From the IMG/VR virus record IMGVR_UViG_3300033150_001973, positions 1 to 52,314 of that record: a stretch of DNA of 52,314 bases. One strand, 5' to 3'. This DNA is from a virus. Within the stretch, counting starts at the first letter, position 1. Each line of letters starts with the position of its first letter. Below, one piece after another: positions 1-52,314 of the stretch. The notes beneath the pieces were generated by a model. The model was not told the DNA's origin. It did no database searches and saw nothing but the letters and a program-made list of their open reading frames with translations. The position numbers were made by a program, and so were the translations under genes.

Positions 1-114
1 AAAATGGCAGTAGGTAAAATAAGGCATTATTTTACACCCACAATTTACGCAAAGGTGAAGACAACTACTGAAATAATAAAGGCAATGTTAAATTCAGGAG
101 AAATTTTAAAAAAG
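1..114. repeat. Terminal overlap, left copy (circular junction)
   Basis: Bases 1-114 are identical to bases 52201-52314. The repeat lies inside the first part of a small gene whose ribosome-binding site is only seen at the far end of the window, so the ends join into a 52,200-bp circle. A genuine short direct terminal repeat of a linear genome cannot be excluded from sequence alone. Confidence 0.95.
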
Positions 115-216
115 GAAAAGGATTATATTGTATTAAAATGGGAAAGGAAAGTTTATGTATTGGTTAATGAAAAAGGGAGTAAAAGATTATTTAAAAGTAT
201 AGTTAAAACAATTTAA
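4..216 (+). CDS. Small protein of unknown function (70 aa)
   Basis: I do not recognise this protein. It is basic, begins MAVGKIRHYF and has an alternating hydrophobic/charged C-terminal half that could form beta strands. Its upstream signal (AAGAGGGAAAA) lies at about 52193-52203, which shows that the gene spans the circle junction. It heads a run of small genes with good ribosome-binding sites and short gaps. Confidence 0.7.
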   Translation: MAVGKIRHYFTPTIYAKVKTTTEIIKAMLNSGEILKKEKDYIVLKWERKVYVLVNEKGSKRLFKSIVKTI

Positions 217-233
217 AAAGGAGGGAATAAAAA

Positions 234-476
234 ATGAAAGTAAAACAAGATACTTTTTTAAAACAGCAAAAAAAACAACTAAAAGAACTATTTAAAACAA
301 TGGAAAATTCAAAAGATTTTGAAGAAATTGTTTTAAGATTAAAAGAAACTTATTGGGCAGAAGATTACGGCATAACAAAACTTGCTTTTATAGAACTTGC
401 TATAAGATTATTTTCACCTCCGTCATATTCTCCTTATTATAAGGAGTTTAAAAGGATAATTAAAAATGCTCTATAA
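234..476 (+). CDS. Small protein of unknown function (80 aa)
   Basis: Start ATG follows AAAAAGGAGGGAATAAAA. The protein is Lys/Glu-rich and probably mostly helical, with an aromatic Pro/Ser/Tyr stretch near residues 62-70. No family is recognised. It sits 17 bases after the previous gene in the same operon. Confidence 0.7.
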   Translation: MKVKQDTFLKQQKKQLKELFKTMENSKDFEEIVLRLKETYWAEDYGITKLAFIELAIRLFSPPSYSPYYKEFKRIIKNAL

Positions 477-493
477 AAAAGGGGTGATAAAAA

Positions 494-706
494 ATGAAAT
501 GTAAATATTGTGGAAGTGATTTGAAAAAAACTTTAAGGTATGTAGAGGTAGGAGAGATTGTAAATAATATTATATTTAAAGATGGAAAAGTAAAATTAAA
601 ACCTCAAACAGTCAAAGTTGATAAAACTTTTTTGTATTGTGCGGGATGTGGAAATGAGTTAGATATTACATTACAAGATTTAGAAGCAGTGGCGGAGTAT
701 TTATAA
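494..706 (+). CDS. Zinc-ribbon protein (70 aa)
   Basis: An N-terminal CKYCG and a second CAGCG about 43 residues later form a likely four-cysteine zinc ribbon. The segment between them is basic and beta-prone. Function is unknown. It is one of many small CxxC proteins in this part of the genome, perhaps acting in host takeover or nucleic-acid binding (inference). Confidence 0.75.
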   Translation: MKCKYCGSDLKKTLRYVEVGEIVNNIIFKDGKVKLKPQTVKVDKTFLYCAGCGNELDITLQDLEAVAEYL

Positions 707-731
707 TTTTTAAAAAACAAAGGAGGGAAAA

Positions 732-887
732 ATGTTAAAAGTTAAATGTGGTCATTGTAAAAAGAAGTTTGAGATAACAGACCATCAATTTGGATTATTG
801 CTTACTGGACGGTTAACAATTGAGTGTCCGCATTGTAAAAAAAAATTAAGTAAAATTGAAGATAAAAAAAATAAAAAAGGAGGTTGA
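732..887 (+). CDS. Short zinc-ribbon protein (51 aa)
   Basis: A short reading frame with a strong AGGAGGGAAAA site before its ATG. It encodes CGHC near the N terminus and CPHC about 24 residues later, then a very lysine-rich tail. The spacing fits a treble-clef or zinc-ribbon module. The tail contains the AAAAAAGGAGG signal of the next gene, so the two are probably translationally coupled. Confidence 0.7.
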   Translation: MLKVKCGHCKKKFEITDHQFGLLLTGRLTIECPHCKKKLSKIEDKKNKKGG

Positions 888-888
888 A

Positions 889-1056
889 ATGGAAAGATAT
901 ACTACAATAAATATTTCAGGCATAAAAGTTTTATATGATAGAAAGAAAGGAAATTATGTAAAGGAAGGAGATATTTGGAATAAGGAATTGATTAAGAAAG
1001 TAAAAGAATTAAAAGGGAAAAATTTTGTTATAGGTGTTTTAGCAGAAAGGAGGTGA
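889..1056 (+). CDS. Small protein of unknown function (55 aa)
   Basis: I chose the ATG at 889 because AAAAAAGGAGGTTGAA lies directly before it; the upstream in-frame ATG at 856 has no comparable site. The protein contains a likely two-strand segment (TTINISGIKVLYD) followed by a basic helix. No family is recognised. Confidence 0.65.
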   Translation: MERYTTINISGIKVLYDRKKGNYVKEGDIWNKELIKKVKELKGKNFVIGVLAERR

Positions 1057-1062
1057 TAAGAA

Positions 1063-1317
1063 ATGGGAGAGAAATTATTAGAAGAAAGGAAAGAAGGTTG
1101 GGATTTTGTAGCAAAGAACAGAAAAACTGGGAATTGGAGACAATTGTATAGATTTCACTATTTCAAAGATGGGATTTCTCTGTGCGGGAAATATGAAATA
1201 GATAAAAACAATACAAGTTTACTATCTTCAAGTGCTTTATCAGTAGAGGATTGTTGTAAAATATGTTTAAGAAATAAGAAAATTGAAAGAGGAGAGAATA
1301 ATAAACAAAATAAATGA
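1063..1317 (+). CDS. Cysteine-containing small protein (84 aa)
   Basis: It starts after AGGAGGTGATAAGAA. It has a Trp/Arg-rich N-terminal half, an isolated LCGKY and a C-terminal CCKIC cluster that could bind a metal. Function is unknown. The position just upstream of the clamp-like gene suggests an early or replication role (inference). Confidence 0.65.
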   Translation: MGEKLLEERKEGWDFVAKNRKTGNWRQLYRFHYFKDGISLCGKYEIDKNNTSLLSSSALSVEDCCKICLRNKKIERGENNKQNK

Positions 1318-1329
1318 AAGGAGGGAAAA

Positions 1330-2016
1330 ATGAAAATTATAAGGATAAGTTTGAATAAGGCAAAAGTAGAAAAATTGTTAGATAAGAGTGATGAAAAGAG
1401 GTGGCAGGGTATTTTAATTGAAGAAGGAGTTTTTTACATTACAGATGGAAGAGTTTTAATAAAAATGAAAATAGACCAAAACATCCCACAGCAAATATTA
1501 TCAGATATAAAACCCAAAGAAGATATAATTTTACCTATATGGATTGATATTGAAAAAATCCGAACAGCATTAAAGAATATACCAAAGAAAACAGATTACG
1601 ATTACCAACATCTTTACATACACCAAGACAATCAAAATATAATCATCTCTGTATATGATAAAAATCTCAATAGAATAGACATAAAACAAAAATGGGAAGA
1701 AAATGGAAAGGGATTAAGATATTACCCAAGTAAAGAAAACATAGATGATAAACTCTCCTTTAAAGGTGTAAAAGCAACATTTTCATTGACTATAACTGAA
1801 CTTAAAAAAATGATGAATGTTATAGAGAAAATAGCAAAATATGGAAACAACGGAATAACATTCTTTCTGGACGAAGAAGGGATAGTTTTAAAATTTGCTT
1901 TCTCAATAAATACGAAAGAGATAGGTATAGGGGCTACAAGCATACTTCATCCTGAACACAATATAACAGAGGATAAGTATAATAAGTTTTTAAAGGAAGA
2001 TAAAAAAAGGGGGTGA
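1330..2016 (+). CDS. Sliding-clamp-like protein (candidate)
   Basis: The 228-aa product has the block EEGVFYITDGRVLIKMKI near residues 31-48, which resembles the ATDGHRL region of bacterial beta clamps and phage clamp-like proteins. Its length fits two clamp domains, as in trimeric PCNA or T4 gp45, rather than the three of DnaN. A second half with LTITELKKMMNVIEKIAKYG and a beta-rich end is compatible with this. If correct, it would tether the host polymerase, since no polymerase is encoded here. The assignment rests on motif resemblance only. Confidence 0.4.
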   Translation: MKIIRISLNKAKVEKLLDKSDEKRWQGILIEEGVFYITDGRVLIKMKIDQNIPQQILSDIKPKEDIILPIWIDIEKIRTALKNIPKKTDYDYQHLYIHQDNQNIIISVYDKNLNRIDIKQKWEENGKGLRYYPSKENIDDKLSFKGVKATFSLTITELKKMMNVIEKIAKYGNNGITFFLDEEGIVLKFAFSINTKEIGIGATSILHPEHNITEDKYNKFLKEDKKRG

Positions 2017-2022
2017 GAAAAA

Positions 2023-2280
2023 ATGGCTAATATTTATAGAGACCATCAGACGGGGAAATTTATTTCTAAACAGCAATGGGAGGATAAATATTATTTTAAA
2101 GAGGGTGATATTGTATTTTCCCCTCTTATAAAAGAAGAGAAGTATAAAGTAATTTTTGTAGGAGCGTCTTTTATAGATGTGAAACAATTAAGCACTGGAC
2201 TTATAGAAAGAATAGATTTTGATATAGTAGAAGCATTAGATTTACAAAAAGTAAAGCAGAAAGGAGAAAAAAATGGATAG
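2023..2280 (+). CDS. Small beta-rich protein of unknown function (85 aa)
   Basis: It starts after AAAAAAGGGGGTGAGAAAAA. A segment reading EGDIVFSPLIKEEKYKVIFVGASFIDVKQLSTG looks like a small SH3/KOW-type beta barrel, so a nucleic-acid or protein-binding role is possible. It overlaps the start of the next gene by 8 bases. Confidence 0.55.
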   Translation: MANIYRDHQTGKFISKQQWEDKYYFKEGDIVFSPLIKEEKYKVIFVGASFIDVKQLSTGLIERIDFDIVEALDLQKVKQKGEKNG

Positions 2281-2584
2281 AGAGACAAAGAAAAAAGAAG
2301 TAAGAGAATTTTTAGAGAAGAATAATTTAAAACTGCATTGGGTTTACAAGGGAGAAGCGGGGTTAGAAAAATTCATTGACTTACTTGAAAGACACAACTG
2401 GTTATGTCCCTGCAATCACTCTCGGGGAGAATGTCCTAAAAATCCAAAATGTCTGGAAACCATAAAAAAGACAGGTGTATGCGGATGTAGTATATTCTAT
2501 ACTCCTGAAAGGTGGGAATGGGAGCAAGAGGTAATAGCAGAAGCGAAAAAGAGAAAGAAGAAAAAAAACTTGATAAAAAAGTAA
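2273..2584 (+). CDS. Ferredoxin:thioredoxin reductase catalytic-chain-like protein
   Basis: The 103-aa protein carries six cysteines at about residues 45, 47, 54, 60, 70 and 72, in the order CPC ... C ... C ... CGC followed by SIFY. This resembles the catalytic beta chain of ferredoxin:thioredoxin reductase, where CPC/CPC/CHC motifs hold a 4Fe-4S cluster and a redox disulfide. The central pair is not a CPC here, so electron transfer to a thioredoxin is a hypothesis. Two thioredoxin-like proteins are encoded at 44291 and 45320. The last residues are a lysine-rich tail. Confidence 0.5.
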   Translation: MDRETKKKEVREFLEKNNLKLHWVYKGEAGLEKFIDLLERHNWLCPCNHSRGECPKNPKCLETIKKTGVCGCSIFYTPERWEWEQEVIAEAKKRKKKKNLIKK

Positions 2585-2598
2585 AAATGTGATATAAT
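2570..2598 (+). promoter_or_regulatory. Sigma-70 promoter with extended -10
   Basis: TTGATA at 2570-2575, a 17-base spacer, and TATAAT at 2593-2598 preceded by TG (TGATATAAT). It lies in the end of the FTR-like gene and would drive the zinc-finger genes from 2647. Confidence 0.7.
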
Positions 2599-2646
2599 AA
2601 GAGCGTAATTATATAGATGTATAATATAGAAAAAGGGGTGATAGAA

Positions 2647-2892
2647 ATGACAGAGACAAAAGGATTAGTCCCACCAGCAGATAAAAGATGTATGTTGTGT
2701 GGAAATCCAGATATTAAACTTTATCCAGTTGAGCAGAAATACGATACAAGATGGGGAAAGAAGGGCAAAGTGTGGTGGCTATGTCAACTATGCTACAACA
2801 ACAGGTGGCGTGAAGATTTAGGGATACCACAGAAGTTAGGGATACATTGGGAAAGGAAAGGAGAATACAAAAGAGAAAGAGAAGAGGAATAA
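2647..2892 (+). CDS. Zinc-finger protein (81 aa)
   Basis: The ATG at 2647 has AAAAAGGGGTGATAGAA before it; an upstream in-frame start at 2617 has no site. CMLCG and CQLCY, about 33 residues apart, form a four-cysteine site. The tail is highly charged (KREREEE). It is promoter-proximal after the promoter at 2570. Function is unknown. Confidence 0.7.
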   Translation: MTETKGLVPPADKRCMLCGNPDIKLYPVEQKYDTRWGKKGKVWWLCQLCYNNRWREDLGIPQKLGIHWERKGEYKREREEE

Positions 2893-2895
2893 GGG

Positions 2896-3339
2896 ATGGA
2901 AAGAGAAAAAAGAAATAAAGAAATAATACAACTTATCAAAGAAGGAAAAACATACCAAGAAATCGGGGAAAAATTTGGGATAACAAGACAACGGGTTCAA
3001 CAGATAGCAAAAAGAGAGAGAATTAAGAAAAAGAGGGAGAAGAAATATAGGTGTATTATTTGCGGAAAGCCCATAAAAGCACAAAGAAAGTATTGCGATG
3101 AATGCCGAGAAAATATTAAAAAACCTGTTTTTATTTGTCTTAACTGTGGAAAACCTTTCAGAAGATACCTGTCGCAAGCAAAAGTAAAAAATATAAGATT
3201 TTGTTCCGATAGTTGTAGATTAGAATATATAACAAAGCATAACATTTTACATAAAAAACTTGACAAAAAAGAAAAAGTGCGATTAAATGAAAAAATAGAC
3301 AGGGCAAGGGATAGATTAAATAATACCTTGACAAAATAA
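2896..3339 (+). CDS. HTH (sigma-70 region 4-like) plus zinc-finger regulator
   Basis: Residues about 8-42 (IIQLIKEGKTYQEIGEKFG then ITRQRVQQIAKRE) form a helix-turn-helix of the sigma-70 region-4 / resolvase type. Two cysteine modules follow: CIICGKP...YCDEC and CLNCGKPF...FCSDSC. The C terminus is a basic helix. This is a plausible DNA-binding regulator, perhaps of the late promoter class. Target and partner are not visible in sequence. Confidence 0.7.
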   Translation: MEREKRNKEIIQLIKEGKTYQEIGEKFGITRQRVQQIAKRERIKKKREKKYRCIICGKPIKAQRKYCDECRENIKKPVFICLNCGKPFRRYLSQAKVKNIRFCSDSCRLEYITKHNILHKKLDKKEKVRLNEKIDRARDRLNNTLTK

Positions 3340-3360
3340 AGAAATTGTGATTAAATAAAC

Positions 3361-3389
3361 TTGACAAAAAAGAGAAAATATGATATAAT
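3361..3389 (+). promoter_or_regulatory. Strong sigma-70 promoter, near-leaderless
   Basis: TTGACA at 3361-3366, 17-base spacer, extended -10 TGATATAAT ending at 3389. The next start codon is at 3398, so the expected transcript start (about 3396) leaves only a few bases of leader and no Shine-Dalgarno sequence. Confidence 0.8.
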
Positions 3390-3397
3390 ATAGAAAA

Positions 3398-3757
3398 ATG
3401 AAAAAACAAAACAATGACAAACAACTAAATAAAATGACAAGGAAAGAGGCATTTAGGAAATTTCTAAAAATTAAAGGGAGATATTCCTTTCTATATGCCA
3501 CTTGTAGTGGTAAATTTGAAACAATATTTCCTGATACACCCCATCCCTTTAAAAAAATAATTGATTGGATGATAGAAAGTAAATCCTTTTTAGTGTGTGT
3601 AGCATTTCCTTTTGATGTGAAACGAGAATGGGGGGTTTTACCATTGTTAAAAGAAAAAATTTTTGAATTTAATAATAATGTATTTTCATTGATAGATGAA
3701 CATTATCTTTTAGATGGAACAGAGTATAAACACTTTAAAGAAGTTGATTGGTTCTAA
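3398..3757 (+). CDS. Protein of unknown function (119 aa)
   Basis: It is the first gene of a new transcript and has no ribosome-binding site, since its ATG lies 9 bases after the -10 box. The protein begins with a basic segment, followed by a mixed alpha/beta region rich in aromatic residues. No family is recognised. Confidence 0.65.
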   Translation: MKKQNNDKQLNKMTRKEAFRKFLKIKGRYSFLYATCSGKFETIFPDTPHPFKKIIDWMIESKSFLVCVAFPFDVKREWGVLPLLKEKIFEFNNNVFSLIDEHYLLDGTEYKHFKEVDWF

Positions 3758-3775
3758 TAAGAAGGATGTGATAAA

Positions 3776-4222
3776 ATGGTAGGGGTTGTTCAAAAAGAAA
3801 TAAAAATATTCAATCTTTCAAATGGAATAGAAGAAACGATTGACTTTGCTACCGAATATCCCATTATAAAACCGTTATCTGTGCTTATAAATACATTCAG
3901 TGAAGGTGTTTTATCAGATAAAGTTATAGACAAAATAGAATGTTATTGCTCCCTTCCTATTTGTCTTGTTTTCAGTTTTGAATGGGATAAAAGAGATATA
4001 TTTTTTGCTTCTATTACAAGATGTGCTATTCCACCTACTCAAAAAGAAGGAGTTATTTACATTCCTTTTTATGTTTCAACTTTTCAAAAAACTTTTGAGG
4101 AATATTTTAATGGATTTAGACGGCTTATTTTTAGAATATATCCAAAAAATATAGGAGAAGTCCATCTTTACCTCACTTATGAAAAGGATGTAATAAGGGA
4201 GATAGGAATAAAAAATGACTGA
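3776..4222 (+). CDS. Protein of unknown function (148 aa)
   Basis: Start follows AAGGATGTGATAAA. It is a mixed beta/alpha protein with several hydrophobic strand-like blocks (ICLVFSFEW, EVHLYLTYE). No motif is recognised. It overlaps the next gene by 8 bases, suggesting coupled translation. Confidence 0.65.
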   Translation: MVGVVQKEIKIFNLSNGIEETIDFATEYPIIKPLSVLINTFSEGVLSDKVIDKIECYCSLPICLVFSFEWDKRDIFFASITRCAIPPTQKEGVIYIPFYVSTFQKTFEEYFNGFRRLIFRIYPKNIGEVHLYLTYEKDVIREIGIKND

Positions 4223-4415
4223 AAGCAACTATAATGATAAAATAACAATTTTGTGTAAATATTGCGGACATCTCTTTAAAATTTTTCGTGGAGAACTTTC
4301 AGGAAAATTAAAATACGGAATTCTCAAATGTCCTAATTGTAAAAATACACTTTACAAAATCAGTGAAGCGTGTATAGGTGGAGGAGATATTGAAGAAGGA
4401 TATGCGTTTTATTAA
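4215..4415 (+). CDS. Zinc-ribbon protein (66 aa)
   Basis: CKYCG near residue 13 and CPNCK about 27 residues later make a classic zinc ribbon. A glycine-rich acidic tail follows. Translation is coupled to the upstream gene by overlap. Function is unknown. Confidence 0.7.
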   Translation: MTESNYNDKITILCKYCGHLFKIFRGELSGKLKYGILKCPNCKNTLYKISEACIGGGDIEEGYAFY

Positions 4416-4435
4416 CAAATAAAAAGGAGGATTAA

Positions 4436-5065
4436 ATGACCTGGCTACACTTCATAGGAAAGCAATATTACTCAACCTCACAATTCATTGAAGAAGCAAA
4501 AAAATATGGAGTTTCAAGAAGAATATCATTTCAAAACTTAAAAAATATGAGGTTTGGAGATAAGATTTACTTGTTTCAATGGAATGGTAAATCTTCTGAA
4601 CTATTTGGTTATTTTGTTTTTGAAAGAATTTTAGGGATAAATCACAATATTTTAGAGGAAGCAAGAGAAAAAGGGATAATAAGAAGAGTAGCAGATTTAG
4701 GAGATGAGGTAATTAAGCGGGGATGTGGAAATTATATTTTACGAGCAAGTTATACCACTGAAAATCCAGAAGCGATGTTAGATTTGTTAGAAGAAAAATA
4801 TAAGGCAAAAGAGGATTTAGGAAAATTGATGATAGGCGGAGCGTTTTATGAAATCAATCCTCATATAAAATCCTCAATTCCTTTTCAAATGGGGTTTAGG
4901 AGTTTTGATATAACTTCTTTTATGGAAGAATATGAAAGAATAAAAAACAATAAGAGAAAAAAAGTAAAGGGTTCTTTCTTTTTAGAAAAACTTAAAAATC
5001 CTGAATGGATAGTAATAGAAGGTGGAATAATTGAAATACAAAGATATAAAAGGAGGGAGAAATGA
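4436..5065 (+). CDS. Protein of unknown function (209 aa)
   Basis: It starts after AAAAAGGAGGATTAA. The N-terminal 60 residues read like a small barrel: FIGKQYY, a helix, then ISFQNLKNMRFGDKIYLFQW. That order is loosely reminiscent of PUA/EVE/ASCH-type folds that bind RNA or modified bases, but I cannot confirm it. The remainder is helical and charged, ending KRREK where the AGGAGG of the next gene overlaps. Confidence 0.6.
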   Translation: MTWLHFIGKQYYSTSQFIEEAKKYGVSRRISFQNLKNMRFGDKIYLFQWNGKSSELFGYFVFERILGINHNILEEAREKGIIRRVADLGDEVIKRGCGNYILRASYTTENPEAMLDLLEEKYKAKEDLGKLMIGGAFYEINPHIKSSIPFQMGFRSFDITSFMEEYERIKNNKRKKVKGSFFLEKLKNPEWIVIEGGIIEIQRYKRREK

Positions 5066-5487
5066 TAAGGATGGAATATATAAAGAAAAAAGTAGATACT
5101 ATACAAGAATGGATAAAGAAAGTTGAAAATCAAATATTTCCTAAACATAGTAGGTATTTTGAAAGATATTTAAAAATTAAGACAGCATTTGAAAAAGAAT
5201 ACCCCGTTTCTCCAGAAGGAATAGAATGTTATAGTGGGCTTTTGGTAGCCGAAAGGAGTTATGAACCAAAACCAAAAGAAGATTTATTTTTCAAGGGAAG
5301 AAAAATAAGAGAAATTTGGTTTAAAGTAAGTGAAAGACCAAAGATAAAATCCATTTTTTCATATAGAGAACCTGATTGGAAAATTACAAAACCAGAAGGA
5401 GAATTATTAACTATATATAATACAAGTGTGGTTTTGCATAAGAAAGATAGGAATTTTGAATATGAGGTGACTATTTTAATAGATTAA
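5062..5487 (+). CDS. Protein of unknown function (141 aa)
   Basis: An AGGAGGGAGAA site sits in the end of the previous gene and the ATG overlaps its stop. The N-terminal half is helical and the C-terminal half is beta-prone. There are no recognised motifs. Confidence 0.65.
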   Translation: MIRMEYIKKKVDTIQEWIKKVENQIFPKHSRYFERYLKIKTAFEKEYPVSPEGIECYSGLLVAERSYEPKPKEDLFFKGRKIREIWFKVSERPKIKSIFSYREPDWKITKPEGELLTIYNTSVVLHKKDRNFEYEVTILID

Positions 5488-5497
5488 GGAGGAAAAA

Positions 5498-5674
5498 ATG
5501 ACAGAAAAAGAAAACATATTTAAGAAAGAAGAAGAATTGAATAAAAATAATGTGGAAAAATATATACAGAAGGCAATTGATAAATATTTTGAAAAGGGGT
5601 TTTTAATAGATGGTTTCTTTTGGAGAAAAGCAATGCAGGTGTTAGAAGACAAACATAAAATAAAAATTTTATGA
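5498..5674 (+). CDS. Small charged protein (58 aa)
   Basis: A short reading frame with AAGGAGGAAAAA before the ATG. Two predicted helices, the first very acidic/basic, then an aromatic stretch (GFLIDGFFW). Function is unknown. Confidence 0.6.
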   Translation: MTEKENIFKKEEELNKNNVEKYIQKAIDKYFEKGFLIDGFFWRKAMQVLEDKHKIKIL

Positions 5675-5688
5675 ATATGAGGGTAAAA

Positions 5689-5874
5689 ATGAAAGCACTA
5701 TCCAAAGCACCGAAAGAGGTAATTTATCAGATTTGTAAATTTGCCTGGGAAAGATATGGACACGACGATAAATGGGTTGAGCAGATGTTTTACCTCTCAC
5801 CTCTTGGAGTAGCACAGAGATATTTCAGAGAGTTTGTTAATTGGGAGGATTATAGGATTACAAAAAAGATTTGA
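5689..5874 (+). CDS. Small protein of unknown function (61 aa)
   Basis: I prefer the ATG at 5689 because GAGGGTAAAA precedes it; in-frame ATGs at 5671 and 5677 lack a site. The protein is helical with several Trp/Tyr/Phe residues. It ends just before a strong promoter. Confidence 0.55.
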   Translation: MKALSKAPKEVIYQICKFAWERYGHDDKWVEQMFYLSPLGVAQRYFREFVNWEDYRITKKI

Positions 5875-5899
5875 CAAAAAAATAAAAATATGGTATAAT
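5872..5899 (+). promoter_or_regulatory. Sigma-70 promoter, near-leaderless
   Basis: TTGACA overlaps the stop codon of the upstream gene, and TATAAT lies at 5894-5899 with TG one base upstream (TGGTATAAT). The next ATG is at 5912, leaving about 6 bases of leader. The promoter would drive the replication genes. Confidence 0.75.
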
Positions 5900-5911
5900 G
5901 GGCGAGAAAAA

Positions 5912-6184
5912 ATGGAAAAACAAAATAAAATAAAAACAACAAATATATGGCTCGCAAGTTTCCTCAAAGCAAAAGGGTATGAACCTGAATTAGAAAAAAA
6001 CCCAAAATATAAAAATCTCATAAACTTCTGTTTTGAAAACTCTGATGATATTACTTTTCTCATTTCCCAATTTCCTATAACAACAGAACCCGACCCATTG
6101 TTTCAGATAGATGTTAGAACTTATATTAAAGCATTTAAGGAATTGAAGGATAAAGTATTTTTATTTAAAGAAAACGGAAGGTAA
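5912..6184 (+). CDS. Small protein upstream of the replication initiator (90 aa)
   Basis: The ATG at 5912 fits the promoter; the longer frame from 5834 would begin upstream of transcription. The motif IWLASFLKAKGYEPELEKN near the N terminus resembles short phage proteins of the DUF5659 kind, but the match is weak. It lies 3 bases upstream of the initiator gene. Confidence 0.6.
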   Translation: MEKQNKIKTTNIWLASFLKAKGYEPELEKNPKYKNLINFCFENSDDITFLISQFPITTEPDPLFQIDVRTYIKAFKELKDKVFLFKENGR

Positions 6185-6187
6185 AGA

Positions 6188-7069
6188 ATGGCTGAATATC
6201 GGTATATAAAAGTTAAGTTCTGGGATGACCCATATATTTTAGAACTTCCACCTGAATTTAGATTACTTTTTATTTATTTATTTACCAATCCACACACTAC
6301 CCAATCTGGTTTATATGTAATTTCAAAAAAGATTATACAAGTAGAAACAGGACTATCAGAAGAAACAATTGAAAAAGGACTACAAAAATTTGAGGAAGAT
6401 GGAAAAATAAAAAGAGATGGAGAGGTTATATGGGTAATAAACTTTTTAAAATACCAGCCGAACAAATCTGAAAAGGTTTTAAAGAAAATAGCAGATGATT
6501 TATCACAACTAAATTCTAACTGCTCGTTAATCAAAGAGTTATTAGAATATTATAATACCCTATCTATACCCTATCAATACCCTATTGATAGGAAACCCCT
6601 AAAGGAAAAAGAAAAGGAAAAAGAAAAAGAAAAGGAAATAGGAAAGAAGAAAAAGAAAAAGAATAAGAATAAAAATAATAGAGTTACCACTGGTAGTGGT
6701 AACTCTTTAGCAAAAAAATCAGAAAAAAAAGAAAAAAAGAAAACAAAAATACAACTTTTAGTAGAATTTTATAAATCGTTTAAAGGCATTCCAATAGATG
6801 ACAAAAACTGGAATAAAATCTATTTTCCTCGTTTTTCCAGACCTGCAAAGGAAATATTACTATTAACAAATGATGATTTAGAAAAAGCAAAAGAGTATAT
6901 AGAGAAAATAGGCAATTATCTTAATAAGGGAGAATTAACTTGGACTTTGGAAACGATTGTGAAATTACTACCTGAATATCTATCAGGAAAGTTAAAAAAG
7001 AAAGATATAACAGAACATAACCTTGAATTATTGGAAAATTTTAAAAAGAGGGAAAATGAAGATACTTGA
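6188..7069 (+). CDS. Phage replication initiator (DnaD / lambda O-like)
   Basis: Residues 1-110 form a winged-helix domain of the type seen in phage O/DnaD-like initiators (FRLLFIYLFTNPHT, GLSEETIEKGLQKFEEDGKI, WVINFLKYQPNK). A Lys/Glu low-complexity hinge occupies about residues 137-185. A C-terminal domain follows (GIPIDDKNWNKIYFPRFSRPAKEILLL). It should bind the origin and recruit a helicase or loader; a loader-like gene lies at 8790. The hinge-coding DNA contains iterons and inverted repeats that look like an origin, as in lambda O. Confidence 0.7.
   Translation: MAEYRYIKVKFWDDPYILELPPEFRLLFIYLFTNPHTTQSGLYVISKKIIQVETGLSEETIEKGLQKFEEDGKIKRDGEVIWVINFLKYQPNKSEKVLKKIADDLSQLNSNCSLIKELLEYYNTLSIPYQYPIDRKPLKEKEKEKEKEKEIGKKKKKKNKNKNNRVTTGSGNSLAKKSEKKEKKKTKIQLLVEFYKSFKGIPIDDKNWNKIYFPRFSRPAKEILLLTNDDLEKAKEYIEKIGNYLNKGELTWTLETIVKLLPEYLSGKLKKKDITEHNLELLENFKKRENEDT
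6555..6592. other. Candidate replication origin: iterons and inverted repeat
   Basis: Three copies of ATACCCTAT start at 6555, 6566 and 6577, an exact 11-base period. This is one helical turn and not a multiple of three, so protein repetition does not explain it. The last copy lies in a perfect inverted repeat, CCTATCAATA-CCC-TATTGATAGG, at 6570-6592. The array sits in the hinge of the initiator gene and is followed by an 80-base A/G-only-like tract that could melt. Confidence 0.65.
6680..6706. repeat. Perfect 12-bp inverted repeat
   Basis: AGAGTTACCACT, a 3-base loop (GGT) and AGTGGTAACTCT form a perfect hairpin at the far side of the purine tract from the iterons. It is likely part of the origin, or a regulator or cruciform site in the initiator gene. 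Confidence 0.7.
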
Positions 7070-7655
7070 TTTATTTTGTGGGTTGGGTGGTTGGTCAATA
7101 CCTTTTGTAGAAGACGGTGATGAAGTAATTGGTATTGATATAGTTAATTTTAAAGAATATCCAGGGAAACTAATTATAAAGGATATAAGAGAAATACAAG
7201 GGAGGGACTTTTATAATTATGATTTAATTATAGGTAGTCCGCCTTGCAATGAATTTAGTGTTGTAAAAGAAATATGGAAAGGAACTAAAAATGAAAGGAA
7301 TGTTGAGAAAGGATTAGAACTAATAAAAGAATTTATAAGAGTTATTAAAGAGGCGAAACCAAAAATATGGTTAATGGAGAATGTAAAAAACCTTTATGAT
7401 AAAGGTTGGTATAGAAAAGTAAAGGGGCTTGGTGAACCGATAGATTTTTTCAGAATTTCAAAAAGAGGGTATAGATGTCTCTGGGGAAATATAAAAATTC
7501 ATATACCAGAAGAGTTATACCCTGAGACAGATATATGGAGAAGATATGGTTGGAAAACAAGACCTTATAGGGCAAAAATTCCTTATCCAATAGCAAGATA
7601 TATTGCTAATGAAGTAAAAAAAATTCTTTCTAAAAAAGGAGACAAAAGATGGTGA
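7056..7655 (+). CDS. DNA (cytosine-5) methyltransferase
   Basis: Start ATG 7056 gives MKILDLFCGLGGWS, the SAM-binding motif I of C5 methyltransferases, with GAGGGAAA before it. The catalytic Pro-Cys is in GSPPCNEF and motif VI is in IWLMENVKNL. At 199 aa it is shorter than most Dcm/HpaII-type enzymes, so the target-recognition region is reduced, as in compact phage enzymes. It probably modifies viral DNA against host restriction. No cognate nuclease is nearby. Confidence 0.85.
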   Translation: MKILDLFCGLGGWSIPFVEDGDEVIGIDIVNFKEYPGKLIIKDIREIQGRDFYNYDLIIGSPPCNEFSVVKEIWKGTKNERNVEKGLELIKEFIRVIKEAKPKIWLMENVKNLYDKGWYRKVKGLGEPIDFFRISKRGYRCLWGNIKIHIPEELYPETDIWRRYGWKTRPYRAKIPYPIARYIANEVKKILSKKGDKRW

Positions 7656-8407
7656 TAAGTAGAACTAAAATAGACTGGTGCGATTATGTATGGAATTGTG
7701 TTTGGGGTTGTTTAAATAATTGTGAGTATTGCTATGCAAAAAAGTTAGCAAGAAGATTTTGGAAAAAGATGTATGAGAAAGAGTGGGAGTATTTGGATAA
7801 ACAAGACCTACTTGAAAATAATACACAACTTTTGATTTTGGAAGAGCATTTAAAAAATTTTAAACCTATTTTCCTTGAAAGTAGTTTCAATAAACCTTTT
7901 CCTAAGAGACCTGCCAGAATTTTTAGTAATTCTATGAGTGAATGTGCTTTCTGGAAAGAGGAATGGTGGAAAAAAATATTAAAAAAAATATATAAAAACA
8001 GTCAGCATACTTTTATTTTTTTAACAAAATTTCCTATTAAAATACCATTAAACGAGATACCAAGAAATATATGGGTAGGAGTATCAATAGACAATACTAC
8101 AAAATGGAAAATGTGGCAGGATTTAGTAAAAACAATTCCTTATGGTAAAGGAAAATTATTTATCTCTTTTGAACCTCTATTAAATTTTGATGAAAGCGAT
8201 TTATCAAATTTATTCAATCCTAAACCTGACTGGATTATTATAGGAAGTCAGACAAATCCTTTAAGATTGCCATCAAAGAAATGGGTTGAAGATATTATAA
8301 AAGAAGCAAGAAGAAATAAAATACCTGTTTTTATTAAAGAAAACTTATGGAAATGTTTTCCAGAATTTAAGATACAAGAGTTTCCAGATAGAACAAATGG
8401 AGTTTGA
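7649..8407 (+). CDS. Phage Gp37/Gp68-family protein (DUF5131)
   Basis: The N terminus has WNCVWGCLNNCEYCYAKKLA, the cysteine pattern typical of DUF5131. The conserved blocks IFSNSMSECAFW, FIFLTKFP and NIWVGVSIDN follow, and the C-terminal part carries FISFEPLL and WIIIGSQTN. The family resembles radical-SAM-type (beta/alpha) proteins and is common in phages; its reaction is unknown. The gene overlaps the methyltransferase by 7 bases. Confidence 0.85.
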   Translation: MVISRTKIDWCDYVWNCVWGCLNNCEYCYAKKLARRFWKKMYEKEWEYLDKQDLLENNTQLLILEEHLKNFKPIFLESSFNKPFPKRPARIFSNSMSECAFWKEEWWKKILKKIYKNSQHTFIFLTKFPIKIPLNEIPRNIWVGVSIDNTTKWKMWQDLVKTIPYGKGKLFISFEPLLNFDESDLSNLFNPKPDWIIIGSQTNPLRLPSKKWVEDIIKEARRNKIPVFIKENLWKCFPEFKIQEFPDRTNGV

Positions 8408-8408
8408 A

Positions 8409-8585
8409 ATGTTAATTAAATTACTTAAATTTTTCTATGCTCCATATTTATTGATAACTATATTGCTAATTTGGAGATATTTATTGAGTGTTTGGTATAG
8501 TTGTTATGTAATAATGGAAGATATTTGTATGGCTATATGGACTATTTTTATCTTGGGATTAGTAGTTATTATTATTCTATTATAA
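8409..8585 (+). CDS. Small membrane protein, two spans (58 aa)
   Basis: Start at 8409 follows GGAG in the end of the upstream gene; an overlapping ATG at 8397 is an alternative. Nearly the whole sequence is hydrophobic, with two membrane segments separated by a short YSCYVIMED turn. Function is unknown. Confidence 0.6.
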   Translation: MLIKLLKFFYAPYLLITILLIWRYLLSVWYSCYVIMEDICMAIWTIFILGLVVIIILL

Positions 8586-8596
8586 AGGGAATTAAG

Positions 8597-8806
8597 ATGA
8601 AATATTTTTTTGTATTATCAGCATTATTTTCTTATATATCGGCAGTGTTTGTAGATTGTTTAAAAATAGAAACAAGGTTGCTACTTTACTTTAATTGTGT
8701 GATATGCTTACTTGGATTGATAAATTGGAGATTAGAAAACATAATAAGGGAAAAAATGAGTAAGTATAAAATAATAAAAAGGAGAAAAAATGACAGAAAA
8801 AGATAA
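8597..8806 (+). CDS. Small membrane protein, two spans (69 aa)
   Basis: ATG 8597 has AAGGGAATTAAG upstream. Two hydrophobic segments (FFVLSALFSYISAVFV and LLYFNCVICLLGLI) are followed by a strongly basic tail, giving an in-facing C terminus. It forms a pair with the gene just upstream and overlaps the loader gene start. Confidence 0.6.
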   Translation: MKYFFVLSALFSYISAVFVDCLKIETRLLLYFNCVICLLGLINWRLENIIREKMSKYKIIKRRKNDRKR

Positions 8807-9389
8807 AGAAAAATTTGTAAAAATACTTATAGCAGTGGCAGAAATATACAGAATTAAGTTATCTAAACCTATGATTGAACTATATTTTACAACTTTGAAA
8901 GAATATCCAATAGAAAAGATACAGCAAGCATTTGAATTTCATATAAAGAATACAGAAAACGGAGAGTTTTTCCCTAAACCTGCGGATATTATCAAACAGA
9001 TAATAGGGGATGAGAAGGAAAGAGGGCTTGTGGCTTGGGAAAAACTTATGAGAGCAATAAGAAAATATGGATATTATCATTCAGTTATTTTTGATGACCC
9101 TGTGATAGCAATGGTAGTAAATCAACTTGGAGGGTGGTTAAAAGTATCAGAAGTTAAGGTAAGTGAAATAGATAAGTTAAAAAGGGAATTTTTACAGTGG
9201 TATTCATTTTTTGAAAAGCACCCGAGAAAAGTGAACCAAAAATTAGTTGGGTATATAGAAAGTGAGAATTTAAGTAAAGGGTTTAAAGATTTTTTACCAG
9301 AGCCGTTTTTGATAACTGAAATAGAAGAAAAAAGATTAAAAGAAGCAGAAGTGAAAATGTTAATAGGAGGTGAGAGGAATGACAAATAA
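8790..9389 (+). CDS. Helicase-loader-like phage protein (DUF6475-like)
   Basis: The 199-aa protein has the order ELYFTTLKEYPIEKIQQAFEFHI, then FFPKPADIIKQI, then a domain with WEKLMRAIRKYG. This resembles phage proteins related to helicase loaders / inhibitors of the G39P-DUF6475 type. Together with the initiator at 6188 it would recruit the host DnaB helicase. A C-terminal charged helix follows. The assignment is by motif order, not alignment. Confidence 0.6.
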   Translation: MTEKDKEKFVKILIAVAEIYRIKLSKPMIELYFTTLKEYPIEKIQQAFEFHIKNTENGEFFPKPADIIKQIIGDEKERGLVAWEKLMRAIRKYGYYHSVIFDDPVIAMVVNQLGGWLKVSEVKVSEIDKLKREFLQWYSFFEKHPRKVNQKLVGYIESENLSKGFKDFLPEPFLITEIEEKRLKEAEVKMLIGGERNDK

Positions 9390-9576
9390 AAAATTAACAA
9401 TTGAAACAGTAAAAGCAAAGAAAGAAGAGATAGAAGAAAAAATATACAGATGGATAAAAGAATTTGAGGGACAGACACAGTTAGAAGTTGAAAAAATAGA
9501 AATAAAAAGAATATACGATTTGAGTAAAGATAAACGAGTAATAGATAAAATAAATGTAAAATTGGTTATACAATAA
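9379..9576 (+). CDS. Small helical protein (65 aa)
   Basis: ATG 9379 follows AGGAGGTGAGAGGA and overlaps the end of the loader gene. Highly charged helix (residues 1-35) then a basic beta-prone end. Function is unknown. Confidence 0.6.
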   Translation: MTNKKLTIETVKAKKEEIEEKIYRWIKEFEGQTQLEVEKIEIKRIYDLSKDKRVIDKINVKLVIQ

Positions 9577-9599
9577 TGCAATAGTAATAGGAGTGAAAA

Positions 9600-9836
9600 A
9601 TGACAGAAAAAGATATTGAAAAAATAGAAAAAATAATAGACAGTGTCCCAAATCCATATCCAGAAGATTTATTTTCCCCCATTGATAAAAAACTTTTTCC
9701 TCATATTGATAATTATCTACAAAAGCAATTTTCAGTTTCTCTTGCTCGTTTGTCTGGGAATATTGGTCGGTTTGTATTTGAAAATACAAAAAAAGATATT
9801 ATAAAAAAATTAAAAGAAAAATTGGAAGAAGAATAA
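9600..9836 (+). CDS. Small protein of unknown function (78 aa)
   Basis: It starts after AGGAGTGAAAA. An acidic N-terminal helix, a Pro/Phe-rich centre (PNPYPEDLFSPI) and a Lys/Glu C-terminal helix are visible. No family is recognised. Confidence 0.6.
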   Translation: MTEKDIEKIEKIIDSVPNPYPEDLFSPIDKKLFPHIDNYLQKQFSVSLARLSGNIGRFVFENTKKDIIKKLKEKLEEE

Positions 9837-9851
9837 AAGGAGGTGAGAAAA

Positions 9852-10121
9852 ATGAGAAAAAAGATAAATATTTGTGATTGTTGTGGAAAAGAGACGAAAG
9901 ATTATATGGCAGAGAAAGGATGGATACATATAGATAATTGTGGGCTTATGATTACTGATGGAAGAAAGAGAAACAAAGAAGCAAAATATAAATTTTATTC
10001 ACCTTACATAAAAAGTGACAGTAGTAAAGAATTTGATTTTTGCAGTGAAGAATGTTTTTTAGGATTTCTCAAACTACATTTACAAAAAAGAAGTAAAGAA
10101 AATAAAGGGAGAAAAAGATGA
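9852..10121 (+). CDS. Zinc-finger protein (89 aa)
   Basis: ATG 9852 follows AAGGAGGTGAGAAAA. CDCCGKET near the N terminus and FCSEECFLGFL near residue 67 form a likely MYM/TRASH-like or treble-clef zinc site. The tail is basic. Function is unknown; the ATGA overlap couples it to the next gene. Confidence 0.65.
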   Translation: MRKKINICDCCGKETKDYMAEKGWIHIDNCGLMITDGRKRNKEAKYKFYSPYIKSDSSKEFDFCSEECFLGFLKLHLQKRSKENKGRKR

Positions 10122-10609
10122 AAGCAGTGATAACAAAAGTAGAAAAGAAATCTTCTCTTTACGGCGGAAATTGCTATCTCATAACCTTTAAATCAGATGA
10201 GGGAAAGAGTTATAGAACCTGGATATATGAAAACTGTGGTAATTACAAAAGATGGGCAAAAATTATTGAGTTAGGAGTAGGGACAGTTGTAAAAGGGCTT
10301 GTAGTAAAGGGGAAAAGGTTAATAGATGGAGATAGTTTTGTAGAGATAGTTGAAAAAGTAGAAAAACCTATACCACTTGAAAAACTTAAACCAAATTGGA
10401 AAGTTTTGAAAATTAAGAGTTTGCTTTTTGATGATTACTTTTATATTGTGAGAGAAAAATTGAATAGACACTTTTCTTACCCTATTTATACTTTGAGAGA
10501 AGTCAAAACAATAGTGAAAATTTTTTCAAAAGAGGAGTTGATAAGTTACCATAAAATCAAAAAAGAGTTCAATGGTGAATTTTTACAAGGAGGGAAAAAT
10601 GGCAACTGA
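10118..10609 (+). CDS. OB-fold-like protein (candidate single-strand-binding role)
   Basis: The first 90 residues have alternating strands (KAVITKVEKK, NCYLITFKSD, GTVVKGLVVKGKRLIDGDSFVEIVE) typical of OB-folds. The family is not recognised with certainty. Position among replication genes suggests a DNA-binding role. The C-terminal third is helical and basic. Confidence 0.45.
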   Translation: MKAVITKVEKKSSLYGGNCYLITFKSDEGKSYRTWIYENCGNYKRWAKIIELGVGTVVKGLVVKGKRLIDGDSFVEIVEKVEKPIPLEKLKPNWKVLKIKSLLFDDYFYIVREKLNRHFSYPIYTLREVKTIVKIFSKEELISYHKIKKEFNGEFLQGGKNGN

Positions 10610-11057
10610 ATTTAAAACAGTTGTAGATAAAAAACCTGAAGCAGAATTTAAAACTGAATTAAGAAAATTTACTGATTGTTTAAGTTTTTCTCATTATATT
10701 TTTTATGACAGAGAACTAACGAGAGATAATATAACTGATACAATTTTTGATGTTGTGAAATTACTTTTAAAAGAATACTCAATAAAAATATCAGATGTGA
10801 ACTTTTTAATAACTTATGAAGGGGAAGTTTCTATATGTGAAATATCAGGAAGGTTTGACCCGTTTGAATGGATTACCAAGAAGTCAATAGGTCAAGATTA
10901 TGATGAGTATTGGAAGAGATTATTTTTACTTATTTACGAATATGCTGTGAGTGTAGAAGTATTGAAAAGAGTATTCCCAGAGAAAAAAGAAGTATATAGT
11001 GCTTCTACGATAACTTTTTATAAAATAATAGAAAGAGGAGAAACAAATGGCAACTAA
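10599..11057 (+). CDS. Protein of unknown function (152 aa)
   Basis: ATG 10599 has AAGGAGGGAAAA before it; it overlaps the previous gene by 11 bases. It is a mixed alpha/beta protein with an acidic character. An SIGQD sequence near residue 94 lies in a helical context and is probably unrelated to the virion IGQS motif. No family is recognised. Confidence 0.6.
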   Translation: MATEFKTVVDKKPEAEFKTELRKFTDCLSFSHYIFYDRELTRDNITDTIFDVVKLLLKEYSIKISDVNFLITYEGEVSICEISGRFDPFEWITKKSIGQDYDEYWKRLFLLIYEYAVSVEVLKRVFPEKKEVYSASTITFYKIIERGETNGN

Positions 11058-11220
11058 AACAATTCGTTGTCTTGTGTGTGAAAGACCAATGGAAGTTGAT
11101 GAAAAGAAGAAATACGGGATGTGTTGGAAGTGTGTAGAAGAAGGAAGATTTGATGAATATAGGGAAAAGAAAAGAATGATAAAAAGAAAAAGGAGGAGTA
11201 AAAGTGTTGACACTACATAA
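11047..11220 (+). CDS. Zinc-ribbon protein (57 aa)
   Basis: A short gene overlapping the previous one, with AGAGGAGAAACAA before its ATG. CLVCERP and CWKCVEE form the zinc site; the C terminus is a run of Arg/Lys. The -35 of the RHH-tnpB promoter lies in its final codons. Confidence 0.65.
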   Translation: MATKTIRCLVCERPMEVDEKKKYGMCWKCVEEGRFDEYREKKRMIKRKRRSKSVDTT

Positions 11221-11234
11221 AAGAAAGGTATAAT
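11203..11234 (+). promoter_or_regulatory. Promoter of the RHH-tnpB unit with overlapping palindrome
   Basis: TTGACA at 11207-11212, a 16-base spacer and TATAAT at 11229-11234. The -35 box lies inside a 12-base palindrome-like sequence, AGTGT-TG-ACACT (11203-11214), a possible operator for the RHH protein encoded just downstream. Confidence 0.6.
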
Positions 11235-11257
11235 ATATATAAAAAAGAGGTAGAGAA

Positions 11258-11407
11258 ATGGAAAAAATAAAACTAAATTTCTTTATCAGTAAAGAGTTAA
11301 AAGATAAATTGAAGGAAAAGGCAGAAAAAGAAGGCAGAACTGTAAGTGATTTAATTAGACAGGCAATAATAGAGTTTTTAAGAAAAGAAAAAGATGAGAA
11401 CTTATAA
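11258..11407 (+). CDS. Ribbon-helix-helix (CopG/Arc-type) regulator (49 aa)
   Basis: The short reading frame starts after AAAAAAGAGGTAGAGAA. The order KLNFFISKEL (strand), a helix of about 12 residues, EGRTVSDLIRQAIIEFL (turn and second helix) is the RHH fold. The next gene, tnpB, starts 14 bases before its stop. It may autoregulate the unit through the palindrome at 11203. RHH genes are sometimes linked to IS605-family elements. Confidence 0.7.
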   Translation: MEKIKLNFFISKELKDKLKEKAEKEGRTVSDLIRQAIIEFLRKEKDENL

Positions 11408-12530
11408 ACTCAGATTATATCCAAGTAAGAAAGTAGAGGAGATATTAAATAAGCATTTAGAATTGTGCAGATTTACTTATAATAAATTGTTAGAAATTTT
11501 GAAGGAAGAAAAAGATAAAAAGTTAAAACCAAAGGATACTTCTGCACTTTTACCAGAACTTAAAAAACAATATCCAGAATTAAAACAAGTTTATGCAAAA
11601 GTATTACAAGAAGTAAATCAACAATTATGGGGAAATATACTTGGACTTTATAAAAGGAAGAAAAATGGAGCAAGGATAGGGAAGTTGAGATATAAAGGAG
11701 AAAACAGGTGGAAAATACTAAATTATAACCAAGAAGGATTTAAAATAATAAGAACAGGGAAAAGATTGGACTTGTTGAGATTATCAAAAATAGGAGAAAT
11801 ACCAATAAGAATACACAGAGAAATAGATGGAAAAATAAAAGGGATAATTATAAAAAGGTATTCTTCTGGTAGATGGTATGCATTAGTTCAAATAGAGAAT
11901 ACACTACAACCACTACTCAAAACAGGAAAAGCAATAGGAATAGATGTAGGAATTAAACACTTCCTAACTGATAGTGAAGGAAGACAAATAGAAAATCCTG
12001 AATTCTACCAAAAAACTTTGGATAGAATAAAGGTAATGCATAAATCACTATCAAGAAAAAAGAAGGGGTCTAATAACTGGGAGAAATGGAAAAAGAAATT
12101 AGCAAAACTATATGAAAAACTAACCAATCAAAGAGACGATTTTCTACATAAACTTTCAAGGTTCTATGTAAATAACTATGACACAATAGCAGTAGAGAAA
12201 TTAACAATAGAAAATATGGTAAGAAATCATCATCTTGCTGGAAAAATATTAGACGCTTCCTGGGATAAATTCTTTCAGTATTTATCTTACAAAGCGGAGG
12301 ATGCTGGTAGAGAAATACTGGAAGTAAACCCAAGAGGCACAAGTGAAGGATTAACCTGGCAACAGGAAGACAGAGATTACATTTCAGCAAACAGAATACT
12401 ATATCGGGGGCTGGGACAGTCCTGTCTGCTTGTGGAGAGGAAGCCACTATCCCTGATTACTGCTTATGCAGTAATTAGCGGACAAGTTTCCTCAATGAAG
12501 CAGGAAGCCACTTCCGAGAGGGAGTGGTAG
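11394..12530 (+). CDS. tnpB: TnpB-family RNA-guided nuclease, zinc finger absent
   Basis: OrfB_IS605-type protein of 378 aa. The N-terminal half begins with TYKLRLYPS. RuvC I is GIDVGIKHF (Asp about 184), RuvC II is IAVEKLTIENM (Glu about 268), and RuvC III is DRDYISANRIL (Asp about 326/328), so the catalytic acids appear present. Between NPRGTS and DRD, where most relatives have two CxxC pairs, only about eight residues remain (EGLTWQQE), so the zinc finger is missing. The last 40 residues are encoded by DNA that also reads as the omegaRNA scaffold. No TnpA is present, so the element is not self-mobile. Confidence 0.9.
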   Translation: MRTYKLRLYPSKKVEEILNKHLELCRFTYNKLLEILKEEKDKKLKPKDTSALLPELKKQYPELKQVYAKVLQEVNQQLWGNILGLYKRKKNGARIGKLRYKGENRWKILNYNQEGFKIIRTGKRLDLLRLSKIGEIPIRIHREIDGKIKGIIIKRYSSGRWYALVQIENTLQPLLKTGKAIGIDVGIKHFLTDSEGRQIENPEFYQKTLDRIKVMHKSLSRKKKGSNNWEKWKKKLAKLYEKLTNQRDDFLHKLSRFYVNNYDTIAVEKLTIENMVRNHHLAGKILDASWDKFFQYLSYKAEDAGREILEVNPRGTSEGLTWQQEDRDYISANRILYRGLGQSCLLVERKPLSLITAYAVISGQVSSMKQEATSEREW

Positions 12531-12535
12531 TTCAA
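12440..12535 (+). ncRNA. OmegaRNA (reRNA) scaffold at the tnpB right end
   Basis: Two hairpins are visible: ATTACTGC-TTAT-GCAGTAAT at 12456-12475 (perfect), and CCACTTCC-GAGA-GGGAGTGG at 12508-12527 (one wobble pair). The order GAAGCCACT-hairpin-AGTGGTAGTTCA is the typical 3' end of IS605-family omegaRNAs. The guide would begin at about 12535, reading GGGGTGAATATTATAA. The RNA overlaps the end of the tnpB coding sequence. Confidence 0.75.
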
Positions 12536-12536
12536 G

Positions 12537-12690
12537 GGGTGAATATTATAAATGTGAGGAAGGAGAAATTATTGTTTTGACAGATGACTTAAAAGTGGTT
12601 ATAGAAATCATTAGAGAAGACACAATTAAGGAGATAAAGAGGATTGGTGTAGGTTTTTGTTTGCCCTCAGATAAAAAAGGTAAAAAATAA
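12537..12690 (+). pseudogene. Gene remnant downstream of the TnpB insertion
   Basis: An open frame runs from the element end to the TAA at 12690 and encodes about 50 residues (GEYYKCEEGEIIVLTDDLKV...). It lacks an ATG start; a TTG at 12577 with AAGGAG upstream could give a 37-residue peptide. I read it as the 3' part of a gene disrupted by the element. Confidence 0.5.
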
Positions 12691-12693
12691 AAA

Positions 12694-13491
12694 ATGGATT
12701 GGAAAGATAAGTTTCCAAAAGAGAATAGATATTATGAAGAAGATGATGGAATTTTATATTGTGGAGATTGTTTAGATATTTTACCTAAATTTCCAAATGA
12801 AAGTGTAAATTTAATTTTGATAGACCCACCATATATGATAAGTCAAGAAGGAAATAAAATTGTAAGAAATTTTAAACACTATAAATGGAATAGACAAAGT
12901 GATATTGGTTTAGATTTTGGAGATTGGGATAGAAAGTGGAATGATTTAAAAGATTATTTTGGTTGGGTAGAGAACTGGTTTGGAAATTTAGTAAGAATAG
13001 CAGGTAGAGGCAGTTGGTTTTATATCTTTTTTGATAAACAGAAAATAGGGATTTTTGACTTATACCTTGCTCCAAAATATAATTTGAAATCCAGAACAAT
13101 TTATGTATGGATAAAAAGTAATCCAGTCCCATCTTTTAGAAAAGTTAATTGGAATTCTGGAACAGAATTTATTTGGGTTGGTAGTAAAGGCAAAAGTAAA
13201 TTAAAAAACTTCTTAGAACAGAAGTATATGTCAAACTATATGATAACTTCAAATGCAAGTATTTATAAAGAAACAGAACATTCAACTGAAAAATCATTAA
13301 AATTGATTGAACATCTAATATTAGTAAACTCTTATGAGAATGAAATAGTATTAGATTGTTTTTCAGGTTCAGGGACTACATTAGTTGCTTGTGAGAAATT
13401 GAATAGAAGATGGATAGGAATTGAGAAGGAAGAAGATTATTGTAAAATAGCGAAAAAAAGATTAACAAATACCCCAGAACCTTTATTGTAG
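12694..13491 (+). CDS. Site-specific DNA methyltransferase (beta class, N6-adenine/N4-cytosine)
   Basis: Motif IV is IDPPYMIS near residue 45, and the SAM motif I, DCFSGSGTTLVACEKL, is near the C terminus; this order defines the beta class. The end reads RRWIGIEKEEDYCKIAKKR. It shares its N-terminal block (WKD..PKEN.YY.E..GILYC.DC) with the next gene, so the two are paralogues or co-inherited. No restriction nuclease is visible, so the role is probably self-protection. Confidence 0.88.
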   Translation: MDWKDKFPKENRYYEEDDGILYCGDCLDILPKFPNESVNLILIDPPYMISQEGNKIVRNFKHYKWNRQSDIGLDFGDWDRKWNDLKDYFGWVENWFGNLVRIAGRGSWFYIFFDKQKIGIFDLYLAPKYNLKSRTIYVWIKSNPVPSFRKVNWNSGTEFIWVGSKGKSKLKNFLEQKYMSNYMITSNASIYKETEHSTEKSLKLIEHLILVNSYENEIVLDCFSGSGTTLVACEKLNRRWIGIEKEEDYCKIAKKRLTNTPEPLL

Positions 13492-13500
13492 GATAAAAAA

Positions 13501-14334
13501 ATGAGTTGGAAAGATAATTTACCAAAAGAAAACATATATTACAAAGAGGAAAGTGGTATTTTGTATTGTGCTGACTGTGTAAAATTATTGAAAAAATTTC
13601 CAGACGATACAATAGATTTAGTAATCACCTCTCCCCCGTATAATCTTGGAATTAAATACGACACAAAGTTTAATGTAGGAGAGATGGATGGAGAGGAAAT
13701 TTGTGATTATATGGATTGGGATGACTATTACAACTGGTGTTCTAGATGGTTAAAAGAGATATATAGAATATTAAAGCCAGATGGAAGATTTTGCTTAAAC
13801 CATTATTTCTCTTGTGGCGGTGGAAGAAGAAAAATAAGGGTCTCTCCCTTAATGGATTTAAACTGGATTGCAACAAGAGAGATAGGATTTAAACATCACG
13901 GAGTTGCCTTTTGGTTAGATAGGACATTGAAAAAAAGAACTGCCTGGGGTTCTTGGTTAAATCCTCGCTCTTTATATATTAACTCTCCTTTAGAAGGCAT
14001 ACTCATTCTATATAAAGAAAAATGGGAAAAAGAAAGAGAAGGAGTAACAACAATAACAAAAGAAGATTTTATGATGGGCTGTTCTGGACTTTGGGAAATG
14101 CAACCAGAAAATAGGAAACTTAATCCTGCTCCTTTTCCAGAAAAATTACCAGAGTTATGTGTAAATTTATTTAGTTTTAAAGAAGATATTGTTTTAGACC
14201 CATTTCTAGGGAGTGGAACAACTGCTGTGGTTTGTAAAAAGTTAGAAAGAAGGTGGGTTGGAGTAGAAATCAGTGAAAATTACTGTAGAATAGCAAAGGA
14301 AAGAATAGGACAGATAAATGAATTACCTTTTTAA
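13501..14334 (+). CDS. Site-specific DNA methyltransferase (beta class, TSPPYN)
   Basis: Motif IV is TSPPYNLG near residue 46 and motif I is DPFLGSGTTAVVCKKL near residue 245, the beta-class order. TSPPY is common in N4-cytosine and some N6-adenine enzymes. A target-recognition region lies between. It follows the paralogous methyltransferase by 9 bases. The two would give two modification specificities in addition to the C5 enzyme. Confidence 0.88.
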   Translation: MSWKDNLPKENIYYKEESGILYCADCVKLLKKFPDDTIDLVITSPPYNLGIKYDTKFNVGEMDGEEICDYMDWDDYYNWCSRWLKEIYRILKPDGRFCLNHYFSCGGGRRKIRVSPLMDLNWIATREIGFKHHGVAFWLDRTLKKRTAWGSWLNPRSLYINSPLEGILILYKEKWEKEREGVTTITKEDFMMGCSGLWEMQPENRKLNPAPFPEKLPELCVNLFSFKEDIVLDPFLGSGTTAVVCKKLERRWVGVEISENYCRIAKERIGQINELPF

Positions 14335-14349
14335 AAAAAGGAGGTGAAA

Positions 14350-14469
14350 GTGGATACTTTAATTTTATTCTTTTTGTTGATAATCTATGGGGTCTGCTGG
14401 ATGCTGGGAGGATACTACATAGGAGAAGGACAGTGGCTAAAAGAAAATGAGAAAAAGGAGGAAGAATGA
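14350..14469 (+). CDS. Single-span small membrane protein (39 aa)
   Basis: A GTG start at 14350 follows AAAAAAAGGAGGTGAAA. One hydrophobic segment (LILFFLLIIYGVCWMLGGYY) is followed by an acidic/basic tail that encodes the ribosome-binding site of the glycosyltransferase gene. Confidence 0.6.
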   Translation: MDTLILFFLLIIYGVCWMLGGYYIGEGQWLKENEKKEEE

Positions 14470-16631
14470 AAATATTATTATTTTCTCCTATCTATCATAA
14501 ACGAAAAGAAGAGGGGATTACTCATATCAAAAAAATATATAATCAAATTACTAAAAATCTATCTAATGTTAAAGTAGATATTTTTTATATTACAGATGAC
14601 CCTTATGATAATATTTTCCTCAATCTTGCTTACAAATGGAATTTAGTGAAAGAGAAAGTAAGTAGAGAAAATTATGATTATGTTTTATGTATAGAGGAAG
14701 ATGTTTATCCCCCAAAAGATATTTTAAAGAAAATGCTTTCTGCTGTTAAGAAATATAATTACGAAATTATCTCTGGTTTATACAAATTCAGAGATGGGGA
14801 ATGGAAAGATGAGTATATGATTTTTAAAAACAATGTTCCTATAAAAGAGGGTATTCACTTTAAAAAAGGTGATATTATAGAAGTTGATAGAATACCTTTT
14901 GGTTGTTTATTTTTACATAGAGAAGTAGTTGAAAAAATTATGGGAAATTTAGATATTGGTGGAGACGCTACTTTTAATAATCTGGCTAAACTTCATAATT
15001 ACACTTTATATGCTCATACAGGAATAATATGTGAACATTATAAAACTTCTACTGTTCAAAAAGAAAATAAACCACCTAAAATAAAAAAGAAAGAATTATT
15101 TAATTACTCATTGACAATATCAGTTGCAACTTATAATTTCCCAAAGATAGAGCAGTTAATAAATGATATAATAAAACATACAAAATCAAAGTGGCAGTTA
15201 ATTATTACTGATAACAATTCTGATAAAAAATATCAAAGAACATTAAAGAAAATACAACACAAATATAAAAAAAGAGCAAATATAATTTTTAAGTTTAATA
15301 AATCAAATAAAGGGTATCTTTCTGTGCATAATAAAATTGCTGAAAAGGTTAAAACTGATTTTTTATGTATAATCAATGATGATATAGAAATAAAAGAAGA
15401 TGGATGGGATATTAAATGTATTGAAAAATTTTTGGAAAATGAAAATCTTGCTCAAGTTGGAATACAAGGTATGTGTAATTATATTAGCAAAGATGGAATA
15501 GGAGTGATACATAACGGAGAACCAGAATACATAGAAGGAGCATTTATATTTATGCCTGTCCGAATTGTAAAAGATTTTATAAAGATAAATGGAAGTTTAT
15601 TTGACAAGAATTTAAAGTTTATGTATTATGAAGATAGTATATTATCATTGAAATTACGAAGACAAGGATATAAGATTATGTCTATACCATTAGAAATTTA
15701 CCATAAGAGAATACAAAGAGAAGTAAAACCAGAATTAGAAGATATCATAGAAACAGCAAAAGCATTTAATAAATTGGTATTCTTAAAGGAATTTGACTAC
15801 TATCTTAAAACACGTCAACTATATAGAAAGATATTATTTATAAGAGATGAGGGATATGGAGATGTTCTTTTTCTTACACCTTTTATTAAAGCATTAAAAC
15901 AGAAAAACCCATATTTTAACATTTTTGTTAAAACCAAATGTGGAGAAATTCTACAAAATAACCCGTTTATAGAAAGAATAATTAAACCAGAAGAAAGTAT
16001 TGATTATAATGATTTTGACTTTATTTATGATTTTAATCTTGCCTATGAATTGTCTCCTAAAAGAAATATTTTAGAAGCATATAACAAAGTTTTACCTATA
16101 GAAATTGAGCCAAAACTTGAGTTTTACCCTTCTAAAAACACAAATTGTGTGTGGAATACTTCAAAAATAAAACTTTTACTTGATGATACACCAACTTGGA
16201 ATATAAGAAGTTGGAAAAAGTTTGATGAATTAGAGAATTTAATAAATAAGAAAAAATATGATGTAGTTAGAGTGAGAAGTTTACCACGAAATTTTGATGT
16301 TATTGCTCATTATATTTTAGAAAGTGATATGTTTATTACTTGTGATAAAGTATATTTTCATATTTCACAAGCATTAAATAAACAATCTATTTCTATATGG
16401 GGAGGAACAAATCCTGAATATAGAATTACAAATAGAAAGAAAACAATAATTGTAAAGAAAAACCTCACTTGTTCTGGCTGTTTACACCTACACCCACCAC
16501 CAGTAAAATACGCAGATTGTTTGCTTCCTAATGGAAAAAAATATTTATGCTTAAATTCAATTACTGCTGAGGAAGTTTATGAAATAATTGAGAAATATTT
16601 TTCAAAAAAGAAAAAAAGGAGAAGAAAGTGA
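14466..16631 (+). CDS. Three-domain glycosyltransferase
   Basis: The 721-aa protein has three parts. Residues about 1-200 form a GT-A-like domain with CIEEDVYPPKDIL. Residues about 215-420 are a GT2 domain, with ISVATYNFPKIEQL, the DxD-like INDDIEI, and MYYEDSILSLKLRRQGYKI. Residues about 455-715 are GT9/heptosyltransferase-like (ILFIRDEGYGDVLFLTPFIKAL; SIWGGTNPEYR). It would build a glycan on a virion protein, host surface or modified base; the acceptor is unknown. The ATG overlaps the upstream stop and the gene is coupled to a methyltransferase. Confidence 0.8.
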   Translation: MKILLFSPIYHKRKEEGITHIKKIYNQITKNLSNVKVDIFYITDDPYDNIFLNLAYKWNLVKEKVSRENYDYVLCIEEDVYPPKDILKKMLSAVKKYNYEIISGLYKFRDGEWKDEYMIFKNNVPIKEGIHFKKGDIIEVDRIPFGCLFLHREVVEKIMGNLDIGGDATFNNLAKLHNYTLYAHTGIICEHYKTSTVQKENKPPKIKKKELFNYSLTISVATYNFPKIEQLINDIIKHTKSKWQLIITDNNSDKKYQRTLKKIQHKYKKRANIIFKFNKSNKGYLSVHNKIAEKVKTDFLCIINDDIEIKEDGWDIKCIEKFLENENLAQVGIQGMCNYISKDGIGVIHNGEPEYIEGAFIFMPVRIVKDFIKINGSLFDKNLKFMYYEDSILSLKLRRQGYKIMSIPLEIYHKRIQREVKPELEDIIETAKAFNKLVFLKEFDYYLKTRQLYRKILFIRDEGYGDVLFLTPFIKALKQKNPYFNIFVKTKCGEILQNNPFIERIIKPEESIDYNDFDFIYDFNLAYELSPKRNILEAYNKVLPIEIEPKLEFYPSKNTNCVWNTSKIKLLLDDTPTWNIRSWKKFDELENLINKKKYDVVRVRSLPRNFDVIAHYILESDMFITCDKVYFHISQALNKQSISIWGGTNPEYRITNRKKTIIVKKNLTCSGCLHLHPPPVKYADCLLPNGKKYLCLNSITAEEVYEIIEKYFSKKKKRRRK

Positions 16632-17782
16632 ATAAAGAGTATTTTGATGAAGAATTTTTTAGAGGGAAGACAGGTAAAAAGGGTGGTAAAAGAGTAGGAA
16701 CTCCAGACAATCTTGGAATACTTTTTGGAGTAGCACAGAATATAAGTAAAACATTTAAAAAAAATTATTCGGTATATGAGGCAGGAGCAGGTGTAGGTTG
16801 GTTATCAAAGTTCTTAAAAGATTTTGGCTTTCAAGTTGTTAGTTCTGATGTTTCAGAATGGGCAAGTCAAAATTCTAAAAGAATAACAGGAGTAGATGTT
16901 TATCAGGCGGATGTTAGAGAAATTATGAAAAAAGAACCAGAAAATAAGTATGATTTAGTAGTTGCGTGGAATGTTTTAGGATACTTAAGACCTCAATCTA
17001 TTGAAAAAGCGTTGCATAATTTAAGATGTATTTCTCGGGAATATATAGTTTTATCAATTGTTGTAAAGGAAATTTTAGATAAAAGACCACACGGGAGAAT
17101 TGGGAGAAAAACTATTAAACCAAGAAAATGGTGGTATGAAAAATTTAAAAAAGTTGGGTTAGAAGTTGATAGAGAAAAAATGGGAGAATTTTGTTTTTAT
17201 TTTAAGGAAGACCCAGAAAATACAGGTGCTTTTGTATTGAAGAAAAAGTTTTCAACAGAAATAGAAGATAGTTCAGATAATCCAATAGTTAAAAATGACA
17301 CAAATTTTTATATCAATATATTGAAGTTAAAACACGATACTGTCTTAGAAGTTGGATGTGGATATGGATATACTGTAGCAAATATGGGAAAAAGAGGGAT
17401 AAATGCTTTTGGATTAGAAATTGATAAAGACATAATAATGAATTCTCCAAACAAAGAACATATTTTTTATGGCTCAGCAAATAATATGCCTTTTTCTGAT
17501 AACTCTTTTGATTGGATAATAGCAAAAAGTGTTTTAGAACACATCTATAAAGAGGAAGAAGTTATAAAAGAGTTTTCACGAGTAGCGAAAAAAGGTGTTT
17601 ATGCTTTAATTTGTTTAGAAAAAAGGAATGACCCTACACATATAAATATAAAGACCAGAAGACAATGGATTAAAAAATTTGAAAAATACGGTTTTAAAGA
17701 AGTTTCAGATAAGTATAACTTACCAGAAATGCCTAAAAAGCAAAGAGAAGAAATTTTCATTTTTTTAAAGGATTTTTTATAA
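16628..17782 (+). CDS. Tandem SAM-dependent methyltransferase
   Basis: Two class I methyltransferase domains are visible. The first has YEAGAGVGWLSKFL near residue 50 and an Asp-containing strand in VVSSDVSEW. The second has VLEVGCGYGYTVANM near residue 240, followed by NNMPFSDNSFDWIIAKSVLEHI. Coupling to the glycosyltransferase by a 4-base overlap suggests glycan methylation or joint surface modification. Its end overlaps the end of the convergent zinc-finger gene. Confidence 0.8.
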   Translation: MNKEYFDEEFFRGKTGKKGGKRVGTPDNLGILFGVAQNISKTFKKNYSVYEAGAGVGWLSKFLKDFGFQVVSSDVSEWASQNSKRITGVDVYQADVREIMKKEPENKYDLVVAWNVLGYLRPQSIEKALHNLRCISREYIVLSIVVKEILDKRPHGRIGRKTIKPRKWWYEKFKKVGLEVDREKMGEFCFYFKEDPENTGAFVLKKKFSTEIEDSSDNPIVKNDTNFYINILKLKHDTVLEVGCGYGYTVANMGKRGINAFGLEIDKDIIMNSPNKEHIFYGSANNMPFSDNSFDWIIAKSVLEHIYKEEEVIKEFSRVAKKGVYALICLEKRNDPTHINIKTRRQWIKKFEKYGFKEVSDKYNLPEMPKKQREEIFIFLKDFL

Positions 17783-17951
17783 TAAATGTTTTTCTCTGAT
17801 GTTTTGTAGGAATGTATTTGAATGCTTCGTATATTTTCCCTCTACCACCACATAAACCACATCTTACTCTTTCAGTATCCTTTTTATCCCTTACCCAACC
17901 CCGACCTCCACACGCAGGACAAGTTTGTTCTTTATATTTTATATCAGCCAT
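17757..17951 (-). CDS. DnaJ-type zinc-finger protein (64 aa)
   Basis: CPACGGRGW and CGLCGGRGK are the CxxCxGxG repeats of the DnaJ cysteine-rich domain. The minus-strand start has AGGAGGGGAAA before it. It follows the RusA gene in a two-gene reversed operon. Similar modules occur at 39572 and at the C terminus of the protein at 41785. Confidence 0.75.
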   Translation of the reverse strand: MADIKYKEQTCPACGGRGWVRDKKDTERVRCGLCGGRGKIYEAFKYIPTKHQRKTFIIKNPLKK

Positions 17952-17960
17952 TTTCCCCTC

Positions 17961-18347
17961 CTATTTTAAAGGTTCAATCTCAACTTCTATTCTTTCTTCT
18001 TTCTTATCTTTTACCATAATTCTTTGTGCGTGTATAATAGATATTTGGTTATCATTCAAATAGGCAAGTCCTTCAAGAGCATTTTCTATGCTTTTAACTA
18101 CATTAGACAAATCAGGTATTTTTGGTATTCTCTTTTTCTTTCTTGATATATCTTCCCTTTTTCCATAAACATAAACAATTATTCTTATCCATATTTCTGT
18201 TTTATATGGTCTTTCTCCTCTGTTTTGTTCTAAAAAGCACCAGGATATATTGTTCTGAAAATCTTTACTTACCTTATCTAAATATAATCTTCTACCAGCA
18301 ACTTTGTAAGTTATAGGAACTGCTTTACCTTCATAAACTATCCTCAT
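17961..18347 (-). CDS. rusA: RusA-family Holliday-junction resolvase
   Basis: The 128-aa protein has the RusA pattern: VPITYKVAGRRLYLDK at the N terminus, a basic centre, PDLSNVVKSIENALEGLAYLNDNQI with the conserved Asp residues, and VKDKKEERIEVEI at the end. It is a dimeric endonuclease that resolves branched DNA. It would process recombination intermediates before packaging. It is read opposite to nearly all other genes, from its own promoter. Confidence 0.88.
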   Translation of the reverse strand: MRIVYEGKAVPITYKVAGRRLYLDKVSKDFQNNISWCFLEQNRGERPYKTEIWIRIIVYVYGKREDISRKKKRIPKIPDLSNVVKSIENALEGLAYLNDNQISIIHAQRIMVKDKKEERIEVEIEPLK

Positions 18348-18375
18348 TTTTCAAATTCCTTCTTACTCATTTAAA

Positions 18376-18403
18376 ATTATAACAAAATTTTTTCTCTTGT
18401 CAA
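18376..18403 (-). promoter_or_regulatory. Promoter of the reversed rusA operon
   Basis: On the minus strand: TTGACA (18403-18398), a 16-base spacer, and TATAAT (18381-18376). GAAGGA then lies just before the rusA ATG. Confidence 0.7.
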
Positions 18404-18439
18404 ATTTTTCCTAAAATTATATAATATATAATATAGACA

Positions 18440-18502
18440 TTGACAAAAATTTTTTTAATGTATAATATAGGTGTTGACAAGAAAATAAAAATGTGATATA
18501 AT
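18440..18502 (+). promoter_or_regulatory. Tandem sigma-70 promoters, divergent from rusA
   Basis: The first is TTGACA (18440-18445) and TATAAT (18461-18466), with a short 15-base spacer. The second is TTGACA (18474-18479), 17 bases, then extended -10 TGATATAAT ending at 18502. The second leaves about 2 bases before the GTG at 18511. The region before them (18404-18439) is AT-rich with no gene. Confidence 0.75.
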
Positions 18503-18510
18503 ATAGGAAA

Positions 18511-18918
18511 GTGGAAATCAAAATGAAAAAATGTAAGTGGACAAATCTACTTAAATGCCCAGTTGAAAATCCAAATAATGAATATTGTTTTTGTTGTTTA
18601 AGCACTCAAGTTTATAATATATCTTTTACATTATCTAAATTGATTGATACACTTGTAGAAAGATATAGTAAATTACTTGGTAATCAAATTATAACTGAAT
18701 TACAAAAAGAGAAAGACCAAATTATACACAAGTGTAAATTTACTTCAATACTATCTTGTCCTTATTATGAAAAAGAAGGTAAATACCCAGATAATTTAGA
18801 AACCTGTCTTATTTGTATTAGTAAAAATGCACTTGAAAAAGTTTATAAACTTGATAAAGATTTTAGAGAAAGTTTAACTCGTATGGGAATACTTGTAAAG
18901 AAGGAGGTGAAAAAGTGA
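18511..18918 (+). CDS. Tandem cysteine-motif protein (135 aa)
   Basis: The start is GTG 18511 (leaderless from the -10 at 18497-18502) or ATG 18523. The pattern C-K-x-T-x2-L-x-C-P followed by a CxxC occurs twice, at about residues 8-29 and 72-100. This indicates a duplicated metal-binding unit. A helical segment separates the units. The family is not recognised. It is the first gene of the virion-side transcript and could be a regulator (inference). Confidence 0.65.
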   Translation: MEIKMKKCKWTNLLKCPVENPNNEYCFCCLSTQVYNISFTLSKLIDTLVERYSKLLGNQIITELQKEKDQIIHKCKFTSILSCPYYEKEGKYPDNLETCLICISKNALEKVYKLDKDFRESLTRMGILVKKEVKK

Positions 18919-19781
18919 AATATGAAGATATGTTAAAAGACATCAATAAAGCAGTTAAATTAGAAGAAAAAGCAAATAAATGGAAGAAAGAAGGTGAATT
19001 GCCACCTGTTGCTGAAATAAGTAAAGAATTAGGAATACCACCTACAAAAGTGAAACAATTTAAAAGAGATTTTGGTATTGATAACCTTAAACATAAACCA
19101 CCTGCTCATTGGAAAAATATAAAAAATAAAAGTAAAGAACATAAAGAACAAAAAAAGGAGGAAAAAATGACAGAAGAAAAAAGAAATGAAGGTGTAAATA
19201 CAAATGAAATTGCTTCTAAAGTAGCAAATGAAATTAGACAAGCACTTGAAGATAGGTTTAAACAAATTGAAGAAAGATTTAAACAAGTAGAGCAAAAGGT
19301 AGAACCAATCCATAAAAAAATTGAAGAAGAAGAGGAACAAAAGAGAAAACAACAAGAACAACAGAAAATAGAAGAAATTAAAAAACAGGGTCAAGAAGAA
19401 TATGCCAAGAAAATAATAGAGTATTGCAAACTTAATCCAGATGACCCCAAGTGTAAACCAGATGTTCTACCTGAAACTTTAAAGGATTTAATTGAGAAAA
19501 AAACAGAAACACCTGATACTGAAATTGTAATGAAATGTTTTATAGACCCTGATAATCCAGTTTGTAAAGAAGTGAAAGAGAAAGTTGATAAAGATGAAAA
19601 TATAAGAAAGCAAATTGCAACTAATCTTGGACTTAAACCATTTAGAAGTTGGGATGAGATACTTTCTTATGAGGAAAATGTTAAAACATTAACTAAAAGA
19701 TTACAAGAAGATAAAGAGTTAAGAGAGAAAATACTTAAGGATATAGATGTTGAGGAAAAGAAAAGCAGTTTTCCATTTTAA
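18915..19781 (+). CDS. HTH-plus-coiled-coil protein, probable internal start
   Basis: GTG 18915 follows AAGGAGGTGAAAAA. Residues about 28-60 (PPVAEISKELG, PPTKVKQFKRDFGI) look like a helix-turn-helix, then comes a basic linker. From residue 85 a coiled coil (QIEERFKQVEQKV) and two short repeats with Asp-Pro-Cys elements (NPDDPKCKP, DPDNPVCKE) follow. An in-frame ATG at 19167 has AAAAAAGGAGGAAAAA before it, so a 204-aa form without the HTH is likely. The paired arrangement resembles the next gene. Confidence 0.65.
   Translation: MKYEDMLKDINKAVKLEEKANKWKKEGELPPVAEISKELGIPPTKVKQFKRDFGIDNLKHKPPAHWKNIKNKSKEHKEQKKEEKMTEEKRNEGVNTNEIASKVANEIRQALEDRFKQIEERFKQVEQKVEPIHKKIEEEEEQKRKQQEQQKIEEIKKQGQEEYAKKIIEYCKLNPDDPKCKPDVLPETLKDLIEKKTETPDTEIVMKCFIDPDNPVCKEVKEKVDKDENIRKQIATNLGLKPFRSWDEILSYEENVKTLTKRLQEDKELREKILKDIDVEEKKSSFPF
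19155..19169 (+). promoter_or_regulatory. Internal ribosome-binding site with in-frame ATG
   Basis: AAAGGAGGAAAAAATG lies inside the gene at 18915, in the same reading frame (codon 85). The signal is as good as that of neighbouring genes, so a second shorter product is expected. It may alternatively reflect chance in a lysine-rich linker. Confidence 0.55.
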
Positions 19782-19799
19782 TTTAACTTAATTTAACTT
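19780..19799. repeat. Tandem 10-bp repeat
   Basis: AATTTAACTT occurs twice in direct tandem, between the two HTH/coiled-coil genes and just upstream of an AT-rich leader. Possibly a small regulatory site; no function is visible. Confidence 0.5.
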
Positions 19800-19818
19800 G
19801 ATTAAATAGGGGGCAAAA

Positions 19819-20640
19819 ATGAGTTTAAGAAGTGAAAGATACAGACAATGGGTTATAAATGTTGGTAATGAACTTAAAAAAGAAAAAGGAAAAACATTTA
19901 AAGTAATGGATTTTTTAAAGAAATACGGAGCAAGTGCAAAGTGGTTAAAGTGGGTAGAAGAAGATTTTGGAATAAAATTTGAAAGAACAAGTAATAAAAA
20001 AATAGATAAACCACAAGTAAAAGAAGTAGAACAGGTGGATGAACAAGTTAAACCAGTAGAACAAGTAGAACCAACTGAAAAACAAATTGAACAAAAAGAA
20101 GTATTAGAAGTTGTAATAAACAAGTTGAAACAAGTTGAAACTATGTATAATTCACTTAAAGAAGAAGTAAATAGGGTTAAAGATATGAAAGATGAAGTAG
20201 AAAAGACAGTTGAAAACAAGTTAATGAATGAACTTAATAATATAAAAACTACTATAATTGAGAACATTAAACAAGCAGAACCAGTTGAAAATACACAACC
20301 TCAAAATCCAATAGGTCAAATAGAAGAAGAACAAACACAACCAATTGGACAAAGTCCTAATTTACAACCTGATAATACACCACAACAAGTGCAACAAAAT
20401 CAATTAGCACAAAATAATTGGTTTAATATGATACCAGTTGTAATAAAAGAACTAAAAGGAATAATAATTGATATTATGCAAATAAAACAAGCAACTCAAC
20501 CAGCACAACCTCAATCTGTTAATTCTTATGAAAAAGTATGGGAAGATTTAGAAAGAACAACAAAGTTTCTGAAAAATGGTGTAGATATGTATAGAAAATT
20601 GGGGATTGATTTCAGTAAAGTAAAGGAAAAAGAAGAATAA
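19819..20640 (+). CDS. HTH-like plus coiled-coil protein with IGQ motifs (273 aa)
   Basis: Start ATG after TAGGGGGCAAAA. Residues about 1-55 are a small helical, HTH-like domain similar in layout to the previous gene. Gln/Glu/Val-rich repeats and a coiled coil (EVNRVKDMKDEVEKTVENK) follow. PIGQ occurs twice near residues 164-179 in a Gln/Pro-rich linker, and a last helical domain follows. It may be a scaffold or internal virion protein. Function is not known. Confidence 0.6.
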   Translation: MSLRSERYRQWVINVGNELKKEKGKTFKVMDFLKKYGASAKWLKWVEEDFGIKFERTSNKKIDKPQVKEVEQVDEQVKPVEQVEPTEKQIEQKEVLEVVINKLKQVETMYNSLKEEVNRVKDMKDEVEKTVENKLMNELNNIKTTIIENIKQAEPVENTQPQNPIGQIEEEQTQPIGQSPNLQPDNTPQQVQQNQLAQNNWFNMIPVVIKELKGIIIDIMQIKQATQPAQPQSVNSYEKVWEDLERTTKFLKNGVDMYRKLGIDFSKVKEKEE

Positions 20641-20647
20641 TTTACAC

Positions 20648-20677
20648 TTGACACCTACCAACTCTTTCAAGTAAAAT
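20648..20677 (+). promoter_or_regulatory. Late-class promoter, leaderless
   Basis: TTGACA at 20648-20653, an 18-base spacer and TAAAAT at 20672-20677. The ATG of the next gene (20684) coincides with the expected transcript start. It shares TTGACACC and the 18-base spacer with the promoters at 21661 and 44562. Confidence 0.7.
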
Positions 20678-20683
20678 TATTGT

Positions 20684-21046
20684 ATGGAGAAATTCCAATT
20701 AAAACGGATATTAAAACAATTATTAGCAATTGAAGACCATTTAGAAGCAGGTTTAGAAGACCCAATTGATAGTCCATTATGTATTGATTGTTTACAAGAA
20801 AAACATATACCTCTTTTAGAAATATTATCATCAGAATGTATATCAGGAGTGTGTTCTACTGGTAAAGCAAGAGAGTTAATGAATGAAATATTTTCTTTTA
20901 CTCAAACTCTTAAAAGTGATATTAAAAATCCAACAGAAAAAACTCTAAAAAATCTATTAAGTCAAACAAGAAACTTAAGAAAACAAGTTTATAGTTTAAT
21001 ACAGGAAGGGAATAGTAATGACGAAACAGTTTACATTGAGCCATAA
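20684..21046 (+). CDS. Helical cysteine-containing protein (120 aa)
   Basis: No Shine-Dalgarno signal; the gene is leaderless from the promoter at 20648. Mostly helical, with CIDC near residue 33 and two further cysteines (SSECISGVCSTG). Probably a metal-binding or disulfide helical bundle of unknown function. It overlaps the transglycosylase gene by 29 bases. Confidence 0.6.
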   Translation: MEKFQLKRILKQLLAIEDHLEAGLEDPIDSPLCIDCLQEKHIPLLEILSSECISGVCSTGKARELMNEIFSFTQTLKSDIKNPTEKTLKNLLSQTRNLRKQVYSLIQEGNSNDETVYIEP

Positions 21047-21530
21047 ATTACTACTTACAACTGGGGCTTTACTTGTTATATTCGGATTTACAAAACTATT
21101 ACAAGCAGAACCAATTACTACTACTCCACCTGAAAATTTACCTCAGTCAGTTAAAAGATGGTGGAACTTAATAGTTAAATATGCTAAACAATATGGAGTT
21201 GACCCAAAAGCAATAGCAACTATAATAGAAGTTGAAAGTAATGGTAATCCATCTATTACTGGTTCTTATGGTGAAATAGGACTTATGCAAGTATTACCTC
21301 AAACTGCAAATTCACTTGGATATAATTATACTTTACTTTATAATCCTGAATGGAATATAAAAATTGGAACTGAATATTTTGCTATGCAATATTATAAGTA
21401 TAAAGATTTTTATAAAGCGTTTTATTCCTATAATGCAGGCAGGTATCCTAGAACTGATAGTCCACAGGCACACAGTAACGCAACAAACTATGCAAACAGA
21501 TGTATAACAATATATTCAACACTCGTATAA
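21018..21530 (+). CDS. Membrane-anchored lytic transglycosylase (SLT family)
   Basis: An N-terminal hydrophobic segment (residues about 9-28) anchors an SLT domain. EVESNGNP holds the catalytic Glu (about residue 73), followed by GLMQVLPQTA and FYSYNAGRYP. It cleaves peptidoglycan glycan strands. A short membrane-anchored SLT next to the capsid gene recalls PRD1 P7, a virion membrane enzyme used at entry. The role here is by analogy. Confidence 0.85.
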   Translation: MTKQFTLSHKLLLTTGALLVIFGFTKLLQAEPITTTPPENLPQSVKRWWNLIVKYAKQYGVDPKAIATIIEVESNGNPSITGSYGEIGLMQVLPQTANSLGYNYTLLYNPEWNIKIGTEYFAMQYYKYKDFYKAFYSYNAGRYPRTDSPQAHSNATNYANRCITIYSTLV

Positions 21531-21597
21531 GTAAAAGTAAAATATTGGTTTTGTTCCTTTCCCTATTACCCTTTTTTTCCTTCCTGTTTTTATAAAA

Positions 21598-21649
21598 GAG
21601 GGATAGATGAGGTTGATTACCTTTTTCTATCCCTCTCCTTCATTTTTTT
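21598..21649 (+). terminator. Rho-independent terminator
   Basis: GAGGGATAG (21598-21606) pairs with CTATCCCTC (21627-21635) and is followed by a T-rich run ending at 21649. It closes the transcript before the capsid promoter. The stretch 21531-21597 holds nothing else I recognise. Confidence 0.75.
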
Positions 21650-21660
21650 AAAATTATCTC

Positions 21661-21690
21661 TTGACACCCCCTATGAGCAAAGAATAAAAT
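21661..21690 (+). promoter_or_regulatory. Late-class promoter of the capsid operon
   Basis: TTGACA at 21661-21666, 18-base spacer beginning CCCCC, TAAAAT at 21685-21690. It follows a terminator directly and drives the membrane protein at 21727 and the capsid candidate. Confidence 0.75.
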
Positions 21691-21726
21691 GTATATAAAC
21701 TTATGAAAGGAGGTGAAAATATAAAA

Positions 21727-22200
21727 ATGATAGAGAATGCAATTAACACGCTAAACAGTTTTGAAGTAGTTGGACTTCCAATTGGTAAGGCTGTAGGGTT
21801 CAGTTTAGCAGTGGCAACAACTGGAGCAATCAATGAATTACTTGATAAAGTTCTGCCTGCAAATATCCCAAGAATGCCTATACTTACTTCTGGTTTAATT
21901 GCTTACCTTTGCACACTTCCTTTTGTTGAAAGATTTCTAGGTAAAAGCGGTTCAGTTATGCTCTCACTTGGAGCATTGTTTACAGGAATTGAACAACAGT
22001 TTGATTTAAGTGGAAAAATTAAATCTGCTGTAAGTGGACTTACAGCAAGGATTACTCCACCTGCAGTTACTACTCCTGAAACTTCAACTGTAGGATATAT
22101 ACCAACAGCATCTGGAATAGGAACAGCAGGTGAAATTGGAATAGGTCAGTCAGAAGGTATTTCTGATGTTAAGTCAAGATTAAGAATGAATATGAAATAA
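21727..22200 (+). CDS. Polytopic membrane protein with C-terminal IGQS tail
   Basis: I use ATG 21727 because the ATG at 21703 lies within the AAAGGAGGTG signal itself. The N-terminal two thirds hold about three hydrophobic segments (VGFSLAVATTGAI, ILTSGLIAYLCTLPFV, SVMLSLGALFTGI). A Thr/Pro/Gly linker follows, and the end reads IGQS then DVKSRLRMNMK. The same tail type ends the protein at 23318. It is probably a virion membrane protein next to the capsid gene. Confidence 0.7.
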   Translation: MIENAINTLNSFEVVGLPIGKAVGFSLAVATTGAINELLDKVLPANIPRMPILTSGLIAYLCTLPFVERFLGKSGSVMLSLGALFTGIEQQFDLSGKIKSAVSGLTARITPPAVTTPETSTVGYIPTASGIGTAGEIGIGQSEGISDVKSRLRMNMK

Positions 22201-22228
22201 AAAATAGAAAAGGAGGTGAAAAAAAACT

Positions 22229-23227
22229 ATGATAATTCATACTTATACAATGACAGACACAATAAACTTCTCATCAGGAACAACAGTAAGTAAAGATATT
22301 GCAAGACAAGGATACATAACTCACATTGACACTTTACTTAAAGTTGTTTATGATACTGCTTCATCTGTTACAGCAAACGAAGACCCCTTTGCTAGATTGA
22401 TAGATGGTATGGGTATTTCAACAGCAGGAAGATATTACTACAATGTTTCAGATGGAAGACAGGCACTCTTTCTTGGTAGATGTCAATATCAGGATAATAT
22501 CAGAGTTGATAGCATAAGCACATCTGCAAGTCAGAGTGGTATTGTAGATTATATGGCAATACCCATACATCTTGGAGTTCAGTTTTATAATTCATCAGAT
22601 GTGACTGTTGTAATACCTGCTTGGGAACTTTCATCTTTGAAATTTGAAGTTGACTGGGGAACTAATTCTAGTTTAGGAACTGGATATACAGTTAGTGATT
22701 CAACTAAAATGTTCCTTACAATAAAAGAGATACTTCTTCAGGAAGGAGAAACTATAGAGGCAATTATGCCAGCAGGTAAACTCTTACCAAGAATGACCTC
22801 ATCTGAAAAAACTGTAGATAGTGCTTTCAGTAATTTGTCTCTTGAGCAGGATTTACCTGTTGGTGATTTGCTTTCCTGGATACTGCTTGTTGTTTATGGA
22901 AACACTTCTGCTACAAGATGTAATAATCTTGTAACAGAGTTGGCTATTAAGTTCCCAAGGGAAGCAACAACAGTATTTAAGAGTGATTTCTTACCAGAAG
23001 TTACAGCAACAAGAAGAAGATGGGCATTAAACAACGATTATAAAGGGGTTGTATTTCTTCCACTTTCAGAAGTAAGTGGAGATGAACTTGGATATGATTT
23101 GTCAGGGTATCAGGTAGGAGACGCTAAAATATGTTATTCAACTTCTCTATCTGATACAACTGAAGACAGTGCTCAAGCCAATGGTGGAACAATTTACCAG
23201 TTGTTCTACAACATTGGGCTTGGTTAA
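22229..23227 (+). CDS. Major capsid protein candidate, double jelly-roll type
   Basis: The 332-aa protein is almost entirely beta-prone and lacks signal peptide and membrane segments. The order ARQGYITHIDTLLKVVYDT, then IPAWELSSLKFEVDWG, then MFLTIKEI resembles the first jelly-roll of bacterial DJR capsid proteins. The second half has LAIKFPREATTVFKSDFL, a long helix-like stretch, GVVFLPLSEVSGDELGYDLSGYQVGDAKICYS and a final strand. It has its own strong promoter, a good AAAGGAGGTGAAAAA site and a 3' hairpin, fitting an abundant protein. I see no HK97-fold signature. Assignment is by pattern, not alignment. Confidence 0.65.
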   Translation: MIIHTYTMTDTINFSSGTTVSKDIARQGYITHIDTLLKVVYDTASSVTANEDPFARLIDGMGISTAGRYYYNVSDGRQALFLGRCQYQDNIRVDSISTSASQSGIVDYMAIPIHLGVQFYNSSDVTVVIPAWELSSLKFEVDWGTNSSLGTGYTVSDSTKMFLTIKEILLQEGETIEAIMPAGKLLPRMTSSEKTVDSAFSNLSLEQDLPVGDLLSWILLVVYGNTSATRCNNLVTELAIKFPREATTVFKSDFLPEVTATRRRWALNNDYKGVVFLPLSEVSGDELGYDLSGYQVGDAKICYSTSLSDTTEDSAQANGGTIYQLFYNIGLG

Positions 23228-23243
23228 TAAACTACAAAAAAGT

Positions 23244-23285
23244 GGAAGGGTATGAAGGTCTTGTCCCATCCTTCCTAGCCCTTCC
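23244..23285 (+). terminator. Hairpin downstream of the capsid gene
   Basis: GGAAGGG (23244-23250) pairs with CCCTTCC (23279-23285), with a second inner stem AAGG/CCTT. There is no T-run, so it may stabilise the capsid mRNA or attenuate read-through rather than terminate fully. Confidence 0.6.
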
Positions 23286-23317
23286 ATCCTCTTACTAAAT
23301 AGATTGGGAGGGTGGAA

Positions 23318-23647
23318 ATGAAAGAAAAAGAGCAAATGGGTATAGCGATAATAGGACTTCTATTAGGAGCAGTAGTAATTTATTTTCTTACAAGACCTGG
23401 ACAATCCTGGGGTGGAACTATTACACCTGGCACTACACCAGGAGGTCAACTCCCAGAAGGAGCATTAGGAGTAGTTGAAATTAAAGGAGTTGGAAAATTC
23501 TATCCAAGAAGTAGAGAAGAATTATATGAATTGCTAAAACTTAAAGCAATATATGAAGGAGTTTCTCAACTTCCAATATTCAGGTCTAATACACCAATTG
23601 GGCAACCAGCAAGTATTAAGGAAAGATTGAGACAAAATATGAAATAG
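23318..23647 (+). CDS. N-anchored membrane protein with IGQP-RLRxNMK tail
   Basis: ATG 23318 follows GGGAGGGTGGAA. One N-terminal membrane segment (MGIAIIGLLLGAVVIYFLT) precedes a Gly/Thr/Pro linker and a small domain (GVVEIKGVGKFYPRSREELYELLKL). The tail is PIGQP then SIKERLRQNMK, closely matching the tail of the protein at 21727. The two flank the capsid gene, so a capsid-membrane link is plausible. Confidence 0.65.
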   Translation: MKEKEQMGIAIIGLLLGAVVIYFLTRPGQSWGGTITPGTTPGGQLPEGALGVVEIKGVGKFYPRSREELYELLKLKAIYEGVSQLPIFRSNTPIGQPASIKERLRQNMK

Positions 23648-23663
23648 GTAGGGTGAATGTATT

Positions 23664-24758
23664 ATGAAAGAAAAAAAGGGCAGTTTACTTTTATGGATAC
23701 TAGCAGGATTGGCTGGATATATATACTTAAAAAAAAGAGGATTTGAGTTTCCAACAATCTTTGGGATAACAGAAGAACCTATAAAATTACCTCATATAGA
23801 ACCACCTGAAACTGTCTCACCACAACCGCCAGAAACTACAACTAAGCCATCAGAAACTACTACTACGACAACTACTACTACGACTGAACAACCAGAAACT
23901 CAAACTCCAATACCTACACCAGAACAAACACCTACTAAAACTTTCACTATAACTATATACTGGAAAAACGCAGAAAAATTTGAAGAATTATGTGAACAGA
24001 ATAATATCAAACACGAAGTAGCTGGTTATCCTGATAGGTCTCACATAAAATATAAAATTGAAGGTGTTGAAAAGATAATTAAGTATAAAATACTTCCAGA
24101 AGTTAAAAAATTGGAAAAACAGAGACAACCTAAAGTAGTTATTGGTTCTGGAGGAGAAATTCTACCTATAATATCTGAATCAAAAGAAGAAAATATAAGT
24201 ATAGTAAATCAGAAATTTAAAGATTTTGCAGAAGATTTAGGAAATAGTAAAGTAAAAGTATTGTTAGTTATAGATACTTCAGTATACCAAAAGTTTTTAT
24301 CAGATTTCCAAAAAACAAAAGAGACAGATAAGATACCATTAGATTATACTCCTGAAAAATCACAGGTATATTATAAAATAGAAATTGAAACAAATTCTTC
24401 TCTAGCAAATTACTTTAAAGAACTAAATTGGGAAGTTGATAGAATAAAACTTAAACAGTTGAAAATACCTGTATCAACGGAAACTGATAAGAAAAAGGAA
24501 GTAATAATCATTCCGACATATAACTGGGGTGAGGCAACAATTATATTTGCTAAATATGGAGTAAAGTGGAAAATCTTATCTGTTTTTGTATATAGACCAA
24601 TATTCTTAATAGGTGACAGGGATTATATGTTCACTTTTATAGATAATTTCATAAAAGAAAATAAAGATGAAATAATTGTCAGAAAAAGACCTTATATAGT
24701 TGGTAATAAACTTTACAATGCTATTTTAATAAGTAAAGGAGGGGCAAATGGGAAATAA
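23664..24758 (+). CDS. N-anchored protein with Thr/Pro-rich stalk (364 aa)
   Basis: An N-terminal membrane segment (LLLWILAGLAGYIYL) is followed by FGITEEP, similar to the LFGxT post-membrane element of the proteins at 24748 and 39827. A Thr/Pro/Glu stalk including a run of ten threonines spans about residues 45-95. Two or three alpha/beta domains follow (TFTITIYWKNAEKFEELCEQN; VKVLLVIDTSVYQKFL). The stalk suggests surface exposure; function is unknown. Confidence 0.65.
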   Translation: MKEKKGSLLLWILAGLAGYIYLKKRGFEFPTIFGITEEPIKLPHIEPPETVSPQPPETTTKPSETTTTTTTTTTEQPETQTPIPTPEQTPTKTFTITIYWKNAEKFEELCEQNNIKHEVAGYPDRSHIKYKIEGVEKIIKYKILPEVKKLEKQRQPKVVIGSGGEILPIISESKEENISIVNQKFKDFAEDLGNSKVKVLLVIDTSVYQKFLSDFQKTKETDKIPLDYTPEKSQVYYKIEIETNSSLANYFKELNWEVDRIKLKQLKIPVSTETDKKKEVIIIPTYNWGEATIIFAKYGVKWKILSVFVYRPIFLIGDRDYMFTFIDNFIKENKDEIIVRKRPYIVGNKLYNAILISKGGANGK

Positions 24759-27030
24759 GACTGGAGAGGAAAAAAAGGTAATATTATTTGGGGCTTTAGG
24801 GATAGGACTTTTATTATTTAAGAATAAATTATTTGGGATAACTGTAACTGATGTAGAAAATAGAATTAAAGAAGTTAATGACAAAATAGATAAATTGATA
24901 GAAGAAGCAAAAAGAACTCTTAACGAAGAACAAGCAAAGTTCCAGAATAAAGTTGCACAATCAGAAGAAACTATTGCTAAAAAAATACAAGAATACGAAA
25001 AGGCACTTGAATTACAGAGACAACAAATAAGCGATTTAGTAAAGAAACAAGAGGAATTAGCAAGGCAAAGAGCAGAACAAAGAAGTAAAGAAGTAGAAGC
25101 GAATTATCTTGAAGTTATGGCACAACTTAAAGAGGCAAAACTTAAGGAAGGAGAATTACTTGCTAAAATAAATAAAGAAAAACTTGAAGAAGCAGAAAAC
25201 AAAGTTTTACAAGAAGCACTTGCTAATAAAATAGCAGGTATTAAAGAAGCAATAGCCAGAGAAGAAAAAAACCTTGCAGAGATAGAGAAACAAAAAAATC
25301 TTGACGCTTCAGCCATTCTACAAAAACAGGCAGAAGCAAAGAGGAGATTATCAGAATTATTACAACAGCAGTCAAAACTCAAAGGAGAAGTAGAACTTTT
25401 TGAAGTAGCAGTTAAACTTAGTGAAGATTATGCAAAGATGGCTAATGAGGCAAGAACAAAGTTGGCAGAACAGGCAAGTGAAGCAAGAAAAGCATTGGCT
25501 AAACAACTTGAAGAAGATATAGCAAAACAGGCAGAATTAGCAAGTAAAGCAAGATTGCAATTAGCAGAACAACAGAGACAATTAGCAGAAGATTTATATA
25601 AAAAATCTCTACAATATGCTTCAGATTTAGCAACTGAAGCAAGTAAAGCAAGAGAAGAACAAGCAAAAATACTAAGAGAATTTGCTATGGAATTAGCAGA
25701 GAAAGAACACGAATATTCTACAAAATTGGCTGAACAAGCAGAACAAGCAAGATTAAAACAGGCAGAGTTGAACAGACAAGCGAGAGAAAATTTAGCAAAA
25801 GCAATGCAGGATTATACAAAAGAATTATATAATAAACATCAAGAAATAATTGAAGCATTACAGAATAAGATGAAAATATATGATGAGCAAATAGTTAATT
25901 ATAGAGCAGATGTAGAAAGAATAACAGAGGAATATAGAAAAATCAGAGAATTAGAACTTGCAGAAATAAAAAGAATAAGAACGACAGTTCTATTAAGAGG
26001 TGATTTAAGTGGTGATGGTAAAATAGATGTAACAGATTTACAAATACTACAGAAAATAAATAAAGGTGAACCATTTGAAAGAAAAGGACTTACATATAAA
26101 CCACCTTATCCATCGTGGATTATAAATTTAGCAGATATGGATTTAGATGGAATTGTATCTGATAGTGATATAAATAGGTTAAAAGAAATTATATCTGGAA
26201 CAAGAAAACAAATAACCGAAACCATACAATTTACTCCATTACAAACGGGATATTTGAATTATCTATCACTTGCACAGAGACATAAATTAGATGTTTTGAA
26301 TGCTTATATTGATGGTATGTATAGAGTAGTTATTGTATTTGGTTTTGATGACGATATATTTAAGTATAAAGAAGAAGGTGGAGAATTTATAGCAGAAATA
26401 AAATATCCAGAAGGACTATATTATAAAATTGACCGACAAGGACTTTGGGGAGTTACTTATGACCATATATGTCCTTTTTGCACAGATAAATATTATGCAC
26501 AACAATATAGAGAGGAAGAATATATGCCACCTGCAAATGTAGCACCTGAATTGTATAATAATATCAAACTTTTAAATGAAATGGGATACAAAATACTTAT
26601 AGGAAAAACTGTAGGTAGACTTCCTCCATATGATTATCACGGCAGATTTTTCACTATTACTTATCTATCTCCTCTTTCCAAAGAAGCCATTATAGATGGT
26701 TTTTACTTAACAAAATATGGTCGCTCTTATAAAGAAAATGGAACGTATGTAAATTTTAATTACTACTCACTTGGTTATCATAAACTTAAAGATATTGAAC
26801 AAAAATACAAAGTTAAAGTAACCATAAGAAGAAGTGAAAGTAAAACTAGGCTATATCGTGTAAAAAGTTTTAACTCACAGTATGTAAGATTATATGGTGC
26901 AAGTGGTAAACTAACAGAGGTTTATAAATATATTCCAGAAAAGGAACTTTATATATCTGGAATAGAAGCAAATATAGATGGTTTTATAACAGAAGGAAGT
27001 TTGCCTTGCTTAACACAGGTAGTTGCATAA
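24748..27030 (+). CDS. N-anchored long coiled-coil protein with dockerin-like domain
   Basis: A membrane segment at residues about 10-25 ends with LFGITV. A coiled coil of roughly 370 residues with Ala/Glu/Gln heptads follows. Residues about 417-485 hold two dockerin-type calcium-binding repeats (GDLSGDGKIDVTDLQILQKI and DMDLDGIVSDSDINRLKEII). The last 270 residues form a globular region with CPFC. The coiled coil is clearly paralogous to that of the protein at 39827. It may be a virion spike, tether or internal rod. Confidence 0.7.
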   Translation: MGNKTGEEKKVILFGALGIGLLLFKNKLFGITVTDVENRIKEVNDKIDKLIEEAKRTLNEEQAKFQNKVAQSEETIAKKIQEYEKALELQRQQISDLVKKQEELARQRAEQRSKEVEANYLEVMAQLKEAKLKEGELLAKINKEKLEEAENKVLQEALANKIAGIKEAIAREEKNLAEIEKQKNLDASAILQKQAEAKRRLSELLQQQSKLKGEVELFEVAVKLSEDYAKMANEARTKLAEQASEARKALAKQLEEDIAKQAELASKARLQLAEQQRQLAEDLYKKSLQYASDLATEASKAREEQAKILREFAMELAEKEHEYSTKLAEQAEQARLKQAELNRQARENLAKAMQDYTKELYNKHQEIIEALQNKMKIYDEQIVNYRADVERITEEYRKIRELELAEIKRIRTTVLLRGDLSGDGKIDVTDLQILQKINKGEPFERKGLTYKPPYPSWIINLADMDLDGIVSDSDINRLKEIISGTRKQITETIQFTPLQTGYLNYLSLAQRHKLDVLNAYIDGMYRVVIVFGFDDDIFKYKEEGGEFIAEIKYPEGLYYKIDRQGLWGVTYDHICPFCTDKYYAQQYREEEYMPPANVAPELYNNIKLLNEMGYKILIGKTVGRLPPYDYHGRFFTITYLSPLSKEAIIDGFYLTKYGRSYKENGTYVNFNYYSLGYHKLKDIEQKYKVKVTIRRSESKTRLYRVKSFNSQYVRLYGASGKLTEVYKYIPEKELYISGIEANIDGFITEGSLPCLTQVVA

Positions 27031-27042
27031 AAGGAAAAGAAA

Positions 27043-27330
27043 ATGAAGGGACTAATTTTTGCTGGATTAACAATTTATGGGTTAATTTTAGCAAGGAACT
27101 GGGCAAAAACAACTCCTAAATTACAAGATGGGGATATTTTAGTTCAGATACCTCCAATACCTATAAAAACACAACAAGCAGGTGGGCAAAATTTAGCAAG
27201 AATAGCATTTGGGACAGACATAAGGTATAACAAAGAAAAAGGATATTGGGAAATGATTTTACCACCAATTGTGATTAACAGACAACAGTTATCTCAATTG
27301 CCAGAGTTTATTAGAGAAATATTAACTTAA
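27043..27330 (+). CDS. N-anchored small membrane protein (95 aa)
   Basis: One membrane segment at residues 2-17 (GLIFAGLTIYGLILAR), then a Pro-rich strand region (ILVQIPPIPIKTQ) and a short domain ending in a helix. No family is recognised. It belongs to the series of single-span proteins after the capsid gene. Confidence 0.65.
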   Translation: MKGLIFAGLTIYGLILARNWAKTTPKLQDGDILVQIPPIPIKTQQAGGQNLARIAFGTDIRYNKEKGYWEMILPPIVINRQQLSQLPEFIREILT

Positions 27331-27343
27331 AAGGAGGCAAATA

Positions 27344-27832
27344 ATGCCAGGAATGAAGCCTAGAATAGGAGCAAACATAGGAACAAGAAACATAGGACAA
27401 TCAAAAAGACCTTCTCCACAAACTTCTAAACCATTAGGACAATCAATAAAACATTCTCCAAGAGTTTCAAGACCATTAGGACAATCTTCAAAAGTTGTAA
27501 AAGACGTTCAGCAGAGATTATATGAACTTGGATATAATGATGTATTAGTTTCAAGTTCAAGAAAAAAGGACGGGACTTGGGATGGAATTTTAGGACAGGG
27601 GACTATGGCAACAATTAAGAAATTTCAACAGGATAGAGGATTACAGGTTACAGGTATGCCAGATACACCTACTTTACAGGCACTTGGTATAATATCTACT
27701 CCACCTCCACCAAAACCACCTCCACCAAATAAAGAAGCAATTGTTGACTGGGTAAAGAAAAATGCTATCTGGATAGGAATTATCTTAATGCTGGTAACAG
27801 TTATAACCCTTATAAAAAAGGAGAAAAAATGA
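27344..27832 (+). CDS. Tail-anchored peptidoglycan-binding protein with three GQS motifs
   Basis: The N-terminal 50 residues are basic and contain one IGQS and two LGQS spaced 13-14 residues apart. A PG_binding_1 domain follows (VKDVQQRLYELGY ... DGTWDGILGQGTMATIKKFQQ ... GMPDTPTLQALG). After a Pro-rich linker a C-terminal membrane span (WIGIILMLVTVITLI) ends in KKEKK. This inverted order fits a virion membrane protein contacting the cell wall. Confidence 0.75.
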   Translation: MPGMKPRIGANIGTRNIGQSKRPSPQTSKPLGQSIKHSPRVSRPLGQSSKVVKDVQQRLYELGYNDVLVSSSRKKDGTWDGILGQGTMATIKKFQQDRGLQVTGMPDTPTLQALGIISTPPPPKPPPPNKEAIVDWVKKNAIWIGIILMLVTVITLIKKEKK

Positions 27833-28359
27833 AAGCACCAAGAAATAAAAGATTAATGTCAAAAGCCATTGGACAAAGTTATTTACAACCACCAGATTTA
27901 GATTTATCTCCACCTGGTTTTAATTTCGGTAATGGAACTTATTTACAACTGCCAGATTTAAATTTTTCTCCTCCTGGTTTTGATATTCCAACTTGGAATA
28001 TTCCTGGATTTGGAACAAGTTATGTAAAATTTGACCCATCAATACTTCAGGGAATACAGAATATAGGAACTGAAGTGGCACAGCAGGGTGGAACTTGGGG
28101 AGATTGGTTTAAAAATCTTTTACAGACAGGACTTACAACTGCAACACAACTTTATTTGCTTAAACAACAAATGAGAGCAATGGGAAAAAGTGAGACAGAT
28201 AAAGTAACTCCACAAGATACTTCTGCTCTTACAACTCAATTATATGCTATGCAAGCACAACAGCAGAAAGAACAGCAAAAAATGTTTCTTATACTCGGTA
28301 TAGGAGGACTGTTTCTAGTGTTAATTATAATGATGTTTACTATGATGAGGGAAAAATGA
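27829..28359 (+). CDS. Tail-anchored protein with N-terminal AIGQS (176 aa)
   Basis: AIGQS is at residues 13-17 after a basic start. Two imperfect Pro/Leu/Asp repeats (LQPPDLDLSPPGFNF and LQLPDLNFSPPGFDI) follow, then a helical domain, a Gln-rich coiled coil and a C-terminal membrane span (MFLILGIGGLFLVLIIMMF). Function is unknown. It overlaps both neighbours by 4 bases. Confidence 0.7.
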   Translation: MKAPRNKRLMSKAIGQSYLQPPDLDLSPPGFNFGNGTYLQLPDLNFSPPGFDIPTWNIPGFGTSYVKFDPSILQGIQNIGTEVAQQGGTWGDWFKNLLQTGLTTATQLYLLKQQMRAMGKSETDKVTPQDTSALTTQLYAMQAQQQKEQQKMFLILGIGGLFLVLIIMMFTMMREK

Positions 28360-28997
28360 GGAGAACTACACCAATTGGCAGACAAAAATATAAAGTGAAG
28401 GCAATAGGGCAATCAAATGTTTCATATTCAAAGGAGTTAATTGCACAAATACAGAAACGGTTATATAATCTTGGAATTGAAAGAGAAACACTTGTAAAGT
28501 CATCTTTAAAATCAGATGGGACTTGGGATGGAATACTTGGAGAGGGAACTAAAACTGCTATAAGAAAATTTCAAGAAATGAATAATTTGCCTGCTACAGG
28601 TATTCCAGATAATAAAACATTAGAATTACTTGGTTTTCCTTCTAGTAATGAAACTAATAATGAAACAGTAATTTTACCTTATTTGCCAATAGCAAGAGAA
28701 AGAGCAGAACAAGAATTTGGAAAATATGCTGGTGAACTTGAAGAAGGAGAAACCTTGTATGAGTTCCTTACAAAACTATATAAAAAGCATAAAATAGGAT
28801 TTTATGATATTGATAGATTTATAAGAGTTGCACAAAATATAGGAATAAAACCAGACGAAGAATTATCAAAGGAAAAATTACTTGCTTTATTAGCACGATA
28901 TAAAGAACTGCGTGTATTAAATTGTTTACTTTTTGCTACTATTGGTATTGGGGCTTTAGCACTAATTATTACCTTTTTACCAGAAAGAAAGGGATAA
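28356..28997 (+). CDS. Tail-anchored peptidoglycan-binding protein with AIGQS
   Basis: AIGQS lies at about residues 16-20. A PG_binding_1 domain (IAQIQKRLYNLG ... DGTWDGILGEGTKTAIRKFQ ... GIPDNKTLELLG) closely matches the protein at 27344. A helical domain follows (PYLPIARERAEQEFGKYAGELEEGETLYEFL), then a C-terminal membrane span (LLFATIGIGALALIITFL). The two are paralogous wall-binding proteins. Confidence 0.75.
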   Translation: MRRTTPIGRQKYKVKAIGQSNVSYSKELIAQIQKRLYNLGIERETLVKSSLKSDGTWDGILGEGTKTAIRKFQEMNNLPATGIPDNKTLELLGFPSSNETNNETVILPYLPIARERAEQEFGKYAGELEEGETLYEFLTKLYKKHKIGFYDIDRFIRVAQNIGIKPDEELSKEKLLALLARYKELRVLNCLLFATIGIGALALIITFLPERKG

Positions 28998-29000
28998 AAA

Positions 29001-29486
29001 ATGAGAGTAGGAGTAAAGGAGAAACTTGATTTATTTGAAAAAGTAGCAATTATAAAATCAGTTATTGAAAAGTGGTATAATACAAAAGTTATAGATAATG
29101 TAATTAAATTGATAAAAAAAAAGTATGGGGGACTTCCACCTTACGAAAAAGATAAAGCACTTCTACTGGCAAAATGGGTAAAAGAAAATATAAAATACAT
29201 TCCTGAACCACCACATTTTAATGACAGAGTTAAAACACCTGTTGTAATAATGAAATGTAGATTTGGGGACTGCTCGGAACACGCTATTTTGTTAGGGTGT
29301 CTTCTTAAAAGAGAAAATATACCTTTTGTTTATGCTCTTGTTTCTACATTACCAAAAGAACCTAATGTTATAAATCATATATATTTAGAAGCAAGAGTTG
29401 ATGGAGAAAAAATACCTCTTGATACAACAAGCACAACTCCTCTGGGGAAAGAGCCAGTAGAATTTGCAAAAGTATATTTTAAGTGA
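29001..29486 (+). CDS. Transglutaminase-like cysteine protein
   Basis: The core has FGDCSEHAILLGCLLKREN (Cys about 91), NHIYLEARVDG (His about 126) and IPLDTT (Asp about 141), the Cys-His-Asp triad of the transglutaminase/papain-like fold. No signal peptide is seen. Such proteins act as peptidases or amide-forming enzymes. It could process or crosslink virion proteins; a wall-peptide role is also possible. Confidence 0.75.
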   Translation: MRVGVKEKLDLFEKVAIIKSVIEKWYNTKVIDNVIKLIKKKYGGLPPYEKDKALLLAKWVKENIKYIPEPPHFNDRVKTPVVIMKCRFGDCSEHAILLGCLLKRENIPFVYALVSTLPKEPNVINHIYLEARVDGEKIPLDTTSTTPLGKEPVEFAKVYFK

Positions 29487-29496
29487 GGTGATACAA

Positions 29497-30249
29497 ATGC
29501 CGAAATTGTTGGATAGAACAAAAATTGTCTATGACAGTATAATAAGAAAATTCCTTGATAGTGGAAAAACTGTTGAAGAATTTTTATCTTCTGTTAAAGG
29601 GTCATCAAGTTTTATAAAGTTAAATTATTATGTATTGAAGAGATATTGTTCAGAAAATAATATAGAATTTGAACTTGATTTGAAAGACCTTAATATACCT
29701 GAACCTGAAATTTCATTGTATAAAGAGCAAAAAATTAAAAAAGAAGATATTATTAAAGTTATAAAAACACTTAAAAATTCCAACTATAACATAAATAAAT
29801 TTTTCTTTGCTATTTCAACTACTTATGGAACAAGATGTGTTGAACTATCAAGAATAACCGAAAAAGATATAGATTTAACAAGAAACCTGCTTTTGATTAA
29901 AACAGCAAAAAGTGGTGAACCAAGAATTTATAGAATACCAGAGGAAATATTGCCTTATTTTCAGTATTTTAAACCTATATCTAATCAGAATGTTTTATGG
30001 ACTATTTACCATCAATCATTTAAAATGGCTGGTATAAATTCAAAAGGAACTGGATACCATACTATAAGAAAAATACTTTTTACTGAACTTATAAATTCTG
30101 GTTGTCCTTATGAATTTGTTGAGTATTTTTTCAGATGGAAATTAGGTGGTAGAGTAAGTTTTCAGCATTACTTTACTCCTGAAATAGACAGAGTATATGA
30201 AAAAATCAGACCTCATCACCCATTTATTGAGGAGTGGAAAAATGAATAA
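29497..30249 (+). CDS. Tyrosine recombinase (integrase/XerC-like)
   Basis: ATG 29497 follows AAGTGAGGTGATACAA. The catalytic core shows TYGTRCVELSRI (Arg), IKTAKSGEPRIYRIP (Lys), GYHTIRKILFTEL (HxxR) and HYFTPEIDRVYEKI (Tyr nucleophile). An N-terminal core-binding domain is present. It could integrate the genome, resolve dimers or invert a segment. Its place between wall enzymes and beta-rich virion genes is unusual; no attachment site is recognised beside it. Confidence 0.8.
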   Translation: MPKLLDRTKIVYDSIIRKFLDSGKTVEEFLSSVKGSSSFIKLNYYVLKRYCSENNIEFELDLKDLNIPEPEISLYKEQKIKKEDIIKVIKTLKNSNYNINKFFFAISTTYGTRCVELSRITEKDIDLTRNLLLIKTAKSGEPRIYRIPEEILPYFQYFKPISNQNVLWTIYHQSFKMAGINSKGTGYHTIRKILFTELINSGCPYEFVEYFFRWKLGGRVSFQHYFTPEIDRVYEKIRPHHPFIEEWKNE

Positions 30250-30526
30250 GATAGAATATAAAACAGTAGAGTTTTTTTCCTGTCCTTTATGCGGATTTGG
30301 TAAACCTATAAACAAGAAGATTAAAGGTGGAATTAAGTTTAATATTGATTTTGAAAAAAACGGTGTTATACAAATAAGAGAAGTTAGAGGAAGAAAGGGT
30401 TTTCCAATAGTTAAGAGAATAAAAATAAAGGATATGGTAAATGATGAAAATTATAAAGAAATTCTTAAAGAGTTAACAATACAGGTTGAAAAACTTTATA
30501 ATTATCTAAAAAGGGAGTTAAAATGA
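30242..30526 (+). CDS. Small CxxC protein (94 aa)
   Basis: ATG 30242 follows GAGGAGTGGAAAA and overlaps the recombinase end. One CPLCGFG near residue 14 is the only CxxC, so a zinc site would need dimerisation. Basic strand region then a helical end. Function is unknown. Confidence 0.6.
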   Translation: MNKIEYKTVEFFSCPLCGFGKPINKKIKGGIKFNIDFEKNGVIQIREVRGRKGFPIVKRIKIKDMVNDENYKEILKELTIQVEKLYNYLKRELK

Positions 30527-30957
30527 ATGATTTAAGTAAATACAAGGAAGTAGCAGGGCTTGTGAGTGAATTAGTTAAAATACTTCAAAATGAAAAAGCA
30601 GGTGCGAAACCATATTTCCCCAATTATAGAACAAGTATTTCTAGTAATGGGTCTGCTGTGTATAATTTTGAAGTTTCTGATACTAAAGTATGGAAATTGA
30701 AAAAGATTAAAATAGGATGTGAACCTGATGTATGCTATGTTACTATATGGATTGATGGACTTGGAGTTGTTGTTCCAAGACAGTTAATAAGAGAAAATAA
30801 TAATACAATAGAAATGCCAACTGATGTGTTTGTAAGAGAAAGAGTTAGAGTTAAAATTGAAAATTCAACTGCTACATCTCAGGATATATCAATAACTTTA
30901 TATATAACTGAGTATGAAAAGAAATTTATTGATGATTTAGCAAGAGAACTTCTTTAA
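30523..30957 (+). CDS. Beta-rich protein, candidate minor capsid or penton
   Basis: After a 30-residue helix, the sequence is a run of alternating strands (SAVYNFEVSDTKVWKLKKIKIG, VCYVTIWIDGLGVVV, RVRVKIENSTA, ISITLYITEY). The length fits a single jelly-roll. In DJR viruses a single jelly-roll protein often forms the vertex. This role is inferred from fold pattern and position. Confidence 0.4.
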   Translation: MNDLSKYKEVAGLVSELVKILQNEKAGAKPYFPNYRTSISSNGSAVYNFEVSDTKVWKLKKIKIGCEPDVCYVTIWIDGLGVVVPRQLIRENNNTIEMPTDVFVRERVRVKIENSTATSQDISITLYITEYEKKFIDDLARELL

Positions 30958-30970
30958 ATAAGGGGGAGAT

Positions 30971-31408
30971 ATGAGAAAATTTTTAAGCATAATTATAACT
31001 CTACAAATAACGATAATATCTACTATTTTGTTATTCGGAATAATTAAAGGTAATAAACCAATTGTTGAACCTATTCAAGCACAAGGATTTAATAGAGTTC
31101 TGATATATGATAAAACTGTTGTTGATACAATAATTAACTATACTTTAACAGACGCAAATACAGAATATTCAATAACTCTGCCTTCTAGAACAATTGCTTT
31201 TGAAATACAACCGAGAGATACTTCTGTTGATTTAAAAATGGCTTACTATCCAGGTGAAAGTGGAACTAATTATTGGACTATAAGAGGAAACGGTGGTTGG
31301 TATTGTTTTTACTTTCCAAATTATAATTATTCAGGAAAAACTATATATTTACAATCAGCAACAGCAGGAGCAGTAGTTGAAATACATATTGTAAGAAAGT
31401 TATATTAA
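30971..31408 (+). CDS. Signal-anchored beta-rich protein (145 aa)
   Basis: An N-terminal hydrophobic segment (FLSIIITLQITIISTILLFGII) precedes a beta-sandwich-like domain (EYSITLPSRTIAFEIQP; WTIRGNGGWYCFYFPNYNYSG). Probably exported or membrane-anchored with the domain outside. It lies just upstream of the beta-helix spike and may be its base. Confidence 0.6.
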   Translation: MRKFLSIIITLQITIISTILLFGIIKGNKPIVEPIQAQGFNRVLIYDKTVVDTIINYTLTDANTEYSITLPSRTIAFEIQPRDTSVDLKMAYYPGESGTNYWTIRGNGGWYCFYFPNYNYSGKTIYLQSATAGAVVEIHIVRKLY

Positions 31409-31418
31409 AGGAGGTAGA

Positions 31419-34361
31419 ATGAAAAAAGTATTTTTTATATTAACATTTTTAGCAACTCTATTTTTCTTTTCAAAAGTATGTTATGCTCCTAGTAGAGGTG
31501 GAAGTATTGGTGGTGGAGATATGGAAAAAGCAGTTTATGATACAGATAATAATAGTATTGTAGATAAAGCAGAAGGATTGACAGAAAATGTTGTGACAGA
31601 AACAACAATTGTGGATAACACTATAACAGAAACAGATTTATCTTTTAGTCCATTGAATACAGACCAAACTTCTCCACAAGAAATTGTTAATGGTATACCA
31701 CTACTGAATACAACACCAAGTGGAAGTCCTGATATTAAATCACTTGTGAATAAACAGTATATAGATTGGGCTATATCATCTCTCGGAGCAAGTTATTATA
31801 TGTATAGAGACACAGACGCAACAGGGTATAAAACCTGCTATTTAAATCCATCTACTAATTCAGAAACTTCAATTGTGGCTTCAAGTTTATCTGATAATGA
31901 TTATATTGGTGGTTGGATTTCTGCAATAGGTGAAGCACCACAAAAATTGTTGAAAGGAGTATATAACTGGTATATTACTATGGAAAGAACTGGTGGAAAC
32001 AGAACATTAAGAGTTTATTGGAAGTTATATGAAAGAACTGCAGGTGATACAGAGATTGAAATTGCTACAAGTTCTTATTCAAATGAAATTACAAGTAGGG
32101 CTTCTTATATTGTTCCATTACAGTTAGACAGTGATTATATTCCTGCAAGTGATAGTAGAATAGTTGGAAAGTTGTATGCCGATGTAAGTGGGACTGGAAA
32201 TGCTCCAGAATTAACTATTTATTTTGAGGGTAATACTTCAAGTCGCTGGGAGATACCAGCGAATAGTGAGGTATTCCAAAATATTTTTGTCCCTTATGAT
32301 GGGGCAACTTCAAACATAGATTTAGGAAGCAAAAACCTAACTACAAATGGAACAATAAATGCTGGGACTTTACAGGTAAATTCAGTAGATGTTTTAAAAG
32401 TGAGTGATGATATATCATTATTAAATAATGATGCAGGATATATTACAGATGAGAGTGACCCTGTGTGGTCTTCAGAAAAGAGCAATTACTTTGATAAAAC
32501 TACTGATACCACTGATGATTTAAGTGAAGGAGCAACTAATAAATTTTATTCAACAAGTTTATTTAATACAGATTTTGCAAATAAAAGTATAGGCGATTTA
32601 TCAGATGTGATAATAAATTCTCCGAGTGATTGGCAAGTATTAAAATACGATAACGGAAAATGGGGAAATCAGTATGTAAATTTAAGTGAGTTAGGGGATG
32701 TATTTATAAATTTCCCTTCAAATGAAGAAGTGTTGAAATATGATAGTGGAACTGGGAAGTGGGTAAACGGAACGGTATCTGGCGGAGGACAAGAATTATA
32801 TGATTGTGTTGTTGCTTCTGATGGCAGTGGTGATTATACAACATTACACGACGCAATTCAGAATGGAGAAACTTCCATATACATTAAAGATGGGACTTAT
32901 ACAGAAACAAATATTACATTACAATTAGGAGGGACTAAACCAATTACTATCATCGGAGAAAGTCATAATGTGATAATAAATTCTGGAACTGATGGGTTAT
33001 TTTCTGTGCCATCAAAAACTATAGTTACTTATGCAGGGACTGTTAGTTTTGACTTAGGGTCAACAACAGTTACTGGAAATGGGACTTCATTTGTAAGTTC
33101 AGGAGTAAAAGCGGGAGATTATCTATATATTAATAATGGTGATGAGGCAAATGTTCCTTATGACTATCTTTTTAAAATTAAAAGTGTAGATAATGAGACA
33201 CAGTTGACTTTGTATGAACCTATAAGCTGGCCAGGGATGAATTCTATGACAAATTTCAATTATGAAATCAGAAGAATATCAAGAGCAGTAGTTATGAAAA
33301 ATTTAACATTAGAGGGAAAATTGGTAAAAGAGGAAGAAGATTATAATAGAGTAGTAGCAGGCTGGAAGATAGAAAATTGTATATTAAATAACTTCCAATT
33401 TAGACCATATAATGCGGTTGCACAGAATAATTCAGTAGTCAATTGCAGTGGTAGAAATGTCTGTATAAGATTAGGAAAAAAAGCAATCGTTAAGGGAAAT
33501 AGGTTTGTCTTAAGTGAGGTTGGAGTAGGCATTGATGTTTATTCTTATAGCGTAGTTGAGGGAAATACTTTATTTTCTCCTTGTAATAAGACCGCTATTG
33601 GAGTGTATGGTTATACTGTAGTAAATAATAATACAATTTTTTCTGGATGGGATTTTACAAATATGATTTACTCTACTGGTAGCGGTATTTATACATATAA
33701 CTCTGCTCGTAACATAATAATAAGTGGAAATACTATTGCGGGGAAAGAGTATGGAATTCAAAGTGATTATACCCCCTATGTAATAATCACAGGGAATTCA
33801 GTAAGAGGATGTAGTAAAAATGGTATAATATCCGAAGGGCAGTATGCTGTGATTTCAGGAAATATAGTGAAAGAATGCGGAGAAATGGGTTCTGCTGAAA
33901 GTGATATGGCTGGAATTTATGTTGGAGGTCTGGGTAGTAGTGTGGTAGGAAATGTTTGTGAAGATAATGCAGGAGATGGTATTTATATTGGTAATAGGTG
34001 TTCAGTAGTGGGAAATACCTGTAGAAATAATGGAGATAAAGGAATAGATGGAGATACAGGTTATAGGGGCAGTGTATTTATAGGAAACAAGGTAGATAAC
34101 AATACAAATAATTCTAACTATACGAGAAATTTGCCATCGTCAATTACAGTTGGCAGTTCTCCGTTTACTTATCAAAATAATTCAGGTTATGATTTGATTA
34201 TTCTGATAAGTGGTGGAACTGTAAGTTCTATTGAATTTAGCAGGGATAACTCAAATTGGTATGATGTGGGGCAAACAAGTGGAATGTTTATTTTACCAGA
34301 TGGGGATTATTTAAAAATTACTTATACAGAAGCACCAACAATGACAGCAATACAGAGGTAA
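31419..34361 (+). CDS. Secreted right-handed beta-helix spike (980 aa)
   Basis: It has a classic signal peptide (MKKVFFILTFLATLFFFSKVCYA). An N-terminal part resembles phage fibre proteins (DMEKAVYDTDNNSIVDKAEG; LSDVIINSPSDWQVLKYDNGKW). From about residue 470 a pectate-lyase-like beta helix starts (VVASDGSGDYTTLHDAI, IYIKDGTYTE) and continues with NSVVNCSG, GNTI and GNSV rungs to about residue 900. A small C-terminal domain follows. Likely a receptor-binding or glycan-degrading spike. A signal peptide on a spike is unusual and implies export before assembly. Confidence 0.8.
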   Translation: MKKVFFILTFLATLFFFSKVCYAPSRGGSIGGGDMEKAVYDTDNNSIVDKAEGLTENVVTETTIVDNTITETDLSFSPLNTDQTSPQEIVNGIPLLNTTPSGSPDIKSLVNKQYIDWAISSLGASYYMYRDTDATGYKTCYLNPSTNSETSIVASSLSDNDYIGGWISAIGEAPQKLLKGVYNWYITMERTGGNRTLRVYWKLYERTAGDTEIEIATSSYSNEITSRASYIVPLQLDSDYIPASDSRIVGKLYADVSGTGNAPELTIYFEGNTSSRWEIPANSEVFQNIFVPYDGATSNIDLGSKNLTTNGTINAGTLQVNSVDVLKVSDDISLLNNDAGYITDESDPVWSSEKSNYFDKTTDTTDDLSEGATNKFYSTSLFNTDFANKSIGDLSDVIINSPSDWQVLKYDNGKWGNQYVNLSELGDVFINFPSNEEVLKYDSGTGKWVNGTVSGGGQELYDCVVASDGSGDYTTLHDAIQNGETSIYIKDGTYTETNITLQLGGTKPITIIGESHNVIINSGTDGLFSVPSKTIVTYAGTVSFDLGSTTVTGNGTSFVSSGVKAGDYLYINNGDEANVPYDYLFKIKSVDNETQLTLYEPISWPGMNSMTNFNYEIRRISRAVVMKNLTLEGKLVKEEEDYNRVVAGWKIENCILNNFQFRPYNAVAQNNSVVNCSGRNVCIRLGKKAIVKGNRFVLSEVGVGIDVYSYSVVEGNTLFSPCNKTAIGVYGYTVVNNNTIFSGWDFTNMIYSTGSGIYTYNSARNIIISGNTIAGKEYGIQSDYTPYVIITGNSVRGCSKNGIISEGQYAVISGNIVKECGEMGSAESDMAGIYVGGLGSSVVGNVCEDNAGDGIYIGNRCSVVGNTCRNNGDKGIDGDTGYRGSVFIGNKVDNNTNNSNYTRNLPSSITVGSSPFTYQNNSGYDLIILISGGTVSSIEFSRDNSNWYDVGQTSGMFILPDGDYLKITYTEAPTMTAIQR

Positions 34362-34383
34362 TTAACTAAAAAGGAGGTTGATT

Positions 34384-34782
34384 ATGAAAAAGTATTTGCT
34401 TTCAATTCTTATTTTGATTTTCTTTGCTTCTTGGGGTCTCACTCAAGCTCAAGAAAATAAGGTAAAGGCTGGACCTAGGGAATTTAGATGTGTGTATAAT
34501 TTTCTAAAAACTAAACCAGAACTTGAAGTTGTTGAGAAAGATGGCAAAACATATTTAAAACTTCTTGTTCCTTACAAAACTGAAGAAGAAATTAAGCAAG
34601 AAGAGGAAAAAGAAAAAATTGAAGAACTAAAAAAAGAAAAAAAGAAGTTGCTGGAGAAACTTAATGAAATAAATAAAAAATTAGAAGAAAAAGGAATAAT
34701 TGAAGATAACCAAATTTCTCCAAATGTTGTATATATTTTAAATTGGGAATTTAATAGGAATTCAAAAATGAAAGGAGGATAA
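34384..34782 (+). CDS. Secreted coiled-coil protein (132 aa)
   Basis: ATG 34384 follows AAAAGGAGGTTGATT. A signal peptide (LLSILILIFFASWGLTQAQ) is followed by a small domain and a Lys/Glu coiled coil (about residues 72-110). It would be exported and may accompany the spike. The family is not recognised. Confidence 0.65.
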   Translation: MKKYLLSILILIFFASWGLTQAQENKVKAGPREFRCVYNFLKTKPELEVVEKDGKTYLKLLVPYKTEEEIKQEEEKEKIEELKKEKKKLLEKLNEINKKLEEKGIIEDNQISPNVVYILNWEFNRNSKMKGG

Positions 34783-34783
34783 T

Positions 34784-35080
34784 ATGACAGTAGAAACAGT
34801 TATAGGATTTTCAACTCTGATACTGGTAATAATTGGATGGTTAGTGAAACTTTCTTATCAATATGGCAAACAAAACCAATTTAATCAAGAAACTCGTGCT
34901 TCAACTGAAGAAGTTGAAAGGAAAATAGATGAATTTAAAAATCAAGATTGTCTTCCTTTCAGACACGAAATAAGCGATAAGATAGATGAAATGAATATAA
35001 AACTAACAAGAATTGAAACAGATATTGCCTGGATTAAAAGAAAGATTAACGGTAGAAATCTTATTGGAGGTGATAAGTAA
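34784..35080 (+). CDS. XhlA-like membrane/coiled-coil protein (98 aa)
   Basis: One membrane segment (VIGFSTLILVIIGWLVKLSYQY) is followed by a coiled coil ending ETDIAWIKRKI. This order with the TDIAWIK-type element resembles holin-associated or hemolysin XhlA-like phage proteins, in inverted order. It lies directly upstream of the amidase. Confidence 0.5.
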   Translation: MTVETVIGFSTLILVIIGWLVKLSYQYGKQNQFNQETRASTEEVERKIDEFKNQDCLPFRHEISDKIDEMNIKLTRIETDIAWIKRKINGRNLIGGDK

Positions 35081-35082
35081 CA

Positions 35083-35643
35083 GTGTCAATTAAACTATGT
35101 ATAGACGCTGGGCACGGAGGTAGAGACAGTGGAGCAGTTGGAATTTTAGTGGAGAAACAAATAACTCTTGCTATTGCTTTGAAAGTTAAAAAATTAAGTT
35201 TAATGAGAGAATATAAAAACAGGATAGAAATAATTATGACAAGAGAAGAGGATAGATACATTTCATTAAAGGACAGATGTAAAATAGCAAATGAGAATAA
35301 ATGTGATTATTTTATTTCTATTCATTGCAACAGTTCAAAAAAGCCAACAGAATTTGGTGGTATAGAAGTTTTTTATTATCGTGGTTCAAAAAAAGGAAAT
35401 TATTTAGCATATCATATAATAAATAATATTCTAAAGAGAATATTTATATTAGGCAACAGAGGAACAAAAAGAGGAAATTTTTATGTTTTAAGGCATACAA
35501 TAATGCCTGCTTGTTTAGTTGAATGTGGATTTGTAAATAATGAAACGGACGCCGAAATTCTGACAACTTATCAGTATGAGTATGCAGAAGGAATTATAAA
35601 CGCTGTTATAAATGCTCACAATACCTGGAGGAACAATGAATAA
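35083..35643 (+). CDS. N-acetylmuramoyl-L-alanine amidase (Amidase_3)
   Basis: GTG start with GGAGGTG upstream. Zinc ligands are visible in CIDAGHGGRDSG (His about 11), Glu about 24 and FISIHCNSS (His about 81); the catalytic Glu is in LVECGFVNN (about 147). It cleaves the peptide from muramic acid. No signal peptide, so it needs a holin to reach the wall; holin-like genes lie at 34784 and 37017. It is the likely endolysin. Confidence 0.9.
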   Translation: MSIKLCIDAGHGGRDSGAVGILVEKQITLAIALKVKKLSLMREYKNRIEIIMTREEDRYISLKDRCKIANENKCDYFISIHCNSSKKPTEFGGIEVFYYRGSKKGNYLAYHIINNILKRIFILGNRGTKRGNFYVLRHTIMPACLVECGFVNNETDAEILTTYQYEYAEGIINAVINAHNTWRNNE

Positions 35644-35740
35644 AAAGAAGTTAAACGATAATTTTGTAGAATATGGAAGTATTTTTGGTATGTTATTTAC
35701 CATTTATCTTTTAATTTTGTTTTTAAGGTCTTTAAAATGA
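35636..35740 (+). CDS. Single-span mini membrane protein (34 aa)
   Basis: A short frame with CTGGAGGAACA before its ATG. One hydrophobic segment (GMLFTIYLLILFL) near the C terminus. It overlaps the genes on both sides by a few bases. It may assist lysis or sit in the virion membrane. Confidence 0.55.
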   Translation: MNKKKLNDNFVEYGSIFGMLFTIYLLILFLRSLK

Positions 35741-36024
35741 AAAACATTATATTGAAACTACTGAAAAGGAGAATAGAAGCAGAACTAAAAGAGATAAAAG
35801 ATGAAGTTCTTTCAGATAAGAAGTTTTGGTTTGGACTTATATATGAAATACTAAAGTTTATAAATGAAAAATATGAGTTAAAAATCAGTTCAAGAAGTTT
35901 ATATAAAATTGCTGGTGTAATTGTAAAAAATTGGGATAGATGGGGTGATGAATTTAAGTGTATAATAAAATGTAAAAAGTTGCACAAAGCATTGGTAGAT
36001 TATTTTAAAATATGGAAGGTGTAA
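35737..36024 (+). CDS. Basic helical protein (95 aa)
   Basis: The ATG overlaps the upstream stop. The protein is helical and Lys-rich throughout (ILKLLKRRIEAELKEIKDEV). No membrane segment or motif is recognised. Confidence 0.6.
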   Translation: MKNIILKLLKRRIEAELKEIKDEVLSDKKFWFGLIYEILKFINEKYELKISSRSLYKIAGVIVKNWDRWGDEFKCIIKCKKLHKALVDYFKIWKV

Positions 36025-36036
36025 AAGGGGGATAAA

Positions 36037-36558
36037 ATGTATTATAGAGGTGAAAAAATAAAGGAAATTATTAAAAATGATTATGGAGTTGAGTGTAAAG
36101 ATATAGTAGAAACTTATAAAAATTTATATACTGATAAAGAACTTGTAGAATTGAGGAAAAAATTAGAGGAATTGAAAAATAAAATAGCAGAAATAGAATA
36201 TGAAAGATACAGAAAAAAAGAAATAGAACTTACAGAAAAATACTGGAAAACTATCTTGAATAGAGTATTTAAAAAATACCCTGAATTATTAAAAAATGTT
36301 GAATATATTGATTTAGATGATTACCTATTAGAAGTGTTTTTTGATTGTCCAAAAGAAACAAAATTTTCTGTGATGATGCATTATGTATCAGAAAATAAAC
36401 CATATATTAGTGTTTTTATAAGAAATCTGGCGAAAAGACCTTTAGGAAAAGAAATAATGGAAAAACTGCCAGTGGAAGCAACTGTTGATGAAATAGTGAA
36501 CATTATAGGAAAATATAAAGATTATTTAACTTGTGATAAATATGCTCTTGAACCATAA
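36037..36558 (+). CDS. Coiled-coil protein of unknown function (173 aa)
   Basis: It starts after AAAAGGGGGATAAA. A coiled coil (residues about 33-65, ELRKKLEELKNKIAEIEYE) precedes a mixed domain. No family is recognised. Confidence 0.6.
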   Translation: MYYRGEKIKEIIKNDYGVECKDIVETYKNLYTDKELVELRKKLEELKNKIAEIEYERYRKKEIELTEKYWKTILNRVFKKYPELLKNVEYIDLDDYLLEVFFDCPKETKFSVMMHYVSENKPYISVFIRNLAKRPLGKEIMEKLPVEATVDEIVNIIGKYKDYLTCDKYALEP

Positions 36559-36583
36559 GGTAAAATATAATAGGAGGTAAGTA

Positions 36584-37003
36584 ATGATAACAGGAGAAGT
36601 AATTGAAGCAGGGACACAAGCGATGAAAACAGCACAAAAAACAGCAGAAAAAGGGACAGAAGCATTGGGATATAAGGAAGTTAGATGGATTTTAGTTGGT
36701 GGAGCAATTATTATACTTTTTCCCTTCATAAGAAGATATTTAGTAAATATAATTGCTCTACCACCTGTTGATGAAGGAGGAAAACCTACAAGTTTACCAG
36801 AAGACGCTCAAATATGGAGAAAATTTTATAAACAAAGCACACTTAATACTGCATTACCATATTGGGCTAAATTGGGATACAAACTTATATATATAAGAAC
36901 AACAAGAAAAGGAAGTTGGTATAAACCAGACCCAATAGCAGTTGCTTGGTGGTCTCCAAGTAAAAGGATGTGTGTGTGGATTGAGAATATAACTTATGTG
37001 TAA
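36584..37003 (+). CDS. Single-span membrane protein (139 aa)
   Basis: Start after AATAGGAGGTAAGTA. An Ala/Thr/Glu helix (residues 1-30) precedes one membrane segment (WILVGGAIIILFPFI) and a basic Trp/Tyr-rich domain with a possible beta hairpin (KLIYIRTTRKGSWYKPDPIAVAWW). Function is unknown; it belongs to the virion/lysis set. Confidence 0.6.
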   Translation: MITGEVIEAGTQAMKTAQKTAEKGTEALGYKEVRWILVGGAIIILFPFIRRYLVNIIALPPVDEGGKPTSLPEDAQIWRKFYKQSTLNTALPYWAKLGYKLIYIRTTRKGSWYKPDPIAVAWWSPSKRMCVWIENITYV

Positions 37004-37016
37004 AAGGAGGTGTATG

Positions 37017-37298
37017 ATGATTAAAGGAATTCTTTTTTTAAGTATAGCATTGGAGAGGATAGTTGAGTTTTTAAGGCAGAATACAAAAATTAAGAAAGTT
37101 CCTGCTCTTTTAATTGTATGGGTATTTTCATTTTTAAGTTTATTCTTCTGGGGTAAAGGTGGGGTTTTAGGACTTATTTCCCCAATAAATAAGATATGGG
37201 ATAGTATCTTTACAAGTTTCATAATTACAGCAGGAAGTAAAATAACTCACGATTTATTAGGATTAGTAGAAGGTAAATATAAAGAAGTGAAAAAATGA
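37017..37298 (+). CDS. Holin-like membrane protein (93 aa)
   Basis: ATG 37017 is better spaced from AAAGGAGG than ATG 37014. Two to three hydrophobic segments are present, and FIITAGSKITHDLLGL near the end resembles the GS-x-HD element of small phage holin-like membrane proteins. With the amidase nearby, it is the best holin candidate. Confidence 0.5.
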   Translation: MIKGILFLSIALERIVEFLRQNTKIKKVPALLIVWVFSFLSLFFWGKGGVLGLISPINKIWDSIFTSFIITAGSKITHDLLGLVEGKYKEVKK

Positions 37299-37444
37299 AG
37301 AAGTTGAGTTTAAAAGATTGGCTTGAAGTTGGTATGTATTTAGCATTGTTTGGAGCAGTGGTATTCTTTGGAACATCTATTTTTACTGAATTACAGAATA
37401 AGTTAAAAGAAAAGGTAAAAAAAGAATTAGAAGAAATAACATAA
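37295..37444 (+). CDS. Single-span mini membrane protein (49 aa)
   Basis: ATG overlaps the upstream TGA. One membrane segment (VGMYLALFGAVVFFGTSIF) and a Lys/Glu helix at the C terminus. It may be a second holin component or a virion membrane peptide. Confidence 0.6.
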   Translation: MKKLSLKDWLEVGMYLALFGAVVFFGTSIFTELQNKLKEKVKKELEEIT

Positions 37445-37458
37445 AAAGGAGGTAGAAG

Positions 37459-37974
37459 ATGAGAAAATTAGAAAAGATTTTTGGTAAGGTAAGGGTTTTA
37501 CACTTGTTTATAATTTTTGTGTCTATTTTGGCGTCTCAACTGGTGTTCTCTGCTGAAAAAAAGGTAAAGGAGAAGAACTGGTGGGATGAGATAATTTCAG
37601 ATGTAAATTTTCTTAAAGAATATGATTGGAAAGGTTCTTTAGGAGGGATTGTATTACGAATGGGAAAAAAGGATTACAAGGTTGAGAGTTGCACTCAATT
37701 CCTTCAATCTCCAAAGGAATATCTCAATCTAAATGCAATCTATCCAGAGATAGTGGGAATGGCAGGAGAGTTTAATCTGAAAAAGGCACTCGGAGATTTC
37801 TGGTTTAAAGTATGTGTAAAGATAGATGAAGAAGCAAGGAAAAAACTTGAGGAAAAATTTAAGTTTTTCAAGTTCATACGGATAGATGTAGGTGGGTATT
37901 TTGGTTGGGATACTTCTGATAGTGGAGATTTCAAAGGAGGGATGGCGTTTAAGGTAGTTGAGTGGAAATTCTAA
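37459..37974 (+). CDS. Secreted protein of unknown function (171 aa)
   Basis: It starts after AAAAAGGAGGTAGAAG. A basic N terminus and a signal peptide (LHLFIIFVSILASQLVFSA) are followed by a domain with WWDEII and strand-like segments ending GGMAFKVVEWKF. Two cysteines could form a disulfide. The beta-rich end recalls a small outer-membrane or periplasmic protein, but no family is recognised. Confidence 0.6.
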   Translation: MRKLEKIFGKVRVLHLFIIFVSILASQLVFSAEKKVKEKNWWDEIISDVNFLKEYDWKGSLGGIVLRMGKKDYKVESCTQFLQSPKEYLNLNAIYPEIVGMAGEFNLKKALGDFWFKVCVKIDEEARKKLEEKFKFFKFIRIDVGGYFGWDTSDSGDFKGGMAFKVVEWKF

Positions 37975-37989
37975 AAAAAGGAGGACAGA

Positions 37990-38262
37990 ATGGAAAATAA
38001 AAATTTATTATTGATAGGGGGAGCAATAGCATTAATTCTATGGTTAGTAAGTCAAAGAAGGAAAAGTGAGACAACAACTGTAACAAGTTCAAGCATAGGA
38101 CAATCAGATTTACTGACAGGTATGGGTATGGGAGTAAGTGGTATTCCCAGACGAGGAAGACCAAAAACAGAAGCAGAAAGATTAGCAACTCATAAACTTC
38201 TTTATGGAAATACTAATTTACCACCACGAGGGACAGGATTATTTAAGAGGGGTATGTTATGA
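37990..38262 (+). CDS. N-anchored membrane protein with IGQS (90 aa)
   Basis: Start after AAAAAGGAGGACAGA. One membrane segment at residues about 5-20 (LLLIGGAIALILWLVS), then a Thr/Ser linker, SIGQS near residues 35-39, Gly/Met-rich sequence and a basic tail (RRGRPKTEAERLATHKLL). The IGQS follows the membrane span by about 15 residues. Confidence 0.65.
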   Translation: MENKNLLLIGGAIALILWLVSQRRKSETTTVTSSSIGQSDLLTGMGMGVSGIPRRGRPKTEAERLATHKLLYGNTNLPPRGTGLFKRGML

Positions 38263-38768
38263 TTGGAGATATTTTTGTATTTTATCCTGACAAAAGTAAT
38301 TGGTTTAGTTGTTTCATAGGTGGATATATAGGTGGAGCGAGTCATTGTGGAGTAAAAATAGTAGAAATAAAAACTATACCGATAATATTTGAAGCAGTAG
38401 GAGAGCATAACAGAGTAGAGTTAAATCCACTTTTAATAAAAGAAGATAGAATATATGATATTTACAGATTAAAGAAAGAATACAGAGAAAATTTTGATTT
38501 AGATAAAGCAATAGAGTGGGCATTAAAACAGGTTGGTAAAGGATATGATTATTTGCAATTGATTGGTATTAAACTCAAAAGGGCAAGATTTGATAGTCCA
38601 TATAAATATATATGTTCTGAACTTGTATATAATTTTTTTAAAGAAGGCGGTATTGAACTTGCCGAATGGAAAAAGAAGTCGTTTATAACACCAAAAGATA
38701 TAACTGAAGACCCGAAACTTGAACTTATAAAAGGAGGGAAAGTTGAGGACAACAAAAATACAACTTGA
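38259..38768 (+). CDS. Permuted NlpC/P60-like (YiiX/YebB-type) cysteine enzyme
   Basis: The order GDIFVFY, ASHCGVKIVE (His), YDIYRL, AIEWALKQVGKGYDYLQL, YICSELVYNFF (Cys) is that of circularly permuted NlpC/P60 enzymes of the YiiX/YebB group. These cleave amide bonds in peptidoglycan, lipids or proteins. It could be a wall enzyme or virion maturation protease. Confidence 0.75.
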   Translation: MIGDIFVFYPDKSNWFSCFIGGYIGGASHCGVKIVEIKTIPIIFEAVGEHNRVELNPLLIKEDRIYDIYRLKKEYRENFDLDKAIEWALKQVGKGYDYLQLIGIKLKRARFDSPYKYICSELVYNFFKEGGIELAEWKKKSFITPKDITEDPKLELIKGGKVEDNKNTT

Positions 38769-38970
38769 AATGGAAATACCAGAAGCGTTATGGGAAAATG
38801 TTAAACCCCTCATATCAAAAAAAGGTATAACAATAAGGAAGGTAAAGGGAGTTTACAGGATAAAGATAACACAAGGACTTGGTGAACTTATAAAAATGAG
38901 ATTGTTAACACTACTATTAGAAATGTCAAAGAGATTACGGGAGATAAAAGATGGCAAAAGAAATAGATAA
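38743..38970 (+). CDS. Small basic protein (75 aa), TTG start
   Basis: A TTG at 38743 has an excellent AAAGGAGGGAAAG signal and overlaps the preceding gene by 26 bases. Strand-strand-helix layout (QLEMEIPEALW; GVYRIKITQGLGELIKM) with a basic end. Unknown function. Confidence 0.6.
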   Translation: MRTTKIQLEMEIPEALWENVKPLISKKGITIRKVKGVYRIKITQGLGELIKMRLLTLLLEMSKRLREIKDGKRNR

Positions 38971-39223
38971 GGAAAAATTTGCTACTTTAATGGAGAAACA
39001 GAGACATAGGTTAAATGAACTTATAGATTACTTAAAGTCAAATCTTGAAGAGTTAGAAGAAGAGGAACATAAATTACAATCAAAATACAAAGAATTAAAG
39101 GAAAAGAGAGGTGATGTAAAAGAGTTTATAAATTTAAAAGATTTAATGTTTTTTGCGATAGCAGGATTTATTGGGTATATAGTGTGGAAAAACTATAAAG
39201 AACAAAAGGGAGGTGTCTTATGA
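38951..39223 (+). CDS. Coiled-coil protein with C-terminal membrane span (90 aa)
   Basis: Residues about 18-55 form a coiled coil (LIDYLKSNLEELEEEEHKL). A membrane segment near residues 65-80 (LMFFAIAGFIGYIVW) is followed by a short basic tail. It is tail-anchored, like the proteins at 27344-28997. Confidence 0.65.
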   Translation: MAKEIDKEKFATLMEKQRHRLNELIDYLKSNLEELEEEEHKLQSKYKELKEKRGDVKEFINLKDLMFFAIAGFIGYIVWKNYKEQKGGVL

Positions 39224-39555
39224 AAAGGTTTTATCCTTTAAAACAACCACCAAAGAAGTATGCAGATGTTAAGACAAGAACAAATATAGTAGATGGATGG
39301 GCTTTAATAAGGAGGTTTTCTTCAATAAGGGACTTAAATGATGAGGTATATAATTTAAGGAAGCAAGGGTATCAAGTAGAAACATTAACTTCAAAGATAC
39401 AAGGAAAACTTCCTCATCGTGTAGTTAAGTATATTTTATGGAAACATTTACTTACTGGTATTTATCTAGCAGAAACAAGAATAGAAGAAGGAACAGGCAG
39501 ACCATTACAAAAATTTCAAAAGAAAGCGTATGTTAAGGGAGTTATTTCTCAGTAA
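39220..39555 (+). CDS. Basic protein of unknown function (111 aa)
   Basis: ATG overlaps the upstream stop and follows GGGAGGTGTCTT. Mixed alpha/beta, rich in Lys/Arg/Tyr, no membrane segment, ending VKGVISQ. No family is recognised. Confidence 0.6.
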   Translation: MKRFYPLKQPPKKYADVKTRTNIVDGWALIRRFSSIRDLNDEVYNLRKQGYQVETLTSKIQGKLPHRVVKYILWKHLLTGIYLAETRIEEGTGRPLQKFQKKAYVKGVISQ

Positions 39556-39571
39556 GAAGGGGGTGTAGAAA

Positions 39572-39826
39572 ATGGAATATGTAGCAAAAAATATATGTCC
39601 AGAGTGTAAAGGATTAGGTCTTGTAGTAGTAAATCTTAAATATCCAGTTGCTCACAGTCCTGCCGTTCAAGTTAAGAAAGTATTTATTCCTTGTCCAAGA
39701 TGTAAAGGAACTGGTATTTTAACAGCAACAAGTATAGGACAAACATTGCAAAAACCACCAGTTATTAAAAGAAAAGAGTATAAGCCAGTAAAGATAAATA
39801 TCTACGGTAGAAAACAGGGGGTATAA
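39572..39826 (+). CDS. DnaJ-type zinc module with SIGQT (84 aa)
   Basis: CPECKGLGL and CPRCKGTGI are paired CxxCxGxG motifs of the DnaJ cysteine-rich fold. SIGQT follows near residue 56, then a basic tail. It may be an assembly factor recognising partly folded virion proteins. It stops directly before the coiled-coil gene at 39827. Confidence 0.7.
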   Translation: MEYVAKNICPECKGLGLVVVNLKYPVAHSPAVQVKKVFIPCPRCKGTGILTATSIGQTLQKPPVIKRKEYKPVKINIYGRKQGV

Positions 39827-41491
39827 ATGGAAAAAACAGAAAAAGAAAGGATGTTAGGGATATTAGGTGCAGTAGGACTTGGGCTATTTATGTTTAAGGG
39901 GAAATTATTTGGAGTAACCATAACTCCTCCTAATGACCTTGAAGAAAAAATAAAAGAATTAAGAGAGTATTATGATAAAAAAGCAAAAGAAATAGAAGCA
40001 CAGAGAAAGAAGGAAATACAACAGATAGAAGCAGAATTAGATAGACAAAAAGCAGAGATAGATAAATTAACAAAGGAAAAGATTGAATTAGAAAAACAAC
40101 TGGCTGAAAAACAATCTATAGATATAGAAGCAAAAATCAAAGAAATAGAAGCACAGATATATGAAAAAGCGAAACAACAAGCAGATGCATTAGCAGAATT
40201 AAGGAAAAAACAATTAGAAATAATAGAAGCACAGGTGAAAGCAGAAACAGCAAAAATACTTACTGCCTACGAAGCAGAAAATCAGTCAAGAGAAAACCAA
40301 AGAAAATTAGAACAGGATAAACTTATTTCACAGGCATTAGCAAATACTAAACAAGCAGAAGCAGAAGCAACTAAAGAACTACAGCGTATATTGGAAATGA
40401 AAAGCACTATTACTAGAGAAAAAGAATTATGGGAAAAAGCAAGTCAATTAAGACAACAATATATGCAACAAACAACAGAAGCAATGAATGCTATGCAACA
40501 AGCAGAAGCAAAAGCAAGAGAACTATTAGCAGAACAACAAAAAGCATATACAGACGCAAAAGTAAAAATAGAGGCAGAAGCAAGAAAAAAAGCACTAGAA
40601 GTGCAAGCACAAATAACAGACCAATTACATAAACAGGCATTAGAATATGCAAATCAGTTAGCAGAACAAGCAAGAAAAGCGAGATTAGAGCAAGCAGAAG
40701 TTTTGAGGAAATATGGAGAAGAACTGGCAAAACAACAGCAAGAATATGCTTCTAAATTATTCCAGATGGAAAGAGAAGCAAGAGCAAAAGCAGATGAGTT
40801 AGAAGCAACAATAAGACAACAGCAGATAGAGTTAAGTAAAAAATATGCAGAAGAATTGGCAAAGAAGGCAGAGGAAGCAAGTAGGCAGATGATAGAAGAG
40901 ATGAAAAGAGCAAAAGAAGAACAACAAAGAAAACTAGAAAATTATACAATACAGGCATATAACGAGTTGTGTAATATAATTAAAGATAATATATTTATGG
41001 AGAGTGGACTTCTTAAATTTGTAGATGAAGCAAAAGGACAACAAACAGCATTTGCCTGGATGGATAAATGGGGATATTTAGTTCCTATATTTTCTCCTTC
41101 AGCAGGTGGATTAGTAAGTGCAAAGAAGTGGATAGATATACAACTGATGAGGCGATTAGGAAAAGAAGTAGTATATGAAATACCAAAAGTTTATGAACTT
41201 ATAATAGGAAAACTGCCTACGATAAGCGGGGGTTTGATGAGGAATGAAATTAGGGATGCTTTTCCCAAAAATTTATTATGCTTTACTAAAAAATATCCCT
41301 GGCGAGAAAGTAAAGTCCCTTCTGTATCCTATAATGTTATATATTTATTAACAACTTTAAGTGTTCCTCCTTTTCCCTCCACTGTAAATGTTGTAATTAG
41401 AATAATAACTACTAATATAGATAAAATTTTAAAAGTATTACAGCCTATAGCAGAAAAGTATAGGAAAACGATAGAAGTAAAACAGAAGTAA
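39827..41491 (+). CDS. N-anchored long coiled-coil protein, paralogue of 24748
   Basis: A membrane segment (MLGILGAVGLGLFMF) is followed by KGKLFGVTITPP, matching the protein at 24748. A coiled coil of about 340 residues has Ala/Gln/Glu heptads and the block ANQLAEQARKARLEQAEVL, paralleling ASDLATEASKAREEQAKIL at 24748. The C-terminal 165 residues (YNELCNIIKDNIFMESGLL; AWMDKWGYLVPIFSP; SAKKWIDIQLM) are shared with the protein at 42800. Probably a virion rod or tether. Confidence 0.75.
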   Translation: MEKTEKERMLGILGAVGLGLFMFKGKLFGVTITPPNDLEEKIKELREYYDKKAKEIEAQRKKEIQQIEAELDRQKAEIDKLTKEKIELEKQLAEKQSIDIEAKIKEIEAQIYEKAKQQADALAELRKKQLEIIEAQVKAETAKILTAYEAENQSRENQRKLEQDKLISQALANTKQAEAEATKELQRILEMKSTITREKELWEKASQLRQQYMQQTTEAMNAMQQAEAKARELLAEQQKAYTDAKVKIEAEARKKALEVQAQITDQLHKQALEYANQLAEQARKARLEQAEVLRKYGEELAKQQQEYASKLFQMEREARAKADELEATIRQQQIELSKKYAEELAKKAEEASRQMIEEMKRAKEEQQRKLENYTIQAYNELCNIIKDNIFMESGLLKFVDEAKGQQTAFAWMDKWGYLVPIFSPSAGGLVSAKKWIDIQLMRRLGKEVVYEIPKVYELIIGKLPTISGGLMRNEIRDAFPKNLLCFTKKYPWRESKVPSVSYNVIYLLTTLSVPPFPSTVNVVIRIITTNIDKILKVLQPIAEKYRKTIEVKQK

Positions 41492-41501
41492 GACAGTGAA
41501 A

Positions 41502-41804
41502 ATGGAAAAAGAAGATGAAAAAAAGATACTCTTACTAGGTGTTGTTGCTGGAATAGGATTGTTAGGAAGTAAGTTATATGCACTTACAGAAACAGAAACA
41601 CCTACCATATCTACACAAGCACTACAAAATAAGTTAGAACAAGCAAAAAAAGTATGGAGACAAACAGGAACAAAGATATGGACAGAAACGAATGAAATTA
41701 TAGATAAAGCAAAAGTTACTTCCCCATTTAACATATACATAAAAGCCCCGATATTAAAAGACCCTACTTATAAAGAAAGATTTATTGGAGATAACAAAAG
41801 ATAG
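41502..41804 (+). CDS. N-anchored membrane protein (100 aa)
   Basis: ATG 41502 is preferred over a GTG at 41496; the ribosome-binding site is weak, so translation may be coupled. A membrane segment (ILLLGVVAGIGLLGSKLYAL) is followed by a helical region. The N-terminal layout copies the 39827 and 42800 proteins. It overlaps the next gene. Confidence 0.6.
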   Translation: MEKEDEKKILLLGVVAGIGLLGSKLYALTETETPTISTQALQNKLEQAKKVWRQTGTKIWTETNEIIDKAKVTSPFNIYIKAPILKDPTYKERFIGDNKR

Positions 41805-42774
41805 AATAATACAAAGTGGTATGTTAGGTGTAGCAGGTGGAATAACACATTTACCAATGACACCTGAAGGAATATGGAAAGTAGCATCAACAGAATTAGT
41901 AGCAACAACTTTTACAGCATTAGGATTTACAAAAGCAGGTAGTTTAATAGCAGAAAAAGGGCTAACAGGAGCATTAGCGTCAATTCCAGGTGTGGGCTGG
42001 GTTCTTGCAGTAGGGACTTTTTTTATACCAACTCCAGGATTTATAAAAGCGTTGTTTAAACCAAAATTCAGAGGTGGATTTGCTATACCATTCCCAGAAG
42101 AAAGTTTAAAAATACTTAAACACATAACAGGACAAAACGCAGAGTATTTGTTTATGATGACAGATTTTAAACAAAAAGATAAAGGACTACTTGTTTTAAG
42201 AAGATTACTAAAACTTGCTGAAAAACCAGACCTTAAAATAGCAACAAACTTTCAACCTAACAAATTTTTAGAATGTTGTAGATTGAGTGGATATACAAGT
42301 TTATATGATAAACTGGTAAATATTGACAATACAATACAAATATTCAGGAATAAATTTTATGCTTCTAATATGCCTTTTGATATAACCTTTGATGATATGC
42401 CTATTTACTTAACAGATGAGCAGAAAGATAAAATTGTGATAGTTGGTAGTAAGAGATATAATGCATTATTTGAGAAAATTTTAGGTAGAAAAGTAACAGA
42501 TGAGCCACCACCAATCTTATGGGATGTAATACAGTCAAGAAAAATAGACCCAGCAACTGGTTTACCGACTTATACAGATTTGTTGTATCAGAAACCTTAT
42601 TATCCACCAGTAGCATACGAAACCTATGGGGTTAAAATAGTGGTAGTTTGTCCAACTTGTAATGGTAAAGGATATATTATAAGGACAAAGAGTGGATTTA
42701 TGGGAATACACCCGAAAGTAACAATGTCAACTTGCCCTACTTGTCAGGGATATGGATATATTTTGGTTGGATAG
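41785..42774 (+). CDS. Virion-region protein with C-terminal DnaJ-type zinc module (329 aa)
   Basis: The frame opens with a TTG at 41785; ATG 41821 is an alternative. Residues about 50-95 are hydrophobic and Gly/Ala-rich (GLTGALASIPGVGWVLAVGTFFIP), perhaps a membrane hairpin. A central alpha/beta domain follows. CPTCNGKGY and CPTCQGYGY near the C terminus are DnaJ-like cysteine repeats. No overall family is recognised. Confidence 0.6.
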   Translation: MEITKDRIIQSGMLGVAGGITHLPMTPEGIWKVASTELVATTFTALGFTKAGSLIAEKGLTGALASIPGVGWVLAVGTFFIPTPGFIKALFKPKFRGGFAIPFPEESLKILKHITGQNAEYLFMMTDFKQKDKGLLVLRRLLKLAEKPDLKIATNFQPNKFLECCRLSGYTSLYDKLVNIDNTIQIFRNKFYASNMPFDITFDDMPIYLTDEQKDKIVIVGSKRYNALFEKILGRKVTDEPPPILWDVIQSRKIDPATGLPTYTDLLYQKPYYPPVAYETYGVKIVVVCPTCNGKGYIIRTKSGFMGIHPKVTMSTCPTCQGYGYILVG

Positions 42775-42799
42775 GGTATAATATAATAGGGAGTTATAA

Positions 42800-43585
42800 A
42801 TGGAAGAAAGACAAGAGAGAATAATGGGAATAATAGGACTTGGAGCAGTAGGTATTCTTTTATTTGCTTTTAAGGGCAATCTTACTTCTCCTGCTATAAC
42901 AACACAACCACCCATAACTCCACCTACACCACCTAATCCAAATACTAACCCCCCAGATGAACCACCACCTATACCAAAGCCACCTGAAGAACCAAAACCA
43001 CCTGTAGAAGAACCTAAAATACCACCACAGACACTACAGGCGTATGATGAATTATGTAAACTGATTGAAGATAACATATATGAAGAAGGTGGAGTTTTAA
43101 AGTTTATAGATAAAGCAAAAGGAGAAAAAGAAGGATTTGCCTGGATGGAGAAGTGGGGATATTTAGTTCCTATTTTTTCTCCAACTCCAACAGGTATAGT
43201 AAGTGCAAAGAAGTGGATGGATATACAACTGATGAGCAAGATGGGTAGAGGAATTTCAGAAGTCGTATCAAAAGTATATATAATCAAAATGTCTCCTTTT
43301 AACATATTTGCTACATATCCTTTTCTTACTAAACTTAAAAATAACAGAACTTTTTTATCACTTTTAGCATTTACTAAAAAATATCCATTTAAAATAGGAG
43401 TGGTTGAACTTGAATATAATAGTGGTCGTAGCACATCTGTATCACCTGGCGGTATGTATATTCCCACAGAATTTGCAGTTACTTTAAAAATAATAACTAA
43501 TAAAATAGATGAGGTTCTAAATATATTAAGGGATATATTGAAAAACTACTCAGGAACAAAGATAACATTATTAGAGGTTATATAG
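42800..43585 (+). CDS. N-anchored protein with Pro-rich stalk and shared C-terminal domain
   Basis: A membrane segment (MGIIGLGAVGILLFAF) is followed by a Pro/Glu stalk at about residues 38-75. The C-terminal domain (YDELCKLIEDNIYEEGGVL; AWMEKWGYLVPIFSP; SAKKWMDIQLM) is closely similar to that of the protein at 39827. The coiled coil of that protein is thus replaced by a stalk, giving the same head at a different distance from the membrane. Confidence 0.7.
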   Translation: MEERQERIMGIIGLGAVGILLFAFKGNLTSPAITTQPPITPPTPPNPNTNPPDEPPPIPKPPEEPKPPVEEPKIPPQTLQAYDELCKLIEDNIYEEGGVLKFIDKAKGEKEGFAWMEKWGYLVPIFSPTPTGIVSAKKWMDIQLMSKMGRGISEVVSKVYIIKMSPFNIFATYPFLTKLKNNRTFLSLLAFTKKYPFKIGVVELEYNSGRSTSVSPGGMYIPTEFAVTLKIITNKIDEVLNILRDILKNYSGTKITLLEVI

Positions 43586-43626
43586 AAAAATAGAATGTGA
43601 AAAAGGACAAAAAAAGGGAGGAATGA

Positions 43627-44040
43627 ATGAGTGCTTTTATAGTAGAGAATAGGACAATAAATGAAGTTGTATCTTTTTTATATTTGGGCTTCAAAAGTGA
43701 ATACTATAAAAATAAGTTAAAAGAAATGGGATTTGATATTACCACAGATGAAGGAAGAGAAAAGTTAGGACAAGAAATGTATTTTCTGAATGTAATGGCA
43801 GTTAGATATAGATATGAAGAAAGAGCAGATGATTTAATTCCACCAGGATATAAATATAAGTTAGAACCAACAAATATTTATCAAGCATTGAAATCTTTAA
43901 GGTGTTGGCTATACCAATGTTCAGAAGGTAATATACCAGAAACATCAGAATTATACAAACTTATGGAAGAAATTTCTTGTCAACTTGCTTTTGACATAGT
44001 TTACAAACTGAAACCATTTGAGGACGCAGAATGGAGGTAA
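43627..44040 (+). CDS. Conserved phage/bacterial protein of unknown function (137 aa)
   Basis: The order MSAFIVENRTINEVVSFLY, LNVMAVRYRYE, IYQALKSLRCWLYQCSEGN, LYKLMEEI and DIVYKLKPFEDAEW matches a family often met in phages and plasmids whose function is unknown to me. Start follows AAGGGAGGAATGA. It helps to mark the element as phage-related. Confidence 0.75.
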   Translation: MSAFIVENRTINEVVSFLYLGFKSEYYKNKLKEMGFDITTDEGREKLGQEMYFLNVMAVRYRYEERADDLIPPGYKYKLEPTNIYQALKSLRCWLYQCSEGNIPETSELYKLMEEISCQLAFDIVYKLKPFEDAEWR

Positions 44041-44060
44041 AATAATAAAAAGGAGAAAAA

Positions 44061-44294
44061 ATGAACTACGAAGAAATAGGTAGTTGCTCTTGTGAAGCAA
44101 TAGAGGATATTGTCAGAAGGGTTGTCAGTGAAGAATTGAGTAAGATAAAGACAACAAGTAGAGGGAAAAGGAAACCATCAAAGTATAATCTTTTTATGAA
44201 AGAATGTATAAAGGGTAAAGAAGGAGCAATACAGGATAGATTTAGGGCGTGTGCGTTAGAATACAAAGAAAAGAAAGAAAAAGGGGAAATATGA
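44061..44294 (+). CDS. Small protein with HMG-like basic motif (77 aa)
   Basis: Start after AAAAAGGAGAAAAA. An acidic N-terminal helix with CSCEAIEDIV is followed by KRKPSKYNLFMKECIKG and RFRACALEYKEKK, reminiscent of YABBY/HMG-box-like segments found in some viral proteins. DNA binding or genome condensation is possible but unproven. Confidence 0.5.
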   Translation: MNYEEIGSCSCEAIEDIVRRVVSEELSKIKTTSRGKRKPSKYNLFMKECIKGKEGAIQDRFRACALEYKEKKEKGEI

Positions 44295-44551
44295 AAGAAA
44301 AGATTAAAGTTATCTCTGCTAAGATGTGTTCAGGTTGTAATAAGGTTAAACAATTTATAAAAGAGAATAATTTGGATATAGAGGTCTTAGAACTTGATAA
44401 ATCAGAAGAAGCAAAACAACTGGTTAAAAAACTCGGAATTAAGGTTGTCCCCACTGCTATTATAGATGGAAAACCGTATGTCATTTCAGGTAAAGAAAAT
44501 TCCTGTCTGATAGTAGAAAATCAGTCAGAAAAGAAAAAAATTTGCAAATAA
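44291..44551 (+). CDS. Thioredoxin/glutaredoxin-like protein (CSGC)
   Basis: ATG 44291 overlaps the upstream stop and follows AAAAGGGGAAAT. The fold is seen in IKVISAKMCSGCNKVKQFI (active site CSGC), the helix, and VVPTAIIDGKPYVISG with the cis-Pro. It would exchange disulfides in virion or host proteins. A second thioredoxin-like gene lies at 45320 and an FTR-like gene at 2273. Confidence 0.8.
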   Translation: MKEKIKVISAKMCSGCNKVKQFIKENNLDIEVLELDKSEEAKQLVKKLGIKVVPTAIIDGKPYVISGKENSCLIVENQSEKKKICK

Positions 44552-44561
44552 AATTTATCCC

Positions 44562-44591
44562 TTGACACCCCCCTCTTAAAAAAAATAAAAT
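44562..44591 (+). promoter_or_regulatory. Late-class promoter (upstream of a tandem pair)
   Basis: TTGACA at 44562-44567, 18-base spacer starting CCCCCC, TAAAAT at 44586-44591. It matches the capsid promoter at 21661 in both boxes and spacer. Confidence 0.75.
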
Positions 44592-44611
44592 AGAAGTAGA
44601 ACAATAGAAAC

Positions 44612-44641
44612 TTGACAACTCGGAGTAAAGCAAGGTAAAAC
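44612..44641 (+). promoter_or_regulatory. Late-class promoter (downstream of a tandem pair)
   Basis: TTGACA at 44612-44617, 18-base spacer, TAAAAC at 44636-44641. The expected transcript start is just before the inverted repeat at 44650. Confidence 0.65.
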
Positions 44642-44649
44642 GGAATAAA

Positions 44650-44665
44650 ACTTATATTTATAAGT
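44650..44665. promoter_or_regulatory. Operator-like inverted repeat, copy 1
   Basis: ACTTATA-TT-TATAAGT, a perfect 7-bp inverted repeat located just downstream of a late promoter. The same arms occur at 45020-45035, inside another promoter. Confidence 0.65.
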
Positions 44666-44693
44666 AAAAAATTTTGAAAGGAGGTGAAAAGAG

Positions 44694-44954
44694 ATGAAAC
44701 TGCCAGCAGATTTAAGGTCACTTATGGCTGACCCTAACATAAGTATTAGTTCTTCACCATTTGCTCCTGGTAAAGTTGTGGTTAAAAGAGCGTCCTTCCC
44801 AAAGGGTAAAGTTCCTGCTCATTTGAGAGGATACTTGATTAAATCAGGAGAATGCAGTGGAAGAACAGGAACAGTGGTTTACAAAGGTAAACCAGTTCCT
44901 GCAACTGCTAGATGTGTTGCTGAAAAACATAAGAGAGGTGGAATAGCAGAATAA
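44694..44954 (+). CDS. Small basic protein in its own transcription unit (86 aa)
   Basis: ATG 44694 follows AAAGGAGGTGAAAAGAG. The protein is Lys/Arg/Pro-rich with two cysteines (SGECSGRTG; TARCVAEKH). Tandem promoters upstream and a strong terminator downstream make it a single-gene unit, suggesting abundant product. It may be a DNA-condensing or virion protein. No family is recognised. Confidence 0.65.
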   Translation: MKLPADLRSLMADPNISISSSPFAPGKVVVKRASFPKGKVPAHLRGYLIKSGECSGRTGTVVYKGKPVPATARCVAEKHKRGGIAE

Positions 44955-44970
44955 TCTGGGTCACCGAAAC

Positions 44971-45010
44971 AGGGGAGTAATCTGATAAAGATTGCTCCCC
45001 TATTTTTTTT
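44971..45010 (+). terminator. Rho-independent terminator
   Basis: AGGGGAGTAATC (44971-44982) pairs with GATTGCTCCCCT (44990-45001), with one G-T pair and a 7-base loop, followed by a run of Ts to 45010. It ends the 44694 transcript. Confidence 0.85.
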
Positions 45011-45014
45011 GCTA

Positions 45015-45043
45015 TTGATACTTATAGATATAAGTGGTAAAAT
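45015..45043 (+). promoter_or_regulatory. Promoter with embedded operator-like repeat (copy 2)
   Basis: TTGATA at 45015-45020, 17-base spacer, TAAAAT at 45038-45043. The inverted repeat ACTTATA-GA-TATAAGT (45020-45035) fills the spacer, so a bound regulator would block RNA polymerase. It drives the genes from 45066. Confidence 0.65.
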
Positions 45044-45065
45044 ATAAACAAAAAAGGGGGCAGAA

Positions 45066-45323
45066 ATGGAATTAGAAAAGATTATATACTTTAGGGAAAA
45101 GAAACCACCTACCTTAAAACAATTCGTAATAAGAAAAGCAATAGGAGAAAGTGCGTCAAAAACAAAAAATGTTAAAGGGAAAGATGTGATATCTGGACAC
45201 CCCGCACCAAAATCAGCTAAAATAATAAGTGAGAATGTAAGAGGGAAAACAGCCGAAGATTTAATTAAAGAACATCCAGAGTGGGTGGAGGAATACAAAA
45301 AGAAATACGGAGGTGAAAGATGA
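45066..45323 (+). CDS. Small basic protein with IGES variant (85 aa)
   Basis: Start after AAAAGGGGGCAGAA. The sequence is Lys-rich, with KAIGESASK near residues 24-32, a variant of the IGQS motif, and HPAPKSAKIISENV. The end is helical with EHPEWVEEYKKKY. No family is recognised. Confidence 0.6.
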   Translation: MELEKIIYFREKKPPTLKQFVIRKAIGESASKTKNVKGKDVISGHPAPKSAKIISENVRGKTAEDLIKEHPEWVEEYKKKYGGER

Positions 45324-45589
45324 AAAAAATATATTTAATCGGGGCAGATATGTGTAAACCCTGCGAAGATGTGAAAGAAAAAATAAAAGATTTGATGAAA
45401 AAAGGGATAGTTGAATACAAAGATATAAACGACCCAGAGGTAAGCAAAATAACAAATGGAGATAAAGAAGAAGTGCCTTTTGGTATGGTGGAAACAGATA
45501 AAGGGTTTAAAAAGTGTGAGATATTTGCTGATGATAAGAATGTATTGTTGAAATGTGAGGGGGAAGATGACTTAATTCCCCTAAAATAA
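45320..45589 (+). CDS. Thioredoxin-like protein (CKPC)
   Basis: The N terminus, KKIYLIGADMCKPCEDVKEKI, gives a glutaredoxin-type CxxC after the first strand. EVPFGMVETDKGF holds the cis-Pro region, and the rest is a small beta sheet with two more cysteines. Similar in size to the CSGC protein at 44291. ATGA overlap couples it to the upstream gene. Confidence 0.7.
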   Translation: MKKIYLIGADMCKPCEDVKEKIKDLMKKGIVEYKDINDPEVSKITNGDKEEVPFGMVETDKGFKKCEIFADDKNVLLKCEGEDDLIPLK

Positions 45590-45598
45590 GGAGAGGAT

Positions 45599-46513
45599 AT
45601 GCCAGTAAGCGACATTGAATTGTTAGAATTGGCAAAAAAACTAGATAGTTTCGTTGACCTATACAGACAGGCGGGATACGGTTCAATACACGATGTAGCA
45701 GATAGATTGGAAGTGATGTTAAAACCATATAACATAAAAGTTACCCTGCCATTACAATTACCTAAAGATGTTGAAGAAGACCTTATAAAGAAATTAAAAG
45801 CAGGTATGAAAGTTACTCCACCGCCAGTATGGGAAGTTCCTCCTGATATGATGAAATTTCGTGTTGGTCAATATGTAAAGCCAAAGAGAAATATGAAAGA
45901 TGAAGGGATACTTGCAACAGATACATTCCAGGTTGTAGATATTGATTATAAAAGACAGAAAATAAAATTAAGAACCACAGATAAGGAAGGAATAGATTTG
46001 GGATATTTCAATTATAAAGATTTTGAGCCAATACAAATACATATAGAACCTATAGAAGGGAAAATTACAACGAAGAAATTGAAAGAACAGGTTGACTATT
46101 TAACAAAACTGATTTCAACACAGATGTCAAAACTTACACCTCTTTATGAAGAAGTCCAGAAGATAAAAAATAACATAGATGAATATGTAAAAGAGAGAAT
46201 TGAAAAAGGATTAGATGTAGACGAGATTAAGAAAGATATTGATAAAGTTGTTAGCAATTTAGAGAAGGAGATAGAGAAAATATATAGTAGAATGGGGGAA
46301 CTTGAAAAAATTAAAAAGGTTGCAGGGAAAGTTGAAGAGAAAGAAGAATATAAAAAAGGACAGGAATTTGTATCGGATAGTGGTATTAGTTATGAACTGG
46401 TGAAAGTTGAAGGAACTGCTCCAAACAGAATATTTTATTTAAAAGTAAAGAAAGCAGGAAATATATTAAAATTCCCTGAAGTATACTTCAAAAAACATCT
46501 GAAGGCAGTTTAA
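45599..46513 (+). CDS. Partner of the AAA+ protein: shared N-terminal domain plus coiled coil
   Basis: Residues 1-70 (DIELLELAKKLDSFVDLYRQAGY ... VTLPLQLPKDVEEDL) are homologous to the start of the next gene's ATPase. A KOW/SH3-like segment (FRVGQYVKPKRNMKDEG; FQVVDIDYKRQKIKLRT) follows, then a coiled coil (residues about 175-240) and a second beta-rich unit at the end. It is probably an adaptor in the same complex as the MoxR-like ATPase. Confidence 0.65.
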   Translation: MPVSDIELLELAKKLDSFVDLYRQAGYGSIHDVADRLEVMLKPYNIKVTLPLQLPKDVEEDLIKKLKAGMKVTPPPVWEVPPDMMKFRVGQYVKPKRNMKDEGILATDTFQVVDIDYKRQKIKLRTTDKEGIDLGYFNYKDFEPIQIHIEPIEGKITTKKLKEQVDYLTKLISTQMSKLTPLYEEVQKIKNNIDEYVKERIEKGLDVDEIKKDIDKVVSNLEKEIEKIYSRMGELEKIKKVAGKVEEKEEYKKGQEFVSDSGISYELVKVEGTAPNRIFYLKVKKAGNILKFPEVYFKKHLKAV

Positions 46514-46526
46514 ATGGGAGGACAAA

Positions 46527-47684
46527 ATGAAAAAAGCAAGCGATTTTGAACTGATACAGTTAGCAGAGACATCAAAGGATTTAAAGACCCTTCTTGAAGT
46601 ATCTGGATATTCATCAGTAGGGGAACTTATAGATAAACTAAAAAGTATTCTATCAAAGTATGGATATAAGACAATACCAAAATTGCCATTAAAATTGCCA
46701 GATGAAGTAAAAAGTATGATTTATGAAGATTTGTTGACAAAAGAAACTGCTGGTGGTGAAGTAGCAGGAATAGATATAAGGGAGCAGATATTAGGTGGGT
46801 ATGCAGAAGAAAATTTTAGTGAATTTATACCAGAAGGAGATTTTTTTGAAAGAGAAGGATATAAAGAAATAGAAGTAGCATTAAATTCTGGCTTTTCAAC
46901 ATATCTTGTAGGAGTGGCTGGAACAGGGAAAACGACATTTGCTTCCTGGTATGCTAAAAAATATAACAAACCTCTTCTTGTTATAAATTGTGATATGGGT
47001 GGATTAAGAGACCTACTTGGAGTATGGACAATCGTAACAGAAGAAAAAGCAAAAGGAGAACAGGGAGAACTGCTTAAATTCAACTTTGGATTACTGGCAA
47101 AATTTATTGTGATACCAAGTGTTATTCTTTTTGATGAGGTAAATTCGTTAGAACCAGAGGAATTATTTTTTTTACACGAATTACTAAATAATAGGAGGGT
47201 ATTTATTAAAGACGCTCCAAATTTCCCCCCAATAAATGCAAATCCAGAAACAAAATTTATACTTGCTTCAAACCCATCTTCTTATTTAGGAACTAAACCA
47301 TTAAATATAGCGTTGTTATCAAGAGTAGTGGTCTTTGAAATTGAGCCATTCACAAAAGAAGAAATAAAACAGATAATTCCAGAGGCAGATAAAGATATAC
47401 TTTCCTGTTATGAAAAAGTTAATAACTACTTAATTGAACATCAAGTAGAAACTGTCTTTTCAATAAGAGAGATACAGCAATATATTACATTGTATAAAGA
47501 ATACAAAGAAAAAGTAGAACTTACAGAAGAAGAGAAAAAGCAGGGAATAGAAACAAATGAAGTTAAGGCAAAATCCCTTGCTATAGAGACCGCTTTTTTG
47601 AATAAAGCAAAACAGAGTTGCGAGGAAGACGAATACAACGAATTAAGAGCAATTGTGTCGGAACAACTTGGAGTAGTCATCTAA
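46527..47684 (+). CDS. MoxR/CobS-type AAA+ ATPase
   Basis: An N-terminal adaptor domain (residues 1-70) is shared with the upstream gene. The AAA+ core shows Walker A GVAGTGKTT (about 129-137), Walker B VILFDEVN (about 199-206), a sensor in ILASNPSSY and an arginine in LLSRVVVFEIEPF. This is the MoxR/CobS/AAA_5 style. Such ATPases work with VWA proteins to remodel or load substrates. It is the only P-loop ATPase I find in the genome, so a packaging or assembly role is possible. Confidence 0.85.
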   Translation: MKKASDFELIQLAETSKDLKTLLEVSGYSSVGELIDKLKSILSKYGYKTIPKLPLKLPDEVKSMIYEDLLTKETAGGEVAGIDIREQILGGYAEENFSEFIPEGDFFEREGYKEIEVALNSGFSTYLVGVAGTGKTTFASWYAKKYNKPLLVINCDMGGLRDLLGVWTIVTEEKAKGEQGELLKFNFGLLAKFIVIPSVILFDEVNSLEPEELFFLHELLNNRRVFIKDAPNFPPINANPETKFILASNPSSYLGTKPLNIALLSRVVVFEIEPFTKEEIKQIIPEADKDILSCYEKVNNYLIEHQVETVFSIREIQQYITLYKEYKEKVELTEEEKKQGIETNEVKAKSLAIETAFLNKAKQSCEEDEYNELRAIVSEQLGVVI

Positions 47685-47686
47685 AA

Positions 47687-49459
47687 ATGTTTGAGCCATT
47701 TTTGAAATACATAGCGGATTTAAAAGATGTAATTGTAAAACCTGTTAAAAGTCATACTGCTTCTGCTGACATAGAGAAAAAAACAATTTTTATTCCTGAA
47801 AACTTACCAAGTGAATTTTCTTATATAATAGTTACTTTACTTCTCCACGAGGGTTCTCATATAAAATATTCAGAGAAACTCCCTGAGGAGTGTGCAAAGA
47901 TAGTTTCAGATACAACAACGGAACTACTATTAGACATAGATATAAGGAAGCACTTAATTCCACATTTAAAATACTTCATTGAAAGATGGGAAAAAAAGCA
48001 TAATGAAAAACTTAATTTTGATATACTCACTTATAAAAGAGTTTTTGATAATATAACAAGTTTTTTTGATTACAACCTTCCAGAGTTTCAACATTCTATA
48101 TGTAATATAATTGAAGACATAAAAGTTGACGCTATTGCTTTTAAACTGCACAAATATATAGAGTGGTTTTATTATCTATTAAGCAGAAAAACATTCCCTT
48201 CCTACAAAAAGAAAATAGCCCAACAAGAAGATTTATTAAAAGGTTTAAATATAGAAGATACAGTCAATATGAGAAAAGACGATTTGGTAAGATATTTATT
48301 TATTGTTTTAGATAGTTTACTTACTCAATTAAAATTACTCATAGTATATGCAAAGAAAGATGAACCACATTTTAAAAATTATTTTAAAAATTTTGAATTG
48401 TTATATAATAAAGAACTTGATAGATTAGGATTTTTTACAAAGAAGGATTTTGAAGAATTGATAGATTTTTTCTCTGAAATACATAATAAGATAAAAAGTT
48501 ATGATACCCGTTCTGATTTATTCTTTTTTGAATATACAACAACTGATTTTTATAATAAATGTATAAGAAAGATGATTGAATTATTATTTAACCCACAACT
48601 TTTTGAATTTTTAGCAGTGGCTATTCCTGAAAAGATTGCACTTGATAAAACAACCGAACCTCTTTTCTTCACTATGGAAGATGTGTTTATAGTTTCAGAG
48701 ATATTACAAGCAAGAATGACAAGGTTTAGAAGTTTTCCAGAAATAACAGAAGCATTTAAAAAAGAGTTTTTCCCTAGTGGTATTTTACTTTCAGTAGAAG
48801 ATGTATATACAGGTGAGATAGAAGCAGATAAAGATTGGGAGTATGGAGATTTGATTGACCCATATATATATTATTATAGTGATGTGAAATATAAATTAAA
48901 TTTTTTATTTAGAGTAGCGTGGAAACTGGCCAGGGCTTCTTTTATAATGGCTTTACCGAGTAAAGCAATAGACGCATTAACAAGAGCAAGAAGCAGTGAA
49001 GTTAATAAATTTATTTATGCAATTGGAAGCAACTTTTTTTCTCTACCACCGAGAGAAGAGGAAAGCATAAAAAAGTTGAATACACGTTCATTTATGATGA
49101 TAAAATATATTATTGCTTGCATAGTATTGGACATTATTCAGAAATACAATAAAAAGCAGTGGTATAAACTATATAACCAGAAAAAAGAAGTATCAGATTT
49201 TTATATAGAGAAATTAAATAAGTATATAGAGAAAATAGAACACAAAGAATTAGAAGCAAAAATAACAGATATGGCAGTAGAAAGCACACTCTTTTGTAGG
49301 ATAGGCAAAAACGTTGATGAAATTGCTAAAAAACTTATAAAGAATATGAGATATGTAGCAGATGTATTTATTGGAAAAAAGGATTATGTAAAAGCAGTAG
49401 AAAGGTTTAAGAATAAAGTTGATACGATGAAAAATATTATAAATATAGGAGGTTCATAA
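47687..49459 (+). CDS. CobT-N-like metallopeptidase-type protein (590 aa)
   Basis: ATG 47687 starts just after the ATPase stop. VTLLLHEGSHIKYSE gives an HExxH zinc motif (His 54, Glu 55, His 58), and ICNIIEDIKVDAIAFKL resembles the EDxRxE block that follows HExxH in CobT-type/VWA-linked proteins. The long C-terminal part is helical. It directly precedes the VWA gene, so the pair looks like a CobT protein split in two. Peptidase activity is not certain. Confidence 0.65.
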   Translation: MFEPFLKYIADLKDVIVKPVKSHTASADIEKKTIFIPENLPSEFSYIIVTLLLHEGSHIKYSEKLPEECAKIVSDTTTELLLDIDIRKHLIPHLKYFIERWEKKHNEKLNFDILTYKRVFDNITSFFDYNLPEFQHSICNIIEDIKVDAIAFKLHKYIEWFYYLLSRKTFPSYKKKIAQQEDLLKGLNIEDTVNMRKDDLVRYLFIVLDSLLTQLKLLIVYAKKDEPHFKNYFKNFELLYNKELDRLGFFTKKDFEELIDFFSEIHNKIKSYDTRSDLFFFEYTTTDFYNKCIRKMIELLFNPQLFEFLAVAIPEKIALDKTTEPLFFTMEDVFIVSEILQARMTRFRSFPEITEAFKKEFFPSGILLSVEDVYTGEIEADKDWEYGDLIDPYIYYYSDVKYKLNFLFRVAWKLARASFIMALPSKAIDALTRARSSEVNKFIYAIGSNFFSLPPREEESIKKLNTRSFMMIKYIIACIVLDIIQKYNKKQWYKLYNQKKEVSDFYIEKLNKYIEKIEHKELEAKITDMAVESTLFCRIGKNVDEIAKKLIKNMRYVADVFIGKKDYVKAVERFKNKVDTMKNIINIGGS

Positions 49460-50421
49460 TGTTAATTGGTCTAACAAACGGATATACTACACTCTTTGGT
49501 GGTGTAGGTGAGGGCGTTGGTAAGGGGAAAGAAAAAAGCAAAAAAGAGGAAGGAAAAGAAGGGGAAGAACAAAGGAAATATAAGCAGGTAGATGAAGAGA
49601 TTGAAAAAGGAGAAAAAAAACCCTTTTTTTCTCCTGGCAAAGACCCAGTTTTAGATGATATTAACAAAGTTTTAAAAGAAATCTTTGAGGAATTGGAAAC
49701 AAGAGAAATTAAAATAGATAAAGATGTATTTTTAAAGATATTAAAGAAAGCATATATACCTACAAAAGAAAGAAGAAAAATAGACACAAGAAAATTAGCA
49801 AAGATATATACAAAGCCGACTGAGATTTTTAAAAGCGAGAAGAAAAAGAAATACAAAAACACAATCTTTACATTTATGATAGATATGTCAGGAAGTATGG
49901 CTGAAACTTTGGAGGGTTCAAATATATTAAAGATAAAGTTTGTAAGAGATATTTTAAGGGCTTTTTTAGATGCAACAAATGAAATAAAAAAAACTACAAT
50001 AAATCTATATACTTGTGTAGTGGGTTTTGAGGATATTGGATATTTAATACAGAGAGCAACATCAAGAAAAGTGAATACAGAAAAGATTTTAGAGGAAATA
50101 AGAGCAGGAGGAAACACTTATTTTGCAGATGGATTGAAGGTCTATTTTGAAGAGATAGAGAAATTTAGGAATGCAAAAAATATTTTGATAGTGCTTTCAG
50201 ATATGATGTTAGATGAAGAAGACGCAAAAGAAAGTAAAGAAATATTGAAAAAGATAAAAAAAACTTCAGTAGATTTTCAATATGTGATTTTTATTGTAAA
50301 TGAAAAAGGGGAAACAGAAGAAAAAGTAAAAAATTTATTCGGGAGATATTTAATATATGTTAGAAATGAGAGAGAATTTATAAGGGCTTTCTTATCAGAA
50401 TTTTCAAAAATGATTTTATAA
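49459..50421 (+). CDS. VWA-domain protein (MoxR partner, CobT-C-like)
   Basis: A Gly/Lys/Glu-rich linker (residues about 14-60) precedes a VWA domain with the MIDAS motif DMSGS (residues 142-146). GGNTYFADGL carries the conserved Thr, and VLSDMMLD the Asp. Binding of a metal-dependent partner is expected. It ends the three-gene AAA+/metallopeptidase/VWA operon. The start overlaps the upstream stop. Confidence 0.85.
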   Translation: MLIGLTNGYTTLFGGVGEGVGKGKEKSKKEEGKEGEEQRKYKQVDEEIEKGEKKPFFSPGKDPVLDDINKVLKEIFEELETREIKIDKDVFLKILKKAYIPTKERRKIDTRKLAKIYTKPTEIFKSEKKKKYKNTIFTFMIDMSGSMAETLEGSNILKIKFVRDILRAFLDATNEIKKTTINLYTCVVGFEDIGYLIQRATSRKVNTEKILEEIRAGGNTYFADGLKVYFEEIEKFRNAKNILIVLSDMMLDEEDAKESKEILKKIKKTSVDFQYVIFIVNEKGETEEKVKNLFGRYLIYVRNEREFIRAFLSEFSKMIL

Positions 50422-50595
50422 ATTTATCTTATTATTTTTATTTATTATTTTTTATTTAATTCATAACTTCATAAATTCATAAATTTATATAATTAGTATA
50501 TATAGTTATTATATCTATATATAATATAAGAGAATGATTTTTAAAGATTGATATTTATTATTATTTTTATTATAAAAATTAATATATAAATAAAC
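50422..50595. other. Extremely AT-rich intergenic region
   Basis: About 170 bases of almost pure A/T with small direct repeats (TTCATAAATTCATAAATTT, TTATTATTTTTA) and no gene. It could be an unwinding element, secondary origin or transcription-end region. I see no hairpin terminator of the usual GC-rich type. Confidence 0.6.
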
Positions 50596-50624
50596 TTGAC
50601 AAATTATAAATTTTATGATATAAT
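50596..50624 (+). promoter_or_regulatory. Strong sigma-70 promoter with extended -10
   Basis: TTGACA at 50596-50601, 17-base spacer, TGATATAAT ending at 50624. It probably drives the early operon that runs through the circle junction to about 2.5 kb. Confidence 0.8.
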
Positions 50625-50653
50625 ATATTCAGAAAAATAAAAAAGGAGGAAAA

Positions 50654-50809
50654 ATGATAAGAAAAAAATTAAAACAGATAACCTGGAAAGAAATAATTGG
50701 AGCGTGGAGAAAAATGATTGAGAATGATATAAAAAATCAAAGAAAGATAAAGAGAAAAATAAAAGATAAAGGAAGAAAAAAAGGAGGTAAGAAAAATGGG
50801 GAAAATTAA
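50654..50809 (+). CDS. Very basic small protein (51 aa)
   Basis: Start after AAAAAGGAGGAAAA. About half the residues are Lys/Arg, with a Trp-containing helix (ITWKEIIGAWRKMIEN). Its tail contains the ribosome-binding site of the next gene, which it overlaps. It may bind nucleic acid. Confidence 0.55.
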   Translation: MIRKKLKQITWKEIIGAWRKMIENDIKNQRKIKRKIKDKGRKKGGKKNGEN

Positions 50810-50993
50810 AGAAATTATAAAAAATATCAAAGAAGGTAAAGATAAGTATTTTGGGTATTCACATTTTTGTTTAAGCAATATGCAGGACTACACTTTAATG
50901 AGTGAGACAATCAAGGATATGGTTGCAGTTTACGATATTAACGAGGTTGAAGCAGGGGAAATAATACAGGGCTTAATTCACGAGGATGAATAA
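50796..50993 (+). CDS. Small protein of unknown function (65 aa)
   Basis: Start after AAAGGAGGTAAGAAAA. A basic first helix is followed by an acidic second half (VYDINEVEAGEIIQGLIHEDE). No family is recognised. Confidence 0.6.
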   Translation: MGKIKEIIKNIKEGKDKYFGYSHFCLSNMQDYTLMSETIKDMVAVYDINEVEAGEIIQGLIHEDE

Positions 50994-51018
50994 AAAAATA
51001 AAAAAGGAGGTGAGAAAA

Positions 51019-51492
51019 ATGGCAACAAGATGTCAAATTCAGTTTCAGTTTAAAGATGGAGAATATAAAGCACAATTATATCAACACTGGGACGGATACC
51101 CGCATTCAACGGCAGGAGTTATTAAAAATTTAGTAGAGTTTAAAAAATGGCTTGATAATAACAAGGAATGGGGAAAAAGGTTTGACGCTTCATACCTGGG
51201 AGCAAACTATATCTATTTCAGAAAAAGACAGGTAGAAGGTAGAGATATAGAGATTTTAGGATATGGGATTGAGACACCAGATACATTACACGGGGACGAG
51301 GAATTTTTTTATATCATTTCTCCCAAAAAAAATAATGAGGGAAAATGGAATATAAAGGTCTATTCTCTTTCTTTTAGTGGAGAAAAAGTTTTATTATTTT
51401 CAGGAAGTTTAAAGCAAGCAGAAAAGAAGTTTGTTAATATGGAGAGTGATAAATTATATTCTTTAATTGAGGAAAAAAAGGGGGAAAAATGA
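51019..51492 (+). CDS. Conserved phage protein of the MATRCQI-HWDGYP type
   Basis: ATG 51019 follows AAAAGGAGGTGAGAAAA; the in-frame ATG at 50986 lacks a site. MATRCQIQFQ and LYQHWDGYP are signatures of a family frequent in phages and prophages; its function is not known to me. It supports a viral origin and early expression. Confidence 0.7.
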   Translation: MATRCQIQFQFKDGEYKAQLYQHWDGYPHSTAGVIKNLVEFKKWLDNNKEWGKRFDASYLGANYIYFRKRQVEGRDIEILGYGIETPDTLHGDEEFFYIISPKKNNEGKWNIKVYSLSFSGEKVLLFSGSLKQAEKKFVNMESDKLYSLIEEKKGEK

Positions 51493-52190
51493 AAAAAGGA
51501 TATGAAAAAGTAAGTTTTGATGATTTATCTTCTTTGGAAAAAATTAACGGATTTATTAAGTTTAAAGGAGAAAGCAAAGAAAGTAGATATAGATTTAAAA
51601 GAGAAGATAAGGACACTTTATTTATATATGCTTCTGGACGGAGAAGTTATGGATATAGAATATACCGCTTTAATGGACAGGTTATATTTAATGGTAAAGA
51701 AATAGAGTATTTTCTTATTCCCATAAAGAAAAAACCCGCAGAAGTTTATATTGAGAAAGTATTAAAATACAGAAATTATTTTAATAAGTATTGCCACCCA
51801 AACTTATGGGAGAATCTAAGAAAAGAATTAAATGAGTTTACAGAAGAGAATATAAATAATTTTTTAAAAGACAATACCATAACATCTGAATATGAGGCGT
51901 GGAAAAAATCAGGATTATATAACATACCAAAAATTGAAGATTACAAAACTTTAACTTTAAAAACTTGCGGATTTAAAGACGAAATAATATCAAAAATTAA
52001 AGAATGTATTGAGAAAAAAGAGGAGTTTGATTTTTATCACGAAGGGAATTATGACTATTCTGTTAGAGGGAGATTATGTGAAGACGGAATTTACAGGGCT
52101 TGGCTTTCAGCAGAATATAGAGGTATGGGAAACGGGCATTATTATATTTTAATATCAGAAAATAATGCTTTATTTGGAGAAGATGATTAA
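51489..52190 (+). CDS. Protein of unknown function (233 aa)
   Basis: Start overlaps the previous stop and follows GGGGGAAAA. An N-terminal beta-rich part (GFIKFKGESKESRYRFKRED) precedes a helical centre and a C-terminal unit with RGRLCEDGIYRAWLSAEYRG. No family is recognised. The C-terminal end precedes the circle junction. Confidence 0.6.
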   Translation: MKKGYEKVSFDDLSSLEKINGFIKFKGESKESRYRFKREDKDTLFIYASGRRSYGYRIYRFNGQVIFNGKEIEYFLIPIKKKPAEVYIEKVLKYRNYFNKYCHPNLWENLRKELNEFTEENINNFLKDNTITSEYEAWKKSGLYNIPKIEDYKTLTLKTCGFKDEIISKIKECIEKKEEFDFYHEGNYDYSVRGRLCEDGIYRAWLSAEYRGMGNGHYYILISENNALFGEDD

Positions 52191-52200
52191 AAAAGAGGGA

Positions 52201-52314
52201 AAAATGGCAGTAGGTAAAATAAGGCATTATTTTACACCCACAATTTACGCAAAGGTGAAGACAACTACTGAAATAATAAAGGCAATGTTAAATTCAGGAG
52301 AAATTTTAAAAAAG
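52201..52314. repeat. Terminal overlap, right copy (circular junction)
   Basis: Identical to bases 1-114. It contains the first 37 codons of the gene at position 4 and, just before it, that gene's ribosome-binding site. Confidence 0.95.

What the first reader, a model, noticed from the sequence alone, without database searches (positions are those of the whole stretch)
22229..23227. Capsid candidate with double jelly-roll features
A single 332-aa, almost all-beta protein has its own strong promoter, good ribosome-binding site and 3' hairpin. Blocks such as ELSSLKFEVDWG and GVVFLPLSE...GDAKICYS occur where DJR capsid proteins have their conserved strands. Flanking genes encode membrane proteins and a lytic transglycosylase, as in PRD1-like viruses.
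Basis: inference. Interest (0 to 1): 0.85.

Follow-up and report, generated by a model that had tools for sequence, protein, structure and literature searches.

The report
Large virus genome with double-jelly-roll capsid
The flagged gene encodes a capsid protein related to those of two small heat-loving archaeal genetic elements, but it lies in a complete 52,000-base genome of bacterial character, about three times the size of those relatives' genomes and with no recognisable DNA-packaging motor.

Summary
The 332-aa ORF is real and the capsid reading holds. No database search found it, and AlphaFold without relatives failed (pLDDT 30). Direct comparison with known capsid proteins decided the case. 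It aligns colinearly over nearly its full length with the solved double-jelly-roll (DJR) capsid protein of archaeal virus STIV and with that of Thermococcus element pTN3 (Smith-Waterman 147 and 160; no shuffle above 123). A STIV1+STIV2+pTN3 profile picks it out of all window proteins plus 2000 shuffles at E 2.9e-9 (next: 0.23). It shows no similarity to PRD1, PM2, FLiP or P23-77 capsid proteins. The record is a complete circular or terminally redundant 52.2-kb genome with bacterial-type expression signals and peptidoglycan enzymes. It has no portal, terminase or HK97 match and, unlike every described STIV-group genome, no recognisable FtsK/HerA packaging ATPase; its only Walker-A ATPase is CobS-like. 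A peptide, IGQS, recurs in many membrane-anchored proteins, including both genes flanking the capsid gene; I propose it docks them to the shell. One detail is wrong: the strong promoter precedes the upstream membrane-protein gene, so the two form an operon. This is a large, divergent variant of a known capsid lineage.

The parts
22229..23227 (+). Major capsid protein, STIV-group double jelly-roll, 332 aa
   Evidence: SW 147 (STIV1) and 160 (pTN3) against shuffle maxima of 117-123; profile E 2.9e-9; hhalign 93 %
22209..22219 (+). Perfect Shine-Dalgarno sequence AAAGGAGGTGA of the capsid gene
21661..21690 (+). Promoter-like site TTGACA-18-TAAAAT serving the two-gene unit
   Evidence: Consensus match 11 of 12 in an intergenic gap; not more such sites than by chance in the region
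21727..22200 (+). Abundant membrane protein (two hydrophobic stretches), C-terminal IGQS tag ending RLRMNMK; first gene of the operon
   Evidence: Perfect Shine-Dalgarno sequence at 21706; hydropathy
23228..23312 (+). Hairpin region after the capsid gene
   Evidence: z -2.97
23312..23647 (+). Membrane protein with N-terminal span, C-terminal IGQP tag ending RLRQNMK
21018..21530 (+). Lytic transglycosylase with N-terminal span
   Evidence: Pfam SLT E 2.8e-24; alignment with PRD1 P7 z 23
27344..27832 (+). Tail-anchored peptidoglycan-binding protein, three N-terminal GQS tags
   Evidence: PF01471 E 1.1e-14
27829..28359 (+). Tail-anchored protein with N-terminal IGQS tag
28356..28997 (+). Tail-anchored peptidoglycan-binding protein with N-terminal IGQS tag
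   Evidence: PF01471 E 7.4e-14
29001..29486 (+). Transglutaminase/papain-fold enzyme behind the tagged cluster
   Evidence: PF01841 E 8.5e-7
31419..34361 (+). Beta-helix protein with N-terminal hydrophobic stretch, candidate receptor-binding spike
   Evidence: PF13229 E 1.6e-9; PHROG tail fibre E 4e-10
35083..35643 (+). N-acetylmuramoyl amidase-type endolysin
   Evidence: PHROG endolysin E 4e-45
46527..47684 (+). CobS-like AAA ATPase, the only protein of the genome with a Walker A motif of the form GxxxxGK[ST]
   Evidence: phrog_249 E 9e-25; motif scan
49459..50421 (+). VWA-domain protein paired with the AAA ATPase
   Evidence: PF13519 E 3.6e-6
1..114 (.). Direct terminal repeat, identical to 52201-52314

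Best explanation
22229-23227 encodes the major capsid protein of a tailless, probably membrane-containing icosahedral virus whose host is probably a bacterium. It is a divergent STIV-group (STIV/pTN3-like) double-jelly-roll protein. Shown by tools: homology to the STIV and pTN3 capsid proteins over nearly the full length; a complete 52.2-kb genome; no tailed-phage head genes and no recognisable FtsK/HerA packaging ATPase. Inferred: trimers of the protein form pseudo-hexameric capsomers around a lipid vesicle; the vesicle carries the many single-span viral proteins, several of them docked to the shell by an IGQS peptide; the transglycosylase and the peptidoglycan-binding proteins open the wall at entry or exit; the beta-helix protein is a receptor-binding spike; DNA is packaged by an unrecognised motor, possibly the CobS-like ATPase, or without one.
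For: Smith-Waterman against STIV1 147, shuffle maximum 117 (2000 shuffles of STIV1, 2000 of the candidate), reversed 43, in four scoring schemes. Against pTN3 160, composition-preserving window shuffles at most 123. STIV1+STIV2+pTN3 profile E 2.9e-9 among window proteins and 2000 shuffles, next 0.23; hhalign 93 %. Among 79 window proteins only this one matches STIV (z 10.5, next 3.0). STIV itself is a solved coat protein (2bbd, 3j31); pTN3 is annotated as a double-jelly-roll capsid protein. No terminase, portal, HK97 or FtsK match in six frames. More than ten single-span membrane proteins, transglycosylase and peptidoglycan-binding proteins surround it.
Against: No structure model of the protein itself. 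Identity to STIV is only about 24 %, and a partial STIV1 relative (MN091908) gave no significant score. All described STIV-group genomes carry a packaging ATPase (PMC5894146), absent here. The lipid vesicle, the IGQS docking and the spike role are untested.
Confidence: 0.9

Rival explanations
1. The protein has the double-jelly-roll fold but is not the shell: it is a decoration, spike or adhesin, and the true shell protein is another, unrecognised protein of this genome.
For: About half of the structural-block proteins have no family match, and this one could not be modelled.
Against: Near full-length colinear homology to two major capsid proteins; perfect Shine-Dalgarno sequence and shell-like composition; no other window protein matches a double-jelly-roll profile.
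Confidence: 0.06
2. The record is a plasmid-like or decaying element that carries a capsid gene but forms no particles.
For: No recognisable packaging ATPase; an integrase is present; its relative pTN3 is recorded as a plasmid.
Against: The structural block is large and intact, with lysis enzymes and strong translation signals on the capsid gene. Odin- and FLiP-group genomes also lack the ATPase (PMC8328091), and FLiP is an isolated virus.
Confidence: 0.12
3. A tailed phage whose HK97 capsid, portal and terminase are too divergent to see, with this protein in an accessory role.
For: Replication genes (DnaD-like, DUF6475) are shared with temperate tailed phages.
Against: No portal, terminase, HK97 or tail-assembly match in Pfam or PHROGs; capsid homology lies with STIV.
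Confidence: 0.04

Closest known systems
Thermococcus nautili pTN3 major capsid protein (KF527230; STIV group, TKV4/MVV-like)
   Same: Best pairwise score (160); colinear; lacks most of the C-terminal helix of STIV, as the candidate does; shares the strand motif RVDWNTN / EVDWGTN.
   Different: 18.3-kb archaeal element with an annotated FtsK/HerA packaging ATPase; the genome here is 52.2 kb and has none.
Sulfolobus turreted icosahedral virus (STIV1/STIV2) coat protein B345/A345
   Same: Near full-length homology, about 24 % identity; solved structure.
   Different: STIV has a C-terminal extension (residues 316-345) missing here, a packaging ATPase (B164), an archaeal host and a 17.7-kb genome.
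PRD1 (Tectiviridae)
   Same: Transglycosylase P7 aligns with the 21018-21530 product (z 23); many small membrane proteins.
   Different: No capsid-protein sequence similarity (z 0.2), no packaging ATPase P9 homologue.
FLiP and Odin groups
   Same: Double-jelly-roll capsid protein and no detectable packaging ATPase (PMC8328091).
   Different: FLiP is a 9.2-kb ssDNA virus with no capsid-protein sequence similarity (z -0.6); Odin genomes are 7-11 kb (PMC5894146).

Membership tests
STIV-group double-jelly-roll capsid proteins | Sequence homology of the capsid protein over its length | tested here: met
   Profile E 2.9e-9, hhalign 93 %, SW 147-160 above all shuffles
STIV-group double-jelly-roll capsid proteins | Two stacked jelly-rolls seen in the structure | tested here: inconclusive
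   AF2 without relatives pLDDT 30; fold inferred from homology to 2bbd/3j31
STIV group (viruses) | FtsK/HerA-type packaging ATPase in the genome | tested here: not met
   Six-member profile: best window hit E 0.057 (the CobS-like AAA), while left-out true members score 3e-6 or better; PF01580 silent; one Walker A only
STIV group (viruses) | Genome of roughly 10-20 kb | tested here: not met
   52.2 kb with terminal repeat
STIV group (viruses) | Lipid vesicle beneath the shell | not testable with these tools
   Only indirect: more than ten small single-span proteins in the structural block
Tectiviridae (PRD1-like) | Capsid protein P3 homologue | tested here: not met
   SW z 0.2; pairwise comparison is insensitive at this distance, so remote kinship is not excluded
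Tectiviridae (PRD1-like) | Membrane-associated lytic transglycosylase | tested here: met
Tectiviridae (PRD1-like) | Packaging ATPase P9 | tested here: not met
Caudoviricetes (tailed phages) | Terminase, portal and HK97 capsid protein | tested here: not met
   PF03354, PF04860, PF05065 silent in six frames; no PHROG head or tail-assembly match in about 60 proteins

The most novel reading that the evidence does not exclude
A lineage of large bacterial double-jelly-roll viruses that has replaced the FtsK/HerA packaging motor of its relatives (by a CobS-like AAA/VWA pair or a motor-free mechanism) and ties a large set of membrane proteins to the shell with a common IGQS peptide tag.
Probability: 0.3. 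Interest if true: 0.87.

Novelty: new variant of a known kind. Interest (0 to 1): 0.72.

Why it matters
The published survey of prokaryotic double-jelly-roll viruses describes genomes of about tectivirus size, 10-15 kb (PMC5894146), and a later preprint gives under 50 kb for their whole phylum, eukaryotic members included (PMC11071308). A complete 52-kb genome with a STIV-type capsid would show that this shell scaled up in prokaryotic viruses too, which bears on how large eukaryotic viruses with the same capsid fold arose. It also raises a testable question: how a shell of this lineage is filled without the usual motor. The capsid protein is so divergent that no database search used here finds it, so more such viruses may be hidden among unclassified records.

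Tried and rejected
Searches with the protein alone in Pfam, PHROGs, PDB sequences, INPHARED, PLSDB, IMG/VR and GTDB contigs: nothing. Four degenerate DNA patterns for presumed capsid motifs in IMG/VR: all hits were chance frames or unrelated proteins. Searches for relatives through the AAA ATPase, TnpB and a repeated C-terminal domain, and a Walker-region pattern: nothing. AF2 on the single sequence and on its two halves aligned to each other: pLDDT about 30, so no fold search was run on meaningless models. Internal repeat between the halves: none detectable. Comparison with PM2, PRD1, FLiP and P23-77: no similarity. Rfam and tRNA scans: nothing.

Full report
What is there. The ORF at 22229-23227 is open, starts with ATG and has a perfect Shine-Dalgarno sequence. 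A hairpin follows it (z -2.97). Its upstream neighbour has a likely start at 21727 rather than 21703, because the codons before 21727 contain another perfect Shine-Dalgarno sequence. That gene is preceded by the only strong promoter match of the stretch outside coding sequence. The protein is poor in lysine and glutamate (7.8 %) and rich in serine and threonine (20 %), unlike nearly all other proteins of the genome.

The record. The window is a whole IMG/VR record with an exact 114-bp terminal repeat. Across the junction the next gene follows in order with a ribosome-binding site, and base composition is even (27-33 % GC in 4-kb steps), which argues against a chimera. All but one of the genes I annotated lie on one strand. 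Expression signals are bacterial (Shine-Dalgarno sequences, sigma-70-like repeats), as are the peptidoglycan enzymes and the DnaD-like and DUF6475 replication genes, the latter found in temperate gammaproteobacterial phages. The host itself is unknown.

Finding the relatives. From this protein alone every search was empty, and AlphaFold without relatives gave a meaningless model. I therefore took known tailless-virus capsid proteins from annotated genomes and compared them directly. PM2, PRD1, FLiP and P23-77 gave nothing; STIV gave a Smith-Waterman z of 10.8. Controls: four scoring schemes with 2000 shuffles of each partner, none reaching the real score, and the reversed sequence far below; all 79 window proteins against STIV, next best z 3.0; shuffles within windows of 20 and 10 residues, none reaching it. 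A second family member, the pTN3 capsid protein, was then found through STIV and gave an even higher score, 160. A profile of STIV1, STIV2 and pTN3 retrieves the protein with E 2.9e-9 against a best shuffle of 0.23, and hhalign gives 93 %. The alignment is colinear from residue 3 to 331. A partial relative of STIV1 (MN091908) did not score significantly, which shows that the signal sits near the limit of pairwise detection. The fold is thus assigned by homology to a solved double-jelly-roll protein, not by a model of this protein.

What is missing. Only one Walker A motif of the form GxxxxGK[ST] occurs in ORFs of the genome, in the CobS-like AAA protein. A six-member packaging-ATPase profile that recovers each left-out member at E 3e-6 or better finds nothing significant here; FtsK, terminase, portal and HK97 models are silent. 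All described STIV-group genomes have the packaging ATPase (PMC5894146), while the Odin and FLiP groups lack it (PMC8328091). The protein also lacks the C-terminal stretch of STIV (residues 316-345), as pTN3 largely does, so anchoring of shell to membrane must be done by other proteins.

A possible anchor. [ILV]GQ[STP] occurs 12 times in the window proteins against 1.0 expected (maximum 6 in 2000 shuffles), mostly in the structural block. It sits at the N-terminus of proteins anchored by a C-terminal span (27344, 27829, 28356) and after the span in proteins anchored by an N-terminal one (23312, 37990). Both genes flanking the capsid gene end in similar peptides, IGQSEGISDVKSRLRMNMK and IGQPASIKERLRQNMK. 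In PRD1-type assembly the cytosolic face of the membrane becomes the face towards the shell (established knowledge), so a tag on that face could dock to the capsid protein. Cleavage or cross-linking by the adjacent transglutaminase-like protein (29001-29486) is an alternative. Both are inference. The peptide is not enriched in STIV, pTN3, PRD1, PM2, P23-77 or FLiP (0-2 hits each).

Verdict. The finding is right in its core: a double-jelly-roll capsid protein. It is better placed in the STIV group than near PM2 or PRD1. What makes it noteworthy is the setting: a complete 52-kb genome of bacterial character without the lineage's packaging motor, and without recognisable close relatives in the collections searched.

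Noticed in passing
19819-39826, several genes; 45066-45323 (IGES variant): The tetrapeptide IGQS and close variants recur at the exposed ends of many membrane-anchored proteins, 12 against 1.0 expected; a possible docking, cleavage or cross-linking site.
   Followed up: partly
46527-50421: CobS-like AAA ATPase, a 613-aa protein without family match and a VWA protein in a row: a MoxR/VWA-type module and the only P-loop ATPase of the genome.
   Followed up: partly
40946-41151 and 43031-43236: An 80 % identical repeat encodes a shared C-terminal domain in two membrane-anchored proteins (39827-41491 and 42800-43585); no relatives found.
   Followed up: partly
24748-27030: A 760-aa membrane-anchored coiled-coil protein carries a weak dockerin-type calcium-binding domain (E 1.2e-4).
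   Followed up: no
30971-31408, 31419-34361, 34378-34782, 37459-37974: Four genes have signal-peptide-like N-terminal hydrophobic stretches, unusual for phage virion genes, which hints at export to the cell envelope.
   Followed up: no
11394-12530: A TnpB-family gene (best plasmid hit 37 % to Methanomethylovorans) in the early region; no Rfam match nearby.
   Followed up: partly
44694-44954: Small unknown protein with a perfect Shine-Dalgarno sequence and the highest GC content of the genome; no relatives in INPHARED. Possibly another abundant virion protein.
   Followed up: partly

Follow-up and report, generated by a model that had tools for sequence, protein, structure and literature searches.

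The window, that is, the whole 52,314-nt stretch of viral DNA analysed, encodes an adaptor, a MoxR/CobS-like AAA+ ATPase, a zincin-like HExxH protein and a CobT-type VWA protein, which probably constitute a divergent, split viral CobST machine (MoxR/VWA/zincin) and not a DNA-packing apparatus. In the best reading, this ATP-driven machine would remodel, and perhaps cleave, a viral or host protein. The first-pass annotation had recognised a MoxR/CobS ATPase with split CobT-like partners, and profile searches bore this out, with rounded E-values of 9e-26 (ATPase), 4e-12 (VWA protein) and 1e-6 (HExxH protein).

Organization of the module

The features of the module and its surroundings are detailed in Table 1. 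The four ORFs previously placed in one operon were confirmed, all intact and all on the + strand; the coordinates held for the adaptor, ATPase and VWA genes, and only the start of the HExxH gene was corrected, from 47618 to 47687. This ATG, 2 nt past the ATPase stop codon, is the most likely start, the alternative TTG at 47618 falling within the ATPase gene. The operon probably starts at 45066, and the C-terminal ~30 aa of the 85-aa ORF encoded there weakly resembled three phage CobS proteins at their N-termini (blastp E 0.11-0.15, not significant). The terminator-like hairpin derives from a consensus search with 4 matches in the region versus 2.4 expected, and the candidate promoter is one of 40 promoter-like sites found versus 36.5 expected. 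The module, set off by a terminator of its own, comes after a block resembling virion and lysis genes and adjoins a region with replication genes if the genome circularises.

Table 1. Coordinates of the features of the module and its flanking sequences
Feature	Position	Strand	Basis
Glutaredoxin/thioredoxin-like gene, 5' of the terminator, possibly unrelated	44249..44551	+	Pfam Glutaredoxin, E 7e-10
Terminator-like hairpin (13 pairs + T run), just 5' of the module	44971..45001	+	Consensus match
Candidate operon promoter, promoter-like TTGATA-17-TAAAAT, TG before second hexamer	45015..45043	+	Weak
85-aa ORF, probable first operon gene	45066..45323	+	ORF list
89-aa ORF with CxxC	45320..45589	+	Glrx-like, E 0.043, below curated cut-off
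Adaptor, 304 aa	45599..46513	+	blastp, local alignment
MoxR/CobS-like AAA+ ATPase, 385 aa	46527..47684	+	Pfam, PHROG, profile, solved chains
Walker A, GVAGTGKT	46911..46934	+	Motif scan of ATPase
CobT N-domain (zincin-like) protein, 590 aa	47687..49459	+	Profile
HEGSH (HExxH), aa 54-58	47846..47860	+	Motif scan
NIIEDIKVD (family NxxEDxx[IV][ED]), aa 140-148; EDIKVD at aa 143	48104..48130	+	Motif scan
CobT-type VWA protein, 320 aa	49459..50421	+	Profile, motifs

ATPase and adaptor

By its sequence, the ATPase is a CobS-like MoxR AAA+ protein. It matched Pfam AAA_5 (PF07728, E 1.9e-10), the CobS-type family PHROG 249 (E 9e-25) and a phage CobS profile (E 8.9e-26; next ORF of the genome, 0.58), and it carries an AAA_5/MoxR domain with Walker A and Walker B motifs. 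Walker B is represented by what we take to be VILFDEVN at aa 199, and SNP at aa 248-250 presumably marks the sensor-1 region. A DLLGVW...FNFGLL stretch, a candidate for the partner-binding helix-2 insert, aligned with CobS proteins. The nearest solved chains were CbbQ, CobS and NorQ, and the ATPase was as close to CbbQ and NorQ as to CobS.

The N-terminal ~75 aa of the adaptor are homologous to the N-terminus of the ATPase (blastp 36% over 77 aa, E 1e-7); the local alignment score was 108, whereas 5,000 shuffles gave 64 at most. A coiled coil is predicted after this domain from sequence reading and weak coiled-coil-type matches. The adaptor gave no match in phages at E<=1. An adaptor sharing the N-terminal domain of the ATPase is a new point, and was seen at none of the 128 other loci.

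VWA and zincin proteins as halves of a split CobT

The VWA protein matched Pfam VWA_2 (E 3.6e-6) and ranked first of the 73 ORFs against a profile of 33 viral CobT-VWA sequences (E 3.7e-12; next, 0.024). Its MIDAS is intact (DMSGS at aa 142, T220 and D248), and a CobT-like segment (kiDtrKLa) precedes the VWA domain. The zincin protein likewise ranked first of 73 ORFs (E 1.1e-6; next, 0.26) against a profile of 58 CobT N-domains, which was built from sequences selected for the two motifs. Earlier, narrower N-domain profiles gave E 0.05 and 0.022, the latter at rank 2, and the first full-length CobT profiles were too weak for this half. Among 6,522 ORFs without CobT VWA, 4 reached the 20.8 bits of the zincin protein (next ORF, 11.4); three of them (L070, L180 and L190) come from split CobTs, of which they are the N-terminal, zinc-bearing halves, and in the fourth, L193, the NILED half of the signature stands alone. 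Motif-preserving shuffles reached at most 9.5 bits (469 of 500 reported). The N-domain is thus assigned to the viral CobT family by homology that is weak outside the two motif blocks, and ~400 aa of the protein are without recognised homology. These sequence comparisons make the VWA and HExxH proteins the halves of one CobT-type partner, whose N-domain and VWA, usually fused, are encoded here by two ORFs. This fusion is usual and not defining, since splits also occur at L070, L180 and L190 and in Haloarcula hispanica tailed virus 2 (HHTV-2); the order ATPase, zincin, VWA of the present module recurs at the split loci L180 and L190.

The zincin protein carries the gluzincin mark, an HExxH with a downstream Glu (HEGSH at aa 54, NIIED at aa 140), in which the Glu of NIIED would act as a zinc ligand. 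HExxH followed by N[hydrophobic]2EDxx[IVL][ED] within 130 aa arose once in 200,000 shuffles of the protein. The signature HExxH...NxxED was retained in 45 of 51 VWA-selected genome loci, and the zinc site was absent in 66 of 80 VWA-selected viral loci, mostly of one clade favoured by the query. For a family member, L083, an N-domain model was obtained (pLDDT 78.5). The top six rows of its VIA-align comparison were the metallopeptidases jannalysin, selecase and abylysin, which we take to be minigluzincins, at Z 5.0-5.8 over ~100 residues, Z below 8 being compatible with a merely common arrangement. Foldseek found no match of this model in the PDB at E<=0.001; NorD and CobT chains were not among the 50 VIA-align matches listed, which excludes nothing, and the best viral structural match was R4T663 (355 aa) of HHTV-2.

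That many viral CobT N-domains carry a gluzincin-type zinc signature, lost from the single cellular cobaltochelatase CobT examined, and a gluzincin-like predicted fold is, on motifs and modelling, a second new point. Open-licence literature searches returned no paper joining phage CobT with HEXXH, MoxR with phage CobT and von Willebrand, or cyanophage cobS with MoxR. With this signature and predicted fold, the "peptidase" annotation that has been labelled a mistake in print may be correct. An active AAA+ metalloprotease, whose zincin subunit cleaves clients presented by MoxR/VWA, is compatible with the preferred reading and is a possible form of it. The retention of the signature and the minigluzincin matches of the L083 model argue for cleavage; the Z-scores under 8, the Foldseek result and the loss of the site across a large viral clade argue against it, as does the spacing of the two motifs, 86 aa here compared with some 24-70 aa among the listed relatives, the fold being modelled for L083 only.

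Search for other NTPases and the packaging question

A single strict Walker A was found across all frames open for at least 70 codons. GK[ST] occurred 14 times in the 73 ORFs, with P-loop context only in the ATPase, and a laxer scan gave no further convincing P-loop. The claim that this is the only recognisable P-loop NTPase therefore stood under strict and lax Walker scans; a deviant NTPase could escape them, since the Walker regex also gave no match in p618, a published MoxR ATPase of the virus ATV. PHROG scans of the ORFs, which left out TnpB, a glycosyltransferase (both Pfam-scanned instead) and a doubtful 83-aa ORF at 17812-18063, yielded no terminase or portal family, and phrog_2 and PF03237 had zero matches in the genome. 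The ATPase itself matched MoxR and general AAA families, with no FtsK/HerA or terminase family among the matches listed. A dedicated packaging ATPase, the result named in the first-pass annotation as contradicting it, was thus looked for and not found.

The first-pass annotation, recognising no other P-loop ATPase, had suggested that the machine may take over packaging; a MoxR ring would then pump DNA into the capsid in place of a terminase or FtsK/HerA. In favour of such a motor, no further P-loop NTPase, and neither a terminase nor a packaging ATPase, was recognised in a genome that appears complete. The motor is nevertheless hardly credible. Certain kinds of virus are not known to have a packaging ATPase, and a terminase match accompanied CobST in 20 of 29 other virus records. 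In NorQD, a machine of this class with a solved structure, the ring pore is filled by a finger of the VWA partner (PMC13036017), and ATV p618 did not bind viral DNA (PMC4124505). A packaging motor was rejected, as MoxR/VWA rings act on partner proteins and a terminase of their own is the rule in other CobST viruses. Capsid or virion maturation and membrane remodelling, the other roles suggested in the first-pass annotation, are possible.

Comparison with known systems

CobS/CobT pairs of other viruses (phrog_249 together with phrog_1576/17276; for example, Rhizobium phage RHph_X66 and Bacteroides phage BS162P1) have the same MoxR/CobS ATPase, and the partner adjoining it has HExxH, NxxEDxxIE and a CobT-type VWA, as here. 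The present virus differs in its split partner, longer N-domain protein, wider motif spacing, identity of ~20-30% or less, adaptor with the ATPase N-domain, and lack of a recognised terminase. HHTV-2 also has a split cobT, with VWA on its own ORF (PMC8651126), and differs as a tailed haloarchaeal virus.

The ATV (Bicaudaviridae) pair p618/p892 likewise combines MoxR and VWA, in a thermophilic, non-caudoviral virus whose circular dsDNA genome measures 62 kb; p618 binds four viral proteins, and the pair has been linked to virion tail development in a chaperone role (PMC4124505). Against our profiles, both matched weakly, p892 to CobT-VWA at E 2.5e-6 and p618 to CobS at E 8e-4. The p892 protein lacks HExxH, and ATV has a second ATPase, p529; membership of the same family was rejected, there being no zincin and the profile scores being weak.

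NorQ/NorD and CbbQ/CbbO, activators of metalloenzymes, also combine a MoxR ring with a VWA partner bearing a MIDAS (DxSxS-T-D). In NorQD, the VWA finger lies in the pore and there is a twisting driven by ATP (PMC13036017), and MIDAS and ATPase mutants are inactive (PMC9976466); the available parts of these two papers do not mention a zinc signature in NorD. NorD forms a single chain that includes a linker, whereas zincin and VWA are separate chains here, so the linker stretching proposed for NorQD cannot work as such in this virus; the NorQD client, cNOR, is absent from it.

Proposed function

From analogy with these systems we infer complex formation, a mechanical cycle and a client. A MoxR AAA+ hexamer would be coupled to the VWA protein and to a separate zincin, elsewhere fused to VWA. 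The VWA finger would sit in the ring pore and be turned by ATP hydrolysis, as in NorQD, with the MIDAS gripping an acidic patch of the client. The zincin protein might hold or cleave this client, and the adaptor might dock clients or partners through the N-domain that it has in common with the ATPase. The client is tentatively placed in virion assembly or maturation; one in host takeover or replication is possible, a metalloenzyme or cofactor is improbable, and any other client distinctly so. Analogy argues against a virion role, since CobST neighbours in tailed viruses are often replication or recombination genes.

These neighbours (among 101 proteins scanned, DNA polymerase 7 times, UvsX-like recombinase 5 times and Cas4-type exonuclease 5 times), together with the position of the pair near dnaE in Rhizobium phages and a phage-like E. 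coli plasmid, and of the present module next to replication genes if the genome circularises, would suit a remodeller of host or viral replication proteins. Such a specific role is somewhat unlikely, as the module follows the virion/lysis-like block with its own terminator between, and no polymerase was recognised in the virus. It is unlikely, too, that viral CobST in general are MoxR/VWA/metalloprotease machines and not cobaltochelatase subunits, and that this one, with its adaptor, drives the processing or assembly of the membrane-anchored virion proteins. An auxiliary cobaltochelatase, in which viral CobST borrows the host CobN and raises the cobalamin supply, draws on the CobS/CobT homology and has been proposed (PMC8651126); it is very improbable here. 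CobN was found in none of 30 records, this genome included, no ribonucleotide reductase was found in the genome, and CbbQ and NorQ are no more distant from the ATPase than CobS. The cobaltochelatase of S. meliloti has a homologous ATPase and VWA, with a distant N-domain whose motifs are degenerate, and its partner CobN is absent from this virus; in its CobT, the single cellular one examined, HDARVH and VEQARVE replace the HExxH and NxxEDxxIE of the viral family. Cobaltochelatase was rejected as first choice on the lack of viral CobN and ribonucleotide reductase and on these motifs.

Phage CobS/CobT pairs are present in many phages as annotated vitamin B12 genes without shown function, and the conserved zinc signature with a gluzincin-like N-domain offers a concrete, testable alternative to that annotation. 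As a minimal case, with a single recognisable NTPase, separate CobT halves, an adaptor built from a domain of the ATPase and no recognised terminase, the virus lends itself to the questions of how MoxR/VWA machines serve viruses and whether they require a covalent linker. If the MoxR/VWA/metalloprotease reading is true, its separate zincin and VWA chains would put the linker-stretching model of MoxR/VWA machines to a natural test.

Genome and relatives

A 114-nt direct terminal repeat was present at the ends of the record, which is therefore probably a complete viral genome. Scans of viral contigs with single proteins (ATPase, capsid candidate, HExxH protein), with paralogous virion proteins or with one degenerate DNA pattern found no relatives of the lineage, and tblastn of the capsid candidate, HExxH, VWA and adaptor proteins against phages gave zero matches at E<=1. 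No close relative that could lack the operon, the other contradicting result named in the first-pass annotation, was thus found. The 332-aa capsid candidate (22229-23227) had no meaningful E-value in Pfam, PHROG, NCBIfam or PDB families, and its AlphaFold2 model, made without relatives, had pLDDT 30. The source virus is unclassified and heat-adapted. TnpB had no near relative in genome contigs, its best matches being only ~37% copies on archaeal plasmids.

Operon organization and protein identity

The 52,314-base IMG/VR record carried a direct terminal repeat of 114 nt, so the window is probably a complete genome, circular or terminally redundant. The adaptor, ATPase, HExxH protein and VWA protein genes of the first-pass annotation were all confirmed in place. 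The more likely start of the HExxH protein is ATG 47687, two bases past the ATPase stop, over a TTG that gives an overlap with the ATPase gene. Six tightly packed genes follow a terminator-like hairpin and a weak promoter-like site, of a kind not above chance frequency in the scanned region; the operon thus probably begins upstream of the region first reported.

Features of the window and their coordinates
Feature	Position	Remark
Terminator-like hairpin	44971-45001	13 pairs; upstream of six-gene run
Promoter-like site	45015-45043	weak; upstream of six-gene run
Six-gene run	45066-50421	
Adaptor	45599-46513	304 aa
ATPase	46527-47684	
HExxH protein	47687-49459	
VWA protein	49459-50421	
TnpB (IS605 family)	11394-12530	within replication region; Pfam OrfB_IS605 2e-29
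Glycosyltransferase	14466-16631	
Doubtful ORF	17812-18063	83 aa
Six ORFs with IGQS	19819-39826	ORFs 19819, 21703, 27344, 27829, 28356, 37990
ORFs with IGQP/IGQT		ORFs 23312, 39572
Protein with C-terminal tail VKSRLRMNMK	21703-22200	
Protein with C-terminal tail IKERLRQNMK	23312-23647	membrane-anchored
Paralogous coiled-coil proteins	24748-27030, 39827-41491, 42800-43585, 41496-41804	common N-terminal membrane anchor (41496: likeness judged by eye)
Signal-peptide-like N-terminus, beta-helix protein	31419-34361	980 aa
Signal-peptide-like N-termini, smaller proteins	34378-34782, 37459-37974	
Extended -10 promoter sequences	2570, 3361, 5871, 18474, 50596	TTGACA... TGxTATAAT

The ATPase matched Pfam AAA_5 and PHROG 249, the solved chains of CbbQ, CobS and NorQ with similar strength, and a profile built on nine viral CobS sequences (E 8.9e-26). 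The VWA protein matched a profile built from 33 VWAs of viral CobTs (E 3.7e-12), and shared with viral CobTs the segment kiDtrKLa preceding the VWA; its MIDAS (metal-site) residues were DMSGS, T220 and D248.

The HExxH protein gave no match in family scans, Pfam and PHROG among them. Its score against CobT N-domains climbed with broader profiles, from E 0.05 with the first to 0.022 (rank second) with 37 sequences and 1.1e-6 (rank first) with 58. Because the profile sequences had been selected for the motifs, two controls were run. Shuffles with the motifs kept reached at most 9.5 bits, against 20.8 for the real protein, and only four of 6,522 ORFs lacking a CobT VWA scored 20.8 bits or more, the next reaching 11.4. 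Three of the four (loci L070, L180 and L190) are zinc-bearing CobT N-domains with the VWA on a separate ORF; the fourth (L193) keeps NILEDIHIE, the exact HExxH being absent.

CobS adjoins a fused CobT in most viral loci. Among 17 loci selected by ATPase, the partner was fused with HExxH and ED in eight, fused without HExxH in two, and a TROVE-type VWA protein in one; two loci were truncated, and in four no partner was present within the sequence covered. The split partner is unusual, not unique, since it also occurs at L070 (possibly a frameshift), L180 and L190, and a split cobT is described for the haloarchaeal tailed virus HHTV-2 (PMC8651126).

The first approximately 75 residues of the adaptor are homologous to the ATPase N-terminus (blastp E 1e-7; alignment score 108 vs a maximum of 64 in 5,000 shuffles). 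A second ORF with this region was found in none of 128 other CobS loci, within the flanks covered. No part of the machine is more distinctive than the adaptor, which would dock a client or partner. The operon represents a new variant of viral CobST, split and divergent, with an adaptor sharing a domain of the ATPase.

Zinc signature and N-domain fold

The residues H, E, H, N, E and D were invariant in 56 diverse CobT N-domains, by construction, the set having been picked for the motif. The signature was kept in 45/51 genome loci selected by VWA (43 fused, two split); of the others, three were without it, two truncated and one unclear. In viral loci selected likewise it was present in 11/80 (66 without, three truncated), a set biased against the zinc site because the query included the zinc-less L037 clade, which most of the 66 resemble. 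A large clade of viral CobTs of ~600-650 aa (L032, L037 and most of L084-L143) has lost HExxH, keeping N-domain and VWA. In the matching regions of the sole cellular cobaltochelatase CobT examined, that of S. meliloti, the sequences are HDARVH and VEQARVE.

The N-domain model from locus L083 had a mean pLDDT of 78.5. Its six best VIA-align rows, all minigluzincins, had Z 5.0-5.8 over 92-104 aligned residues, values only suggestive of a gluzincin-like fold, and Foldseek against PDB gave no match at E<=0.001. Among viral structures the best match was HHTV-2 R4T663 (355 aa); CobT/VWA proteins of phages came next. Annotation of cyanophage cobT as a peptidase has been called a mistake (PMC8651126); the signature and fold results suggest that it merits a second look, with catalysis putative.

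Search for other ATPases and possible function

One strict Walker A was found in the window (frames open for at least 70 codons), a count with a real caveat, as the expression misses the published MoxR ATPase p618 of the virus ATV. Only one of 14 GK[ST] occurrences across 73 ORFs lay within a P-loop, and a laxer P-loop scan yielded no further convincing candidate in the window. PHROG scans of its proteins detected no packaging ATPase, and neither phrog_2 nor PF03237, both terminase families, had a match. One PHROG scan, of 29 proteins, displayed the best 25 of 56 families, and 22 of the 29 were therefore scanned again, the remainder being three methyltransferases, one methyltransferase-like protein, two replication proteins and a lytic transglycosylase. 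TnpB, the glycosyltransferase and the doubtful ORF lay outside the PHROG scans, the first two being covered by Pfam. Across the Walker/P-loop, PHROG and Pfam scans, the CobS-like ATPase is the sole recognisable NTPase, as had been claimed.

In the solved pair NorQD, a VWA finger sits in the pore, ATP drives rotation and the client needs the MIDAS (PMC13036017, PMC9976466), which illustrates how the class works and may by analogy hold for the window; its linker stretching cannot apply unchanged here because the partner is split. The best functional precedent, by analogy, is ATV p618/p892, from a thermophilic, non-caudoviral virus. The virion contains p618, which bound four viral proteins but did not bind viral DNA; its VWA partner is p892 (PMC4124505). 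Like the window VWA protein, p892 matches the CobT-VWA profile (E 2.5e-6), though it lacks an HExxH. One analogy speaks against a virion role: in tailed viruses CobST often adjoins replication or recombination genes (at least, from the best 25 of 85 families, with 101 of 160 selected neighbours scanned).

The first-pass annotation had also proposed that the machine, as the only ATPase, might package the genome. The split CobS/CobT-type operon stands, as does its ATPase as the sole recognisable NTPase of the virus, but packaging is opposed by terminase matches in 20 of 29 other CobST records (three weak, two near 2e-9 and one 2e-6). A cobaltochelatase acting in cobalamin synthesis is likewise opposed, CobN being found in 0/30 CobST records, window included. 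Ribonucleotide reductase occurred in 18/30, the window being without it.

Among plasmids, a cobT relative was present in about 1,000 records; many of these are ~110 kb in size, come from enteric bacteria and resemble phage-plasmids. In the E. coli plasmid examined, the cobT relative adjoins dnaE and an AAA ATPase, and a glutaredoxin gene lies close by. An 11.9 kb viral contig (L155) encodes a 755-aa ATPase-VWA fusion at 499-2766, possibly marking another small MoxR/VWA virus.

Gene content of the virus

Window genes encode a DnaD/DnaA-like replisome organiser, a DUF6475 protein, an integrase, lysis enzymes and a beta-helix protein; membrane anchors are predicted for many of the proteins. The closest plasmid copies of TnpB are archaeal (~37% identity). 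IVYWREL composition follows growth temperature, and here suggests a host growing near 64 °C. The five extended -10 sequences, one directly after the VWA gene, probably mark early transcription units.

IGQS occurred in six proteins (0.14 expected), and [IL]GQ[ST] ten times, once in TnpB (shuffled mean 0.53, maximum 4). Mostly within tails of membrane-anchored proteins, the motif is perhaps a docking tag or maturation cleavage site. Past it, the 21703 and 23312 proteins have near-identical C-terminal tails. Among the coiled-coil paralogues, those at 39827 and 42800 also have a C-terminal domain in common. The signal-peptide-like N-termini are odd for virions put together in the cytoplasm and may point to the membrane as the assembly site.
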